From: Saprospiraceae bacterium
GTDB taxonomy: Bacteria > Bacteroidota > Bacteroidia > Chitinophagales > Saprospiraceae
Reading direction: 5' to 3'
Assembly: GCA_028280415.1 (NCBI GenBank)
Contig: JANQLV010000077.1
Span: 1 to 64,000 of the forward strand
DNA length: 64,000 bases
Under the pieces are notes generated by a model that saw nothing but the letters and a program-made list of their open reading frames with translations, had not been told where the DNA came from and made no database searches. Shown piece after piece: positions 1 to 64,000 of this stretch. Each line of letters opens with the position of its first letter. Positions within the stretch are counted from its first letter, which is position 1. Position numbers and translations under genes: made by a program.

Positions 1-589
1 TCGTACTTTTTTAATTGGGCGTGGGAACTTCGTCTTTGATAACTTTTTTGTTGACATTTTCAGTTGACTTTTTTGGTCAACATATTTTAGGTACTGACAT
101 ATATCACTATACAATACTAAAGTTCTTGACTGGTTCTGGATGATTTTGAAAGATTTTGAATGAGAATGAATGATTAATACATTAATAGAGCTCTGATAAA
201 TGATGGAAACTTGTACTTTGGCTGAAGTAATCTTATAGCAACTATAAAAAAGATTAGAATAATTAGGGAATTCTAAATAAAAACAATATTTCCATATGCG
301 AAGTATTATTTTCTTGTTCTTTTTATCATTTAAGATTTGTACTATTCTGTAGATTTGAAGATACATTTGAGATATTTCAGAAAATTGATATTCCTATTCT
401 AATAAATAATAGCTATTAAGTGCTAAGGGAGAGGCATTTATTATAAAAATGCGACATTATGGAAAACGAGACTCCAGATATAGATATGGATTGATACACT
501 TGGATTAAACTATGACTTCGCTTTATACCATTCCCCCCTATCCCCTCCGGATGTCGTATCTAGTATATCAATGTATTGTATTTCTTCCT
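1..589. other. AT-rich non-coding stretch
   Basis: No reading frame here looks like a gene; all frames close quickly. The DNA is very AT-rich. It contains a 6-bp inverted repeat at 63-68/76-81 and a small hairpin at 434-439/447-452. A promoter-like box at the right end is listed separately. The 14-mer at 61-74 recurs exactly at 56005-56018. Confidence 0.6.
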
Positions 590-597
590 TAACTTTG
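590..597 (+). promoter_or_regulatory. Bacteroidota-type -7 box (TAACTTTG)
   Basis: The 8-mer fits the TAnnTTTG -7 element of the Bacteroidota primary sigma factor. A start of transcription near 604 would leave a leader of about 25 nt before the ATG at 629. No good -33 TTTG is seen at the usual spacing, so this rests on the -7 box alone. The identical box TAACTTTG lies in front of the gene at 62841 on the other strand. Confidence 0.45.
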
Positions 598-628
598 GAG
601 TTCAAGCTTGAATTTAAAATCAGAAAAT

Positions 629-1729
629 ATGCGCCTGTATCTACTTGTCTTTGTATTACTTTTTGAAGTTAGTCTGTTTGCTCAAAACAATACCGATACA
701 CTCCGAATGGACTGGGAAGCTTATGATCCGCCCTCCACGCTCGTCGTGCCGGAGCATCATATTGATCATGCCAAATTTCCTTTTATCGATGTACACAGTC
801 ATCACTGGCGAATGGCAGAACAGGATCTGGACCTGCTGATCCGCCAAATGGATTCTTTAAATATGAGGGTTATTGTCAACCTGAGTGGTCGGGGAGGGGA
901 GCGCCTTAAAGCGATGATGGATAATATTAAGAACCATGGATACGAAGACCGGATTATTCTTTTTACCAATATTGAATTGCGAAGTATTGACGAGCCGGAC
1001 TGGACGGAAGAGACCATCAAGCAGATCGAATACGATTACAGGAACGGAGCGCGGGGCTTGAAAATTTACAAAAGTCAGGGAATGACGAATCAGGATAAAG
1101 CGGGGAATAGAATCCGCATTGACGATCCGCGAATCGATCCGATCTGGGCAAAATGTGGAGAACTCGGTATGCCGATTTTAATTCATTCCGCTGATCCAAA
1201 GTCTTTCTGGGAACCTCATGATGAAAATAACGAGCGCTGGCTGGAGCTAAAGCTTCGCCCTCACCGCAAGCGCGGCCCGGATGATCCTGCTTCCTGGGAA
1301 ACGATTATCGGAGAGCAGCATAATATTATCCGCAAGCATCCGAATACCAATTTTATCGCGGCCCATATGGGATGGTTTCCGAATGATCTACAAAAGCTCG
1401 GGCAATTACTCGATGAGATGCCCAATATGTATGTAGAGATCGGAGCGGTAATCGCAGAATTGGGAAGGCAGCCACGTATGGCGAATCGCTTTTTTGAGAA
1501 ATATCAGGAGCGGGTGCTTTTTGGGAAGGACTCTTATAAGCCGGGAGAGTATTCGACTTATTTTAGAGTTTTAGAATCTGATGATGAATACTTTCCCTAT
1601 TATAAGCGCTACCATGCTTTCTGGAAAATGTATGGTCTCGATTTACCGGACGCAATTCTGAAAAAGCTCTATTATAAAAATGCGCTGAAATTGATTAAGG
1701 GAATAGACAAGCAAATATGGGAACAATGA
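629..1729 (+). CDS. secreted amidohydrolase (metal-dependent TIM-barrel hydrolase)
   Basis: A 366-aa protein of the amidohydrolase-2 type. The frame is open from a TTG at 608, but the ATG at 629 starts directly on a clean signal peptide (hydrophobic core ending SLFAQ) and suits the promoter box at 590-597. Metal-site candidates are visible in the usual order: HSHH after the first strand (FIDVHSHHW), a lysine in GLKIYK, a histidine in ILIHS, another in FIAAHMGW, and a late aspartate in LFGKDSY. Family members hydrolyse or decarboxylate small cyclic or aromatic substrates; the substrate here cannot be read from sequence. The signal peptide points to the periplasm or outside. It stands alone and is convergent with the DUF2911 gene. 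Confidence 0.8.
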   Translation: MRLYLLVFVLLFEVSLFAQNNTDTLRMDWEAYDPPSTLVVPEHHIDHAKFPFIDVHSHHWRMAEQDLDLLIRQMDSLNMRVIVNLSGRGGERLKAMMDNIKNHGYEDRIILFTNIELRSIDEPDWTEETIKQIEYDYRNGARGLKIYKSQGMTNQDKAGNRIRIDDPRIDPIWAKCGELGMPILIHSADPKSFWEPHDENNERWLELKLRPHRKRGPDDPASWETIIGEQHNIIRKHPNTNFIAAHMGWFPNDLQKLGQLLDEMPNMYVEIGAVIAELGRQPRMANRFFEKYQERVLFGKDSYKPGEYSTYFRVLESDDEYFPYYKRYHAFWKMYGLDLPDAILKKLYYKNALKLIKGIDKQIWEQ

Positions 1730-1741
1730 GGAGCCGTTTTT

Positions 1742-1780
1742 AGGTATGAGGTTTCAAGCAAAACCTAAAACCTCACACCT
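1742..1780. terminator. inverted repeat between convergent genes
   Basis: Arms 1742-1754 and 1768-1780 pair over 13 bp with one mismatch and a 13-nt loop. It sits between convergent stop codons (1729 plus, 1800 minus), so a bidirectional terminator is the simplest reading. A related palindrome built on the same cctaaaacct word occurs at 51430-51466. Confidence 0.5.
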
Positions 1781-1799
1781 GAAAACCTGATACCTCATA

Positions 1800-2894
1800 T
1801 TACATTTCAATGGGTACGCGAACCATAGTATCGTCCCAGGCAATAATCATGTGAACGTTCTTATCATCTTTTTTATCAAAAACAATAGAAAGCGCTTCTA
1901 TCGTTTTAGGTGTCTTTTCGACGTTTACAGTAACTTTCGCAACATTGGTAGATTCGTCATGGTTATACGTTCCCCAGGTAGGGATGTTTTTATGAAGAAC
2001 AATGTCCCAGCTCTTTTCATTCACTACTGCGAACATACCGTACTTACCTGCTTTGACTTCATTACCACCAACTTTTACATCTTCGAAAAAAGTGATTTCC
2101 GTAGATTCGTTTGCACCTAATCTCCAGTTGGAACCGAATTTTTCCAGCTCCCCGAATATTTTACGGCCTTTTTTCTGAGGACGGCTGTATACCACTCTTA
2201 CTTTTGGCTCATTCGCATCCAGCTCTTCGGGTTTTAGGAAGTTTCTTAATCTGGACATATTCGGATACTGTACCAAATCCATTGGGCTTTTGTTATCACC
2301 ATCCATATAAATCGGATTAAAGCTGATCGGCAGTTTTACACGGGTGCGATCCCACTCGAATACCATATTACAATGCTTATCATCGACTTCTTGAAAGCCA
2401 ATGGTAAAAAATTCGCGAACGTCCGGGATGTACTCCGTTGGGACATTAACTGCAACAACATCTTTAGTGATGTCTCGATTTGCCGAGCCTCCTATAAAGC
2501 GTTCAGAAGAGATTTTGATCGTCCAGTTAGTCGGGTAAACTTCGGCAAACATGGTATAAGTACCTCTTGGAACAAATGAACCACCAATTTCAACATCATT
2601 ATAAAAAATTACTTCAGTAGCCTCATTAGCACCCAAACGCCAGTCTTCGCCATAAGGGACAAGCGCTCCAAAAATTTCTCTGTCTTTCTTTTTTGGTCTA
2701 CAATACAAAACCTTTATCTGTGGCTTTGTGTTAGCTGCTTCTCCGCTTAGGTAATTTTTCCAGGCAGCCTGTCTTGGGTAGGTTGCTGCATCCATCGGAC
2801 TCTTATCCAAATCCGGGAATTTTAAATCCTGTGCATTGAGCGATAAACAGCTCAGACACATCAGAATCAGTAGAGTAGAAAGTTTAAACTTCAT
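1800..2894 (-). CDS. secreted protein with two DUF2911 domains
   Basis: A 364-aa protein. The frame continues upstream to 3062, but the ATG at 2894 opens onto a signal peptide (MKFKLSTLLILM...LNAQ) and lies about 20 nt behind a -7 box at 2921-2928. After the signal come two homologous halves, roughly residues 25-190 and 195-364. Each carries the DUF2911 hallmarks: a KSPMD start, a Y-C/S-RP-x-KK-x-R-x-IFG stretch and a WRLGANE-x-TE motif. DUF2911 is common in Bacteroidota and has no established biochemical role. The two halves look like an old internal duplication, since they differ throughout. Export to the periplasm is inferred. Confidence 0.85.
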   Translation of the reverse strand: MKFKLSTLLILMCLSCLSLNAQDLKFPDLDKSPMDAATYPRQAAWKNYLSGEAANTKPQIKVLYCRPKKKDREIFGALVPYGEDWRLGANEATEVIFYNDVEIGGSFVPRGTYTMFAEVYPTNWTIKISSERFIGGSANRDITKDVVAVNVPTEYIPDVREFFTIGFQEVDDKHCNMVFEWDRTRVKLPISFNPIYMDGDNKSPMDLVQYPNMSRLRNFLKPEELDANEPKVRVVYSRPQKKGRKIFGELEKFGSNWRLGANESTEITFFEDVKVGGNEVKAGKYGMFAVVNEKSWDIVLHKNIPTWGTYNHDESTNVAKVTVNVEKTPKTIEALSIVFDKKDDKNVHMIIAWDDTMVRVPIEM

Positions 2895-2920
2895 GATTAT
2901 GATTTTGGTTTTTAAAGGTG

Positions 2921-2928
2921 CAAATTTA
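2921..2928 (-). promoter_or_regulatory. -7 box for the DUF2911 gene (TAAATTTG on minus strand)
   Basis: On the minus strand this reads TAAATTTG, fitting TAnnTTTG. Transcription would start near 2914 and give a 20-nt leader to the ATG at 2894. This supports the shorter start of that gene. No clear -33 element is seen. Confidence 0.45.
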
Positions 2929-3027
2929 TAAAAACCTGTGACTTTAGCTGTTAAAAGCCTGTTAAACTGTATTTGGCACGTCATACAGAAGACGCTTAAA
3001 GAAGTAGGGGAACTTGAAATTTTATGT

Positions 3028-3681
3028 TTATACCAACTGATTCTTGAGGGCAAATAAAACAAGTCCTGCGGTATTGCGAACCCCGGTTTTTGACAGGAGG
3101 CTTTTTCGATGCCCTTCTACGGTTCGGGTACTGATGTAGAGTTGCTGAGCAATTTCTCCGGAAGTGTATTCCTCGCAAATTAATTTCAGGATTTCTATTT
3201 CTCTTCTGGTCAGATGATAGTTGTCGGTAAGGGTGGTATGGATATCACCTGTCCGAGGTTGCTGTATACCACTCAGGAGCGCTTTGGAAACATAATCATT
3301 AAAATAAAATCCCTTTCTTGTTACTTCCTCAATTGCCTCCCGGAGAATTTCAGGCTCTTCATTTTTTAATAAATAACTATTAGCACCGATTTTCATAATG
3401 TGATTAATGATGCGTTGATCATTGTGCATGGACAAAAGAATAATTTTTAAATCCGGATTCGTTTGACGGATTTTTTTAGTGGCTTCAATACCGTCCATTA
3501 CCGGCATTTTTAAATCAATTAGAACTACATCCGGTCGATGAATATTAATGAGTTTTATTAGTTGTTCTCCATTTGTAGCTTCGGCAACAAGTTCAATTGA
3601 ATCGAATGTGTTGATCAATAAGCGTAATCCTTTTAGAAATAACACTTGATCATCTGCAATGATAAGTTTTATCTTCTTCAT
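3028..3681 (-). CDS. NarL/FixJ-family response regulator
   Basis: A 217-aa two-domain regulator. The receiver domain (residues 5-120) has the acidic pair D10-D11, the phosphoacceptor D56 in LIDLKMP, a hydroxyl residue at S84 (LLSM) and K106. The C-terminal LuxR/GerE helix-turn-helix (about 155-210) is shown by LTRREIEIL and TVEGHRKSLL. It is divergent from the 3840-6170 unit, whose last gene is a HisKA_3 kinase, the usual partner type for NarL regulators. It therefore most likely takes phosphate from that kinase and binds DNA, possibly in the shared 159-bp intergenic region. The DNA targets are unknown. Confidence 0.9.
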   Translation of the reverse strand: MKKIKLIIADDQVLFLKGLRLLINTFDSIELVAEATNGEQLIKLINIHRPDVVLIDLKMPVMDGIEATKKIRQTNPDLKIILLSMHNDQRIINHIMKIGANSYLLKNEEPEILREAIEEVTRKGFYFNDYVSKALLSGIQQPRTGDIHTTLTDNYHLTRREIEILKLICEEYTSGEIAQQLYISTRTVEGHRKSLLSKTGVRNTAGLVLFALKNQLV

Positions 3682-3839
3682 GTTTTGGGGCTAATTTCTA
3701 GTCACAAAAGATAAGTATTTCTACGTGTTTTATTACCTTTTCTACCTGATTTTTCTGGACAAAGTTGTTCTTTATAGTTTTTGAACTTAGAATTGATGTG
3801 AAAACTAATTATTTAACCTTAATAAAAATAAACCTAACT

Positions 3840-4721
3840 ATGAGAATTAATCAGAAAGTTTTTCATCTAAGTAATTCCAATGTAGAAGACATGAAGCTGA
3901 ACTGGCAACATTGCCTTCCGATTAATATTGGAAATTTATTTACCTACAAAACGCAAACCGGTACCAGAAGGTATGATACTTATCACCTGGCGGATACACA
4001 CTTAAGGCATATTATTAATGACTTAAATTACACAGGTAGCGATGGCGTGAATAATGTTGAAACCTTAGCTATCGTTATGGGGGTTAAAAAAACTACCTTC
4101 GACGACTTAGCTCTGAGGGTAGAACTAGAAGGTACCCATTTTGTTCCGATTCTGGAAGTAGTTTTAAAGCAAGCTTTTAATGGGAAAAAAACTTTCTATT
4201 TTGCAATGGAAGCTATAAGAGACTTTTTTAAAGACCCTGCTATTCCTTTCATAGTTAGTAGTGATGGTGAAATATCTCCTGTAGTAGCTGAATTATTTAT
4301 TTTAAAATGGCTTTCCCTTACTAACGTAGAAGTAATTAATGCGTTTAACGGATTAGCGGCAAATTGTGTAAGTACTACTGCGGATGGAGTAGAAGAAAGA
4401 GGAACGATTATTTTTAGTTCCCAAAAACTAAGCCGGGTTGTACAATATACCTTTAGTACCCAGGAAACGGAGAGCATTATCAATGTAATCAAAGAAGGCT
4501 TTGCGATCGATCCCGGACAGACAAGCTTTTATGTACACCTGGGAGCCGGCTTGGAAGTTCCGGATTTCCATCCTTTTAATTTTAGGCCAATTATCGGAAT
4601 CGTTGTTGAGGCAGATGATCCGACACCTGATCGACGTAGCCAGGTGGCAGTGCCGGGTGTTACCTATTTCGATACCTCTAAACCATGTCCGCCTTTCTGT
4701 CCCTCTACACCGATAAGTTAG
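3840..4721 (+). CDS. protein of unknown family beside a two-component system
   Basis: A 293-aa protein whose family I do not recognise. The frame extends upstream to a TTG at 3765, but the ATG at 3840 is preferred because it follows a strongly AT-rich leader. No signal peptide or membrane segment is seen, so it is probably cytoplasmic. Near the middle is FYFAMEAIRDFFKD, followed by an alternating hydrophobic stretch. The C-terminus is unusual: it is rich in proline and ends in a CPPFCPS cysteine-proline motif. It is the first gene of a tight unit: the membrane protein starts 7 nt after its stop, and the kinase overlaps that gene. A role in sensing or modulating the kinase is inferred from position only. 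Confidence 0.6.
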   Translation: MRINQKVFHLSNSNVEDMKLNWQHCLPINIGNLFTYKTQTGTRRYDTYHLADTHLRHIINDLNYTGSDGVNNVETLAIVMGVKKTTFDDLALRVELEGTHFVPILEVVLKQAFNGKKTFYFAMEAIRDFFKDPAIPFIVSSDGEISPVVAELFILKWLSLTNVEVINAFNGLAANCVSTTADGVEERGTIIFSSQKLSRVVQYTFSTQETESIINVIKEGFAIDPGQTSFYVHLGAGLEVPDFHPFNFRPIIGIVVEADDPTPDRRSQVAVPGVTYFDTSKPCPPFCPSTPIS

Positions 4722-4728
4722 GCAAAGA

Positions 4729-5373
4729 ATGGATCGTTTTTTAGCAGAGCGACTGACGGACTTTTCTATGTATTCGGTAATTGTTCCCACAATTATCGTA
4801 TTCATAAAATTCAGGTTTGGAAATGATACACAAAAGTGGATAAGTGTTTTAGTACTGATTACGCTTTTGGGGGAGGTTTTGCTGAACGTACTCGTTCGTT
4901 ATCATGATAATAACCTCCCCGTACTTCATTTTTTTACCGTATGCCAATTTGTTCTGTTTGTATTAATTTTTGAAAAAGCATTAATCCCTTTGTTCCCTCC
5001 TGTTTTCTTTAAAAGCTTGATCATAGGCTTTCTGATCTTTGCATTCTTTGATGCTTTTCTTTTTAATGGATTAAAAAATTTTAATAGTAATTCGAGACCT
5101 TTATCAAGCTTTATTTTAATTTTTCTCGCACTGAGTTTTTTTTATAAAACATTAAAGGAATTAAAAATAAAATATCTGGAAAAAGAACCTGTTTTATGGC
5201 TGAGTATTGGAGTAATATTGTATTTTTCCGGAAGCCTTTTCATCTTTATATTTACGAATTATGTTCGAAATTCAAATGAAGTTTTGCTGACGCTTTGGGG
5301 AATTCATGCTATTTTTAATATAGTTTTGAATCTTTCATATTCTGCTGCCTTATGGGTGAAACCAACGCATTAG
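4729..5373 (+). CDS. multi-pass membrane protein upstream of histidine kinase
   Basis: A 214-aa protein that is almost entirely hydrophobic helices. I count about seven likely transmembrane segments (around residues 12-28, 37-57, 65-85, 94-114, 123-140, 153-175 and 184-206). There is no recognised catalytic motif. Its end overlaps the start of the histidine kinase by 22 nt, so the two are probably translationally coupled. The kinase has only one membrane helix and no sensor domain. This protein is therefore a reasonable candidate for the sensory part, which is an inference from context. Confidence 0.7.
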   Translation: MDRFLAERLTDFSMYSVIVPTIIVFIKFRFGNDTQKWISVLVLITLLGEVLLNVLVRYHDNNLPVLHFFTVCQFVLFVLIFEKALIPLFPPVFFKSLIIGFLIFAFFDAFLFNGLKNFNSNSRPLSSFILIFLALSFFYKTLKELKIKYLEKEPVLWLSIGVILYFSGSLFIFIFTNYVRNSNEVLLTLWGIHAIFNIVLNLSYSAALWVKPTH

Positions 5374-6170
5374 ACTTACCCGTCTATTTAATTTTTTTTG
5401 GAATCATGGGGATGCTATTACTGGCAATAGCTGTAATTGTGTTCTTTTTAGTTTATCAAAAACGCTTATTTGCACAACGGGAGTCCATAAGGTTGATGGA
5501 GGCAGCGCATCAAAAAAATCTTTTACAGTATTCTTTTGAAGCACAGGAAGCGGAAAGAAAGCGAATTGCTTCTGATTTACACGACGATATGGGAAGTATA
5601 CTTTCTGCTGCCCGGATTTACTTGCGTCAGTTAAATCCCGATAAAAAAACATCCGAGTATCAGGAAATTAAGGAAGAGACTACAGAGCTTTTAGATAGTG
5701 CAATTACCAGACTCAGAGTTATTGCTCATAATCTTTTTCCGCCAAATCTGGACCGCTTCGGGTTAAAAGAAGCTTGTGTAGATTTCTGCGGGCGGATTGA
5801 AAAAGTTAATAATATTAAATTCTCTCTTTATTTTGATGATGCACTTCACTTTGATAAAAAGGAAGAACTTGCCCTTTATCGTATTTTGCAGGAATTGACG
5901 AATAATACACTTAAACATGCTCAGGCTTCTACTATAGACCTGGTTTTTCATAAAGTTGGTGGAAACTTTAAGATGCTCTATCGCGACAATGGAGTGGGCT
6001 TTTCTTATGATTTACTGAAAATCGAAGAGAAGGGCCTGGGACTTAAAACGATCGAGAGCCGGGCCAATGCTATCGGAGCTCAACTTTCAATAATGAGCGA
6101 GCCGGATAAAGGCATGACCGTAAAACTCAGTAAACCACTTCCGGATTATTCGGTTACTTCTACTTCCTGA
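5352..6170 (+). CDS. NarX-type (HisKA_3) sensor histidine kinase
   Basis: A 272-aa kinase. One N-terminal membrane helix (residues about 11-35) is followed by a short coiled linker. The dimerisation/phosphoacceptor segment has H77 in SDLHDDMGS, the HisKA_3 hallmark. The HATPase_c domain follows with its N box (QELTNNTLKHA), G1 box (RDNGVGF) and G2 box (GLGLKTI). There is no extracellular or PAS sensor domain, so a partner must supply the signal; the membrane protein encoded just upstream, overlapping by 22 nt, is the best candidate. The likely phosphotransfer partner is the divergent NarL regulator at 3028-3681. Confidence 0.9.
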   Translation: MGETNALDLPVYLIFFGIMGMLLLAIAVIVFFLVYQKRLFAQRESIRLMEAAHQKNLLQYSFEAQEAERKRIASDLHDDMGSILSAARIYLRQLNPDKKTSEYQEIKEETTELLDSAITRLRVIAHNLFPPNLDRFGLKEACVDFCGRIEKVNNIKFSLYFDDALHFDKKEELALYRILQELTNNTLKHAQASTIDLVFHKVGGNFKMLYRDNGVGFSYDLLKIEEKGLGLKTIESRANAIGAQLSIMSEPDKGMTVKLSKPLPDYSVTSTS

Positions 6171-6564
6171 TTTTTATATCAAAAACTTTAGGGACTTTTT
6201 TTCTGAAAATATACCCGTCCCAATTAGGATATAATCGCGAGTTTAAAGGCGATAATACGCAAGGGAAAAATTCGATAAAAAATCAATGGAAAAATAAAAT
6301 AATACGGGACCCATCCCTAGCCTTATGGAAGCCAGCCGATAATTTCCGAAAAATATGATTTCCGTTTGACCTTCTGCTTAATCTATCTCCTGCCATTTTT
6401 CAGAGCGTGTTTGGATTTTGTTCTTTGAGTCGAGAATAGTCAATTTTTAGATTAAACAAAGCTTATTTTGAGGTGCATACCTGTGAGGTACGTGCCGAAA
6501 AATAGCTGAAGTGTAAGCTAGAAAGTGGCATTCGCAGACCGATTAATAATTTCCAAACAGGCTC
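6171..6564. other. convergent intergenic region with imperfect hairpin
   Basis: No gene is supported in these 394 bp between convergent genes. The main structure is an interrupted hairpin at 6460-6507. Its apex is TACCT-gtg-AGGTA at 6478-6490, flanked by GGTGC/GTGCC and by outer AGCT arms. It lacks a long T-run, so a terminator role for either neighbour is only possible. Confidence 0.4.
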
Positions 6565-7824
6565 TCAATCTCCCACAAACTTTCCTAAATCCGGTGCATA
6601 GTCGCGGGACCTTATTTTTTCGTATTTATAAATTACATCACCCAGTTTTTTTAAAAAGGGCATACCAATGGTTTTATATTCATAAATATTATCATTATAA
6701 ATTTGATTGGCATTGACATGAATAGTAGCAGAAAGCATAAATTCGATTCTGGCTTCAGTATCAATGATATAAGCTACATCCGTTAGGTAGCCATAAGCAA
6801 ATCCGACTTTATTAAATATTTTTATATGCTCCGGTATTTTTTCTGCAGCGCCTTCGTACATAAAAAACTTCACATAACCATCTGGCTTATCATAGCGTGG
6901 GTACTGAGCGGCACGTGGCCGGGCAGCCATCCAATGATATAAAAACTGGTAATCATCTTTGGTTAAATCAAATCGACGATACGCCGGTACTGCTTCGGGG
7001 AAAAGAACCACTTGAAGCATTTCGTGCAAATCCATCAGAGAGACATAATTTTTTTTACTAAAATCAAAAGGTTTGTCGACGAGTTTTCCCGCAGAGATAT
7101 AAGCTTCCCCTTTTTTAGTATTATTGACTTTAAAATTTCGGGGAGCTTCGCTTCTGACTTCTCCCTGATGATACAATAGCTTTTCCTCATTATAAAAACG
7201 AAGCGGGTTGGTATTTTTATTGGTATCAAAAGAAAAAGACGCACCACCATTACCCAGTCGATGAATTATTGAGCTGCGTTGAAATCCCTTATCATAGAGC
7301 ATTTGATTTAAGGCTGCTTGTCCTACAAATTCGTAAAGGCGATTATATGCATCATTATCACTGACCAAAAAAATCTTTTTGATATAATGTGCGATCGAAG
7401 GCAGATTATTTTCTGCACTGGAATCAACCAGCATTTCCGTCTGGGGCGGACTCCCGGCCAAATGCTTCATGCTACTGTATTTATGGAGGCCTTTAATTTT
7501 TAATTTATTTATTTTTTCAAGAGCGGCAAAAGCGACAGGCATTTTTACCGTACTGGCCGGATAAAAATAGTTGTCGTTCAGATTGAACGTATAGGTATCA
7601 AAATGAGGGATATTGTTTTTATCCCGATTGATTTGAGTATAAATTATTTGTACTTCATAATTAATGGCTTCCTGAAAAACCGGCCCCAGAATGTGTTCAT
7701 TCTTTCTAATCAATTCATGGAGAATATTCTGAGTGAAAGAAATAGATGACGACATGAGAAATATAAAAAAGGAGAATAAACTGGATCGAAGCATAAAATA
7801 AAAACTTTTGGTCTGAAATCTCAT
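6565..7824 (-). CDS. class-A beta-lactamase-fold serine hydrolase
   Basis: A 419-aa exported serine hydrolase. The active-site motifs of penicillin-recognising enzymes are present in order: SxxK at S91-K94 (STVK), SDN at 155-157, and KVG at 339-341 in place of the usual KTG. The N-terminus is hydrophobic up to about residue 32. The ATG at 7824 overlaps the previous stop by 4 nt; an internal ATG at 7794 would give a tidier signal peptide. At 419 aa it is longer than a typical class A beta-lactamase (about 290 aa). A peptidoglycan or peptide hydrolase role is therefore at least as likely as antibiotic resistance. It is the last gene of a four-gene minus-strand cluster with murein-peptide enzymes. 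Confidence 0.8.
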   Translation of the reverse strand: MRFQTKSFYFMLRSSLFSFFIFLMSSSISFTQNILHELIRKNEHILGPVFQEAINYEVQIIYTQINRDKNNIPHFDTYTFNLNDNYFYPASTVKMPVAFAALEKINKLKIKGLHKYSSMKHLAGSPPQTEMLVDSSAENNLPSIAHYIKKIFLVSDNDAYNRLYEFVGQAALNQMLYDKGFQRSSIIHRLGNGGASFSFDTNKNTNPLRFYNEEKLLYHQGEVRSEAPRNFKVNNTKKGEAYISAGKLVDKPFDFSKKNYVSLMDLHEMLQVVLFPEAVPAYRRFDLTKDDYQFLYHWMAARPRAAQYPRYDKPDGYVKFFMYEGAAEKIPEHIKIFNKVGFAYGYLTDVAYIIDTEARIEFMLSATIHVNANQIYNDNIYEYKTIGMPFLKKLGDVIYKYEKIRSRDYAPDLGKFVGD

Positions 7825-8783
7825 TCTTGTTTTTCAATTAGTAAGTTAAGCAATTGCCCGATTTCCTCTGTACTGTGATTGCTATTGATTATGATCCGGC
7901 AAATCAACTCGTCTTGCTCAGTCGGATAATGGAAGGCGGATATTAAAATCCGGTGGTTTAAAAGTTTATTTGCCAGGTCATTTCTTTTGGTATAAAACAC
8001 CGGATAGTTATTCAAATGTTTGAACCAGGCCGTTGATGCAATTCCCTCCTGGAAATAACGGATGTTATTTCGTAATTTAAGCCTGCTTGAATGATAAATG
8101 GATTGCCCTTTTACGAATGCGAAAAGATAAGCGGGAGGGGCTGGAGCACTGCCGCCAAAAATGGTAAGTGCTTTAATTTTTTTGATCGTTTCCCAACTGG
8201 ATAAAATTATTCCTCCCGGAATTCCATAAACTTTTCCCAATGATGCGGTAACCGTCAATCCGGCAGCCGTTTGTTTTTTCAGTGTATTAAAAATACCACT
8301 GCCGTTCTTGCCAGTGATACCCAAGCCGTGAGAATAATCAATCACCAGTTCATTTGAGGAATCCAGATTATGGATAAAATCAAAATTGGATTCCTGGCAG
8401 TAAAGCGGATCAACGGAATTACAAAGTAAAGTACTTGCCCGAAAGTCAAACTTTTGAAATGCTTCTTTCGAAAGAGTAGTTGCTATTCCTGTCTGCAATA
8501 ACGCCGGATGCGTATTTTTTTGGGAATAAACCTTTCGATCAGCATTAAGGATTTTTGTAGCCATCCATCCTGCTACCGTGCCCGATGAAACAATCAGTGC
8601 TGCTTCTGCACCACTCAACTGGCAGAGTAAATCTTCCGCTGCTTCGTAAATTTCGGGACATAACTTCGAAAATCTACTGCCTCCATAATGCAAACCGTAG
8701 CGCTCGAATCCTTCAAATACCAAAGATTGAAATGCCTTGTTGCGATCAATCCCCAGATAATTTGTACCGCTGAAATGTAACAT
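7821..8783 (-). CDS. PLP-dependent alpha-oxoamine-synthase-like aminotransferase
   Basis: A 320-aa fold-type-I PLP enzyme. It resembles 8-amino-7-oxononanoate synthase and its relatives: an N-terminal FSGTNYLGI, a GLHYGGSR substrate-site segment, a D149-x-x-H152 pair (VIDYSHGLG) for the PLP ring, and the Schiff-base lysine K184 in SLGKVYG. It is clearly shorter than the usual 380-400 aa; the N-terminal segment in front of the first motif is missing. It probably joins an acyl donor to an amino acid or acts as a transaminase. Context with muropeptide enzymes, not biotin genes, argues against a plain BioF. The stop overlaps the next start by 4 nt (ATGA). Confidence 0.75.
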   Translation of the reverse strand: MLHFSGTNYLGIDRNKAFQSLVFEGFERYGLHYGGSRFSKLCPEIYEAAEDLLCQLSGAEAALIVSSGTVAGWMATKILNADRKVYSQKNTHPALLQTGIATTLSKEAFQKFDFRASTLLCNSVDPLYCQESNFDFIHNLDSSNELVIDYSHGLGITGKNGSGIFNTLKKQTAAGLTVTASLGKVYGIPGGIILSSWETIKKIKALTIFGGSAPAPPAYLFAFVKGQSIYHSSRLKLRNNIRYFQEGIASTAWFKHLNNYPVFYTKRNDLANKLLNHRILISAFHYPTEQDELICRIIINSNHSTEEIGQLLNLLIEKQE

Positions 8784-8860
8784 GTAGTAAACAAGGTTTA
8801 AAATTGATTTTCCGTATAATGATGAACGGTCCGCAGTTTACCGGACGCAAGTATGATCTG

Positions 8861-9880
8861 TTATCTTCCTGCTAGCGTCACTCCCGTTCCGTTTCGTTCC
8901 GGAAAGATAAAACCTGTACTAGTCACGCGAACGCCTTTGGCCGGATCGTGTTTAATAAAATGCTGTCCATCCATATCTGCATAGTCAATTAATGGTGTCA
9001 AATGACTTATTGCCGAAATACCTACTGTTGATTCGGTCATACAACCCATCATAACTTTCAGTTTATTGTTTCGGGCCAGTCGGATCATCTCCAAGGCAGG
9101 TGTAAGCCCTCCGCATTTCATTACTTTAATATTTACGCCATGAAATCGATTGACACAGCGTTCAATGTCTTCATTGGTTTTGCAACTTTCATCAGCAATT
9201 ACGGGAATCTTGACTTTTTGATAAACTTCTTCCATCGCCTCCCATTCATCTGCCGGAAGCGGTTGCTCAAGCAGGCGAACACCCATTGCGGCTAGTTCTC
9301 TGGATTTTCGGATAGTCTCATCGGTATCCCATGCGCAATTGGCATCCACCCAGAAAACGGCATCACTGTGTCGTCTTAAACCTTCTACGATTTCCAGATC
9401 ATTATCTGTGCCGAGTTTGATCTTGTAAATATCCCAGGGCTGAGCTTGCATGCGTTTGACCATTTTTCCGATTTCGTCAATACTCAAGGTATAGCAATGT
9501 GCAGGCTGTTTGGAGATATCCAGTTCAAGATATTTGTACAAGGGAATACCTTTTGATTTCGTATACCAATCATAATAAGCTTCATCCAGGGCGCAAAGTG
9601 CAAAAGGGCAGTCCGCAAGTTTTGGATACAGCGCTGCCCAAAACGCTTTAGGGGATTTGCCATGATGCTCTTTAATCTCTTGGCTCAGCGCTTTTATCCG
9701 GTCTTCCATATAAGCTAAATCAGTATTGGGATAATATGGATTATTGGTCGCTTCGCCATAACCTGAAAACTCCCCGGCAGACAGTTCAACGATCATGGTT
9801 TGGCTATGGGTATAAGTCCAGCGCGAAATGGTGAAGGGGTATTTGAGTTCTAATTTGAGGCGATGGATATTGATCGTCAT
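8861..9880 (-). CDS. dipeptide epimerase (L-Ala-D/L-Glu epimerase-like)
   Basis: A 339-aa enolase-superfamily enzyme of the muconate-lactonizing subgroup. It has the K-x-K acid/base pair (K153, K155 in YKIKLG), the metal ligands D179 (VDANCAW), E205 (LLEQPL) and D230 (IADES), and the second base lysine in IKVMKCGG. Members of this group racemise the second residue of dipeptides such as L-Ala-D-Glu from murein. It lies 22 nt downstream of an LD-carboxypeptidase gene. That pairing fits stepwise breakdown of murein tripeptides or tetrapeptides. Cytoplasmic location is inferred from the lack of a signal peptide. Exact dipeptide specificity cannot be read here. Confidence 0.88.
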   Translation of the reverse strand: MTINIHRLKLELKYPFTISRWTYTHSQTMIVELSAGEFSGYGEATNNPYYPNTDLAYMEDRIKALSQEIKEHHGKSPKAFWAALYPKLADCPFALCALDEAYYDWYTKSKGIPLYKYLELDISKQPAHCYTLSIDEIGKMVKRMQAQPWDIYKIKLGTDNDLEIVEGLRRHSDAVFWVDANCAWDTDETIRKSRELAAMGVRLLEQPLPADEWEAMEEVYQKVKIPVIADESCKTNEDIERCVNRFHGVNIKVMKCGGLTPALEMIRLARNNKLKVMMGCMTESTVGISAISHLTPLIDYADMDGQHFIKHDPAKGVRVTSTGFIFPERNGTGVTLAGR

Positions 9881-9902
9881 AATGATAAATTAGGGCACAG
9901 GA

Positions 9903-10919
9903 TTATTGAACTACGTTCTCCAAAATGTTTAAAGTCTGTAAATTTGTGTCTAATTGGGCTTCCGCTCCAATTGGGATAGTCATGATATCCTGGATATGTC
10001 CAAAAGACATTCCGTGAATTATCGGAATGTTCAAATCTCCCAGGCGATCCTCTAATACTTCATCCAGACTTAAAGAGTCTTCCCCCCCTTCGCAATCTTC
10101 GAAAATCCCCAACATAATTGCAGCAGCGGAACTGAGATCACAGGCCTGGCGCAAGTGGGTAAGCATTCGGTCGATCCGATAAGGCTTTTCACCAATATCC
10201 TCCAAAAATAGAATTTTATTTTTCAGAGATAGTTCATAGCCCGTACCGGTCATAGCTGTTAAAAGGCTTAAATTTCCACCAACGAGTTTTCCCTGCGCAA
10301 TACCGGGCCGGATTATTCTGACTTGGTGATTCTTTGCATTTCGGATTTCCAGGCGATCATTCCTAGTCATCAATATTTGTTGAAATTGCTCTAGGGTATA
10401 GTCGGTAGGATCGGATGAAGCTACAGGACCGTGAAAGCAAATCAATCCTGTTTTTTTATAGATTGCATTGACCAAGGCGGTGATATCACTATAACCGATA
10501 ATTACTTTTGGATTTTTCCTGATGAGGGCATAGTCAATGCCGGGGAGTAGCCGGGTACAACCATATCCGCCTCTAATACACCAAATCCCCTTGATATCTT
10601 TTCTTTCAAACATCAGATGCAAATCCTTTAAACGGTCGGAATCATTACCGGCGAGATAACCTTTCTTTGCGTGTATCTGCTCCGTATAAAATGCTTTTAA
10701 TCCAAGTTGTTTAAGAGTGTTGACTGCTTTTTGAAATTTTTCTTCGTCAATGGGACTTCCCGGTGTAATCAGCCCTATGGTATCCCCTTTTTTTAAATGA
10801 TTGGGCTTTAGTTTTTTTCTTTTCATATGATCTGTTGTATAAAAAGCTGACCAGGGTGATGTCAGACCGCCTAAGACGAGTCCGGTGAATAGCTTCTCAG
10901 AAAAATGTCTTCGATTCAA
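9903..10919 (-). CDS. LD-carboxypeptidase (peptidase family S66)
   Basis: A 338-aa S66-family peptidase. It shows ITPGSP near the start, IRGGYG before the active site, the nucleophile S144 in GYSDIT, a glutamate in LFLEDIGEKPYR, and a C-terminal histidine in IHGMSFGH. LdcA-type enzymes remove the terminal D-Ala from murein tetrapeptides; MccF relatives cleave other amides. The frame opens with TTG at 10919. The extra N-terminus contains NRRHF followed by a hydrophobic run, like a Tat signal, and a -7 box lies 48 nt upstream. The alternative ATG at 10826 would give a cytoplasmic enzyme. It is the first gene of the minus-strand cluster. Confidence 0.88.
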   Translation of the reverse strand: MNRRHFSEKLFTGLVLGGLTSPWSAFYTTDHMKRKKLKPNHLKKGDTIGLITPGSPIDEEKFQKAVNTLKQLGLKAFYTEQIHAKKGYLAGNDSDRLKDLHLMFERKDIKGIWCIRGGYGCTRLLPGIDYALIRKNPKVIIGYSDITALVNAIYKKTGLICFHGPVASSDPTDYTLEQFQQILMTRNDRLEIRNAKNHQVRIIRPGIAQGKLVGGNLSLLTAMTGTGYELSLKNKILFLEDIGEKPYRIDRMLTHLRQACDLSSAAAIMLGIFEDCEGGEDSLSLDEVLEDRLGDLNIPIIHGMSFGHIQDIMTIPIGAEAQLDTNLQTLNILENVVQ

Positions 10920-10966
10920 AAGGAAAGTATTTTTAAAACAGCTAAAATTATCAATTAAATATAAAA

Positions 10967-10974
10967 CAAAAGTA
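10967..10974 (-). promoter_or_regulatory. -7 box for murein-peptide gene cluster (TACTTTTG on minus strand)
   Basis: On the minus strand this reads TACTTTTG, fitting TAnnTTTG. The predicted transcription start near 10960 leaves about 40 nt to the TTG start at 10919, against about 130 nt to the alternative ATG. It would drive the four-gene cluster. No convincing -33 element is seen. Confidence 0.4.
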
Positions 10975-11253
10975 TGGGCGCTGATATGAAGGAGAATTTT
11001 ATGAGTCTTTTGAAAGATATAATTCCGGTTTTTTTACCTAAAAAACTATTTTAATTCAATAGTTAATAGTTTAATACTCCTGGTTTGGGCATATAAGTCT
11101 GTTTTTTTTACTTATTAAAAAAATATTGTATTAGATTTTTTTAAAATAATTGAATATCAGTATATTAGCAAATAATATATAAAGTGAAATTACTGGTTAA
11201 ATGGCTGAAAAACACGAATAACTGTTACCTGCCTATGATTTAATAAGACGAGT
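10975..11253. other. AT-rich divergent intergenic region
   Basis: This lies between the divergent LD-carboxypeptidase and CAP-domain genes. It is strongly AT-rich with several T- and A-tracts. No open frame with gene character and no clear inverted repeat is seen. It presumably holds the promoter of the gene at 11254, which I could not place. Confidence 0.5.
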
Positions 11254-12711
11254 ATGCACCTTAAAGGATGGACAACTTTGTGTGTGATCTGTCTAATGTT
11301 CAGTTGTAGTTTATTAAAAAAAGATAAAACAACTGTTGTAAAACGTAATTCAGAACAGCCCGCCGAAATCTTGACGGAAACGGCAGATACTCTTGTGTCC
11401 ATACAGGATACCATGCCTGTTGTTGCTTATGATACAGTAATTCCCCCTCCTGTTATTCCTAAAAAGCCTTTGGAATATATGACCATAGAGGAAAAGGCGA
11501 TGCTTGATGAAATTAACTTGCTTCGTGCGGATCCGCATAGTTATATACAGCATATAGACCAGTATCTACAGGATTTTATGGAAGATGCTAACTGGGATTT
11601 TTCGACAAAGCAAACGGAGCGGAGTGCCGGAGAAGAGTTAATTCAGGAACTGAGAACCCTGGTCCCTTTACCTTTGGTCAAACCAAGTGAAGAGCTGTAC
11701 AAAGTGGCAAAAAGGCATGGGATGGATATGAAAGCGAATAATTTTATCAGTCATCGAGGCAGCGATGATTCTTTACCTGAAGACAGGATCAGAGACAGTA
11801 CCAGCCTTGTTGTAAGCGAAAATCTTGTTGCCGGTGGGCGCTCGGTGCGGGAGTCTTTGATTATGTTATTGGTCGATGCCAATGATCGGGCTTCCAGAGG
11901 GCATCGTAAAACAATTCTTGATACGAGATGGGAATTTGCCGCATGCTACTATGCCGGAACGGTCGACGGGATTCCAAATACCTGGGTGCAGCTTTTTGCC
12001 ATAAATGATCCCAAGGAGCTGCCTGAGGCTTTACCAGTAAGGTCGCTTCCGGAAGATACCGGGCAACTAAATGAAAAGAGCCCTGCGAGTGATGCTAAAA
12101 AAATTGACGCAAATGAGCAGAATGCTCCATTTATGACGGCTCTTGAACGCGAGATGATAGAGGAAATTAATTTATTGCGTTCCAATCCGAAAGGATATGC
12201 TAAGTACGTGGATATTTATGTCAATGAAATGAAAAAAGTGATGTTTAGTTCCGATCCGGAATTTGACCGTGCGGTAAAAGAATTGCAATCGGAGTTAAGT
12301 ACTTCATCTCCTTTATCCATTTTAAAAGCACATCAGAAATTATACGAGGTAGCTAAAGCTCACGGTATCGATAATAAAACCCACCATCAATTAGAACATA
12401 AAGGATCGGATAAGCGCCAGTCTTTTGACCGGGTAAAAGATGCCGGACTGAAAAATAATATTAATGAGCAGGGAATTTATACACCGAATGAAAATCTGAT
12501 AGGGGGAGAAGCCAGTGTCAGAAATTCGGTTATTGCTTTGCTCATTGATTCCGGAATCCCCAATAGAGGACATCGCAGGGCTTTGCTGGAGCCTGCCTGG
12601 ACACGTGTAGCTTGTTATCACATCGGTACAATTGCCGATTTTAAGGATTTGCGAGGGATGGAAAATGATGATATGGAAAATTGCTGGGTACAGTTTTTTG
12701 CAAAAGACTGA
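11254..12711 (+). CDS. lipoprotein with two CAP (SCP/PR-1) domains
   Basis: A 485-aa predicted lipoprotein: the N-terminus ends in a lipobox-like LMFSC. A proline-rich linker leads to two CAP domains at about residues 85-245 and 300-480. Each has the family hallmarks in order: a first histidine (RHGMD or AHGID), an H-x-G pair (SHRGSD, EHKGSD), ENL, and GHR near the end. CAP proteins in bacteria are mostly of unknown function; some bind sterols or lipids or act on the cell surface. Two CAP domains in one bacterial lipoprotein is unusual. The halves are well diverged, so the duplication is not recent. It is monocistronic by spacing. Confidence 0.85.
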   Translation: MHLKGWTTLCVICLMFSCSLLKKDKTTVVKRNSEQPAEILTETADTLVSIQDTMPVVAYDTVIPPPVIPKKPLEYMTIEEKAMLDEINLLRADPHSYIQHIDQYLQDFMEDANWDFSTKQTERSAGEELIQELRTLVPLPLVKPSEELYKVAKRHGMDMKANNFISHRGSDDSLPEDRIRDSTSLVVSENLVAGGRSVRESLIMLLVDANDRASRGHRKTILDTRWEFAACYYAGTVDGIPNTWVQLFAINDPKELPEALPVRSLPEDTGQLNEKSPASDAKKIDANEQNAPFMTALEREMIEEINLLRSNPKGYAKYVDIYVNEMKKVMFSSDPEFDRAVKELQSELSTSSPLSILKAHQKLYEVAKAHGIDNKTHHQLEHKGSDKRQSFDRVKDAGLKNNINEQGIYTPNENLIGGEASVRNSVIALLIDSGIPNRGHRRALLEPAWTRVACYHIGTIADFKDLRGMENDDMENCWVQFFAKD

Positions 12712-12732
12712 CAGCGAAAACCAAATATAGGC

Positions 12733-12750
12733 GTTCTCTAACGAGAGAAC
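12733..12750 (+). terminator. hairpin downstream of CAP lipoprotein gene
   Basis: A 7-bp perfect stem (12733-12739/12744-12750) with loop AACG starts 22 nt after the stop. An overlapping alternative pairing GCGTT/AACGC (12731-12735/12762-12766) is followed by a T-rich stretch. This is plausible as a weak terminator. Confidence 0.35.
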
Positions 12751-12889
12751 ATACCCAATAAAACGCTGATTATATTTTGTTTTTTAGATATAAGTTAAAA
12801 AAATAAATCAGCTTTATGTACATGATACATTTAAGTGATTGTTCTTTAGTCTTTTATTAATTAGTTTAATGTTTAATCTGAATTTATAC

Positions 12890-12923
12890 ATTCCAAATTC
12901 TAATATTAAAATTTGGAATTTTC
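12890..12923 (+). terminator. AT-rich hairpin with T-tail
   Basis: A 10-bp perfect inverted repeat (12890-12899/12910-12919, arm ATTCCAAATT) with a 10-nt loop runs directly into TTTT. Because of its distance from the CAP gene (about 180 nt) it may be a secondary terminator. Confidence 0.4.
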
Positions 12924-13335
12924 TGAAAAAACATTGAATATTGTACATTGAAGAAAGGAATCTTATTAAACTTTATTAAAAAAGTACAAACAAAAACACG
13001 TTCAAAGCTTCCTCCAATGTTTTATGTTTGAGCTTTGAATTGATTTACATTCCTCTTTATTTCCTAGACTTTTTAGAACGATGTTATGTTGATGTGGCGT
13101 GTATCACCTCGTGAAGCACTATAACTCGTTGTTTTGATCTGTCGAGATCCCCTTTAATGAAATTTTTGGAGAATTGAATGCTTTCTTGCGAAGTATTAGT
13201 GTGTTTTAGAAACTATTATTTGTTGATAAAATATGCTTTTAAAAAACTGCTTTTGGGCGGTTATATGAACGAGAAGTATTTGAGTTCTTTAAACGATATA
13301 TTGGAATCTTAATTTTTAGCCATAAACTTCAGTCT

Positions 13336-14427
13336 ATGAACATCTTGAAGACTATACTCAAGCGTAGAGTGCTATTTCTGTTCATTGCCATCTCTTTGGG
13401 TGGCAGCCTGTCCGCACAGGATATTCATTTTTCACAGTTTGAAAACGCTTTCTTTCTTCGAAGCCCTGCCCTGACCGGTGTTTTTAATGGGGATATGCGA
13501 TTTCATTCTAATTACAGAGCCCAATGGCACGATGCTCCGGTTAACTACCGAACATTCAATGCGGGCTTTGAAAAACGCTTTGTAGATGATCCCGAAGATA
13601 ATGGATTCTTTAGCGGAGGATTGCTTTTTAGCTACGATCGCGCAGGAGATTCTCAGATGAGCACTACCAATCTGGGCTTGATAGGCTCCTATACTCACCG
13701 TATTACAAAAAATCAGGTAATTACTGCTGGTTTGCAACTTTCAGGATATCAACGGGCCTTCAAAACGGATGATCTGACCTGGGATGAGCAGTATGATGGT
13801 AAAAATTATGAACCTACATTATCCCCTAATGAGAGTACATTATTTAATGACCAGAACATTATATATGGTGATTTTTCTATAGGTCTTAATTGGCACTATA
13901 GAAGTAATAAAAATAAAACAGGGGAGAATGGTTCGACTCGTCGCTCAAGAACTACGGTTGATGTCGGAGGAGGCTGGTTTCATATCAATCAGCCCAAGCA
14001 AAGTTTTTTTGATGTAGATGATGTCAAATTAAGAGCGCGTTACAGCCTGTATGGATTAGGGGTTTTTGATCTTGGCGAGCGTTTTGATTTATTATTGAAT
14101 GCCATGGGGCAATATCAGGGACCTTACCGTTCTCATATGATCGGTGCTGGAGGTAAATTCCATTTCAATGATCAAATGACCAAAGAAATGGCTTTTGCAC
14201 TTGGTTTCGGCTATCGTTTCAATGACGGCTTTGGTCGGGGAGATGCCGTATATCCCTATATGCAGTTTTATATTAAATCCTGGCAGTTTGGTATGAGCTA
14301 CGATGTAAATGTATCTGATTTCGATAATGCCACGAATGGCTTTGGTGGACCCGAATTTTCGGTCATTTACACCTTTAAGAAAGTACCGGTGCTAGAGTTC
14401 TGCCCAACTTGTCCGGTGTATTTATAA
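13336..14427 (+). CDS. PorP/SprF-family T9SS outer-membrane protein
   Basis: A 363-aa protein with a signal peptide (cleaved near LSAQ). It has the PorP/SprF opening DIHFSQF..., then a conserved SPALTG segment, many alternating beta-strands, and a FGGPEFSVIYTF ending typical of the family. Family members are outer-membrane barrels; SprF is needed for secretion of the type B adhesin SprB in Flavobacterium. Here the gene is first in an operon with the OmpA-like protein and the SprB-repeat protein, with gaps of 38 and at most 103 nt. The simplest role is export or surface attachment of the 2138-aa protein. A second paralogue lies at 50298. Confidence 0.92.
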   Translation: MNILKTILKRRVLFLFIAISLGGSLSAQDIHFSQFENAFFLRSPALTGVFNGDMRFHSNYRAQWHDAPVNYRTFNAGFEKRFVDDPEDNGFFSGGLLFSYDRAGDSQMSTTNLGLIGSYTHRITKNQVITAGLQLSGYQRAFKTDDLTWDEQYDGKNYEPTLSPNESTLFNDQNIIYGDFSIGLNWHYRSNKNKTGENGSTRRSRTTVDVGGGWFHINQPKQSFFDVDDVKLRARYSLYGLGVFDLGERFDLLLNAMGQYQGPYRSHMIGAGGKFHFNDQMTKEMAFALGFGYRFNDGFGRGDAVYPYMQFYIKSWQFGMSYDVNVSDFDNATNGFGGPEFSVIYTFKKVPVLEFCPTCPVYL

Positions 14428-14465
14428 TTTTAAAAAGCAAACAAAAACAGAGAAATTAGATAGCC

Positions 14466-16901
14466 ATGGATAAAAAAATTATCATTCTCTTAGCTTTAAT
14501 TATCGGAGTTGTTTCCTTACATGCACAATCTCTGAGAAGATTTAAAACTGAAGCGATCGAAGCTTTTGAAGCAAAAGATTTTTCGAGAGCATTGAAGTAT
14601 TATGAGATGATTATCAATGAGGCAGAAGATGAAACCGCTGAAAATTATTATAATGCTGCTGAAGCTGCCCGTCAATTTAGAATTTATGGCCTGGCTGAGC
14701 AATACTATCGCCAGTTAATGCTGGATTCTACAGCCAGAGCGACTTATCGAATGTCTTCATTCAATCTGGCTACTGTTTTGAAAAACCAGGGACGTTACGA
14801 AGAGGCCAAGTCTTATTTTCAGCAATTTCTCGATAAAGATGCTTCTTTTGTTAGCGAGGCCTACACCTCTAAAGCTCAAAAAGAAATTAGTGATTGCGAA
14901 TGGGCAATGACCGTGGAAGAAGATGGAACCAGAATTTTGCATATGGACACTACGGTCAATACCGTTAATTCTGAATTTAGCCCGGTCCTTCTGGGAGATG
15001 AGCTTTTCTTTTCTTCCGTTCGCTATAAAACGGATGCGGATAATAAACCTAAAGACCCGCTTACCCGAATTTATATATCCAAAGAAAGCAAATTAGCCCA
15101 ACAAATCAGTGAAGATTTCAATGAAGAGCTAATGCATTCTGCTCATGCAACGTTCAACGATGACGGTTCCAGAATTTATTATACCATTTGTTCTAGTATC
15201 AATGCAAGCGATGTTCAGTGTAATATTTACTATCGTGAAAAAAGCGGAGAAAACTGGGGCAATCGGGTAAAACTTTCGGACAATATCAATATGGCAGGAT
15301 ATACTGCAACGCAGCCAAGTGTCGGTTTTGATGAGAAATCCGGAAAGGAAGTATTGTTTTTTGTAAGTGATCGTCCGATTAATGATCAGGATAAAACGAA
15401 TGATTTGAATATCTGGTGTGCCCTTAAAGATGGAGAAGTTTTTGGCATGCCGGTACCAGTTTCGGAAATTAATACGGAAGAAGATGACCTTACTCCGTTT
15501 TTTCACTCGGATTCACAGAAGCTTTATTTTAGTTCTGATGGACGTCAGAATCTGGGCGGCCTGGATATCTATTCCATTGATCGTACAGAACAAGGCTGGT
15601 CTGAAGTAAAACATATGGGAGCGCCGGTTAACAGTAGTTATGATGATGTATATTACTCACTTAACGCTAACGGTACTAAAGCTTATCTTTCTTCTAATCG
15701 TACCGGAGCTATGTGTGATGATGAAAATGGTCTTTGTGCTTGTAATGATATCTATGAAATTGAACAGATCAAAGTCAAGGTTTTAACCTATAATAAAATT
15801 ACTGGCGAGCCGCTTTTCGGCACGAAAGTTACACTGGAAGAATTAAAATCCAGTCTTGCCGATGTACAATCCAAAGGCAATAGCCACGAATATGATTATG
15901 CAGCCAATTTTGATCTAAATTATAAAGTTGATGCTAAACTGGATGGTTACATTTACGATGACTCGCTTTTCAATACCATGAATTTGGAAGGAGGCTCAGT
16001 AATCGAAATTCCACTTTACCTGACGCCTGCAGTCGAACTGGATGCCCTGACTTTTAATAAGATAACCAGAGAGCCGCTGGCAGGTGTAAAAGTAGAATTG
16101 TTTGAAGTAAAAGATGAACTTTATGCAGATTATGAGTCACTTACTGCTCAGGAAGATATAGCCAGTGTATCTTATAATTACGGATTGAATTTTAATAAAA
16201 AATATATGGTGGTTGGTTCTAAAAGGGGCTATTCGAGAGATACCTTTTTTGTAACCACTAAAGGAATTCCGGTTGTACCGACCAAACTTCTTGATAAATT
16301 ATATTTATGTAAAACCCCTCCCGGGCCGGAGCTTATCCGATTGTATTTTTATAATGATGAACCTAATCGTAGAACCCGTAGCCCAAGAACGGATTGGACC
16401 TACACCAGAGCCTATGAAAGTTATCTGAGCCTGCGGCAGGAATTCACAGTTGCCTTTGCTTATGACCCGGAAGAACTTTCCAAAATTGAGCGATTTTTTG
16501 AAGAAGATGTAAAAGGAGGTTTTGAAAGACTGGAGGAGTTTACAGAGCTTCTGAAAACGTATCTCGATCAGATGGAAGAAGGTGAAAAACTCAAAGTTAT
16601 TATCCGTGGTTATGCAAGTCCGAGAGCAAAAAGTAATTATAACTTATTCCTGACACAGCGTCGAATTAAGAGTATTGAGAATTATTTCAACTCTCATGGT
16701 CTGTTGAGTCAATATGCCGGACGAATTATTGTAGAAGAAGAAGCAAATGGAGAAGATAAAGCACCTTCAGGAATTATTGATGATATCGCAGACCGCAAAA
16801 ATTCTATATACAGTGTCCTGGCATCAAGAGAAAGAAGAGTAGAGATTGTTAGGGTATTGATTGCACCAGATGCCTGTGGACCGGAAAACACCAACGAATA
16901 A
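14466..16901 (+). CDS. OmpA-family protein with TPR and PD40 repeats (PorE-like)
   Basis: An 811-aa protein with a signal peptide (ending LHAQS). TPR-like helices follow at about 20-150. A PD40/WD40-like beta-propeller at about 165-430 shows LYFSSDGR and FHSDSQKLYF. Two related carboxypeptidase-regulatory-like beta domains follow (about 435-525 and 530-615, both starting near YNKITGEP or FNKITREP), and an OmpA-like domain closes the protein. In the OmpA part GYASPRAKSNYN...TQRRI replaces the canonical GHTD...N..LS..RA, so the usual Asp is absent though the Arg is kept. In T9SS, PorE of this layout anchors the PorP-containing complex to peptidoglycan, which fits its place between a PorP/SprF gene and a type B cargo gene. 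Confidence 0.9.
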   Translation: MDKKIIILLALIIGVVSLHAQSLRRFKTEAIEAFEAKDFSRALKYYEMIINEAEDETAENYYNAAEAARQFRIYGLAEQYYRQLMLDSTARATYRMSSFNLATVLKNQGRYEEAKSYFQQFLDKDASFVSEAYTSKAQKEISDCEWAMTVEEDGTRILHMDTTVNTVNSEFSPVLLGDELFFSSVRYKTDADNKPKDPLTRIYISKESKLAQQISEDFNEELMHSAHATFNDDGSRIYYTICSSINASDVQCNIYYREKSGENWGNRVKLSDNINMAGYTATQPSVGFDEKSGKEVLFFVSDRPINDQDKTNDLNIWCALKDGEVFGMPVPVSEINTEEDDLTPFFHSDSQKLYFSSDGRQNLGGLDIYSIDRTEQGWSEVKHMGAPVNSSYDDVYYSLNANGTKAYLSSNRTGAMCDDENGLCACNDIYEIEQIKVKVLTYNKITGEPLFGTKVTLEELKSSLADVQSKGNSHEYDYAANFDLNYKVDAKLDGYIYDDSLFNTMNLEGGSVIEIPLYLTPAVELDALTFNKITREPLAGVKVELFEVKDELYADYESLTAQEDIASVSYNYGLNFNKKYMVVGSKRGYSRDTFFVTTKGIPVVPTKLLDKLYLCKTPPGPELIRLYFYNDEPNRRTRSPRTDWTYTRAYESYLSLRQEFTVAFAYDPEELSKIERFFEEDVKGGFERLEEFTELLKTYLDQMEEGEKLKVIIRGYASPRAKSNYNLFLTQRRIKSIENYFNSHGLLSQYAGRIIVEEEANGEDKAPSGIIDDIADRKNSIYSVLASRERRVEIVRVLIAPDACGPENTNE

Positions 16902-17004
16902 TCCCATAACTTATTAAGTGTAACAATACTTTGTAATGAACTCACTTAGCATATATTCAAAGCACGATATGAAAAAACTAGCTAAACTTTCAAAAGGAAG
17001 AATA

Positions 17005-20000
17005 ATGAAAAGCAATCTCTTGTTTTTGCTTATATGTGCATTCTTTTGCACAACACTTTCTGCCTCAGAAGATGCTTTTTTTAATTTGGAGGTAAACCTG
17101 ACGCCTTTTGATGCGGACTGTGGTAATACTAATAACGGTGCTGTAACTTCAATCGTTAGTGGCGGTGTTCCACCTTATACTTATTTGTGGAGTAATGGAG
17201 AAATTACTCAGGGTATTGTTAATCTCGCTCCTGGGGATTATTCTCTTACCGTTACGGATGCTGTGAATAATACGGCAAGCGCTACCGCCACAGTAGGGCA
17301 GGAGAATAGTGATATCGTTTTACAACTTAATGCTTCTTATGAAACCTGCGAAGGGAGTTGTGATGGAAATGTGAGTGTAAATGCTTCGGGAGGAACAGGT
17401 CTTTTCACTTATCTGTGGAATACTGGAGAAACTTTCGTAGTAGAAGATGATGCTTGTGCCGGGATTTATACTGTTACGGTTACGGATTCCGATGGTTGTA
17501 CCGCAGAAGGAAGCATTGAACTGGAATTATCTCCGGAAGGAATATGGCTAATGACTTCCAGTACCGATGCTACTTGTGCTTCAAGTAATGATGGTACAGG
17601 TTATGTTGGGATCATGACCGGGGTAGCACCTTTTACAGTTATTTGGAGCGATGGTCAGGAGGGGACAAGTATTGATGGTTTAGCTCCCGGTACTTATTAT
17701 GTTACTGTAACGGATGTTAATGGATGCACAAACATTGATTCGGTTAGTATAGATGCAGGCCCGGGTAATATTGATTTGCAATTAAATGCTTCTTTTGAAA
17801 CTTGCGAAGGGAGTTGTGATGGAAATGTAAGTGTAAATGCTTCGGGCGGCCTTGAACCTTATACTTATGAATGGAACAATGGCGAAACGTTCGTTGTAGT
17901 CGATAGCGCTTGTGCCGGAATTTATACAGTCACGGTTACGGATGCTACTGGTTGTTTTGCTGTTGGAAGTATCGAACTGGAGCTTTCTCCCGAAGGTGTC
18001 TGGATTATGCTTAGTGGAACGGATGTGACTTGTAATGGAGGGAACGATGGTACAGCACATGCCGATGTGTCAAATGGGACACCTCCTTACACCATTCAAT
18101 GGAGTAATAGTCAGACGGGTGAAGATATTGTTGATCTGACTGCCGGGGTATATACCGTAACAGCAACGGATGCAAACGGATGCTCGAATACGGAACAAAT
18201 AACAATCAATGAGCCTCCTGCAATTGATATCACAGTAGAACATATAGAAGATGCAGACTGTGGGGTAAGCAATGGCTCAATAAATATTGGAGTAATTGGC
18301 GGTAATCCCGGATATACTTACGAGTGGAGTAATAATGCGATGACACAGGATATCGAAAATTTACCCGCCGGAGATTATTCGGTGACGGTTACGGATGCCA
18401 ATGGTTGTACAGCCGTTGCGGGACCTATTACGGTTGGAGAAGAAGATTGTTGTATAGAACCTCCGGTTATTGCAAGTGTAGTAATCATTGAAGCTACCTG
18501 TAATAATGACGACGGGAGTGTGATCATTGAAATGGTTGGAAATAATAATGACTTTTCTTATACCTGGACTCCAAATGTTAGCTCATCAAATGTTGCGGCT
18601 AATATACCTGCCGGAGAATACACCGTTGTTATTAGTTCTTTAATTGATCCCACTTGCCCTGCCATTACCGAAGTATTTACTGTAGGGAATTCTGATTTTC
18701 CGGATGTAACGGTAGTAGCTTCTACACCTGCCACCTGTGGAGTGGCAAATGGCTCGGTAGAAATGTCCGAACCCGGGTTCGAATATTTATGGTGTAATGG
18801 GGCCACGGGATACAATCCGACAAACTTGCCGGCGGGAGTGTGTGTAGTGCAAATTACCGACCCGGTAACCAATTGCACAGATTTTCAAACGGTTGTTATT
18901 GGTGAAATTGATCTACTGGATTTAACTGTCATTATTGATGATAATCCGGATTGTGGGCTAGCTAATGGTACGGTTACAATTGGAGTTAGTGGTGGCAATG
19001 GCGTTTATACATTTGCCTGGAGTAATGGTGCTACTACTCAAACTGTTGATAATCTTGCCGCTGGTTTATACAGTGTTACCGTAACAGATATTGATTCGCC
19101 GGATTGTGAAGCTGTAGAAACTTTTGTTTTGACAGATGATGTTCCCGGTGCAATGATTGTTGTCACCGAACCGGTATCTACAAATTGTGCCGGCTCTGGC
19201 GATGCGACAGTTGTTTTTGATATTACTTACGATCCTGGTTTTGCAAATCCGCCAACTGTCGAAATATTGGATGCAAACGGAAATCCGCAAACTAACGGAA
19301 GTTTATCTGCGGGGGATTACTGTATTGTGGTGAGTGATGCAAATGGTTGTATCGCCGCTCAGAATTGTTTTGAAGTGACAGAACCAGCTCAGCTTGATAT
19401 GGATATTGCCATCAATGATGAATGCCCTTCTCCTGGAATTAGCGTAGTGGAAATTATAGGCGGGAATGGAGGTTATACTTTTGATTGGGCGCATATTCCC
19501 GGTACAGATAATCCACAAAATATAATGGATCTTGAGCCAGGGCTATACAGTCTTACTGTTACGGATATAAATGGTTGTACAGTGGTGGCAAATGATTTAC
19601 CAATTACCTCTGAATGTATCGAGTGTGAGGATATTACTATTGCAAGTGTCGTAGTAATTGAAACCACTTGTAATAATGAAGAAGGAATAGCAACGATTGA
19701 AATGGTTGGTGATGAAAGTAATTACACGTATACCTGGTCTCCGGATGTAGGAACACCAAATACTGATGGAAATTCCAGAACGAATTTACCCGCTGGGGCT
19801 TATAGTGTGACTATTGCTGATGCCAATGAGCCATCTTGTCCGCCGATAGTTGAAGTATTTACAGTAGGGAATGTTGATTTTCCACTGGTTACAGTGTTGT
19901 CAACTACGCCTGCAACTTGTGAGGAAGCAAATGGCACAGTCATGATGTCAGAAATTAATTTTGAATACCTATGGTGTAATGGTGAAACAGGGCATAATCC

Positions 20001-23000
20001 TACCAATCTGCCTGCGGGACCTTGCGTAGTAGAGATTACTGACCCTGCTACTAATTGCACGGACTACCAGACAGTAGTGATTGATGAGGTCAATCCTCTT
20101 GTGGTAGAGGCTATTATTAATAATCAGCCTGATTGTGGGATAGCAAATGGCTCGGTAACAATTAATGTGGAAGGAGGAAGTACTAATTATAGCTACGAAT
20201 GGAACAATGGTGCGACAACTCAAACTTTGGATAACCTTCCTTCCGGGCAATATTGTGTAACCGTTACGGATAACGGCCCTACCGGATGTGTCCAGGAGTT
20301 TTGCTTTGTCTTGACGGACAATGTTCCCGGAGCAACTATTACCGTAGAAGAACCCATTTCTACTACATGTCCCGGCGCGGATGATGCTACGGTTAATTTT
20401 GATATTACTTATGATCCTGGATTTGCGCAACCCGCAATTATAGAAATTGTAGATATTAATGGAGACACGGTGTCTAACGGAATGTTAGGGCCGGGGAATT
20501 ACTGCATAATCGTAACGGATAATAATGGTTGTCTGGCAGGTTCTACTTGTTTTGAAGTCAACGAACCTTCCCAATTGGATTTGGATATTGCGATTCACAA
20601 TACTTGTGATCCGACCCCGGGAATCGAAGTTGTTGAAATTACAGGTGGTACTCCTGCTTATACTTTTGATTGGGCGGACCTGCCCGGAACGGATAATCCG
20701 GAAGACCGTCCCGATCTTGAAACGGGTTCTTATGACCTTACGGTAACGGATGCGAATGGCTGTACGGTAGCCGCAAACAACCTTATGGTTTTGGATACTT
20801 GTGCTTGTCCTCCAATGATTATTAGTAGTGTGGTCGTTATTGAATCTGCTTGTGGAGACTCTAGTGGTCAGGCTACAGTCAATGTAGTAGGCGGGATAAC
20901 TAATAATTATGCCTATGAATGGTCCAGCGGAGGAATGACAGCTACGGAGACTGGTCTATCTGCAGGAATCTACTCTGTAACCATTACTAACCTTGATCAA
21001 CCAGAGTGTAATATTGTTGAAGAGTTGTCGGTAGGAAATATTGACGGGCCAGAGTCTGAGCATACTACTACGCCGTCCCTCTGTAATAGTGCTACTGGAA
21101 CGACTACATTTGATAATCCTGATTTCACGTATACCTGGAGTGACCTTTCAATTGGTACAACAGGCAATATTGTAAATGACCTTCCGGCAGGAACCTATTT
21201 TGTAACCATTACGGATCCGAATGATCCGGATTGTGTGGATGTACAAACGGTCGTAATTGAAGAGGAACCAGCTTTTGATTTATCTCTGAATATTAATACA
21301 AATCCGGACTGTGGGGAGGCCAATGGTTCTGTGACTGTGGTAGTGGATCAGCCCGGAGATTATAGCTACAGCTGGGGTAATTCTCCTACTGTTGATAATC
21401 TTACAGCCGGAGCTTATAGTGTAACCGTGACAGATAATAATGGAGGTTGTACAGCAACAATATCTTTTGTACTAACGGATAATGTACCGAATGCTCAACT
21501 GGCGATCAACGCCGAACCTTTTGTCTCTTGTCCGGGCGATTCAGATGGATTTATCGATTTTTCTATCGCGAGTTCCGGAACCTATACGGTGGAGATTGTG
21601 GATATGAATGGAGATGTTCAAACGAATGGCCAACTTCCTCCGGGAACCTACTGCCTGGTAGCAATGGACATTAACGGATGTATCGCCGGAGGTGAATGTG
21701 TAGAGGTTCGCTCACCTGGTCAAATAGATGTAGACGTTGCCGTTTATGATGAAATATGCGGTGAACCGGGAGAAATACAATTAGTAGAGGTAATTGGTGG
21801 CACAGGAGATTACGAATACGAATGGAGCAGCCCGGTTACTACTACGGATTCAATTGCTACGGAATTGGAAGCAGGACCATACTCTTTTACCGTTACAGAT
21901 GCTAATGGATGTGTTGTTGACGAGTCCGTCTCTGTGGAAGAAGATCCCGATGCGCTTTCAATATTGATTTCAGGAGACAGTACCATCTGTGGTAATCCTG
22001 TAGTCTTGTCTGTAGCGGATGTAGGAGAAACTTATGAGTGGACAGATGAGGACGGACAAATAATTAGTGATACTTTTTTTGCAACTATTGATACTGTTGG
22101 AATGGTCTATGTTCAAGTGACTAATGGTGATTGTATAGAGATGGATAGTATTATGATTAATCCTGATACCCTTACTATAGAAATACTCGATACGACAGTT
22201 TGTTTTGGAACTTCTTTGGTTGTGAACCCGGGAGCTGATCCTAATCTGATGTACGAGTGGAACCCTGAATCAATTTTTGATGATCCAACTGCTCCAAGCC
22301 CAACAGTTACAACTAATGATACAACGGAAATAACAGTGATCGTCTCCGATAGTTTGCAAGTGTGTTACGACACGGTTTCCTTTATGTACAATGTAATTGA
22401 TGAAGTAGAATTGTCTATTTCTTCTGATGGACCAATCTTTTGTAGTGATGAAGATGTCCCTATGACTGCTAGTGGAAACGCTACCACTTATACCTGGTAC
22501 GATGATGCTGCACTCCAGAATCCAATTGGCAACGGTCCCGTTTTGGAAGAAAGCCCCGGAGCTTTTGGCGAAATGAATACCTTTTATGTTGTTGGGGATC
22601 TAAATGGCTGTACAGATATGGACAGTATTACTATTGCGAATCAGGGAGTTGTATTTGAAATCGCTGGCAATGAAAGAGCCTGTCTTGGAGATACTATATT
22701 CTTTATTCCCGAATTTCCATTTACAGTGGATTTAAGCGATGCGATTTATACCTGGACCGGTCCGGGAGTAATGAATCCGAATGAGCAGGAAGCAATGGTG
22801 ATTGTTGAAGAAGCCGGACAATCCAATTACTCATTGGAGGTAGAAACTATGGCTTGTGTAGGAGACAATGATTTCAATCTATTTGTCACGGACTTCTCCC
22901 TTGCTGAGGCCACTGCAGATCCGGAAGAAATTTTGATTTCCGAAACTTCTCAGTTGGATGTAGCCGGAGCAAGTGATGAATGGTCCTATGAATGGAATGA

Positions 23001-23421
23001 TGATGTTTCTTTCCTCACAGAGCTGAATATTCCAAATCCCGAAGTTCAACCCGAAGAAACAACTGATTACGTAGTGACCGTTATGGATGATGTTGGATGT
23101 GCTGATACGAGAACCGTGACCGTAACAGTAGTAACGATATGTGAAGAGCCATATATCTTCTTCCCGAATGCCTTTTCTCCAAATAATGATGGATTCAATG
23201 ATATATTACGCTTGAGAGCAAACGGAGTGACAGAAGTATTCTTCGCAATCTATAATCGATGGGGCGAAAAGATATTTGAATCCAATGATCAGAGTGTTGG
23301 ATGGGACGGTACCTTTAGAGGGAAAGAGCTTCCGCCAGATGTTTATGGATTTTATTTGAGAGTTAGATGTGGCGATGGCGAGGAATTCTATAAACAAGGC
23401 AATGTTACTTTGTTTAGATAA
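17005..23421 (+). CDS. 2138-aa SprB-repeat surface protein with T9SS type B domain
   Basis: A large adhesin-like protein. The frame opens at 16936, but the ATG at 17005 has an AAGGAAG sequence 5-11 nt upstream and leads directly into a signal peptide (ending TLSAS). Most of the protein is SprB-type repeats, recognised by ATCG..NGS, GG..PYTY.WSNG, NLPAGDYSVTVTDANGC and similar phrases. Three copies of a block of about 390 aa occur between 18459 and 21945. Ig-like segments follow, and the end (about 2047-2138) is a gliding-motility-associated C-terminal domain with FFPNAFSPNNDG, YNRWGE and WDGTFRGK. Type B cargo is exported by T9SS with help of a PorP/SprF protein, encoded two genes upstream. 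A strong terminator follows. Confidence 0.92.
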   Translation: MKSNLLFLLICAFFCTTLSASEDAFFNLEVNLTPFDADCGNTNNGAVTSIVSGGVPPYTYLWSNGEITQGIVNLAPGDYSLTVTDAVNNTASATATVGQENSDIVLQLNASYETCEGSCDGNVSVNASGGTGLFTYLWNTGETFVVEDDACAGIYTVTVTDSDGCTAEGSIELELSPEGIWLMTSSTDATCASSNDGTGYVGIMTGVAPFTVIWSDGQEGTSIDGLAPGTYYVTVTDVNGCTNIDSVSIDAGPGNIDLQLNASFETCEGSCDGNVSVNASGGLEPYTYEWNNGETFVVVDSACAGIYTVTVTDATGCFAVGSIELELSPEGVWIMLSGTDVTCNGGNDGTAHADVSNGTPPYTIQWSNSQTGEDIVDLTAGVYTVTATDANGCSNTEQITINEPPAIDITVEHIEDADCGVSNGSINIGVIGGNPGYTYEWSNNAMTQDIENLPAGDYSVTVTDANGCTAVAGPITVGEEDCCIEPPVIASVVIIEATCNNDDGSVIIEMVGNNNDFSYTWTPNVSSSNVAANIPAGEYTVVISSLIDPTCPAITEVFTVGNSDFPDVTVVASTPATCGVANGSVEMSEPGFEYLWCNGATGYNPTNLPAGVCVVQITDPVTNCTDFQTVVIGEIDLLDLTVIIDDNPDCGLANGTVTIGVSGGNGVYTFAWSNGATTQTVDNLAAGLYSVTVTDIDSPDCEAVETFVLTDDVPGAMIVVTEPVSTNCAGSGDATVVFDITYDPGFANPPTVEILDANGNPQTNGSLSAGDYCIVVSDANGCIAAQNCFEVTEPAQLDMDIAINDECPSPGISVVEIIGGNGGYTFDWAHIPGTDNPQNIMDLEPGLYSLTVTDINGCTVVANDLPITSECIECEDITIASVVVIETTCNNEEGIATIEMVGDESNYTYTWSPDVGTPNTDGNSRTNLPAGAYSVTIADANEPSCPPIVEVFTVGNVDFPLVTVLSTTPATCEEANGTVMMSEINFEYLWCNGETGHNPTNLPAGPCVVEITDPATNCTDYQTVVIDEVNPLVVEAIINNQPDCGIANGSVTINVEGGSTNYSYEWNNGATTQTLDNLPSGQYCVTVTDNGPTGCVQEFCFVLTDNVPGATITVEEPISTTCPGADDATVNFDITYDPGFAQPAIIEIVDINGDTVSNGMLGPGNYCIIVTDNNGCLAGSTCFEVNEPSQLDLDIAIHNTCDPTPGIEVVEITGGTPAYTFDWADLPGTDNPEDRPDLETGSYDLTVTDANGCTVAANNLMVLDTCACPPMIISSVVVIESACGDSSGQATVNVVGGITNNYAYEWSSGGMTATETGLSAGIYSVTITNLDQPECNIVEELSVGNIDGPESEHTTTPSLCNSATGTTTFDNPDFTYTWSDLSIGTTGNIVNDLPAGTYFVTITDPNDPDCVDVQTVVIEEEPAFDLSLNINTNPDCGEANGSVTVVVDQPGDYSYSWGNSPTVDNLTAGAYSVTVTDNNGGCTATISFVLTDNVPNAQLAINAEPFVSCPGDSDGFIDFSIASSGTYTVEIVDMNGDVQTNGQLPPGTYCLVAMDINGCIAGGECVEVRSPGQIDVDVAVYDEICGEPGEIQLVEVIGGTGDYEYEWSSPVTTTDSIATELEAGPYSFTVTDANGCVVDESVSVEEDPDALSILISGDSTICGNPVVLSVADVGETYEWTDEDGQIISDTFFATIDTVGMVYVQVTNGDCIEMDSIMINPDTLTIEILDTTVCFGTSLVVNPGADPNLMYEWNPESIFDDPTAPSPTVTTNDTTEITVIVSDSLQVCYDTVSFMYNVIDEVELSISSDGPIFCSDEDVPMTASGNATTYTWYDDAALQNPIGNGPVLEESPGAFGEMNTFYVVGDLNGCTDMDSITIANQGVVFEIAGNERACLGDTIFFIPEFPFTVDLSDAIYTWTGPGVMNPNEQEAMVIVEEAGQSNYSLEVETMACVGDNDFNLFVTDFSLAEATADPEEILISETSQLDVAGASDEWSYEWNDDVSFLTELNIPNPEVQPEETTDYVVTVMDDVGCADTRTVTVTVVTICEEPYIFFPNAFSPNNDGFNDILRLRANGVTEVFFAIYNRWGEKIFESNDQSVGWDGTFRGKELPPDVYGFYLRVRCGDGEEFYKQGNVTLFR
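17332..17995 (+). repeat. duplicated SprB-repeat pair, 456-bp offset
   Basis: The segment starting near 17341 recurs 456 bp later (near 17797) with only a few base changes over the first 60 bp. Both copies encode LNAS-Y/F-ETCEGSCDGNV followed by VSVNASGG, and both are followed by a SIELELSPEG segment. The duplicated unit is about 152 aa, two SprB domains long. Confidence 0.75.
18459..21945 (+). repeat. three tandem blocks of about 1.15 kb each in SprB-repeat gene
   Basis: Blocks start near 18459, 19627 and 20809. Each begins with IASVVVIE.TC or ISSVVVIESAC. It then runs through a GNSDFPDV-like segment, NPDCG.ANGSVTI, a FVLTD-VPGA segment and LDMDIAIND-like segment, and ends with TVTD.NGCTV. 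Blocks 1 and 2 are closely alike. Block 3 is more diverged and has lost some segments, suggesting successive duplications of a five-domain cassette. Confidence 0.75.
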
Positions 23422-23459
23422 AATAAAAATCAGATATTTGTATTAAGTTAAAATACCCA

Positions 23460-23496
23460 TGCAGGCGCTTCACTAGAAGTGCCTGCAAATTGTTTT
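23460..23496 (+). terminator. strong rho-independent terminator after SprB-repeat operon
   Basis: The stem 23460-23471/23476-23487 pairs over 12 bp (one G-T wobble) around loop ACTA and has a GC-rich base. It is followed by AATTGTTTTT. It lies 38 nt after the stop at 23421 and closes the PorP/OmpA/SprB-repeat operon. Confidence 0.85.
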
Positions 23497-23621
23497 TCCG
23501 AAATCCCCTCTATTCAGACAAACCATATAGAACGTACTTGGAATTATTTTGGTAATACTGAAGAGAAAGTAATAATTGTTGTATAGCTTTTGAATCAGTA
23601 TATCTTACTTGATCCGGTATC

Positions 23622-26540
23622 ATGAAGCTAAACTATTGTGTAATGTCTGCTTTTCGAATTCTTATTCTTTCAGTTTTTGTTATTGGTGCCAGCCTGTTTA
23701 CACAGGCTCAAACTTATTATGTGGTAGAAGGAGCTACGGGAAGCGGTACTTCATGGGCGGATGCTTCCGGTGATTTACAGTCTATACTCACTACCGCAAC
23801 GGCTGGTGCTCAGATTTGGGTGGCAGCAGGCACTTATTATCCCGTTTCTTGTAGCCCTTGCAACGAAAACCAGAGGGATATTTCTTTTATTGTGCCAGAT
23901 AGTGTAAAAGTCTATGGAGGCTTCAATGGTACGGAAAGTAACATTGATCAAAGAGATCTGGAAAATAATGTTAGTATTCTGAGTGGCGATATTGATCAGG
24001 ATGATTTGCCGGATAACAATTCCCGGACGATTGTATTTTTTGACAGAGTGACTAATGAAACCCTGTTGGATGGCTTTACATTCATAAGGGGAAATGCACA
24101 TAATCCGAATGGCTCTTCAGCGGAAAGAGAAAATAGTGGCGGAGCAATTTTCAATCAGGGAGGTCTTGATGGGAGTAATTCTCATCCGGTAATTCGTCAT
24201 TGTATATTTGTTGATAATACAGCCTCCGGTTTTGGAGGTGCTATATATAGCACCGGAGGATTTTCCGGAAATGCCAGCCTCACTTTTGACAAATGTACAT
24301 TTAATAATAATAGTGCCCTTCTTGGAGGTGGTGCGATTTACAGTTATGCCAGTTTTTCAGGACAGTCTGCACTGCAGTTTTCTGACTGTGACTTTTCAAA
24401 TAATAGTGTCAGTTTCAATGGTGGTGCTGCTGTTTTCAATCAGGGATCGGAGAACGGTAATGCGCCTTCTACTTTTAATAATTGCGTTTTTGATGGAAAT
24501 AATACGAATGATTATGGAGGTGCGGTACACAGCCATGGAAGGGAAGGGAAAAGCAATGCTACTTTTGAAGATTGTACTTTTTTGAATAATGAAGCCAACT
24601 TTGGAGGCGCCGTTAGTAGTAATGGAACATTAAACGGTACGTCTAATGCACTTTTTCTAACTTGTTTTTTTGAAAACAATCATGCCTTTGCTGATGGCGG
24701 AGCAATTTATAACTGGGGCTCTGATAATGGTCAATCCAACGCTACTTTAACGGATTGCCTGCTCAAAGATAATCGTTCGGACTTTGCGGGAGCAGGGATT
24801 TTCAATAATGGAATTAACGGTGAATCTAGCGTCACTACGACTAATTGTAAATTTATCAGTAATGCAGCTACGACCTACGGGGGAGCAATTTATAATAATG
24901 GTAAAAAAGGACTTGCCAATGCACGGATTACTAATTGCCTTTTTCAAAGGAATACAGGTAGTTCTGCTGGAGCAATATATAGTCTTGGGTCTGAGGATGG
25001 TGATAGCAGCCCGAAAATAACCAACTGTACTTTTTATGGGAATACGGCGAATGTAGGTGGGGCAGTATATAGCAATGCAAGTGATTCGAGCGGTCATAGT
25101 AATCCGCTTATCACTAATTGTATTTTTTGGGAAAACAAGGCAAACTTTGGCAATGTATTTCGCAATATCCTGTCTAGGCCTTTTATACAATACTCTGTTG
25201 TCGATGAAGAAAATTGTTTTGATTTAAACAGCGGCATGGGGTCGGATGTATCCTGTGGTGAAGGTATTCTTTTTAATGTATATCCTGATTTTGTTGATAC
25301 AATGCTCAATGATTTTAGATTAAGCGAAAACTCGCCTTTGATTGATATTGGCAATAATGAAGCAATAGATACAACAGGAATTGATACTGATCTGGATCAT
25401 CACACTCGAATATTCAACGATATAGTAGATTTGGGGGCTTTCGAATATTTTGATGATTATATATCTCCGACGGTTGAGAGCCATCCGGAATCTGGAACAC
25501 TTTGCGAAGGAGAGCCTTTAATGTTTAATATTACGGTTACGGGTTCTACCCCTCTTGCATATCAATGGTATAAAGATAATATAGCGATTATTGGGGCGAA
25601 TGAACCTGCTTTGGAAATTACGGAGACCCTGGCAGATGATTCCGGAAATTATTACTGCTTAATTGCCGGAACAATGGCCGATACGGTCAGTACGGATACG
25701 GCGCAAATTCAAATCGATCCATTGCTTGTACCCAGTGTTCTAATAGAAGCTTCTGAACTTGAAATTTGTGAAGGAAGCCCTGCTGAATTTTCTCTTGATA
25801 GTGAAAATGAAGGAAGTAATCCCACAATTTTTTGGTACTTAAATGATGGGTTGATTTATGAAAACCTGGAAACTATTCAAATAGATAACCTCAGTGATCA
25901 GGACAAAGTTAGTGTTGTTATGATCTCTTCTATTAATTGTGCAGAACCCGCTACAGCTAGCGATTCACTGATAATAGCCGTTGCTCCATTATTAACAGCA
26001 ATAGTTGAAATTCAGGGACCTGACTCGCTTGTATGTCTCGGTGAACAAATTGTACTGACAGCTGATATTGAAAATGGCGGTACCAATCCTCAGTTTCAGT
26101 GGCTTGTTAACAATGTGACTACCGGACAAATAACGGATGTATTTATGAGTAGTGATCTAAGTGATGGAGATCAAATCATTTGTGTACTCAATGCTTCTGA
26201 AACCTGTCTGGTAGCAAATCCGGTTCAATCCGAATCCTTTCAAATAATGGCAGATAGTTGTAACCTTACAGGATTAGACTTGATTATCAGAGATGAACAA
26301 ATAAGGATTAGCCCTAATCCATCTTCCGGGATTTTTAATCTCGATTTCCATGGCTTGAAGGGAGAATATACTATTGAGGTTATTGATTGGACTGGAAAAC
26401 TTGTGCTTGCCAGACCATTATACGTTTCTGAAGCTTTCGATAACACTTTGATTTCGATTAAAAAACCAGGAGTGTATATATTGAAAATTTCTAGTCGGGG
26501 TCAATTTAATATTCAGAAAATAATAGTTTTTGATAAATAG
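23622..26540 (+). CDS. Pmp-like beta-helix surface protein with T9SS type A signal
   Basis: A 972-aa secreted protein with a signal peptide ending TQAQ. Residues about 165-500 form a right-handed beta-helix with repeated GGAI and F..N phrases, the signature of chlamydial polymorphic membrane proteins. A choice-of-anchor-Q-like part follows (SPLIDIGNN...DLGAFEY, about 545-610), then three Ig-like segments (one with YQWYKDN and GNYYC). The T9SS type A sorting domain is at about 890-972 (ISPNPSSGIFNL, WTGKLV, GVYILKI). It was probably exported and attached by T9SS. It is separated from the upstream operon by a terminator. The ligand or substrate is unknown; there is no clear catalytic motif. Confidence 0.88.
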   Translation: MKLNYCVMSAFRILILSVFVIGASLFTQAQTYYVVEGATGSGTSWADASGDLQSILTTATAGAQIWVAAGTYYPVSCSPCNENQRDISFIVPDSVKVYGGFNGTESNIDQRDLENNVSILSGDIDQDDLPDNNSRTIVFFDRVTNETLLDGFTFIRGNAHNPNGSSAERENSGGAIFNQGGLDGSNSHPVIRHCIFVDNTASGFGGAIYSTGGFSGNASLTFDKCTFNNNSALLGGGAIYSYASFSGQSALQFSDCDFSNNSVSFNGGAAVFNQGSENGNAPSTFNNCVFDGNNTNDYGGAVHSHGREGKSNATFEDCTFLNNEANFGGAVSSNGTLNGTSNALFLTCFFENNHAFADGGAIYNWGSDNGQSNATLTDCLLKDNRSDFAGAGIFNNGINGESSVTTTNCKFISNAATTYGGAIYNNGKKGLANARITNCLFQRNTGSSAGAIYSLGSEDGDSSPKITNCTFYGNTANVGGAVYSNASDSSGHSNPLITNCIFWENKANFGNVFRNILSRPFIQYSVVDEENCFDLNSGMGSDVSCGEGILFNVYPDFVDTMLNDFRLSENSPLIDIGNNEAIDTTGIDTDLDHHTRIFNDIVDLGAFEYFDDYISPTVESHPESGTLCEGEPLMFNITVTGSTPLAYQWYKDNIAIIGANEPALEITETLADDSGNYYCLIAGTMADTVSTDTAQIQIDPLLVPSVLIEASELEICEGSPAEFSLDSENEGSNPTIFWYLNDGLIYENLETIQIDNLSDQDKVSVVMISSINCAEPATASDSLIIAVAPLLTAIVEIQGPDSLVCLGEQIVLTADIENGGTNPQFQWLVNNVTTGQITDVFMSSDLSDGDQIICVLNASETCLVANPVQSESFQIMADSCNLTGLDLIIRDEQIRISPNPSSGIFNLDFHGLKGEYTIEVIDWTGKLVLARPLYVSEAFDNTLISIKKPGVYILKISSRGQFNIQKIIVFDK
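24130..25110 (+). repeat. Pmp-type GGAI/FxxN beta-helix repeats
   Basis: About ten repeats of roughly 90-100 bp encode a GG-A-I/V-Y/F turn, a Gly/Ser-rich loop, a Cys-containing strand (for example DCTF or NCVF) and an F-x-N-N step. Copies differ at the DNA level, so this is an old array. One short cysteine strand per rung suggests a regular ladder along the helix. Confidence 0.75.
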
Positions 26541-26836
26541 CTTACGTATTTCTATTTTTTCCAAAATCAAAAAAGTGACATCCTAACCTTACGTTTTGAT
26601 AGTTTCCAGTAAAATATCACCTGTTCTCTGGGTTAAAAACATATTAATTATTTGTTATAAGTGTTAATGTAAAGTCTACTTTATATATTTATTATAGATA
26701 TAAGTTTTTTAGGCATAAAGATTGCACATTCCCAACTGAAGATAGACTGAAGGGCAACAATAATCCGAATCAAAACCTCAGATAGCTTCCATTTCTCCCG
26801 CTTAAAGATTATGTGACATTCTTTTTTGAGAACCTT
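26541..26836. other. AT-rich leader of the giant gene
   Basis: These 296 bp separate the Pmp-like gene from the 7753-aa gene. No convincing terminator hairpin and no TAnnTTTG box was found. There is a long AT-only stretch around 26675-26710. A promoter for the giant gene is expected here but cannot be placed. Confidence 0.4.
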
Positions 26837-29800
26837 ATGCAGAACGGTAGACTAAAGCAGGTGATTTATATTTTAGCGTGTTTTTGCCTTTTTGGGGCTA
26901 ATTCTATAACCGCGCAAAATATCTACACCAGTACAGACACCCCAATTACGATTCCGAATGATCAGGTCGTTACTATTACTTCAACGATTACGGTAACAGA
27001 TGACCTGTGTATTGAAGACGTAAATGTCTTAAATCTCTCCGTTACCCATTCCTGGGTAAGTGATTTGCAGGTATTTCTGACCAGCCCAAATGGTACAACT
27101 GTTTCTTTGATAAATCAGGTTTGTGGTAGTCAGAATGATATCGATCTCAATTTTGATGATTCCGGTGCGGCTTATAGCTCTATTCCCTGTCCGCCGACTA
27201 ATGGCCTTACCTATCATCCCGAAGGGGATCTGGCTTCTTTTGTCGGAGAAAATACTAATGGAACCTGGACGCTTACTGTTGTAGATAATTTTGCCTGGGA
27301 TGGCGGAGCGCTCGAAAGCTGGCAATTGGAAATATTTGCAGGACTTTGTAATGAACCCTCCGGTGCTTGTGATAGTGATACGCCTTTCCATCCTGCAGAT
27401 CTATCTGCCGCTCCCGATGCAACGTATATTTCGCCTGCGGATCAAAGAGATGGCAACTGTTGTGATAATCCCAATACATCACCTCCTTCGAGATGTATAG
27501 AGTTTGAAGTATTATTGCATCCCGATGCGGTGGGACTGGAGTTTGGTATTGAGTCTGGAGCAGTTCCTTCCGGCTCGATGTATTATCAAGTGGATTGTGG
27601 AGATGAAATTCCAGTTGGTGAGTCAATATGTCTGACCGGGACAGGTCCTTTTACCATTACTTTTTGTAAACCCGGTAATAATACAAATGAATATTATATC
27701 AATTCGATTCCATCCGGTGTGGAAGCTTTTCCTGCTTCTGCTTATGAAGGTTGCCCGGAAACATTAAGTGTTATCGGTTTTGAAGAAGCTACCATAGTCT
27801 GGAATGATATCACTTCCGGAACAGGAGCTTATGATAGTAATCTTAGTTGTACCACCGCTTGCGCTAATCCTGTATTTACTATTACTGATCCGAATGTAAG
27901 TACAATACAATATGAAGTTTGTGGTGAAATATCTCAAACAGTCTGTGATGATGATGCAATAATCGTTTGTGATACAGTAACGGTTGATATCACTCAGGCT
28001 TTTGACATTATTGTAAATCCATACCCGGTTTCCTTTTGCCAGGGATCATCCGATACGCCCGAGGTCCTTGCCTCTACTACGACTTCCGGAAATTTCTCTT
28101 TTACCTGGTATGATGGCCCTAATGGAACGGGCAATGTTGTTAGCAATACTTCCAGCTTTGAGCCAAGTACAGGAGGTGACTATTCTATTGTAATTTACGA
28201 AACTTCACACGGAGCTTGTAGTGAAAGGATGTTGAATGTCAATGTTCAAATCCTGAACTGCCAGGAAGACTGTGATAATGAAATTGATGATGACTTTGAT
28301 GGCTTGATAGATGCTTTTGATGATGATTGTCCTTGCGATGATGATGGTGTACTTGCCGGATGTCAGCCTGATTGCGAATATATACCACCCACTTTACCCA
28401 ATTTTACAGTCGAAGAAGAATGGACAAGTGCAGTTAATGTCAATACTTTGGTACCTACCGTGGCCGGAGAACTGGATGGCGATCTTTCTGCAACGGAAAT
28501 CATTGCTTTGGGAGATCAGTTTGGCTCGACTCTTTATGAAGGTGCTGTAAATAATATTCTGATTATTGATGGAGGGACTGGTGAACTCAAGTATCGTCCG
28601 AATACCCTGCCGGTTTCTCAAAATACAAAAGGAATGGCCATCGCCGATGCGGACCGGGATGGGAATGGTGAATTCTATTATATAGTTTCCAATGATACTG
28701 CTGCTTATGCCAGACATATAGTTTGTTACGAATATGATCCGACCGGAATCAATCCGGAAGGCTCTGGAACAGGGACTTTTACAAGGAGATGGATATCCGA
28801 TCAGGCAGTTGACTGTAATCTTGGCAGTACTTATGAATTTTATACCCAGGATTTCTCAGTTGCTCTTGCAGATTTTAACTTTGACGGAACACCGGAGGTA
28901 TATGTCGGTAATGAGATTTATAATGCATTAACCGGTGAAAAGATAACGGATGGAGGTTCAAATTCTATTGGTAGCTCTATTTCTGATTATTCTGATCATT
29001 TTCATTTTCATGCCTATCCGGTCGCTGTGGATGTATTGCCGGATTATCTCTGTGATGATTGTGCAGGGCTTGAATTAGTCGCTGGTAATCAGGTCTATGC
29101 AGTAGATATTGCCAATGGGACGATGACCGTTGAAAGACAAGTGGAAAATAACCTTCCGGATGGGATGACCTCTATTGTCGACTACGATCTTGATGGTGAC
29201 CTGGATGCGGCGATTACAATGACTACGACTACGGGCTCTTATTTGTACATTTGGGATCTCCAGTCTAATCTTCAGATCGGTGCCACTCATACTATCACTG
29301 AAGTGGTTAACCCATGGTATCGTTCGGTAAGCAATGCTGTAATTGCCGATTTCGATGGAGATAATTTGCCGGAGATTGGTGTATGTGGAAATTATGTTTT
29401 TCAGGTTATTGATGATCATACTCAGGATATTAGTGGAACAGGTGGAGTGTTATGGAGCATTACTACAACCGATAATTCGGGTATGACGGGGGCAGCAGCT
29501 TTTGATTTTAATGGTGATGGTATTACGGAGGTGGTCTATAGAGATGAAAATGATTTGCGAATTATATCCGGGCCGACCGGAATCAATCTGGCAACCTATT
29601 CCTGTGGTTCTGTAACAGGAACGGAATATCCCGTTGTTATAGATATTGATTATGATGGAGAGACCGAGGTGATTTGTAATTGTGGAGATGCTACCTATAG
29701 TAGTATAGGAACAATGAGAGCTTTCAAATCGGACACTTATCCCTGGGTACCTACCCGGAGTGTCTGGAATCAATACGGATATTTTGTAACCAATATTAAT

Positions 29801-32800
29801 GATAACCTTTCCATTCCCATAGAACAGCAACCCCATCACAAAGTAGGAAATCCGACTATTGGAGTTTCCGGGCGTCTTAATACTTTTCTAAAACAAGTTG
29901 GCCCAACGAATGATCTTGGTGAGCCGCTATTTCCCGCTTCTAATCTTCAAACAACTATTCTGTCAAATGCTGAGTTGGATGATTGTGGAAATCTGGATTC
30001 GTTGGAGATAACCTTGAGATTTGCAAATTATGGAGATGTTGCATTTCCCGGAGGAACCAGTTTTGCTATTTATAATGGTAACCCCGAAGTTGCAGCAACA
30101 CTGGTAGGCGTTTATTCTGTTGAAGTAAATGTTCCTGTTAATGATTCGATCATACAAACCGTATATGTTGATATTAGTAGCTTATCATTTCCGGTAAACT
30201 TATATATCGTAGGAAATGATGATGGTTCTTTAACCATACCCTTTGACCTGGAAAACGATTTCCCGACTACTCCGGTCGGAGAGTGTGACTTCGAGAATAA
30301 TATGGATTTTATTAGCCTGGATTACTGCGATTTGATTAATGATACGGAAGGGCCGATAATTACTTTAAACGAAGCGAATGATTCAGGAGATACTACTCTA
30401 GTTAGTAATTATCCGGATGATCAGAGATATTTCGTATTTGAAAATGGAAACTGGGCACAGGCAGATATTGCCAGCGATGTTACTAATTCATGGACAACTG
30501 TAACTTTTAATGAACCATTTAATGCAATACCTACTTTACTGACTCAGATTATAACGGATAATGATAGTGATGCTTTGGTAGCGAGAGTTAGAAACCTTGA
30601 TGAAACGGGTTTTCAGGTACGACTTAGAAATCAGGAAAGCAACGGAGGAACTATTTCTGCCGAGTCCGTTGCATGGATTGCGATGGATCAGGGAGGCTCA
30701 TCAGCAAATGTTACGATGGAAGCTTTGAGTACTGGAAATAGTGTAGATGAAAACTGGTACGAAGTGACTTTCCTGGAAACCTATAGTGGCACACCAATCT
30801 TTATTGGAAGCTGTACTTCTCGTACTGGTGGCGATCCGATCAGTATTAGATATCGAAATCTGACTGCTACTAATGTGGAACTATTGGCACAGGAAGAGCA
30901 ATCTGATGATAATGAAATCGGGCATTCAAATGAAGAGGTTTCTTATGTAGTATTTGATAGTCCGGGCTTGATACAAGATACTTTCAATTCAAATTTTGCA
31001 GAAGTTGGACGAATCCAGATAGATCATGATAATAATGAAGACGACTGGACGAAAGTAAATCTACTTAAAACTTATGAAAATCCCGTAGTCGTTGCGGGAC
31101 CTGTTGGTTTTGATGACAGCACACCAACTACTTTGAGAGTTCGAAACGTTGACACTACATCTTTTGAAATACAGATTGATAACTGGGATTATTTGGGAAG
31201 GGCTCATGGTACAGAGACGATTCATTATATGGTAATGGAATTGAAGCCTCAGGCTATTGTAGAAGCTAGCGTAGATGCTTCCGATACTGAAGATGATGTT
31301 ACGGATTGTGATGAGCAACCTACGGCTCCTATTGCGTCTGTTACGGATAATTGTGATGATGATGTAGAAATTGTTTTTAATGAAACAGTTAATATCTCGG
31401 GTTGTGATAAATCCGTTACCTGGACCTGGACAGCAACAGATGATTGTGGAAATGTAACGGTTGAAACACAGGTTTTGGACTTTTCAGATGCTAATCCGCC
31501 TGTCATTACTAATGTTCCAGCAGATGTAACGGTTAATTGTAATGGAGAAATACCGGATGATTTAGAATTTGACTGTACAACTATTTTAGAAAATGTTGCT
31601 TTAAATAAAACGGTTTCTCAAAGTAGTACTTCTCATAATGGTTTGGCAACGCGTGCAGTAGATGGAAATACCAGTGGAAATTGGGGCAATGGTTCGGTTA
31701 CTCATACCAGCTCTGAGGCTAATGCCTGGTGGGAAGTTGACCTGCACGAAGTTACCGATATTGATTCTATTGAAATATGGGGACGTACCGATTGTTGTTC
31801 TGACCGTTTGTCTGATTATTATGTCTTTGTTTCGGATGATCCATTTACCTCTACGGACTTAAATACTACTTTAAATCAGTCTGGAGTTACAGCTTTTTAT
31901 TTTAATACTACTGCTGGAACTCCTACCGGAATAAGTCTTGATCAAACCGGGCGTTATGTTAGAGTACAACTGAATGAGACGAATCCTCTTAGTCTCGCTG
32001 AAGTAGTTGTTTATTCTGAAATCGCTACAGGTGTTTGTGCAACAGATGATTGTGATGATGACCTTTCACTAGATTTTACGGAGACGAGTACGCAGACCTC
32101 GGATGGGAGTTGTACCGATCAAAATTATATAATCACCCGTACCTGGACGGCGACGGATGATTGTGGAAATATAGTAACCGGGCAGCAAACGATTACTGTC
32201 CTTTGCGAATGTTGTGGTAATGGAATTGATGATGATCAGGATGGTTTACCGGATGATATTGATCCGGATTGTAATTGTGCAGAGGTTGACCTTACAAGCT
32301 GTGATTCCCTTTTATATTACTACATTCCACCGGTTTGGCAACTCAATGGAAGCACATATAATAATGACCCGAATCTTATTATCACAACTGCTTTTTCAGA
32401 AGCAAATGTGAATATTTATACAGCTGACGGAACTACCTTTAATCAATCTTTTAATCTAGGCACCGGAAATCCGGCTACAATAAGTTTGTCAACGGATGAA
32501 CTGCAAACGCCGAATCATAATTCGGTAGAAAACGATCGTGGCTTTATTGTAGAATCCGACCGGGAGATTGATATCCTCTACCGGATGAATGCTTATAATA
32601 ATCAATTTTTGGCATCCATTAAGGGGAAGGAAGCACTGGGGTACTCCTTTAGAGCGGGGAGTCAGACCAAAACCTGTGGAAGCCCTAATACTTCGAGAAG
32701 AGAGAACCATTTCATTTCGGTCATGGCTACCGAAGATAATACCCTGCTCACTTTTGATTTTGCAACAACGATGGCTGGAGGGATTGCTAGCCCTCATGCT

Positions 32801-35800
32801 ATTACTTTAAATCGTGGTGAAACCTATTTGATAAGAGATAACAACACCAATGTTACGGTTTCCGGGATTTCTGTAGTTGCCGATAAACCGGTTTCGGTAA
32901 TGAGTGGTTCGCAACATACTAATATTTGTAATAGCATCCTGGGAGATTCAGGACTCGATCATTTAGTACCGGTTTGTAATGTTGGAACGGATTACGCGGT
33001 AGTCAGAGGTGACGGAAATAGCAATCAAAACTATGCTTTAGTAGTTGCTACGGAAGATAATACCAATGTTTATATTAATGGGGGTGCTACCTCGATAGCT
33101 ACACTTAATGCCGGAGATTATTACGAATATGATTTAGGTGGATCATTGGGAGATGCAACTTATATTCAAACTTCAAGTCCTGCTTATCTGTACCAATTCT
33201 CTGGATTGTCAACGGTAAATCCTGAAGTCGGAATGACATTACTACCACCCTTGACCTCTTGTAATGGAGAGCGTCAATTAGAGTTTATACGTTTCGATGG
33301 TGCTGATTTACAATTGCTTCAATTGATTGTTGATGATAATGCCCTACCTTCACTTACTATCAACGGGGCTCCCTATACAGATTATACTTCGGCAGTTGCT
33401 ATATCGGGACTATCCGGCTATTCGCTTGTATCTATTGAAGATGGTCTGATTGATTTGTACAATTCTATCGAAGCTGCGGATGGATATTTTCACGCTAATT
33501 TAGTAACCGGAATAACCAATACTTCGGGAACGTTTAGTGCTATTTCGGGCTTCTCAGATAATCTGGATGTATATGACCCGGTTGAGGATTTACCGACCAG
33601 CTATTATTTTGCAGATAGTATTTGTGTGGGAACCGTTTACGCTCATTGCTTAAAAGTAGAAAGTTGTACGGATAATAATAGTATCGTCTCTTTTGATCAT
33701 GACACTGATTTAGGAACAATTGATCTGACTTCTGATTTGTGTTTTGATTATACGCCTGAACCGACTGCCATCGGAACAGATGTTATTACCTTTTTAGTTC
33801 AAAATGAATTTGGTAAACAAACTACGGTTTGTGTAGAAATATTTATTTGTAATGGTGTTCAGCAGTTAACGGTTGTAAGTATTCCCGATACGATTACGAT
33901 TGATTGTTCTGATCCTATTGATGTTCCGGTGACGCCCATTATTGCGGAAGGCTGTGTGGAAATAGACTTTACGGAAACCCTTACTGCAGGTTCAGCCGGT
34001 TGTGCGGATAATTCATATGTGCTGGAAAGAAAATGGGTCGCCAGAGGTTTCTGTGGAACAGATAGCCTTTCCTTGACACAGGTTGTAAATGTAATCGATA
34101 ATACTCCTCCGGTTATTTTTAATGTCCCGGATGATATTGATTTGCAATGTATGGATTGTTTGCAATCATTTCTCAATGGTGATTTTGAAGAGCCCGGGTT
34201 TAGCGGAGCTTGGCAATCCATTCATGAAGATAATGTTCCCGGCTGGAGTACTACGGCTTCAGATAATAGAATTGAAATTCAACGCAGTGGACAAATTAAC
34301 GGAGTGGTTTCCTACAGTGGTAATTATCATGCTGAACTAAACGGAAATCTGAATGGAGATTTCTATCAGGAGTTCTGTACAGTTCCTACTACAACTTTAC
34401 AAGTTAGTTTTGCCCATCATAAACGCGTGTCAGGCAATAATACAACGGATGATATAATGGCCGTTTACGCCGGGCCCGATATCAATAACCTCAGTTTTAT
34501 AGAAAGCTTTACAGCTACGAATACCTCCGGCTGGACTGTTCATACACTGAGCTATTTCGTTCCTGCCGGACAATCTAATACAGTAATTGCCTTTAGAGCT
34601 ATTCAGGGAGCACCTTCGAATATTACTTTCGGAAACCTTATCGATGATGTGAATGTGATCACTTTATTAGACAATGTCTTAATACCGGATGCAACGGATA
34701 ATTGCGATGATGATGTAGAATTGATTTTATCGGAAACACAAATTGATGGTAATTGCGAAAATCATTTTCAGCTGATTCGTACCTGGACGGCTGTTGATAA
34801 TTGTGGAAATGCTTCTGTAGCTACCCAAACGCTTTCCGTAGGAGATTTTGAGCCGCCGGTTTTTGCTAATGTGCCCGCTGATATTACAGTTGATTGTGAT
34901 AACATTCCTGTTGCTTCAAACGCTATCACAGCCTCGGATAACTGTACTTTGGAAGCAGATGTTATTTTTGATGTAAATGATGTATCTGGAGCAGGTTGCA
35001 ATTATCAAATCGTCAGAACCTGGACAGCAACGGATGTTTGCGGTAATTCAGCCGATACATTCCAGTTAATCACGGTGATTGATGATACAGCTCCTGAAGT
35101 AAATAATGTTCCGGCAGATATTACTATTTTCTGTGGAGATACTGTACCTGATGTTATATACCCTGCGGTTACAGATGCTTGTTTTACTTCAGTTGACACT
35201 ATTTACCTGGAGGATATTCAAGACGCTGGTTGTGATGGAGGAAGTGAAATTGAAAGAACCTGGACCTTTAGAGATGCCTGCGGTAATGAAACGACGGTTA
35301 GTCAAAATATTACTGTACGGGATACTACCGCACCGGTCTTTACTACTTTTCCGGATGATGTCACTTTCGACTGTTCTGAAACCGTCTCGATTACAGAACC
35401 GACCGCTTCGGATGCTTGTAGTTCAAGTGTAACGATTACTTATTCCGATACTAATGGGATTCCCCCCTGTGAGGAATCGTATACAATCATCCGTACCTGG
35501 ATTGCAACAGATGATTGCGGGAACATTGCGACAAGAGAACAGACCATTGCCGTTCAGGATAATACGCCTCCGGTATTTAGCGATTTACCGGCTGATATAA
35601 CGGTAGAATGTGACGATTTCCCTATCACCGATGCTCCAAGCGTTACGGATGACTGTAGTGACTTTGAAGTTACGCTGGACGAATTGAAGCAATCCATTAT
35701 TTGTGAAGATAGTTATGAAGTCAGAAGAACATGGACGGCAATTGATGCCTGTGGAAATCGGAATCAGTATATTCAAATTGTTACAGTAATTGATACGATT

Positions 35801-38800
35801 AGTCCGGCGATCATTACAGCAGCTCCTGCAGATGTTACAATAAGCTGTGAAGATGCGATACCTGCTGTTGTTGATCCGGATTTTCAGGATAATTGTGCAA
35901 ATCTTCTTGATATCAGTTATCGGGAAACGGTACAGGATAGTATTTGTGAAGGAACGTATACTATTGTTCGTGAATGGATTGCCATAGATAGTTGTGATAA
36001 TATGACTATTGAAAACCAAATGGTTTTTGTTATTGATAATATAGCACCGCTTATTGCTTCGGTAAATGACCTGACTATAAATTGTGATGATTTGGGAAGT
36101 AGTCAAATTACGGACTGGTTAAATAATGTCACGGCAACGGACAATTGTAGTTCGGTAGATATTACGAATGATTATGATCCAAATGGATTTAGCGGAGGAT
36201 GCAGTGCTACTACTGGTACCCAGACAGTGACTTTTACGGCTAGTGATGCCTGTGGAAATGATACACAAACGACCGCAGTAATTACCATAATAGATAATAC
36301 CGCTCCTGTCTTTGATCCGATTGCGAATATAACTTTAAGCTGTACGGCTTCTACAGATACCATTACAACATGGTTAAATAATATTTCGGCAACGGATAAT
36401 TGCGGGAATATTACCATTACGAATAATTACGATCCGGACGGATTTAGTGGAGGATGCAGTACGAGTACCGGGACTCAAACGGTTACCTTCACCGCTACAG
36501 ATGAATGTGGAAATGTGAGCCAGGAGAATGGGACAATTACCTTGCTGGATGATATCGCTCCCGTCCTTGATCCGGTAGATGATCTTATCCTGACCTGTGA
36601 TACTCCAATGGATACTATTACTTCCTGGTTAAATGGAGCTACCGCAACAGATGACTGTAGCAATATTACCATTACGAATAATTACGATCCGGACGGATTT
36701 AGTGGAGGATGCAGTACGAATACCGGGACTCAAACAGTGACCTTTACTGTGATGGATGAATGTGGTAACACATCGAATCTTGATGCAAATATTATCATAC
36801 TTGATGATGAACCACCGGTATTTAATAATCCACCTGCCGATATAACTGTTGAATGTGGAATGATTCCCGATCCTGGAACGATTACCGCCAGTGATGATTG
36901 TGGAGGCACAGTTACGGTCACACATACGGATCAATCCATATCTGGAGAAAATATAATTAATCATGAATCGGGTAGTCTGGATGATTTTATTAATACCACA
37001 CCTGAATACTTTAACTTAAATCTGTCAGGCTACGATGACCTGACAGCGAATGACATTCATGACTTTACCATAAACTTCCGTAGCCAAAGAGGAAAAGGAA
37101 GAATCGAGTTTGTACTAATTGCACCAAGTGGAGATGCGATTACTTTAGTCGGTGAACATTGCAATACGGGAGATTGTGTAGATGGAGATTTCGGATTCGA
37201 AACGTATGGGCCGACTTTCTATCATTGTGGTTCTGGCTTTGATCAATGGGATAATAGCAACAGTATTCCTACCGGAGATGGAAACTTTGAGCCTAATGCC
37301 ACTACAGTTACCGGGTACACTGGAATTACTCAGTTCGTTACTTGCTTCGATGAGTTGACCGGCCCTATGAATGGTACTTGGACTTTGGCTGCTTTAAAAG
37401 CAGGATCAGGGCAGGTATTATTGAACGATTTTAGTATGAATGTTAATAATTCTGCTTGTCTTGAAGAGCTAGGAATTACCCGTACATTTACTGCTACTGA
37501 TGAATGTGGAAATATTACAACGCATATTCAGACGATCACAATCGAAGATACAACGGGGCCTGTGTTTGATTCGAACCCGGTAGATTTAGCAGATATTAAT
37601 TGTCATGATTCGTTTCCTGTTCAGGAAATTTTAACTGCTTCCGATTGCGGAGGGGATGTCATCGTAACACCTTCAATTGATCCTTACACAGTTGATATTT
37701 GTAATGGTTATATAGTGACTTACCGATGGTCAGCAGTAGATGACTGTGGAAACACCTCAGAGGTGACAAGTAGTTTCAATGTCCTTCCGGATGATACACC
37801 TCCAACTTTTAATGAAACGCCTGATCCGCTTGCGGATATTAGTTGTGGTGAGACTTTACCGGAGCAACAGACTTTAACAGCTACGGATAATTGTAGTACT
37901 GCGGATGTTGTTGCATCGGTTGACTCTTATGTTGCAGATGATTGCAATGGCTATGAAATTACTTATCGTTGGACGACAACGGATGCTTGTGGAAATACGG
38001 ATGAAATCACACAAACCTTCAATGTTTTACCGGATCTAAGTCCTCCAAGTCTGGTTAATGTTCCTGGCGATACTATAGTGAATTGTGGTGAAATTCCGGA
38101 TACGATATCAATTATTGCAAATGATAATTGTTCTAATTTAGTCAATATTGTTTTCAATGAAGCAATCACAAATGGTACCTGTGATGAAGAATATATTATT
38201 ACGCGTACCTGGACGGGTACAGATGCCTGTGGAAATATTACTACGGAAAATCAGGTAATTACTGTACAGGATAATGATTTACCATCTTTAGTGGGTATTC
38301 CGAATGATACTATAGTGAATTGTGGTGCGATACCGGATACTTCTTTATGGTCAATTACTGCTTTTGACAACTGCGATTCGGATGTAGATATTACTTTTAG
38401 TGAAGTTCAAACTGATGGTGCTTGTACAGGTGAATATACATTAACCCGTACCTGGATTGCGACAGATAATTGCGGAAATCAAAGTCAGGGAGTTCAGATT
38501 ATTATGGTACAGGATACCATAGTTCCTGTTTTTGATAACCAGCCAATCGACATTACGGTTGATTGTAATGATATTCCTGTACCACCTATAGTTACTGCAA
38601 CCGATAATTGCGGCTCTACTGTAGGTATTGCTTATAATGAAGAAAGTTTTGCCGGCGAATGTGTTGATTTGTATAATATACACCGTACCTGGATTGCCAC
38701 CGATGTTTGTGGTAACACAGATACAGTGACTCAAATTGTTTCTGTGACAGGCTGTGGCCCAGGGATAGAAGTAAGTGCTTCCCCCGATTCTACACTATGT

Positions 38801-41800
38801 GATGGTGGAGATATTACGCTAACAGTTTCTATGACTACGGGTTATCAAACGCCCAATTTCCTTTGGCAATATAGCTCTGATGGAACTGCCTGGGCCGATA
38901 TCCCTAATTCAAATAATTCTACATATACCTTTACAGTTGATGCAAGTTCTCAAGGTTTTTATCATGTTATTGTCTCAAACTCTCCGGACAATTTTGATAA
39001 CCCTGCATGTAGTGTAACTTCGAACGATATTAATTTGACTGTACTCCCGGTATCTCCCGATACTGACTTGGTTGAAGAACTATGTCAGGGGGAATCATTT
39101 ACGGTTGGTAGTCAAATCTTTAATACTACTGGAAATTATACGGTTACGCTGCAAAATGAGTTTGGTTGTGATAGTATTGTAAACCTTGATTTGACAGTAC
39201 ATCAGGTATATACGATTGACTTGTCTGAATCAATCTGCGAAGGAGAAACTTATACAGTCGGCACAAGTACTTATACGACGAGTGGTACCTATACAGATGT
39301 GTTGCCAACGGTAGCCGGTTGTGATAGTACGATCAATTTAACTTTAACAGTAAATCCAGTATATGATCAGGATATAGTGGAAGTGATCTGTGAGGGAGAT
39401 AGTATAGTAGTTGGAACAAGTGTCTATACTACGACGGGTATCTATACGGATGTGTTGACAACAATAAACGGCTGTGATAGTATTGTGAATTTGGATTTAA
39501 CAGTCAATCCGGTTTATAGTGAAGATCGGGAAGTGGAGATATGCCAGGGCGAGAGCTATACGGTCGGAACGAGTACTTATAATACAACAGGTATATATAC
39601 GGATGTATTACCGACGGAGCATGGTTGTGATAGTGTGATCAATTTGATTTTGACGGTAAACCCTACCTACACGGTACCGATAAATGCGACTATCTGTGAA
39701 GGGGAAAGTTATACGGTTGGTACAAGCACTTATACGACGAGTGGTATGTATACAGATGTGTTGCCGACAGTAGCCGGTTGTGATAGTACGATCAATTTAA
39801 CTTTAACGGTAAATCCAGTGTATGATCAGGACATTGAGGAAGTGATCTGTGAAGGAGATAGTATAGTGGTTGGAACGAGTACTTATACTACGACGGGCAT
39901 GTATACAGATGTGTTGACAACGATAAATGGTTGTGATAGTATTGTGAATTTGGATTTAACAGTCAATCCGGTTTATAGTGAAGATCGGGAAGTAGCGATT
40001 TGTCAGGGAGAAAGCTATACGGTTGGTACGAGCACCTATACGACAAGTGGTATGTATACAGATGTATTGTCGACGGAGCATGATTGTGATAGTGTGATCA
40101 ATTTGACTTTGACGGTAAACCCTACCTACACGGTACCGATAAATGCGACTATCTGTGAAGGGGAAAGTTATACGGTTGGTACAAGTACTTATACGACGAG
40201 TGGTACCTATACAGATGTGTTGTCGACGGTAGCCGGTTGTGATAGTACCATCAATTTGACCTTAACGGTAAATCCGGTATATGATCAGGATATAGTGGAA
40301 GTGATTTGTGAAGGAGAAAGTATAGTGGTTGGAACAAGTGTCTATACGACGACGGGAAGCTATACAGATGTGTTGACAACGATAGCTGGTTGTGATAGTA
40401 TCGTGAATTTGGATTTAACGGTAAATCCGGTGTACAGTGAAAACCGTGAAGTGGAGATATGTCAGGGTGAGAGCTATACGGTGGGTACGAGTACCTATAG
40501 CACAGCAGGCATTTATACAGATGTATTGTCGACGGAGCATGGCTGTGATAGTGTAATCAATTTGACCTTAACCGTAAACCCGACTTACACTTTACCGCTA
40601 AGTGCGACGATTTGTGAGGGCGAGACTTATACGGTTGGTACAAGCACTTATACGACGAGTGGTACCTATACAGATGTGTTGCCGACGGTAGCCGGTTGTG
40701 ATAGTACGATCAATTTAACTTTAACGGTAAATCCAGTATATGATCAGGACATTGTGGAAGTGATTTGTGAGGGAGATAGTATAGTGGTTGGGACAAGTGT
40801 CTATACAACGACGGGGAGCTATACGGATGTATTAACAACGATAAATGGTTGTGATAGTATCGTGAATTTGGATTTGACAGTAAATCCGGTATACAGTGAA
40901 GATCGGGAAATAGCGATATGTCAGGGTGAGAGTTATACGGTCGGAACGAGTACCTATACCACAGCAGGCATTTATACAGATGTATTGCCGACGGAGCATG
41001 GTTGTGATAGTGTGATCAATTTGACTTTGACCGTAAATCCGACCTACACGTTCCCACTAAGTGCGACGATTTGCGAAGGGGAGACTTATACGGTTGGTAC
41101 AAGCACCTATACGACAAGTGGTATCTATACAGATGTCTTGCCGACAGTAGCCGGTTGTGATAGTACGATTAATTTGACCTTGACGGTAAATCCAGTGTAT
41201 GATCAGGACATTGTGGAAGTGATTTGTGAGGGAGATAGTATAATGGTTGGAACAAGTGTCTATACTATGACGGGTAGCTATACGGATGTGTTGACAACGA
41301 TAAACGGCTGTGATAGTATTGTGAATTTGGATTTAACAGTAAATCCGGTGTACAGTGAAGATCGGGAAGTAGCGATTTGTCAGGGAGAAAGCTATACGGT
41401 TGGTACGAGCACCTATACGACAAGTGGTATGTATACAGATGTATTGTCTACGGAGCATGGCTGTGATAGTGTGATCAATTTGACCTTAACGGTAAATCCG
41501 ACTTACACGTTACCGCTAAGTGCAACGATTTGTGAAGGGGAGACTTATACAGTCGGCACAAGCACTTATACGACGAGTGGTATCTATACGGATGTGTTGC
41601 CGACGGTAGCCGGTTGTGATAGTACGATCAATTTAACTTTAACAGTAAATCCAGTGTATGATCAGGACATTGTGGAAGTGATCTGTGAAGGAGATAGTAT
41701 AGTGGTTGGAACGAGTACTTATACTACGACGGGCATGTATACAGATGTGTTGACAACAGTAAACGGTTGTGATAGCATTGTGAATTTGGATTTAACAGTA

Positions 41801-44800
41801 AATCCGGTGTACAGTGAAAATCGGGAAGTGGCGATATGTCAGGGCGAGAGCTATACGGTCGGAACGAGTACCTATAGCACAGCAGGCATTTATACAGATG
41901 TATTGTCTACGGAGCATGGCTGTGATAGTGTAATCAATTTGACTTTAATCGTAAACCCGACTTATACGGTACCGCTAAGTGCGACGATTTGCGAAGGAGA
42001 AACTTATACGGTTGGTACAAGCACCTATACGACGAGTGGTACCTATACAGATGTGTTGCCGACGGCAGCCGGTTGTGATAGTACCATCAATTTAACTTTA
42101 ACAGTAAATCCAGTATATGATCAGGATATAGTGGAAGTGATTTGTGAAGGAGATAGTATAGTAGTTGGAACAAGTACTTATGCTACGACGGGCATGTATA
42201 CAGATGTGTTGACAACTGTAAATGGCTGTGATAGTATTGTGAATTTGGATTTGACAGTTATTGAGCCAATTAATATAACATTGGATGTTGATCTTTGCGA
42301 AGGAGAGGATCATAATGGAATAACTTATACGGCTAGTACCAGTTTCAACGATACTTATACCTCCATTGCTGGTTGTGACAGTATAGTTACTACAAACATT
42401 ATTGTTCATTCACATTATGATGAAACAGTGATGGTGGACCTTTGTGAAGGTGGCGTATACCAGGGTATAATTTATACTGCCGATACAGTATTGGTAGAAA
42501 ACCTGAATAGCGAATTCGGTTGTGATAGCATCGTTACAACTATTATCGCGGTAACTGCAGAAGTTAATGAAATACTCAATGTCAATGTTTGTAATGGAGA
42601 TATTTATGATGGTGTCGTCTACACCTCCAATACTGTACTTACAGATACATATACTGCGACAGGAGGTTGTGATAGCATCGTCACTACAAATATTTTCGTA
42701 ATAGATCCTGTTGTTCAAAATATCACAGAAGTAATTTGCGAAGGAGATAGCATTATAGTAGGCACCAGTGTATATAGAACGACGGGTACTTATACAGATG
42801 TCTTAACTACTACCTTAGGTTGTGATAGTACAGTGAATTTGAATTTGACCGTAAACCCAGTATACAGTGAAGATCGGGAAGTAGCAATCTGTCAGGGCGA
42901 GAGCTATACGGTCGGAACGAGTACTTATAACACAGCAGGCGTTTATACAGATGTGTTGTCGACGGAGCATGGCTGTGATAGTGTAATCAATTTAACTTTA
43001 ACCGTAAACCCGACCTACACATTACCATTAAGTGCGACGATTTGCGAAGGGGAGACTTATACGGTCGGTACAAGTACCTATACGACAAGTGGTATATATA
43101 CAGATGTGTTGACAACAGTAGCCGGTTGTGATAGTACGATCAATTTAACCTTGACGGTAAACCCGGTATACGATCAGGATATCGAGGAAGTGATTTGTGA
43201 GGGAGATAGTGTAGTGGTGGGAACAAGTGTCTATACTACAACGGGCACCTATACGGATGTCTTGTCGACAGTAAATGGTTGTGATAGTATCTTGAATTTG
43301 GATTTAACGGTAAATCCGGTTTATAGTGAAGATCGGGAAGTAGCGATTTGCCAGGGCGAGAGTTATACGGTGGGTACGAGTACCTATAACACAGCAGGCG
43401 TTTATACAGATGTGTTGTCGACGGAGCATGGCTGTGATAGTGTAATCAATTTAACTTTAGCGGTAAATCCGACCTACACATTACCACTAAGTGCGACGAT
43501 TTGCGAAGGAGAAACTTATACGGTTGGCACAAGCACTTATACGACGAGTGGTATGTATACAGATGTCTTGCCGACGGTAGCCGGTTGTGATAGTACCATC
43601 AATTTAACTTTAACGGTAAATCCAGTATATGATCAGGATATTGTAGAAGTGATTTGTGAGGGAGATAGTATAGTGGTCGGAACAAGTGCCTATACTACGA
43701 CGGGTAGCTATACGGATGTGTTAACAACAATAAATGGTTGTGACAGTATTGTGAATTTGGATTTGACAGTTTTACAACCAATAACCAATGACTTGAATAT
43801 AGATTTATGCGAAGGAGATACTTATAATGGAATTGTCTATAGTGTCGACACCAGTTTTACCAATACTTATATAGCTGCTAATAGTTGTGATAGCATTGTG
43901 ACAACAAATGTCAATGTTCATTTGCATTATAATGAATTGGTAGAAATCAATTTATGTGAAGGGGCAATGTATAATGGTGAGGTTTATATTACTGATACTA
44001 CTTTAGTTGAAAACCTGACAACTGCTTACGGTTGTGATAGCATTATTACTACTGAAATCTTGGTGACCTCTGGCATCAATGAAGTACTTAATGTGAACTT
44101 ATGTTATGGAGAAGCATATGAAGGGACCAATTATACGGCTGATGCTACTTTCGTAAATACTTATACAGCAACTGGTGGTTGTGATAGTACGGTAACGACC
44201 AATATTTTTGTTCAGGAAGAAATAGTGGAAGATATTGCCCATACAATTTGTGAAGGAGAAAGCATTACGGTTGGTACAAATACGTATACGACTGCTGGTA
44301 CTTATACTGATATTTTGACAAGCTCAACGGGTTGCGATAGTACCGTAAACCTTACACTGCTTGTTAATCAAACCTATACAATTGATTTAACAGAATCAAT
44401 CTGTCAGGGTGAGAATTATACGGTTGGTACAAGTACGTATACTATTTCAGGCAATTATACGGATACTCTGGCAACAATCAATGGTTGCGATAGTATTGTT
44501 AATTTAGTCCTGACTGTAAACCCATCTTATACGATTCCATTTGAAGCTACAATCTGTGAAGGAGAAACCTTTACGGTGGGTAGCAGCAGTTATAGTACCG
44601 CAGGTACTTACACGGATGTGCTGACGACCGTAGATGGTTGCGATAGCACCATTATTTTAACCTTGACCGTTAATCCAGTATACGATCAGAATCTTGCGGA
44701 AGTGATTTGCGAAGGAGAAAGTTATACAGTCGGTGCAAATGTTTATAATGCCACGGGATTATATACAGAGGTGTTGACAACGGTAGAAGGCTGTGATAGT

Positions 44801-47800
44801 ACCATCAATCTTGATCTGACGGTATTAGCACCTCTTACTAATATTTTGGATGTAAACCTTTGCGAAGGGGAACTATATAACGGAATACCTTATACTACGG
44901 ATGCAACCGTACAAGATACTTATACTGCTGCCAATGGCTGTGATAGTATTGTGACGGCTAACATTACAGTTCATAATCCTTATGATGAACTTGTTGAAGT
45001 CAATCTATGTGAAGGTGCAATGTATAATGGTGTTGTTTATACTGCTGATGCAACACTTGTCGATAATCTTACAAGTGAGTTCGGTTGCGATAGCACGATT
45101 ACTACGCAGATTATGGTAACCTCGGCAATTACTGAAAATATTGATGTAGCATTATGTTATGGTGAAAGTTATGATGGAACACCTTATACAACAAGTACAG
45201 TTCTGGTAAATACCTATACTTCATCTGGAGGTTGTGATAGTACAGTGACTACTAATATTACCGTATTCGATGAAATGCTCTTAAATATCGATTCAACGAT
45301 TTGTACCGGAGGAAGTGTTACAATTGGTACAAATGTTTATACCACGCCAGGTAATTACACGAATGTATTAGTAGCTGCGAACGGTTGTGATAGTACAATT
45401 ACCCTGAACCTGCTTGTCAACGATACGTACGAAATTGATCTGGTGGAAACTATCTGTCAGGGGGAAAGCATTACAATTGGTTCGGATGTTTATAATACAA
45501 CAGGTACTTACAGCAGTACACTTACCGCAAGTAATGGTTGTGATAGTATTGTAAATCTTGACCTGACCGTAAACCAGGCCTTTACCATTAATTTCAATGA
45601 ATCCATTTGCCAGGGAGAAGAACTGGTTGTTGGTGCGGAGACCTATAATACCGCCGGTACGTATACACAAACATTGAGTACATCAATCGGCTGTGATAGT
45701 ATTATCATTGTTAACCTTACGGTAAATGATGTGCATACTACTGATCTGTTAGAAGAAATCTGCCAGGGAGAAAGCATTACAATTGGTACAAATGTTTATA
45801 CAACGAGTGGTTCTTATACCGATGTATTGACCAGCTACGAAGGCTGCGACAGTACCGTTAATTTGCAGCTTACTGTTAATCAACCAACTTCGAGTATAAC
45901 GAATGTTGATCTTTGTTCTGGAGAAGAATACGATGGAATTGCTTATACTGCTGATGCTACACTGACTGAAGTACTAACGGGTATTAATAATTGCGATAGT
46001 ATTGCAATGACGAATATAATTGTTCATCCGCACCATGCTGAAACCGTTGCAGTGAACCTCTGTGAAGGAGGCATTTATAATGGCGTGATTTATAATACGG
46101 ATGCAACACTTGTTGATAATTTTACTTCTGTTTACGGTTGCGATAGTATTATTACTACTGAAATTACAGTGACGCCACTTATCACGGATACCATTGATAT
46201 CGAACTATGTTATGGGGCATCCTATAATGGAACGATCTATACTGCGGATGCCGTTTGGACAAACTCTTATACTGCTGTATCGGGTTGTGATAGTATCGTA
46301 ACCACACAAGTTTTTGTTGAAGATGAACTTATTACAGATATCGTAGAGATTATCTGTGAAGGTGAAAGTGTAGTGGTAGGTACCAGTACCTATACAACAA
46401 GTGGAAACTATACAGATATCCTGACAACAGCTTCTGGTTGTGATAGTACCGTTAATTTGGCTTTGACCGTAAATCCGGTTTATACAGAAGATATCGTGGC
46501 GGAGATTTGTGAAGGAGAGACGTATACAGTTGGAAGTAGTATTTATAATTCAAGTGGCATTTATACGGATGTCCTAACCACGGTCAATGGTTGTGATAGT
46601 ACGATTAATTTGACTTTGACCGTTAATCCGGTTTATACAGAAGATATCGTGGCAGAGATTTGTGAAGGAGAGACGTATACAGTTGGAAGTAGCATTTATA
46701 ATTCAAGTGGCATTTATACGGATGTCCTAACCACGGTCAATGGTTGTGATAGTACGATTAATTTGACTTTGACTGTAAATCCGGTTTATGATATAGACTT
46801 TACGGCCGTCATTTGCCAGGGTGAAAGTGTTGCTATCGGATCGAATGTTTACACGACTACCGGAAACTATACAGATGTGCTGGTAAGTAGTACCGGCTGT
46901 GATAGTATCATCAATTTAGCTCTTCAGGTAAATCAACCAACCAGTAGCGAAACAACGGTTGAACTCTGTACTGGTGAAATGTATGAAGGAACCGTTTATA
47001 CCGGTGACGAAACTTTGGTGGAAACACTAACGGGTATTAATGGCTGTGACAGCATTGCAACGACATTTGTTATTGTGCATCCGGATTTTGCAGAGACTAT
47101 ACCGGTAAATATTTGCGAAGGAGAGGAATACGATGGTATCTCTTATTTTGATGACGCAGTTCTGGTAGACAGTTTTACAACTGTTCAGGGTTGTGACAGT
47201 ATTATCACGACTAACATCAATGTAATTCCAACCTTGCGCGATACTCAAATGATTGAGCTTTGTTTTGGAGGCGTTTACGACATGACGCCGTACTTCTCGG
47301 ATACTATTCTTATCGATACTTTTCCGGCGATTAGCGGCTGTGATAGTATCGTAGTTAGAAATATCAATGTAGAGCAGGATTTGATCACCAATCTGAATGA
47401 AACTATATGCGAAGGAGAGAGTGTGATTGTGGGTACAAATGTATACACAACCAGCGGGAATTATACAGATATATTACCGAGCAACAGTGGTTGTGATAGT
47501 ACGGTTAACCTTATTCTGATTGTTAATCAACCAACCAGTAGTGAAAATGATATTACACTTTGTGCAGGTGATTTCCATAACGGGACGGCTTATTTTTCTG
47601 ATACTGTATTGGTAGAAACCTTGACGGGTATTAATGATTGTGATAGTGTAGCAACCACCAATATATTTGTCAATCCGGAATATAGTGAATTGATTGAAGC
47701 AAGTATTTGCGAAGGAGACTTATATGATGGTGTTCTCTACCTGGCAGATACTATTTTAGTGGATAACTATCTTACAGTCAATGGTTGTGATAGTATCATT

Positions 47801-50098
47801 ACTACCACTCTTGATATCTTGCCGATTCAATACGATACTTCATTTATTAATTTGTGTTACGGTGACTTTTATAATGGCACCATTTATTTGATGGATGATA
47901 TATATACGGATACCTATACGGCAGCTACCGGCTGTGATAGTCTTCATACTACAGTAATTGCAGTAAGTAATGGAGTAATGACTAACCTGAATGAAATTAT
48001 CTGTCAAGGTGAAAGTATCCATGTTGGAACAAATGTTTATACTACGAATGGAGTGTTTGCAGATACTTTGATCGGTAGCAATGGTTGTGACAGTATAGTG
48101 AACCTTATATTAACGGTTAATGATACATTCAATATTGATATTGCCGGAGTAATCTGTGAAGGAGAGCAATTTGATGTAGGTGGATTTAGCTTTAGTGATG
48201 GAGGTGAGCATACCGTTGTATTGTCGACTGTTAATGGCTGTGATAGTACAGTAAATCTTTCTCTGACTGTTAATCCGGTTTATCTGGATACTATTTTTCA
48301 GGAAATATGTGATGGAGAAAGCTTTGCGGTTGGAACCAATACATATACGGAAACGGGAGTTTATACAGAAGCATTATCTACTGCTGCAGGTTGTGATAGT
48401 ACGATAGTTCTCGATCTTACTGTTCACCCTGTTTATGACCTGTTTACGGAAGCACAGATTTGTATCGGAGATGAATATCAGCAAGGAAACAGCATTTACA
48501 CAGAGTCCGGAGTCTATACAGATACCCTGACGACAGGCAATGGTTGCGATAGTATTTTGACTGTTGATTTAACTGTTATTCCAATTTACTACAGTACAGT
48601 TCATGCGAATATCTGTGAAGGAAACAGCTATTATGCCGGTGGAGCCGATCAAACGGCCGAAGGTACTTACTACGATACAATTGTCAATAATGTTGGTTGT
48701 AATAATGTATTGATTACACATCTGTTCATTCTTGAAAATTATGAAGAAACTTATGATGTCAGCATTTGCGAAGGAGAAACTTATTACGCAGGCGGACAGC
48801 TTCAACTTGCTTCCGGCACGTATTACGATACGCTAATTGCAAGTACCGGTTGTGACAGTATGGTTGTCACCAATCTGACCGTTAATCCAATCTATCAGGA
48901 TACGCTACAGATAGGTATTTGTGAAGGTGAAAGCTATTATGCCGCCGGAGCAGAGCAAACAACTCCGGGAACCTACATTAGTAATTATCAGACAATTAAT
49001 GGCTGTGATAGTACCGTCGTTGTTGAACTGGAAGTCAATGTGAATAAAAATATTAGCTTCCCGGTTACCATGTGCGAAGGGGAATCGATTACGGTAAATG
49101 GAGTCGAACAAACAGAGACAGGAGTATATGTGGATTCTTTGTCGACAAGTGTTGGCTGTGACAGTTTTGTTACCTATCTGGTCACTGTAATTGATCGCTA
49201 TGAAACCTTCTTTGATGAAGTGATTTGCGAAGGGGATAGTATATTGATCGCGGGTGAATACCGATCTGAAGCCGGAGAGTTTGTAGAAGAATTGACTTCT
49301 CAAAATGGTTGTGATAGTATTATCGTTACAGAGCTGATAGTAGAACCTGTTGCACAATTACTTGTCAATGATATGGAAATGTGTTTTGGCGAAGAAGTAC
49401 AATTGTCTGTAGAGGGAAGCGATCAGCTGAGCTGGTCTCCAGCCGATGGCTTAAGCTGTACCGATTGCCCGAACCCAATCGCTGATCCGCGGGTGACAAC
49501 GACTTATACCGTTAGTACTGAAAGCTGTATGGGGACGATGGTTGAAGCGAGTGTAACGGTTACGGTTCATAATCCACCTTCTCTGACGGTAAGCACGGAT
49601 AATAATGTGATACTTAATGACGGTATTGTTTTGACTGCTATTTCAACCGATCCCGATGCTCTGATCACCTGGTATCAAAACGGTGAGATAGTCTGTGAAG
49701 ATTGTACAGAGTATACTGCTGAACCATCTGTTAACATGAGCTTCCTGGTAGTGGTAGAAGATGAATACGGTTGTACCAATTCAGATAATGTTGATGTCAA
49801 TGTCAACGATGCATGTAGTTTTAGCAATTTCGAAATACCCAACATTATCTCTCCGAATGGTGATGGATACAATGATGAGTTTGAGATCAAATATGAAGGC
49901 GTGGAAGAAGTTTCTTTACTTAGAATCTATAACCGCTGGGGAGAAATGGTTTTTGAAACCTATGACATTGATCAACGCTGGGACGGAACGTTCAAAGGTA
50001 AAAGAACAAACCCTGGTGTTTACATTTACTATATGGAAGGCCGTTGCCTGGATAATGAACCATTTACCAAAACCGGCAACATAACAGTATTGAAATAA
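26837..50098 (+). CDS. giant 7753-aa modular T9SS type B surface protein
   Basis: One uninterrupted 23.3-kb gene. The frame opens with GTG at 26813; the ATG at 26837 is preferred and starts a signal peptide (ending ITAQ). Order: P-domain (about 28-171); two Ca-type motifs (DDDFDGLIDAFDDDC, IDDDQDGLPDDIDPDC); FG-GAP-like propeller (about 529-1031); CARDB-like part; discoidin domain (about 1585-1730); IgGFc-binding-like part (about 1822-2245); about 17 HYR-like repeats ending ATD.CGN (to about 3972), with further inserted domains; an Ig-like segment; a 68-unit Cys-repeat array (4075-7506); a type B gliding-motility-associated C-terminus (about 7667-7753: SPNGDGYND, YNRWGE, RWDGTFKGK). Adhesion to proteins or glycans is the likely role. 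The PorP/SprF gene at 50298 may serve its export. Confidence 0.93.
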   Translation: MQNGRLKQVIYILACFCLFGANSITAQNIYTSTDTPITIPNDQVVTITSTITVTDDLCIEDVNVLNLSVTHSWVSDLQVFLTSPNGTTVSLINQVCGSQNDIDLNFDDSGAAYSSIPCPPTNGLTYHPEGDLASFVGENTNGTWTLTVVDNFAWDGGALESWQLEIFAGLCNEPSGACDSDTPFHPADLSAAPDATYISPADQRDGNCCDNPNTSPPSRCIEFEVLLHPDAVGLEFGIESGAVPSGSMYYQVDCGDEIPVGESICLTGTGPFTITFCKPGNNTNEYYINSIPSGVEAFPASAYEGCPETLSVIGFEEATIVWNDITSGTGAYDSNLSCTTACANPVFTITDPNVSTIQYEVCGEISQTVCDDDAIIVCDTVTVDITQAFDIIVNPYPVSFCQGSSDTPEVLASTTTSGNFSFTWYDGPNGTGNVVSNTSSFEPSTGGDYSIVIYETSHGACSERMLNVNVQILNCQEDCDNEIDDDFDGLIDAFDDDCPCDDDGVLAGCQPDCEYIPPTLPNFTVEEEWTSAVNVNTLVPTVAGELDGDLSATEIIALGDQFGSTLYEGAVNNILIIDGGTGELKYRPNTLPVSQNTKGMAIADADRDGNGEFYYIVSNDTAAYARHIVCYEYDPTGINPEGSGTGTFTRRWISDQAVDCNLGSTYEFYTQDFSVALADFNFDGTPEVYVGNEIYNALTGEKITDGGSNSIGSSISDYSDHFHFHAYPVAVDVLPDYLCDDCAGLELVAGNQVYAVDIANGTMTVERQVENNLPDGMTSIVDYDLDGDLDAAITMTTTTGSYLYIWDLQSNLQIGATHTITEVVNPWYRSVSNAVIADFDGDNLPEIGVCGNYVFQVIDDHTQDISGTGGVLWSITTTDNSGMTGAAAFDFNGDGITEVVYRDENDLRIISGPTGINLATYSCGSVTGTEYPVVIDIDYDGETEVICNCGDATYSSIGTMRAFKSDTYPWVPTRSVWNQYGYFVTNINDNLSIPIEQQPHHKVGNPTIGVSGRLNTFLKQVGPTNDLGEPLFPASNLQTTILSNAELDDCGNLDSLEITLRFANYGDVAFPGGTSFAIYNGNPEVAATLVGVYSVEVNVPVNDSIIQTVYVDISSLSFPVNLYIVGNDDGSLTIPFDLENDFPTTPVGECDFENNMDFISLDYCDLINDTEGPIITLNEANDSGDTTLVSNYPDDQRYFVFENGNWAQADIASDVTNSWTTVTFNEPFNAIPTLLTQIITDNDSDALVARVRNLDETGFQVRLRNQESNGGTISAESVAWIAMDQGGSSANVTMEALSTGNSVDENWYEVTFLETYSGTPIFIGSCTSRTGGDPISIRYRNLTATNVELLAQEEQSDDNEIGHSNEEVSYVVFDSPGLIQDTFNSNFAEVGRIQIDHDNNEDDWTKVNLLKTYENPVVVAGPVGFDDSTPTTLRVRNVDTTSFEIQIDNWDYLGRAHGTETIHYMVMELKPQAIVEASVDASDTEDDVTDCDEQPTAPIASVTDNCDDDVEIVFNETVNISGCDKSVTWTWTATDDCGNVTVETQVLDFSDANPPVITNVPADVTVNCNGEIPDDLEFDCTTILENVALNKTVSQSSTSHNGLATRAVDGNTSGNWGNGSVTHTSSEANAWWEVDLHEVTDIDSIEIWGRTDCCSDRLSDYYVFVSDDPFTSTDLNTTLNQSGVTAFYFNTTAGTPTGISLDQTGRYVRVQLNETNPLSLAEVVVYSEIATGVCATDDCDDDLSLDFTETSTQTSDGSCTDQNYIITRTWTATDDCGNIVTGQQTITVLCECCGNGIDDDQDGLPDDIDPDCNCAEVDLTSCDSLLYYYIPPVWQLNGSTYNNDPNLIITTAFSEANVNIYTADGTTFNQSFNLGTGNPATISLSTDELQTPNHNSVENDRGFIVESDREIDILYRMNAYNNQFLASIKGKEALGYSFRAGSQTKTCGSPNTSRRENHFISVMATEDNTLLTFDFATTMAGGIASPHAITLNRGETYLIRDNNTNVTVSGISVVADKPVSVMSGSQHTNICNSILGDSGLDHLVPVCNVGTDYAVVRGDGNSNQNYALVVATEDNTNVYINGGATSIATLNAGDYYEYDLGGSLGDATYIQTSSPAYLYQFSGLSTVNPEVGMTLLPPLTSCNGERQLEFIRFDGADLQLLQLIVDDNALPSLTINGAPYTDYTSAVAISGLSGYSLVSIEDGLIDLYNSIEAADGYFHANLVTGITNTSGTFSAISGFSDNLDVYDPVEDLPTSYYFADSICVGTVYAHCLKVESCTDNNSIVSFDHDTDLGTIDLTSDLCFDYTPEPTAIGTDVITFLVQNEFGKQTTVCVEIFICNGVQQLTVVSIPDTITIDCSDPIDVPVTPIIAEGCVEIDFTETLTAGSAGCADNSYVLERKWVARGFCGTDSLSLTQVVNVIDNTPPVIFNVPDDIDLQCMDCLQSFLNGDFEEPGFSGAWQSIHEDNVPGWSTTASDNRIEIQRSGQINGVVSYSGNYHAELNGNLNGDFYQEFCTVPTTTLQVSFAHHKRVSGNNTTDDIMAVYAGPDINNLSFIESFTATNTSGWTVHTLSYFVPAGQSNTVIAFRAIQGAPSNITFGNLIDDVNVITLLDNVLIPDATDNCDDDVELILSETQIDGNCENHFQLIRTWTAVDNCGNASVATQTLSVGDFEPPVFANVPADITVDCDNIPVASNAITASDNCTLEADVIFDVNDVSGAGCNYQIVRTWTATDVCGNSADTFQLITVIDDTAPEVNNVPADITIFCGDTVPDVIYPAVTDACFTSVDTIYLEDIQDAGCDGGSEIERTWTFRDACGNETTVSQNITVRDTTAPVFTTFPDDVTFDCSETVSITEPTASDACSSSVTITYSDTNGIPPCEESYTIIRTWIATDDCGNIATREQTIAVQDNTPPVFSDLPADITVECDDFPITDAPSVTDDCSDFEVTLDELKQSIICEDSYEVRRTWTAIDACGNRNQYIQIVTVIDTISPAIITAAPADVTISCEDAIPAVVDPDFQDNCANLLDISYRETVQDSICEGTYTIVREWIAIDSCDNMTIENQMVFVIDNIAPLIASVNDLTINCDDLGSSQITDWLNNVTATDNCSSVDITNDYDPNGFSGGCSATTGTQTVTFTASDACGNDTQTTAVITIIDNTAPVFDPIANITLSCTASTDTITTWLNNISATDNCGNITITNNYDPDGFSGGCSTSTGTQTVTFTATDECGNVSQENGTITLLDDIAPVLDPVDDLILTCDTPMDTITSWLNGATATDDCSNITITNNYDPDGFSGGCSTNTGTQTVTFTVMDECGNTSNLDANIIILDDEPPVFNNPPADITVECGMIPDPGTITASDDCGGTVTVTHTDQSISGENIINHESGSLDDFINTTPEYFNLNLSGYDDLTANDIHDFTINFRSQRGKGRIEFVLIAPSGDAITLVGEHCNTGDCVDGDFGFETYGPTFYHCGSGFDQWDNSNSIPTGDGNFEPNATTVTGYTGITQFVTCFDELTGPMNGTWTLAALKAGSGQVLLNDFSMNVNNSACLEELGITRTFTATDECGNITTHIQTITIEDTTGPVFDSNPVDLADINCHDSFPVQEILTASDCGGDVIVTPSIDPYTVDICNGYIVTYRWSAVDDCGNTSEVTSSFNVLPDDTPPTFNETPDPLADISCGETLPEQQTLTATDNCSTADVVASVDSYVADDCNGYEITYRWTTTDACGNTDEITQTFNVLPDLSPPSLVNVPGDTIVNCGEIPDTISIIANDNCSNLVNIVFNEAITNGTCDEEYIITRTWTGTDACGNITTENQVITVQDNDLPSLVGIPNDTIVNCGAIPDTSLWSITAFDNCDSDVDITFSEVQTDGACTGEYTLTRTWIATDNCGNQSQGVQIIMVQDTIVPVFDNQPIDITVDCNDIPVPPIVTATDNCGSTVGIAYNEESFAGECVDLYNIHRTWIATDVCGNTDTVTQIVSVTGCGPGIEVSASPDSTLCDGGDITLTVSMTTGYQTPNFLWQYSSDGTAWADIPNSNNSTYTFTVDASSQGFYHVIVSNSPDNFDNPACSVTSNDINLTVLPVSPDTDLVEELCQGESFTVGSQIFNTTGNYTVTLQNEFGCDSIVNLDLTVHQVYTIDLSESICEGETYTVGTSTYTTSGTYTDVLPTVAGCDSTINLTLTVNPVYDQDIVEVICEGDSIVVGTSVYTTTGIYTDVLTTINGCDSIVNLDLTVNPVYSEDREVEICQGESYTVGTSTYNTTGIYTDVLPTEHGCDSVINLILTVNPTYTVPINATICEGESYTVGTSTYTTSGMYTDVLPTVAGCDSTINLTLTVNPVYDQDIEEVICEGDSIVVGTSTYTTTGMYTDVLTTINGCDSIVNLDLTVNPVYSEDREVAICQGESYTVGTSTYTTSGMYTDVLSTEHDCDSVINLTLTVNPTYTVPINATICEGESYTVGTSTYTTSGTYTDVLSTVAGCDSTINLTLTVNPVYDQDIVEVICEGESIVVGTSVYTTTGSYTDVLTTIAGCDSIVNLDLTVNPVYSENREVEICQGESYTVGTSTYSTAGIYTDVLSTEHGCDSVINLTLTVNPTYTLPLSATICEGETYTVGTSTYTTSGTYTDVLPTVAGCDSTINLTLTVNPVYDQDIVEVICEGDSIVVGTSVYTTTGSYTDVLTTINGCDSIVNLDLTVNPVYSEDREIAICQGESYTVGTSTYTTAGIYTDVLPTEHGCDSVINLTLTVNPTYTFPLSATICEGETYTVGTSTYTTSGIYTDVLPTVAGCDSTINLTLTVNPVYDQDIVEVICEGDSIMVGTSVYTMTGSYTDVLTTINGCDSIVNLDLTVNPVYSEDREVAICQGESYTVGTSTYTTSGMYTDVLSTEHGCDSVINLTLTVNPTYTLPLSATICEGETYTVGTSTYTTSGIYTDVLPTVAGCDSTINLTLTVNPVYDQDIVEVICEGDSIVVGTSTYTTTGMYTDVLTTVNGCDSIVNLDLTVNPVYSENREVAICQGESYTVGTSTYSTAGIYTDVLSTEHGCDSVINLTLIVNPTYTVPLSATICEGETYTVGTSTYTTSGTYTDVLPTAAGCDSTINLTLTVNPVYDQDIVEVICEGDSIVVGTSTYATTGMYTDVLTTVNGCDSIVNLDLTVIEPINITLDVDLCEGEDHNGITYTASTSFNDTYTSIAGCDSIVTTNIIVHSHYDETVMVDLCEGGVYQGIIYTADTVLVENLNSEFGCDSIVTTIIAVTAEVNEILNVNVCNGDIYDGVVYTSNTVLTDTYTATGGCDSIVTTNIFVIDPVVQNITEVICEGDSIIVGTSVYRTTGTYTDVLTTTLGCDSTVNLNLTVNPVYSEDREVAICQGESYTVGTSTYNTAGVYTDVLSTEHGCDSVINLTLTVNPTYTLPLSATICEGETYTVGTSTYTTSGIYTDVLTTVAGCDSTINLTLTVNPVYDQDIEEVICEGDSVVVGTSVYTTTGTYTDVLSTVNGCDSILNLDLTVNPVYSEDREVAICQGESYTVGTSTYNTAGVYTDVLSTEHGCDSVINLTLAVNPTYTLPLSATICEGETYTVGTSTYTTSGMYTDVLPTVAGCDSTINLTLTVNPVYDQDIVEVICEGDSIVVGTSAYTTTGSYTDVLTTINGCDSIVNLDLTVLQPITNDLNIDLCEGDTYNGIVYSVDTSFTNTYIAANSCDSIVTTNVNVHLHYNELVEINLCEGAMYNGEVYITDTTLVENLTTAYGCDSIITTEILVTSGINEVLNVNLCYGEAYEGTNYTADATFVNTYTATGGCDSTVTTNIFVQEEIVEDIAHTICEGESITVGTNTYTTAGTYTDILTSSTGCDSTVNLTLLVNQTYTIDLTESICQGENYTVGTSTYTISGNYTDTLATINGCDSIVNLVLTVNPSYTIPFEATICEGETFTVGSSSYSTAGTYTDVLTTVDGCDSTIILTLTVNPVYDQNLAEVICEGESYTVGANVYNATGLYTEVLTTVEGCDSTINLDLTVLAPLTNILDVNLCEGELYNGIPYTTDATVQDTYTAANGCDSIVTANITVHNPYDELVEVNLCEGAMYNGVVYTADATLVDNLTSEFGCDSTITTQIMVTSAITENIDVALCYGESYDGTPYTTSTVLVNTYTSSGGCDSTVTTNITVFDEMLLNIDSTICTGGSVTIGTNVYTTPGNYTNVLVAANGCDSTITLNLLVNDTYEIDLVETICQGESITIGSDVYNTTGTYSSTLTASNGCDSIVNLDLTVNQAFTINFNESICQGEELVVGAETYNTAGTYTQTLSTSIGCDSIIIVNLTVNDVHTTDLLEEICQGESITIGTNVYTTSGSYTDVLTSYEGCDSTVNLQLTVNQPTSSITNVDLCSGEEYDGIAYTADATLTEVLTGINNCDSIAMTNIIVHPHHAETVAVNLCEGGIYNGVIYNTDATLVDNFTSVYGCDSIITTEITVTPLITDTIDIELCYGASYNGTIYTADAVWTNSYTAVSGCDSIVTTQVFVEDELITDIVEIICEGESVVVGTSTYTTSGNYTDILTTASGCDSTVNLALTVNPVYTEDIVAEICEGETYTVGSSIYNSSGIYTDVLTTVNGCDSTINLTLTVNPVYTEDIVAEICEGETYTVGSSIYNSSGIYTDVLTTVNGCDSTINLTLTVNPVYDIDFTAVICQGESVAIGSNVYTTTGNYTDVLVSSTGCDSIINLALQVNQPTSSETTVELCTGEMYEGTVYTGDETLVETLTGINGCDSIATTFVIVHPDFAETIPVNICEGEEYDGISYFDDAVLVDSFTTVQGCDSIITTNINVIPTLRDTQMIELCFGGVYDMTPYFSDTILIDTFPAISGCDSIVVRNINVEQDLITNLNETICEGESVIVGTNVYTTSGNYTDILPSNSGCDSTVNLILIVNQPTSSENDITLCAGDFHNGTAYFSDTVLVETLTGINDCDSVATTNIFVNPEYSELIEASICEGDLYDGVLYLADTILVDNYLTVNGCDSIITTTLDILPIQYDTSFINLCYGDFYNGTIYLMDDIYTDTYTAATGCDSLHTTVIAVSNGVMTNLNEIICQGESIHVGTNVYTTNGVFADTLIGSNGCDSIVNLILTVNDTFNIDIAGVICEGEQFDVGGFSFSDGGEHTVVLSTVNGCDSTVNLSLTVNPVYLDTIFQEICDGESFAVGTNTYTETGVYTEALSTAAGCDSTIVLDLTVHPVYDLFTEAQICIGDEYQQGNSIYTESGVYTDTLTTGNGCDSILTVDLTVIPIYYSTVHANICEGNSYYAGGADQTAEGTYYDTIVNNVGCNNVLITHLFILENYEETYDVSICEGETYYAGGQLQLASGTYYDTLIASTGCDSMVVTNLTVNPIYQDTLQIGICEGESYYAAGAEQTTPGTYISNYQTINGCDSTVVVELEVNVNKNISFPVTMCEGESITVNGVEQTETGVYVDSLSTSVGCDSFVTYLVTVIDRYETFFDEVICEGDSILIAGEYRSEAGEFVEELTSQNGCDSIIVTELIVEPVAQLLVNDMEMCFGEEVQLSVEGSDQLSWSPADGLSCTDCPNPIADPRVTTTYTVSTESCMGTMVEASVTVTVHNPPSLTVSTDNNVILNDGIVLTAISTDPDALITWYQNGEIVCEDCTEYTAEPSVNMSFLVVVEDEYGCTNSDNVDVNVNDACSFSNFEIPNIISPNGDGYNDEFEIKYEGVEEVSLLRIYNRWGEMVFETYDIDQRWDGTFKGKRTNPGVYIYYMEGRCLDNEPFTKTGNITVLK
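31570..32035 (+). other. discoidin (F5/8 type C) domain inserted in a HYR-like repeat
   Basis: Translation shows NVALNKTVSQSS, then AVDGNT, WWEVDLHEVTDIDSIEIWGR and GRYVRVQL, the typical course of a discoidin domain. It starts after VTVNCNGEIPDD, where a HYR-like repeat would continue, and the remainder of that repeat (ATDDCDDD...RTWTATDDCGN) follows it. A carbohydrate- or lipid-binding role is usual for the family. Confidence 0.75.
34160..34685 (+). other. lectin-like domain inserted in a HYR-like repeat
   Basis: After DIDLQCMDC the reading departs from the HYR-like pattern. It shows FLNGDFEEPGF, VPGWSTTASDNRIEIQ, YHAELNG, LQVSFAHHKR and a closing LIDDVNVI, a jelly-roll pattern found in secreted carbohydrate-binding proteins. 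The host repeat resumes with PDATDNCDDD. The insertion point matches that of the discoidin domain. Confidence 0.65.
36058..36775 (+). repeat. three near-identical HYR-like repeats (about 85 aa)
   Basis: Three tandem copies encode a WLNN or WLNG motif, then ATD-N/D-C, NYDP, a GGCS motif, a TGTQTVTF motif and finally CGN. The stretch beginning AATATTACC at 36407 recurs at 36662, 255 bp later, with essentially no change over about 58 bp. This marks a recent duplication in an otherwise diverged HYR-like region. Confidence 0.85.
36945..37465 (+). other. second P-domain inserted in a HYR-like repeat
   Basis: The segment has the P-domain course: DFTINFRSQRGKGRIEFVLIAPSGD, LVGEHC, MNGTWTLAALKAG and LNDFSMNV. 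It interrupts a HYR-like repeat between DQSISG and CLEELGITRTFTATDECGN. P-domains occur with subtilisin-type proteases; here no protease domain is present. Confidence 0.7.
39059..49354 (+). repeat. 68-unit Cys-repeat array with higher-order periods
   Basis: Sixty-eight tandem units by direct reading. Fifty are 51 aa (153 bp; core [18 protein letters not shown] ... GCDST.NL.LTVNP.Y). Eighteen are 49 aa (147 bp; core LCEG..YNG..YTAD ... GCDSI.TTNI.V). 50 x 153 + 18 x 147 equals the measured 10,296 bp exactly. Units 2-21 (39212-42271) cycle in threes (459 bp). The 49-aa units occur only as six triads, starting at 42272, 43784, 44837, 45890, 46943 and 47537; four of these starts are exactly 1053 bp apart. 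Nearly every unit has two cysteines, one in C-E/Q-G and one in G-C-D-S. Units 60-68 are the most diverged. Confidence 0.95.
46481..46786 (+). repeat. near-perfect tandem duplication of one 153-bp unit
   Basis: 46481-46633 and 46634-46786 (units 50 and 51) encode identical 51-aa units and differ at only a few bases, for example GGCGGAG versus GGCAGAG and AGTAGTATT versus AGTAGCATT. This is the most recent-looking unit duplication in the array. Confidence 0.9.
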
Positions 50099-50136
50099 AG
50101 ATTTTCTGCATATTTTAAATTCGGATTCAATTGTTG

Positions 50137-50168
50137 AAAAGTCGGCTTATAAGCCGACTTTTTTCTTT
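50137..50168 (+). terminator. strong rho-independent terminator after giant gene
   Basis: A near-perfect palindrome, 50137-50162, has arm AAAAGTCGGCTTA and a very short loop, and its right arm runs into six T residues and TTCTTTTT. It starts 39 nt behind the stop at 50098. It separates the giant gene from the downstream PorP/SprF gene. Confidence 0.85.
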
Positions 50169-50297
50169 TTAACATATAACGGAGTGCAGGGAGAAATCGC
50201 TTGGCATGGTAATTGAATTTTCTATCCAGTAATTGCTTCCCGTAAGTATTTTCCTCCCCGGGATAAAATAAAACATAACCATACGCTATAGTTAACC

Positions 50298-51332
50298 ATG
50301 AGAATAATTCTACTTAAGCTATTTCTATTGATAGCCTATTCTTCCAGCTTACTTGCACAGGATATTCATTTTTCACAAATTCATGCCTCTCCGACTATTC
50401 TTAATCCGGCTATGACTGGTTTGACCAATTCGGATGTAAGATTCACCCTTAATACCAAGAGTCAGTGGAATACTGTAACGAAAGCCTATAAGACCGTTGC
50501 AGGAACTGCGGATATGAAATTAGGCTTTTTACCTAACGGTGATGTGATTGGAGGAGGACTAATGGTATTATCGGATAAAGCCGGTGATCTGGATTTTAAA
50601 ACTACTGTTGCAAGCGTTGGAATTTCCTACATGAAATCACTGGATAAAGGAGAGAATTATGTTTCTTTTGGACTTAGCAATGCCCTGGTTACCAATAGCG
50701 TAGATTATTCAAAGATCGTTGCCTTTGATTTGGAGCCTTCCATTCAGGCCGGAGCAAATGACAGGATTACCTATTGGGATGTTTCTGCAGGAATAGGCTG
50801 GTTTCATTCTTTTAATAAAGATTATGCTTTCCACCTGGGAGTATCCGTTTTTCACCTCAATCGTCCTTATGTTTCTTTTTTCGATGATCAATCCAATACG
50901 GAAGGTTTATTTCTTTTTAGGAAATGGACGGTACACGGGACTGGTGATTTAAAAATAAGCAAAAAGTCAGTTCTAAAACCCAGTTTTATCTTTAAAGATC
51001 AGGGGCCGCATAAAGAAATTACAATTGGTACTTTCTGGAAATATAAAACGGCAAAAGATCAAAGGCAGGATAATCCTACTTCTATCTATTTTGGAGGCTG
51101 GTTTCGATGGTTTGCTGAAAAGAATTATTTCGGAAGAGATGCTATTGTAGCGGCGATTAGATTTGATTACAAAAAGACCTATATGACTTTTACTTTTGAT
51201 ATCAATATTTCTTCACTTTCAAGAGTCTCATTCGGAGCTGGAGGACCTGAGTTTTCTGTCATTCAATTAGTCGACTTTAGAGATGAAAATGATCGACCTA
51301 AAAAAGTAGAATGTCCGGCTTTTATATACTAA
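50298..51332 (+). CDS. second PorP/SprF-family T9SS outer-membrane protein
   Basis: A 344-aa paralogue of the protein at 13336. It has a signal peptide ending SLLAQ, the family opening DIHFSQIHASPTILNPAMTG, many alternating beta-strands, and the closing FGAGGPEFSVI. It lies just downstream of the 7753-aa type B protein but behind a strong terminator, so it probably has its own promoter. Known SprF proteins work with one type B cargo each, which suggests this copy serves the giant protein. Sequence outside the conserved ends is clearly different from the 13336 copy, so the two are not a recent duplication. Confidence 0.92.
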   Translation: MRIILLKLFLLIAYSSSLLAQDIHFSQIHASPTILNPAMTGLTNSDVRFTLNTKSQWNTVTKAYKTVAGTADMKLGFLPNGDVIGGGLMVLSDKAGDLDFKTTVASVGISYMKSLDKGENYVSFGLSNALVTNSVDYSKIVAFDLEPSIQAGANDRITYWDVSAGIGWFHSFNKDYAFHLGVSVFHLNRPYVSFFDDQSNTEGLFLFRKWTVHGTGDLKISKKSVLKPSFIFKDQGPHKEITIGTFWKYKTAKDQRQDNPTSIYFGGWFRWFAEKNYFGRDAIVAAIRFDYKKTYMTFTFDINISSLSRVSFGAGGPEFSVIQLVDFRDENDRPKKVECPAFIY

Positions 51333-51768
51333 CAAACAGGAGCCATCCCGAATTGTAATAGCATTAAAGAGCTTTATAGAATACCAAAAGCTTTTATTTC
51401 CATGAAATCGGAAGCAGGCTTTTGAATTGGGTTTTAGGTATGCCGGATAAATAAATACCTAAAACCTGATACTCACTTTACGAAGCAATAAATAGTAATA
51501 CAATATTCGTTTTCACGGTGGATATCAACCAAAATCCGGGATAACTTATGTCTATTTAACATTTCTTGATTACTCTTCGGACACTTTCTTCATCCTATAC
51601 GTGTACTCTATGCTGTCTTGCCAACATTTTGCTCTTCTTGGTATGAGTTTTGATTTATCCAAAAAATAGCATAAGGTTTTCTAATATGTTGAAAATCAAT
51701 GATATGTCAAAACCTATTTTTTAACTCCTATTTTAACTCGCTTTGAGAAAACTTAAAATCCGACGTAC
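51333..51768. other. intergenic region with a 12-bp palindrome
   Basis: No gene is supported in these 436 bp. The first part carries the palindrome at 51430-51466, a likely terminator for the PorP/SprF gene. The remainder is AT-rich leader DNA for the propeller protein; no clear TAnnTTTG box is found. Confidence 0.45.
51430..51466 (+). terminator. perfect 12-bp palindrome downstream of PorP/SprF gene
   Basis: The arms GGTTTTAGGTAT (51430-51441) and its complement (51455-51466) pair perfectly around a 13-nt loop. No T-run follows on the plus strand. It shares the cctaaaacct word and a similar loop size with the palindrome at 1742-1780, so it may be a small dispersed element and not a dedicated terminator. 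Confidence 0.45.
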
Positions 51769-54700
51769 ATGAGATCTTATTTACGAAAAAACTATGTCAC
51801 TTCACTGTTGACCCTATTACTCTGTACCAATTTTTCTTTTGCTCAGCTTCTTTATGAGGGGATGGTATTCGATGGTATGAATAAACCTCTTTTGGAAAAT
51901 GCTTCTTCGGTAGCAGTAAGCCCGGATGGTAATTTCACCTATGTTTCAAGTTATAATGACAATGCAGTTACCGTTTACAGTCGAGATGTGGCTGGAAGCC
52001 CGGGCGCATTAACTTTCGTAGAAACAAAGAAAAATGAAGTTGATGGTATTTCGGGGATAGAAGGTGCTTTTCACCTTGCCCTGAGCCCGGATGGCAATCA
52101 CCTGTATGTGGCGGGCTCTATTGATAATGCCCTTGCTGTTTTTTCCAGAAATACGCTGGATGGAACACTAACTTATTTGACTACTTACTGGAATAATGTA
52201 GATGGAGTAGAAGGTATTGCAGGAGCTTATTATATTGATATACCGGCTGATGGTAATCATGTTTATGTAGCCGGACCGGATGAAAATGCCGTTGCTGTTT
52301 TTAGAAGAAATGTACTCAATGGTGAATTGACCTTTGTACAATTGATTCAGGATGAGAGTGGCGATGTATCAGAAATGAATTATCCGCTTGCTTTGATGTC
52401 CAGCCCTGATGGTAAAAACCTTTACGTGACCAGTTTTGGAGATCATGCGATTAATGTATTTTCCAGAAACCTGGCAACAGGTGAACTTACTTTCGAAGAA
52501 CATCACAAAAATCTTGTTGGCGGAATAACCGGAATGGAATCTACTTATGCACCATATATTACACCGGATGGAAAACATGTATACGTGACTGGCCAGGATT
52601 CAGATGCCTTTGTAGCTTTTGAACGGAATACTTCAAGCGGTGAACTTACTTATATTGATACCTACGAAGATAATGTAAATGGTGTGGACGGCGCTTCCGG
52701 ACCAACGATTATTCGGGCGAGTGCAGACGGAGCTTATATTTATGTAAGTGCATCTAATGAAGATGCAGTAGGCGTTTTTAGCCGGGATGAAAATACAGGA
52801 ACTGTTTCTTTTCTGACCATGGTACAGGATGGAGTAAATGGTGTTGAAGGGATCAGCTACCCGACTTATATCGATGTGAGTAATGATGGACTTAACCTTT
52901 ACGTTACTGGCTTTGCTTCGGCTACTTTAGCCGTTTTCAATATTAATCCGGATAATGGGGCTCTGGCTTTTCAAGCTGCAGAATCCGGAGCAGGACTTGG
53001 GGTTTCGGGGCTTGATGGGAGTAATGCTTTAGCTTTAAGCCCGGATGGTAATTTTGTTTATGTCGCCGGAAATAATGATGATGCTATTGTAGTTTTTGAA
53101 AGAAATCCTTCAACAGGTGAATTAACCTATATACAGGAAATAGAAGATGGGAGTGCTACGGATGGATTAAACGGAATTAATTGTATAGCCGTGAGCCCGG
53201 ACGGAAATTACGTATACTCAACCGGCTTTTGGGATAAGTCAATTGTTCTTTTTGAAAGGAATACGACTACAGGTGAACTTACTTATATTGAGCGGTATAA
53301 AGATCAGATCGCTGGAGTAGATGGCTTGAATGGTGCCAACTTTATTACAATTAGCCCGGATGGTAACACGGTATATGCTACCGCTTTTTGGGAGCATTCC
53401 GTAGCTGTATTTTCCAGAAATACTTCTAATGGAAAACTCACTTTCGAAGAGGTATTCAAAGATGGCGTACTTGGTGCAGACGGACTCAATCGGGCAAGTG
53501 GAGTAACCGTAAGCCCAGATGGAAAGAACGTATATGTGGCTGGATATTACGATAATGCCATAGCCATGTTTGATAGAAATGAAACCGATGGTACACTTAC
53601 TTATAAAGGAGTTTTAAAAGATGGTGTAGATGGGGTAGACGGTATCCAGCGAGTAAACTCTATTATGGTTAGCCCTGATAATATTCATGTCTATGCTACA
53701 GGACAAAATGATGATGCCGTAGCGATTTTCGAAAGAAATATTACAGATGGAAATCTTACTTTTACTGGTCAGGCTAAAAATGGTGTCAATGGTGCCGAAG
53801 GGCTGGATGGTCCATCCCGATTGACAATCAGTGCCAATGGAGATCATGTTTATGTAACCAGTCTCAATGATGATGCACTGGTTTCGCTCAGGCGAGATGC
53901 TGCTTCCGGAGAATTAATCTTTGAAAGCGCGGTATTTGATACGGATATAGGAGTAAATGGATTGGACGGAGCGCAATTTGTTGCCGTTTCTCCGGATGGA
54001 AAACATATGTATACAGCGAGTAATGCAGATGATGCCGTAGCGATTTTCAGTTGTACCTATATCTTCTCTTCAAATGAAATTATCTGCGAAGGAGATAGTG
54101 TGGTAGTTGGACCTAATGTTTATCATCAATCCGGAATTTATGTTGATACTTTTGATTTTGGTACTTGTAAAAGTGTATCCACTTTAGAGTTAGTCGTGCA
54201 ACCCGCAGCTACTGCTTTGGATGTAGAAATCTGTAATGGTGATGCTTATGTCTATAATGGAAATACGTATAGTTCCACAGGTGCTTATACGAATAATTTT
54301 ACTTCTGCCATGGGTTGTGATAGTACGGTTATAGTGAATTTGAATGTGGTTAATGAATTTACAGAGAAAATAATTGAGGCAAGCATCTGCCAGGGTGAAA
54401 ACTATCCCTGGAATAGCGGAACGGTTGATGCAGCCGGAATTTATACGCAGACCTACGTGACGAGCTTTGGTTGCGATAGTACCGTTACGCTGGACTTGAC
54501 CGTTAATGAAGTATATGATGAGATCGTAAATGCTGAAATTTGCGAAGGGGATTTCTACATATTAGGTACACAAAACTATATCGCGAGTGGTACTTTTGTG
54601 GAGTCTTTCTCTACCGTTAATGGTTGTGATAGTATCATTACGCTTAACCTTACGGTAGTAGAACCGGAGACAATCATGAATCAGACGATTTGTGATGGAG

Positions 54701-55920
54701 AAACCTTTACTGTTGGTCAAAATTCCTTTACCGAAGCCGGGACCTATAATTTCACCCTGGAAAGTAGTGCGGGATGTAATAGTGAAGTGACTTTGAATCT
54801 GAACGTAAATGAATCATTTGCCATTGAGCAAAATATTCAGATCTGCGAAGGAGAGTCCTATAGCGTAGGGAATGAAACCTTTACAGAAAGTGGAAATTAT
54901 GATGTAGTGTTGCAGGCAGTCAATGGTTGCGACAGCACGATTATGCTCGGTCTTACAGTAAATGCCACTTCCGAAGAATTGACAGAAACGATTTGTGAAG
55001 GAGAATCCTATACGGTTGGTACGACGACTTTTACGACAAGTGGTGATCATATAGTTGTACTAACTTCTACCAGTGGTTGTGGTGATAGTACGGTTTACCT
55101 TAATTTGACGGTTCAACCCACACAGCTAAATCCAATGGCCGAAATTTGCGATGGAGAGACCTTTACCTATGGAGGAGTGGGATATACGGAGACGGGGGTT
55201 TATGATGGCTCATTTATGACCAATGAAGGTTGTGAAGTATCCTATACGCTGGACCTGACGGTACATAATGTTGCCGTAATTAACCAGGTAGAATCAATCT
55301 GTGCAGGCTCTTCGATCACTATCGGGACAAGTACTTATTCGGAGAGCGGAATTTATACAGATGTGCTTACTTCGGCAACGGGCTGTGATAGTACCATTAA
55401 CCTGACGCTAACCGTCCTTGAGCCGGTAGCCGCAACCGAAATAATTACCGATGATAATGGAAGTAGTAACGGGGCGATTGATTTAACCGTTTCCGGAGGG
55501 ATGGCTCCATATTCCTTTGACTGGAGTAATGGCATGATTACAGAAGATATCAGTAATTTGATAACAGGAACATATTCCGTTGTAATTACAGATGCCATCG
55601 GATGTACGGCAGAATATACCTTTACGGTTGATCAGATTAATTCTACTTTCGAATTGGATGGTGAACTTGAAGTAAAAGTATACCCGAATCCCGCCCCGGC
55701 TGGAGGCTTAACCAATCTTTCATTTAATGTTAATCAACAGCAGAAGCTGACGATTCAGTTATTTGATAATGTTGGAAAACTGATAAGTACGGAAAATGTT
55801 AACTTCCTGAGTGGGAACACCATTCGCACCTTAAGAGTGCCTAATGTACAGGGATTATATCAGCTGCGTATCGAAACCGAGCAGGGCAAATCTGGTATTA
55901 TTCCTTTATCCGTGAAATAG
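51769..55920 (+). CDS. 1383-aa surface protein: 14-blade propeller, Cys-repeats, T9SS type A
   Basis: A secreted protein with a signal peptide ending SFAQ. Residues about 41-761 hold 14 YVTN/lactonase-like blades, each with a form of VSPDGN.VYV followed by DDAV.VF.RN, enough for two seven-bladed propellers. Residues about 763-1221 hold nine Cys-repeat units of the same family as the 68-unit array in the giant protein (ICEGDS...GCDST...). One SprB-like domain follows ([14 protein letters not shown]...TDAIGC), then a T9SS type A sorting domain ([25 protein letters not shown]). No catalytic residues are evident, so binding or adhesion is more likely than lactone hydrolysis. It appears to be monocistronic. 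Confidence 0.9.
51885..54050 (+). repeat. fourteen propeller-blade repeats
   Basis: Fourteen copies of a blade of about 150 bp encode an SPDG-x-x-V/L-Y-V strand, a D-x-A-x-x-x-F-x-R-N strand, a G-x-L-T-F/Y strand and a G-V-x-G-x-x-G linker. Spacing is regular except near blades 7-8, where the linker changes to GLGVSGLDG, a natural border between two seven-bladed propellers. Confidence 0.8.
54055..55430 (+). repeat. nine Cys-repeat units related to the giant protein's array
   Basis: Nine consecutive units of about 48-52 aa. Most have a C-E/D/Q-G near the start, a V-G or similar turn, and GC(D/N)S near the end. They are all well diverged from one another and none is a DNA copy of a unit in the giant gene. 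The first unit lacks the usual GCDS and has GTCKS instead. Confidence 0.85.
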
Positions 55921-55952
55921 AAAAGTAGCTACATAAAACATAAATGAATAGC

Positions 55953-55993
55953 AGTACTGCGTATATGAGTTCGTATGCGCAGTATTTTTTTTT
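55953..55993 (+). terminator. strong rho-independent terminator after propeller gene
   Basis: The stem 55953-55966/55973-55986 pairs through AGTACTGCGTAT with two G-T wobbles and a 6-nt loop. It is followed by an uninterrupted T-run to 55993. It lies 32 nt behind the stop at 55920. Confidence 0.8.
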
Positions 55994-56106
55994 GCCCGTT
56001 TTTACAGTTGACTTTTTTCGGGCGTATAGTTTTTATCCCCAAGAATAGGGCTTTAATCCCCAAATATAAATGTGTAATGCAAATTAATGATACTTTTGGT
56101 CTTAGA

Positions 56107-56127
56107 GAAGATAGTCAAGCTATCTTC
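56107..56127. other. 8-bp hairpin in intergenic region
   Basis: A perfect stem GAAGATAG/CTATCTTC (56107-56114/56120-56127) surrounds a 5-nt loop. It lies between two terminator-like structures and could be the first stem of a small structured RNA. No T-run follows directly. Confidence 0.5.
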
Positions 56128-56154
56128 AATTTATGAGTCAGTAAGTTCGTTATT

Positions 56155-56210
56155 AAAAGTTGCCAGATAATCTTTCCATTTCTCAAGGTTCATTTGGCAA
56201 CTTTTATTTT
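56155..56210 (+). terminator. 11-bp inverted repeat with T-rich tail
   Basis: AAAAGTTGCCA (56155-56165) pairs perfectly with 56195-56205 around a 29-nt loop and is followed by ATTTTG. It could end a short transcript made from this intergenic region. The long loop is unusual for a simple terminator. Confidence 0.5.
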
Positions 56211-56323
56211 GTTCTGATCTCATGTGTTTTCCTTTCTCCGGCGACGTCCACAAATTAAATATTTTCATTTTAATTATATTAAAAATACCCTTTTGTGGGT
56301 ATATAAACCCTTTCTATAAACTT

Positions 56324-56331
56324 TATCTTTG
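56324..56331 (+). promoter_or_regulatory. -7 box (TATCTTTG) ahead of the 1760-aa protein
   Basis: An exact TATCTTTG, the classic form of the Bacteroidota -7 element. A TTTG lies at 56292-56295, but the 28-nt spacing is longer than usual. Transcription from about 56338 would give a leader of about 220 nt to the ATG at 56561. Confidence 0.5.
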
Positions 56332-56560
56332 TAATGTATTCTTTTCGGAGAATCTTTGAGGACTTTTAGCAATTAGAAACGAAAAAAACCTGATCTTTCA
56401 ATTTACAAATCGAGGAACGGAACGAATTTTACAGTTTTAATCAAAATTCACTATTCCGACCTGTTTCCTCTGTTGTTTCTGATTTTAAACCGATTCCAAT
56501 CTATTGGCCTTCAAAAGTCGGTAATACACAGATACCCCCCTTTTAGATAAAACAAAGAAC

Positions 56561-59500
56561 ATGAAATTTATGAACACGCTATTCATCGTGATGATGATGG
56601 CTATCTCTCTTAATGGGCAAACTAACTGGATCGGTATAGCTGATACAGATTGGAACAATACAGCGAATTGGACTGGGGGAGTACCTTCGGCCGGGCAGAC
56701 GGCGACTGTTCTTACAAGCCCTAATAATCCAGTTATTACTACTAATCTCACCATAGATTTTACACTGCAAAACTTTGCTACGATTACTATTCAAAATGTG
56801 GAAGTAGAAAATGCTGCTACCATTGTAAATTTTGGCAACGGCATAATTATCAATAATGGAAATTTCAAAAATAATCAGGGACAGTTCGTCAACAATAATG
56901 GCATCATTACCAATAATTCGCAATTCAGTAATGACGGTACGATTCAGAGTAACGGGCTTGGGATTTTAGAAAATACAACCAATGCAGTTCTGGATAATAA
57001 TTCGGGAGCTGGAATCAATAATTTTGCCTCGATCAACAATGCTGGAATCTTTAATAATGCTGGAAGCATTGCTAACAGTAATGTCATTGACAATAGTGGG
57101 ACTTTCAATAACAATGGTCCTTTGAACCAGGGCGTAAATGGTGTTTTTAATAATTTGCCTTCCGGGCTTTTTAACAATAATAACAGTGTTAATAATAGCG
57201 GAGAGATCAATAATACTTCGGGTGCCCTGATCATTAATGAATCGCTCTTGCAAAATAACTCTAATGGTACGATCAATAATGCCGGACAGATCGATAACAA
57301 TGCTGAAATCAATAATGCCGGACTTTTTGAGAATACTGGAACCCTCATTAGTAATGATCAATTTACAAATAATTTTGGTGCAAACCTGCTCAATAACCAG
57401 GGGAACATTACCAATAATTCCTGTGCTACATTCAACCAGTTTTCGGCCAATGCCGTTTCTTGTGTCAGCAATTGTGCTTTCATTAATAATGGGATTATAT
57501 ACCAGATTCCCGGAGCAGGGCTAATTGATATTACCGGCGGTACAGGGATTGTATTGAACAATATCAATCAACAACCCACGCCAACCGCTAATTGCCAGGA
57601 TGTCATGGTCGTACTCGATGAGAATGGTTCAGCAATGATTGAGCCTTTGGATATCGATGAAAACAGTATGGCGGGATATTGTAGCATCGCAGACAGGCAA
57701 GTTAATATCAATACGTTTACTTGTGCCGATATTGGTCAAAATATTGTAACACTCACGGTTACTGATGCTTTGGGTGCAGCAAATTTTTGTACGGCTACCG
57801 TTACGGTGATTGATGGAATGCCTCCGGTGATTAGCAACTGTCCTCAGGACATTATCCTGACGCTTGATGCCGGAGAATGCTCTGCTATTGTCAATTTTGA
57901 CAATCCGGTAGCCGAGGATATATGTGGCGCGACACTGATCCGGACGGACAATTCAGGCTTGAATTCTGGTGATGTTTTTCCCATTGGGGAAACAGTTATC
58001 AGCTATCTGGCAGAAGATGGGACTAACCAAAGTGTATGTTCTTTTAGTATTACTATCAATGAATTTCCAAATCCGATTAGTGCCTTATTTTGCAATAGCC
58101 AGGTCGAGGTCGCACTTGATAATAATTGCGAAGCTTTGATTGGTGCCGATGATATTTTGGAAGGAGGACCTTATGCCTGCTACGATAACTATATCGTCGA
58201 TATATTTTTCGACGAAGCAATGACTCAGCCCGTACCGACTAGTCCTTTGCTGACCAGTGCTCAACTCGACGATATACTCTACGTAATGGTGACGGAACCA
58301 ATAGTAAATAATAGCTGCTGGGGGAGAATTGTGGCTAAGGATTATTTAGCGCCGGAAATTACCTGTGAGGATAAAACGATTACCTGCCTTGAAAATACAG
58401 ACCCTCTTTCCATTGGTTTTCCCGCTTCTTTTGATAATTGTGACAATGGACTTTTCCCGACTTTTGAGGATGAGTTTAGCGGTGGCGGATGCGAAGATGG
58501 AATTATCACCCGGACCTGGACCGTTACAGATGCTTCCGGAAATAGCAATAACTGTCAGCAAACGATTACCATTACTCGACCTGATTTCAATCTCTTGACT
58601 TTTCCCGCTGATTTAGATGGTATTGATGCTCCTGCCCTGATTTGCTCGGATAACCCGGATACGAATCCGGATAATACGGGATGGCCAACAATTGATGGCC
58701 AATCTGTTGAAAACACGTGTAATTTCAGTGCGATTTATGAAGATCAATTACTCCCGGTTTGTGAAGGGACAGATAAAATTGTCAGAACCTGGACAGCCTA
58801 TGATTGGTGTAATTCGGCTGTCCTTACTCATATTCAAATCATAAAAATTATTGATGAGCAGGGGCCTGAATTAAGCTGTCCGGCTCCCCTTGAAATTTCA
58901 ACTGGTCAGAACTCTTGCTTGGCTTCTCTTATCTTGCCTGAGCCAACTGTTTTCGATGCCTGCTCTAATACGTTTAATACAACTGTAAATAGTACTGCCG
59001 GGCAAGTTCAGAATGGTGTGATTTCCAATTTACCGATCGGGATACATACTATTGTTTATGAGGTTAGTGATGATTGTGAAAATACTTCGACCTGCTCCTT
59101 CAATATAACAGTAACAGATGCAGTTCCTCCGGTAGCCATTTGCGAATCTGCCCATACTATCGGACTTACCATAGATGAACCTACGCTGGTACCTGCGCTG
59201 ACTTTCGATGATGGAAGCTACGATAATTGTAGCAATCTCCTTTACGAAGTCCGTCGAATGGATGCCGCTCAATGCCCGGGCTTTGATGGTACGACCTTTA
59301 GTGATTATGTTCCTTTTTATTGTTGTGATGTGACGGATATTGTCATGGTTGAATTGAGAATTACGGATGCCTCTGGAAACACTAATTCTTGTATGGTAGA
59401 GGTGATTGTAGAAGACAAATTAAATCCTGCCATTCAGTGTCCACCAAACCTGACGCTGGATTGTCAGGATGATTATACGGATCCGGTTTTGACCGGAGAA

Positions 59501-61843
59501 GCCATCGCCAGTGATAATTGTAGCTATACATTGAGTTTTTTCGATGATGTAAATATAAATAATTGTGGCGACGGAAATGTCAATAGAATCTGGACCGCCA
59601 CTGATCCGGGCGGACGCACTGCTTCTTGTCTACAACAAATCACTTTATCCAATAGCACTCCTTTTTATATTGCGGATACAGATTGTGATAATGCCGACCC
59701 GAATGATGGGGTAATTTGGCCTTGTGATTATATTACAACAGATTGTGCAGCTGGTACCGAACCTGCAATTACTGGTATGCCACAAATTTTTGAAGATGTT
59801 TGCGATCTCGTTGCCCTTACTTACGAGGATATTGAACTGCCCATAACAGAACCGGCCTGCCGTAAAATTATTCGAGTATGGACTGTTCAGGACTGGTGTC
59901 AATATGATGCAAGTTCCGGAGCAGGAGAATGGCAATACAATCAAATTATAAAAGTATTGAACAATCAGCCTCCGACAATTACCTCTGATTGTGAAGATCG
60001 ATTTTTTTGTGGTTATGAAGCGGATTGTGGCGATGTACCGGTGACACTTATCGCAGAAGCATCGGATGATTGTACGAATAGCGAGGATTTGGTTTATAAT
60101 TACAAAATCGATTTGGGAAATGATGGTCAGTTTAATATTTCGGGGACTGGTGCAGATGCCAGTAGCAGCTTTCCACTCGGTACACACCGTATACGATGGT
60201 GGGCAGAAGACGGATGTGGAAACATAAGTTCTTGCGAATATCTGTTTACGATTGAAGATTGCAAGCGACCGACGGCATACTGTATCAATGGTTTGGCTAT
60301 TGATTTGATGCCGGTAGTTAATGAAATAGAAATATCAGCTACGGATTTTGATTTGGGAAGTTTTGATAATTGTGAGTTGGAGGAATTCAGAATTAATGCA
60401 CCATCACTAGGTCCCGGACAAAACGTGCCTCCAACCAGTGCAGGGCCGTCTTTGACTTTTAATTGCAATGATGTTGGAACGCAAACGATTGATCTTTGGG
60501 TTAAAGATATTTTCGGAAACTGGGATTATTGTTCTACTTATGTATTGATACAGGATAATAGCCTGGGTTGTACTAATCAGCCTTCTGCTCAGATTTCAGG
60601 CCAGATTAAAAAAGAAAACGGAGCAGAAGTGGCTTCGGTACTCGTTCATCTGGAAAATAGCATACCGGGTATTCCGGCTTTCGAAATAACCGGAGCAAAT
60701 GGTGCTTATGGTTTTCCGGACCTGGTCACAGGTTATAATTATACAGTACGACCTGAGAAAAATGAAGACCCTCTCAACGGTGTTTCCACCTTTGATCTGG
60801 TTTTGATGAACAAGCATATCCTCGGAACCGGACAATTGGATTCTCCTTATAAAATGATTGCTGCGGATATCAATGCCAGTGGATCGATTTCTACCTTTGA
60901 CCTGGTATTATTGCGCCGGCTCATTCTACAAATTGATGATGATTTCACTATGAATAATTCCTGGAGGTTTATTGAGGCTGGTTTCCAGTTTCCTGATCCT
61001 TCGGACCCTTTTGCTACTGTTTTCCCGGAAGTATTGGAAATCAACAGTTTGAATGAGGATATGGCAAAAGATTTTATAGCGGTAAAAATAGGAGATGTCA
61101 ATGGCAATGCTGCTACTGGAAATTTTGCCGGGCAGGGCGATCCGAGAAATATGCAGAATCCCCTGGTATTTACGGTACAGGACGAATTATTGAATCCTGG
61201 GAGAATGTACCAACTGGACTTTAGAGCCGGGGATATAAAGGATATTTACGGCTATCAGTTTACCTTTGACTTTAACCGGGAATTGCTTCGGTTTGTTAAT
61301 ATTGTTCCCGGTGCATTACCCGGTCTGACACTTAATAATTTTGGTCTGTCCAAACTTAATGAAGGCCGTTTGACCAGTAGCTGGAATCAGGAGGCAATAT
61401 TGGAAGAATTTGATGCCGAAACGGTCCTCTTCAGTCTGGTATTTGAAGCTAAAGAAGCTATACATTGGAGTGATGCAGTAGCGATCTCTTCTTCCTATAC
61501 CCGGGCAGAAGCCTATACCCGGAACTTCGAAATCCTTGGCCTTCAACTGAAGTTTACAGAGGCGACAGAAAGTCGTAATCGTTTCAAATTATATCCTAAT
61601 CAACCAAATCCGTTTGCAGAGGAAACCTTGATCAGTTTTAATCTGCCGGAAGAAACAGCTTTAAATTTCTCGATACAAGATGTCTCGGCCAAGATTATTT
61701 ATAATACAGACTTTCTGGCAAGCGAAGGCTATAATGAATTATTAATTAATAAAGGGATGCTCAATGGCCCCGGAGTATATTTTTATACTATAAAAACTAA
61801 AACACATCGGGTCAGTCAGAAAATGATATTAATCAGAGAATAA
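56561..61843 (+). CDS. 1760-aa surface protein: Asn-rich solenoid, HYR, dockerin- and cohesin-like parts, T9SS type A
   Basis: A secreted protein; the signal peptide starts at M1 or at M4 (56570) and ends near LNGQ. Residues about 71-287 are an Asn-rich solenoid of short INN.G.FNN.G repeats. HYR-like and related beta domains follow (AVSDDCEN-like, DPGG, PVAICESA phrases). A carboxypeptidase-regulatory-like domain comes next (ISGQIKKENGAEV, about 1345). At about 1406-1455 are two dockerin-like segments (NGVSTFDLVLMNKHILG and NASGSISTFDLVLLRRLIL). A cohesin-like beta domain spans about 1534-1667, and a T9SS type A sorting domain about 1674-1760 (LYPNQPNPF, GVYFYTIKT). Adhesion or matrix assembly is the likely role. 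No enzyme motif is seen. Confidence 0.88.
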   Translation: MKFMNTLFIVMMMAISLNGQTNWIGIADTDWNNTANWTGGVPSAGQTATVLTSPNNPVITTNLTIDFTLQNFATITIQNVEVENAATIVNFGNGIIINNGNFKNNQGQFVNNNGIITNNSQFSNDGTIQSNGLGILENTTNAVLDNNSGAGINNFASINNAGIFNNAGSIANSNVIDNSGTFNNNGPLNQGVNGVFNNLPSGLFNNNNSVNNSGEINNTSGALIINESLLQNNSNGTINNAGQIDNNAEINNAGLFENTGTLISNDQFTNNFGANLLNNQGNITNNSCATFNQFSANAVSCVSNCAFINNGIIYQIPGAGLIDITGGTGIVLNNINQQPTPTANCQDVMVVLDENGSAMIEPLDIDENSMAGYCSIADRQVNINTFTCADIGQNIVTLTVTDALGAANFCTATVTVIDGMPPVISNCPQDIILTLDAGECSAIVNFDNPVAEDICGATLIRTDNSGLNSGDVFPIGETVISYLAEDGTNQSVCSFSITINEFPNPISALFCNSQVEVALDNNCEALIGADDILEGGPYACYDNYIVDIFFDEAMTQPVPTSPLLTSAQLDDILYVMVTEPIVNNSCWGRIVAKDYLAPEITCEDKTITCLENTDPLSIGFPASFDNCDNGLFPTFEDEFSGGGCEDGIITRTWTVTDASGNSNNCQQTITITRPDFNLLTFPADLDGIDAPALICSDNPDTNPDNTGWPTIDGQSVENTCNFSAIYEDQLLPVCEGTDKIVRTWTAYDWCNSAVLTHIQIIKIIDEQGPELSCPAPLEISTGQNSCLASLILPEPTVFDACSNTFNTTVNSTAGQVQNGVISNLPIGIHTIVYEVSDDCENTSTCSFNITVTDAVPPVAICESAHTIGLTIDEPTLVPALTFDDGSYDNCSNLLYEVRRMDAAQCPGFDGTTFSDYVPFYCCDVTDIVMVELRITDASGNTNSCMVEVIVEDKLNPAIQCPPNLTLDCQDDYTDPVLTGEAIASDNCSYTLSFFDDVNINNCGDGNVNRIWTATDPGGRTASCLQQITLSNSTPFYIADTDCDNADPNDGVIWPCDYITTDCAAGTEPAITGMPQIFEDVCDLVALTYEDIELPITEPACRKIIRVWTVQDWCQYDASSGAGEWQYNQIIKVLNNQPPTITSDCEDRFFCGYEADCGDVPVTLIAEASDDCTNSEDLVYNYKIDLGNDGQFNISGTGADASSSFPLGTHRIRWWAEDGCGNISSCEYLFTIEDCKRPTAYCINGLAIDLMPVVNEIEISATDFDLGSFDNCELEEFRINAPSLGPGQNVPPTSAGPSLTFNCNDVGTQTIDLWVKDIFGNWDYCSTYVLIQDNSLGCTNQPSAQISGQIKKENGAEVASVLVHLENSIPGIPAFEITGANGAYGFPDLVTGYNYTVRPEKNEDPLNGVSTFDLVLMNKHILGTGQLDSPYKMIAADINASGSISTFDLVLLRRLILQIDDDFTMNNSWRFIEAGFQFPDPSDPFATVFPEVLEINSLNEDMAKDFIAVKIGDVNGNAATGNFAGQGDPRNMQNPLVFTVQDELLNPGRMYQLDFRAGDIKDIYGYQFTFDFNRELLRFVNIVPGALPGLTLNNFGLSKLNEGRLTSSWNQEAILEEFDAETVLFSLVFEAKEAIHWSDAVAISSSYTRAEAYTRNFEILGLQLKFTEATESRNRFKLYPNQPNPFAEETLISFNLPEETALNFSIQDVSAKIIYNTDFLASEGYNELLINKGMLNGPGVYFYTIKTKTHRVSQKMILIRE
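56773..57430 (+). repeat. Asn-rich short-repeat solenoid coding region
   Basis: More than 20 imperfect repeats of about 24-36 bp, each encoding forms of I/L-x-N-x-G/A-x-F/I-x-N-N. Asparagine makes up roughly a third of the residues. The pattern suggests a narrow beta-solenoid with an Asn ladder. The complementary strand shows long accidental open frames here because of the simple repeat. Confidence 0.75.
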
Positions 61844-61850
61844 ATTGAAA

Positions 61851-61895
61851 AAATTCCAACTTTCGAAAAATGATATGTTTTGAGGGTTGGAATTT
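61851..61895 (+). other. 10-bp inverted repeat just behind the stop
   Basis: AAATTCCAAC (61851-61860) pairs perfectly with 61886-61895 around a 25-nt loop, 8 nt behind the stop at 61843. No T-run follows. It precedes a stronger terminator at 61967. Confidence 0.4.
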
Positions 61896-61966
61896 AAATT
61901 AAGTGGGATAGATTATCACTTAATTTATTTAGTCGAATTCGTAAAGTTCCTTTTTTCATGTTCAGG

Positions 61967-61995
61967 CAGCCTCCTTTGGGAGGCTGTTTTATTTG
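61967..61995 (+). terminator. strong rho-independent terminator after 1760-aa gene
   Basis: CAGCCTCC/GGAGGCTG (61967-61974/61979-61986), an 8-bp GC-rich stem with a 4-nt loop, is followed by TTTTATTTG. It closes the plus-strand surface-protein region. Confidence 0.8.
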
Positions 61996-62124
61996 AATAT
62001 TTCAGGGCAGGCTAGCTGGAAAATGGCTTTTTGGAGTGTTATTTATTGAAAATGAAATACTTACGAATATGAATTGGTACAATTTTAGATTTTATTTTAA
62101 AAAACAAGTTTCATGCACTATTAA

Positions 62125-62166
62125 GTGGAGAGGTAGCTCCTATAAAGGACGACCTCTCTTTTATTT
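62125..62166. terminator. hairpin at the end of the outer-membrane protein gene
   Basis: GAGAGGT (62128-62134) pairs with ACCTCTC (62152-62158), partly extended inward, with TTTTA on the plus-strand side. It directly abuts the stop of the minus-strand gene at 62161. The T-run is on the wrong side for that gene, so orientation is uncertain. Confidence 0.4.
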
Positions 62167-62841
62167 GCGGCCATTATAAAAAATAAACATGATGCCTATG
62201 TTCATGTAATTAGCATTCAATTCGCTATTACTGACATCTCCGTTTACTTCCTCTGCGACTTTGGCTATATTATAGGTCTGCCAGGGAATATGTACATAGG
62301 GTCGAATAGCAAAACTCAGGGCTTCGCCTGCGTTCAAATTATAGGAAACAAAGAAATGGCTTCCTAATCCATAATGGCGCACTATTGTAAAATCCTTATC
62401 GATACCGGTGACTTCTGTCCGAATAGCAAAATCTTCCAGATCGATACTGGCTCCGTAGCTAAAATTATTGATGAAATTTTCGATTCCTATGGAATAGCTG
62501 TAATAGCGATGCACCATTCTTCTTTGAAAATCGGCATTAGTGGAGGGATCAATCCCATTGGCTCTTTTAATTCTGAATCTGTTTCTCCAGGTTAATTCAA
62601 GCGCCACAAAATCGAATTTATACCTTAGCCCCATGTGAAAGCCCTGTAATGCATTCATAGGTTCGAGACCATCTTCCAGCCAGGGACGATCTTCATTGAA
62701 TTTCTCGAAAATCATTTGATCTTCTACCGGATTAGTATAGCCCAAAGAATAGCCTACCCCCAAATTGATCTGGGCATTTAGGGCAAAAGTAGTGCATAAG
62801 AAAAAAGCAATGAGCAAGCTATATCGATTTGGTCTATGCAT
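62161..62841 (-). CDS. small outer-membrane beta-barrel protein of unknown function
   Basis: A 226-aa protein with a signal peptide (ending LNAQ) and an alternating hydrophobic/polar pattern with many aromatic residues, typical of an 8- to 10-strand outer-membrane barrel. Phrases such as LGVGYSLGYTNP at the start, FVALELTWRNRF in the middle and a final strand MNIGIMFIFYNGRK fit that reading. I do not recognise a specific family. It is divergent from the glycosyltransferase gene at 62983 and is preceded by a -7 box at 62865-62872. A transport or structural role cannot be decided. Confidence 0.7.
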   Translation of the reverse strand: MHRPNRYSLLIAFFLCTTFALNAQINLGVGYSLGYTNPVEDQMIFEKFNEDRPWLEDGLEPMNALQGFHMGLRYKFDFVALELTWRNRFRIKRANGIDPSTNADFQRRMVHRYYSYSIGIENFINNFSYGASIDLEDFAIRTEVTGIDKDFTIVRHYGLGSHFFVSYNLNAGEALSFAIRPYVHIPWQTYNIAKVAEEVNGDVSNSELNANYMNIGIMFIFYNGRK

Positions 62842-62864
62842 TTTGATTTAGAGGTATTTTTTGC

Positions 62865-62872
62865 CAAAGTTA
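62865..62872 (-). promoter_or_regulatory. -7 box for the outer-membrane protein gene (TAACTTTG on minus strand)
   Basis: On the minus strand it reads TAACTTTG, the same 8-mer as at 590-597. Transcription starting near 62858 would give a leader of about 17 nt to the ATG at 62841. No clear -33 element is seen. Confidence 0.45.
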
Positions 62873-62982
62873 GAGAAATACCCGAAACTTTGAAGGATAG
62901 ATCGGGAAACTTAAAAGCCGATTCTTTGTAAAATATTTAAGTTTTACTCATATTGTGAAAACGATAATTTATTCATCCTAAC

Positions 62983-64000
62983 ATGGCAAAGAAAAACCAA
63001 CATTCAGGGAAGAGAAAACAAACCGTAAAGAGTCGGGAAACCACCGAAAAAGTAGCTGATTTCACTTCCTCCGGGTTTTGGACTAATAATTTGATACCTA
63101 TTCTGATCTTGTTTGTACTGCCTTTTGCCCTTTATGGCATGAGTCTGGGTTTTGAATATGTACTGGATGATAAAATTGTGATCACAGATAATGATTTTAC
63201 GAAAAAAGGCTTTTCGGGGATTTGGGATATTTTGATTACAGACAGCTTTGAAGGATATTTCGGAGAACAGAAAACCATACTCGCCGGAGGCAGATATCGC
63301 CCCTTGTCCATTATAACGTTTGCAATAGAATATCAAATCTTTGGGCTGAATCCTGTGGCGGGGCATTTTTTCAACATATTGCTCTATGCTCTGAGTGCAC
63401 TGCTCCTGTTTCGGGTACTGTTACAGCTTTTCCCCCCATTGGAAACCAGTCGCTGGTATTTAAGCCTTCCTTTTGTAGCGAGTTTACTTTTTGTTTTACA
63501 TCCTGTACATACCGAAGTGGTAGCTAATATTAAAGGGCGCGATGAAATACTGGCTTTATTATTTGCTTTTGGAGCATTATATTTCATATTAAAGCATCTT
63601 AAAAACAATAGCATACCGATGTTGTTAGGAGCCTGTATTTCGCTGCTTCTGGGGATACTCGCTAAAGAAAATGCTTTGACCTGGTTGTTTATCATTCCAT
63701 TGAGCCTTTATTATTTTACCAAAGCCAGCTGGGGGCAGATTGCCAAGATTACCGGTGCTTTATTGCTTACGGTACTTCTATACTTCCTGATTCGCTATAA
63801 TGCGCTGGGTTATATTCTTTACACAGGGAAAGAGAGTACGGATATTATGAATAATCCTTTCTACGGACTTGATCCGGGGAAAAGAGCGGCAACAATTATG
63901 TATACACTGGGCTTATACATCAAATTATTATTGTATCCACATCCACTGACTCACGATTACTATCCTTTCCAGATTCCCATCATTGATTTTCAGGACTGGC
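62983..64000 (+). CDS. TMTC-like GT-C membrane glycosyltransferase (partial, runs off window)
   Basis: 339 codons are visible from the ATG at 62983, with no stop before the window edge. After a basic, cytoplasmic N-terminus comes a membrane helix (about 35-52). A loop with an acidic pair follows (D62-D63 in YVLDDKIV), as expected for GT-C enzymes. The phrase HPVHTEVVANIKGRDE is the hallmark of TMTC-type O-mannosyltransferases (DUF1736 group), followed by KEN and several further helices. Bacterial members often carry C-terminal TPRs, which would lie beyond the window. It probably transfers a sugar from a lipid carrier to exported proteins. A link to glycosylation of the nearby T9SS cargo is only a suggestion. 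Confidence 0.8.
   Translation, partial: MAKKNQHSGKRKQTVKSRETTEKVADFTSSGFWTNNLIPILILFVLPFALYGMSLGFEYVLDDKIVITDNDFTKKGFSGIWDILITDSFEGYFGEQKTILAGGRYRPLSIITFAIEYQIFGLNPVAGHFFNILLYALSALLLFRVLLQLFPPLETSRWYLSLPFVASLLFVLHPVHTEVVANIKGRDEILALLFAFGALYFILKHLKNNSIPMLLGACISLLLGILAKENALTWLFIIPLSLYYFTKASWGQIAKITGALLLTVLLYFLIRYNALGYILYTGKESTDIMNNPFYGLDPGKRAATIMYTLGLYIKLLLYPHPLTHDYYPFQIPIIDFQDW

Follow-up and report, generated by a model that had tools for sequence, protein, structure and literature searches.

A nested 68-unit repeat array in a giant putative T9SS type B surface protein of a Saprospiraceae bacterium

The window analysed in this study (64,000 bp of contig JANQLV010000077.1 from a Saprospiraceae bacterium with a genome of 7.1 Mb) revealed a gene for a giant protein of 7,753 aa, which harbors 68 repeat units following each other without gaps and in a nested order. 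We consider it fairly likely that this gene product is a lectin-tipped fibrillar adhesin of the Periscope kind, whose stalk varies by the exchange of triads or cassettes of units. For the giant protein we infer adhesion, anchoring at the surface, and a rod shape.

Results

Giant gene and domain organization

An uninterrupted open reading frame with a GTG start was identified at positions 26813–50098 of the forward strand, encoding 7,761 aa. The ATG at position 26837 begins a typical signal peptide and gives 7,753 aa, confirming the single protein of this length that a preliminary description of the sequence had proposed as carrier of the array. Domain searches led to the following features outside the array:

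26837..50098 (+): giant surface protein with a T9SS type B signal, 7,753 aa when read from the ATG (ORF translation)
26837..26917 (+): probable Sec signal peptide MQNGRLKQVIYILACFCLFGANSITAQ, judged from the translation
27029..27331 (+): P_proprotein (P/Homo B) domain (Pfam PF01483, 1.2e-14)
28856..29674 (+): FG-GAP repeats (Pfam PF13517/PF01839)
30494..30685 (+): H-type lectin domain (Pfam PF09458, 31.7 bits against a cut-off of 24)
31589..32032 (+): F5/8 type C domain (Pfam PF22633/PF00754)
32813..33424 (+): IgGFc_binding-family region, with its true start upstream of the scanned cut (Pfam PF17517, 5.6e-26)
32813..39058 (+): stretch containing twelve HYR_4C (HYR-like, four-cysteine) matches (Pfam PF23237, 2.7e-64, 12 stretches)
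49577..50041 (+): T9SS type B sorting domain of the CHU_C / Bac_Flav_CTERM kind (PF13585, 2.9e-19; TIGR04131, 5.3e-13, above cut-off), preceded by a weak Ig_7 match
50298..51332 (+): PorP/SprF-family outer-membrane protein (PF11751, 2.2e-31; TIGR03519, above cut-off)
51769..55920 (+): beta-propeller protein with more copies of the ~51-aa unit, a SprB repeat, and a T9SS type A tail

The nearest relatives of the F5/8 type C domain were fucose-binding F-type lectins (PDB 3cqo, FBP32, 5.6e-25). Of the three elements used to define a fibrillar adhesin, the adhesive domain (lectin-type domains) and the surface anchor (type B signal) are predicted by domain search, and the tandem stalk corresponds to the 68-unit array. 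A sister genome (G001:C104, locus L120) contains a very long reading frame of 8,194 aa, whose HYR-like domains resemble those of the giant protein.

Probable carrier gene and the question of gliding

Two contigs of the same genus, publicly labeled as Saprospiraceae, were used for comparison, namely G001:C119 (JAHDHW010000023.1) and G003:C19 (JANQQI010000088.1). T9SS type B proteins bind to, and are anchored by, PorP-like carriers (PMC9143113). Both hallmarks of such a cargo, the C-terminal CHU_C/TIGR04131 domain and an adjoining gene for a PorP/SprF-like carrier, were found for the giant protein, with the same gene order in the two sister genomes, where the carrier is likewise followed by the propeller gene. 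The product of 50298–51332 is the probable carrier and anchor of the giant protein. Its C-terminal tail ends in KKVECPAFIY with a single Cys; the tails of the G001 and G003 carriers also contain one Cys each. Overall, the genome encodes SprA and 19 carriers of the PorP/SprF family, several of which also terminate in a single CP motif. A second T9SS locus at 13336–23421 comprises genes for a PorP-like protein (C-terminal tail CPTC) and a PorE/OmpA-like protein. It also encodes a repeat protein of 2,161 aa, the C-terminus of which looks like a type B signal.

A giant repetitive protein next to such a carrier could also be a gliding adhesin of the SprB type, which the gliding machinery transports along the cell. 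The type B signal and the adjoining sprF-like gene without an adjoining porE resemble the arrangement of sprB and sprF (PMC9143113), and the genome encodes, besides SprA, a GldJ-like protein, which scored 383 bits and thus stayed under the cut-off of 458 bits. However, SprB repeats (PF13573) were reported in none of the scanned pieces of the giant protein, and its carrier possesses one Cys in the C-terminal tail instead of the Cys-X-Cys that SprF requires for attachment to the track (PMC12635249). Since this carrier and several others of the genome share the single Cys, movement along a gliding track is uncertain. The lectin-type domains would, moreover, also be compatible with static binding. 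Altogether, we regard a SprB-type function as rather unlikely.

Layout of the repeat array

Using the second Cys as the anchor for the boundaries of every unit resulted in 68 gap-free units at positions 39059–49354, consisting of 50 units of 51 aa and 18 units of 49 aa (3,432 aa in total). This layout is near certain; it reaches exactly position 49354 and agrees with the unit numbers given before. The array is organized as follows:

39059..42271 (+): block 1, 21 long units, with ABCABC...AB across units 2–21
42272..42712 (+): short triad abc, units 22–24
42713..43783 (+): seven long units B-CAB-CAB, units 25–31
43784..44836 (+): cassette of abc short triad and four long units, units 32–38
44837..45889 (+): cassette of abc short triad and four long units, units 39–45
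45890..46942 (+): cassette of abc short triad and four long units, units 46–52
46943..47536 (+): cassette of abc short triad and one long unit, units 53–56
47537..47977 (+): final short triad abc, units 57–59
47978..49354 (+): nine diverged long units, units 60–68

The triads of 459 bp described for units 2–21 are real: mean DNA identity was 0.87–0.89 at lags of 3, 6, 9, 12, 15, and 18 units and 0.63–0.67 at all other lags. An independent run of TRF reported periods of 153 and 459, and an exact repeat of 78 bp was located at 39649 and 40108, that is, at an offset of exactly 459 bp. When the unit order was shuffled 300 times, the best-lag identity of the array was never reached.

Units of 49 aa occur solely as abc triads, six in number, starting at 42272, 43784, 44837, 45890, 46943, and 47537. 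The four previously reported triads (43784, 44837, 45890, and 46943) do lie exactly 1053 bp apart, and two more had been overlooked, one 1512 bp before the four (42272) and one 594 bp after them (47537). All spacings (1512, 1053, 1053, 1053, and 594 bp) correspond to 594 + 459k with k = 2, 1, 1, 1, and 0, so that successive short triads are separated by 1+3k long units. Hence the cassette of three short and four long units shows the proposed spacing but is merely the k = 1 form of this series and not a basic unit; as S3-L1 arrays (three short, one long) also exist in other genomes, we dropped 1053 bp as the basic cassette. Sorting the long units into classes A, B, and C gave the layout (ABC)n followed by abc-B-(CAB)k, with weak assignments beyond unit 34, where the classes are eroded. 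The ABC phase is unbroken once units 22–25 (abc + B) are taken out, indicating that a 594-bp abcB module sits within the chain of triads.

Comparison with the array of a sister species

From unit 22 onward, the array follows the order S3 L7 S3 L4 S3 L4 S3 L4 S3 L1 S3 L9, while its ortholog in G001:C119 revealed S3 L7 S3 L4 S3 L4 S3 L4 S3 L4 S3 L1 S3 L9. The two species thus differ by exactly one extra cassette of 1053 bp (three short and four long units) in G001. Because the G001 array ends at the contig edge, this comparison applies to the layouts and not to total unit numbers; the N-terminal half of the ortholog is located on a separate contig that terminates where the array starts.

Eight of the last nine units (60–65, 67, and 68) pair position by position with G001, with an identity of 0.51–0.63 compared to 0.29–0.42 to other units; unit 66 showed no such pairing (0.37 vs. 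0.36). Units of the triad region had their closest matches within their own genome and not across species. For 88% of 42 units, the assignment to the short classes a, b, and c agreed between genomes, which was reached in 0 of 300 shuffles.

Within the G001 array, units 5–6 and 8–9, one triad apart, were 100% identical at the DNA level. Cassettes 11–17 and 18–24 form a mosaic, with identities from 96% down to 58% and dS from 0.13 to saturation, which suggests patchwise conversion in addition to duplication. Repeats of 100% identity could, however, conceal an assembly error in this array.

Age, selection, and exchange

Within the triad classes of the source array, dN was 0.04–0.07 and dS 0.5–0.6 (dN/dS of about 0.1). 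Between its short triads, dS was mostly above 1 or saturated, so that the 1053-bp cassettes must be old, and long units matched by cassette were scarcely more similar than unmatched ones. A clear recent duplicate was detected inside the cassette of units 46–52, where units 50 and 51 share 97% DNA identity (dS 0.12). The old cassettes of the source array are maintained by purifying selection on protein sequence and length, and recent exchange is visible mainly in the G001 sister array.

The idea of unequal exchange by cassettes, put forward in the preliminary description, therefore holds in part: the one-cassette difference to G001, identical pairs at lag 3, and mosaic cassettes speak for it, but recent exchange of 1053-bp steps was not seen in the source array, where dS between short triads is mostly saturated. 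Strict selection on unit length, the other half of that proposal, was supported by the low dN/dS in the triad classes and by 49 loci from other genomes, in which 541 of 684 unit-to-unit steps were exactly 51 aa. As far as sequences tell, the stalk appears to lengthen and shorten by entire blocks of units, and we infer recombination as the cause of these changes.

The 51-aa unit in other genomes

The 51-aa unit was detected in all 40 nearest genomes (E ≤ 0.001) and, in a phylum-wide sample of 297 genomes, in 14 (E ≤ 1e-6), and a pattern scan yielded many more loci of ~51-aa units. Arrays of the form CxG...GCDS with ~51 aa per unit were found at many loci in Saprospiraceae, Lewinella, Crocinitomicaceae, Bacteroidales, and Runella. 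In Pfam and NCBIfam, the unit had no convincing match and no single stretch passed a cut-off; a search with 32 single units one by one resulted in no consistent family match. Matches of the array to Transketolase_C, NuoB, and other Pfam/NCBIfam families were rejected as summed weak matches of a repetitive query with no stretch passing. PHROGs matches were weak. No convincing match was obtained in a sequence search against the PDB either (profile queries A1 and A4 included), where immunoglobulin light chains with E values of 0.05–1 were composition-like and discarded. A search for related loci with a 14-unit query gave none in the genome or viral contigs, while query A2 did yield loci. In the literature on giant repeat adhesins of Saprospiraceae, we did not find this unit described. 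With a unit common in Bacteroidota, absent from Pfam/NCBIfam, and without a solved relative in sequence, many giant surface proteins of this phylum go unannotated in these two databases.

Copies of the unit were also observed in an uncultured phage genome of 634,780 bp (LR745206.1:579321-580802; 31% identity), and protein A0A8D9FS04 of an uncultured marine phage in the viral library matched it.

Nested periods of this kind could reflect a structural register, i.e., a superhelical rod in which every turn takes the same number of units and selection preserves the triad and 7-unit periods. The exact unit lengths, the low dN/dS, the abc short triad that is always threefold in the source array and the sister, and the recurrence of period 4 in arrays of several families are in line with this. 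In a test against shuffled unit order covering about fifty arrays, not all of them independent and with P values uncorrected for their number, significant best periods in other Bacteroidota were 4 (commonest), 2, 1, 5, and 3. Period 4 was seen in arrays L031, L032, L077, L078, L089, L096, L139, and L141. The alternation S3-L1 (the k = 0 form) was clear in the same-genus paralog L031 and partial in L138 and L139. These varied periods, next to 7, and the combination of 3-, 4-, 7-, and 10-unit spacings in the source array itself speak against a register, which we consider quite unlikely; the defined superhelical repeat suggested earlier was not supported. Comparison of the arrays argues that periods stem from the history of duplications and not from a constant turn, with the excess of period 4 left unaccounted for.

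Predicted fold and similarity to GhpA

AlphaFold confidently predicted an all-beta fold for three long units (pLDDT 93.8) and also modeled ten units (pLDDT 80.5). In the models, the unit consists of three long strands, to which long units add a small hairpin that is mostly missing in the short units of the ten-unit model. The two invariant Cys of each unit probably form a disulfide. The array almost lacks Lys: its 3,432 aa include a single Lys and 13 Arg next to 462 Asp+Glu, giving a net charge of -448. Very low contents of Lys and Arg were also found in many related arrays.

Aureispira is a member of the Saprospiraceae. For both models, the best solved structure in Foldseek was the neck of GhpA, the grappling hook protein of this genus (probability 1.00), with E values of 4.5e-18 for ten units and 3.8e-6 for three units (22% identity) but low TM-scores (0.25 and 0.41), perhaps owing to poor superposition of long flexible arrays. 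Tandem Rib stalk domains were also returned. GhpA is secreted by the T9SS, comprises 5,898 residues, and is heptameric (PMC11205867, PMC13319060). The array might thus be the neck of an oligomeric prey-catching hook, as the structural match, the shared family, and the size and secretion route of GhpA would suggest. Against such a grappling hook, no GhpA fragment in the PDB was matched by sequence when the array, the C-terminal part, and the N-terminal half were searched, the TM-scores were low, and short arrays of the 51-aa unit are widespread in Bacteroidota, which makes this reading quite doubtful. Similarly improbable, in our view, is an extended form of it, in which the array would serve as neck in oligomeric appendages for capture, a new class in Saprospiraceae with a GhpA-related fold. 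Its reach would be set in quantised steps of triads or cassettes, and its interleaving would separate identical units and so prevent misfolding between neighbors.

That the assembler produced the number or order of units is hardly credible for the layout, since the longest exact repeat within the array is 95 bp, all copies in units 2–21 are mutually distinct, and a separately assembled sister has the same plan, even though the sister assemblies break within the array or at its edge and such arrays are thus hard to assemble.

Discussion

Under the favored account of a fibrillar adhesin, the giant protein would be exported by the T9SS and held at its C-terminus by the PorP/SprF-like carrier. From its N-terminal half, with the probable lectin domains, the protein would continue into the HYR section and the 68-unit, disulfide-type beta stalk beside the C-terminal signal. 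In fibrillar and Periscope adhesins, the stalk projects the binding end (PMC8286594, PMC8201768); here, the array would project the lectin end, and its length would set the reach. This length would shift mainly through homologous exchange between units three or seven apart, which are most alike and so likeliest to recombine, with a triad (459 bp) or a cassette (1053 bp) as the step, while purifying selection would keep every unit strictly to 51 or 49 aa. Periscope Proteins vary in repeat number between strains; here, a one-cassette difference was observed between two species. Against this account, the DNA identity of neighboring units is far under what the Periscope model expects. The problem of misfolding has been discussed (PMC8201768), and prompted by it we hypothesize that the interleaved order, with neighbors in units 2–21 being about 64% identical, may limit it.

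For a coding gene, the nested order is unusual, as the step of length change, three or seven units, is legible in the sequence and can be checked in a sister species. It makes two ideas testable, namely that the length of an adhesin evolves in quantised steps and that interleaved unlike units shield a stalk from misfolding. The modeled link to the GhpA fold would make the giant protein a candidate for a predatory or capture appendage.

Comparison with known systems

The unnamed ~51-aa CxG...GCDS arrays of Bacteroidota share unit and spacing with the source array but mostly comprise 5–30 long units, unlike its 68 units; some arrays of Saprospiraceae show period 4, with one long unit between successive abc short triads. 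SprB of Flavobacterium johnsoniae with its carrier SprF is, like the protein described here, a giant repetitive surface protein with a type B signal and an adjoining PorP/SprF-family gene. It differs in the SprB repeats, which were not found in our protein; the latter harbors another unit of 51/49 aa and lectin-type domains, and its carrier has a single Cys in the C-terminal tail. GhpA of Aureispira sp. CCB-QB (neck, PDB 9flp and 9fls) is the best fold match, belongs to the same family, and is a T9SS-secreted giant as well, but has no detectable sequence similarity. Periscope Proteins and other fibrillar adhesins (SasG, Rib, Sgo_0707) differ from the giant protein in its Gram-negative T9SS anchoring, in the old age of its units, and in adjacent units of only about 64% protein identity, with similar ones interleaved at lags of 3 and 7. 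Nevertheless, they share with it N-terminal domains of the binding type, a tandem beta stalk, and a C-terminal anchoring signal, and the number of repeats, which changes by recombination in Periscope Proteins, may do so in the array as well.
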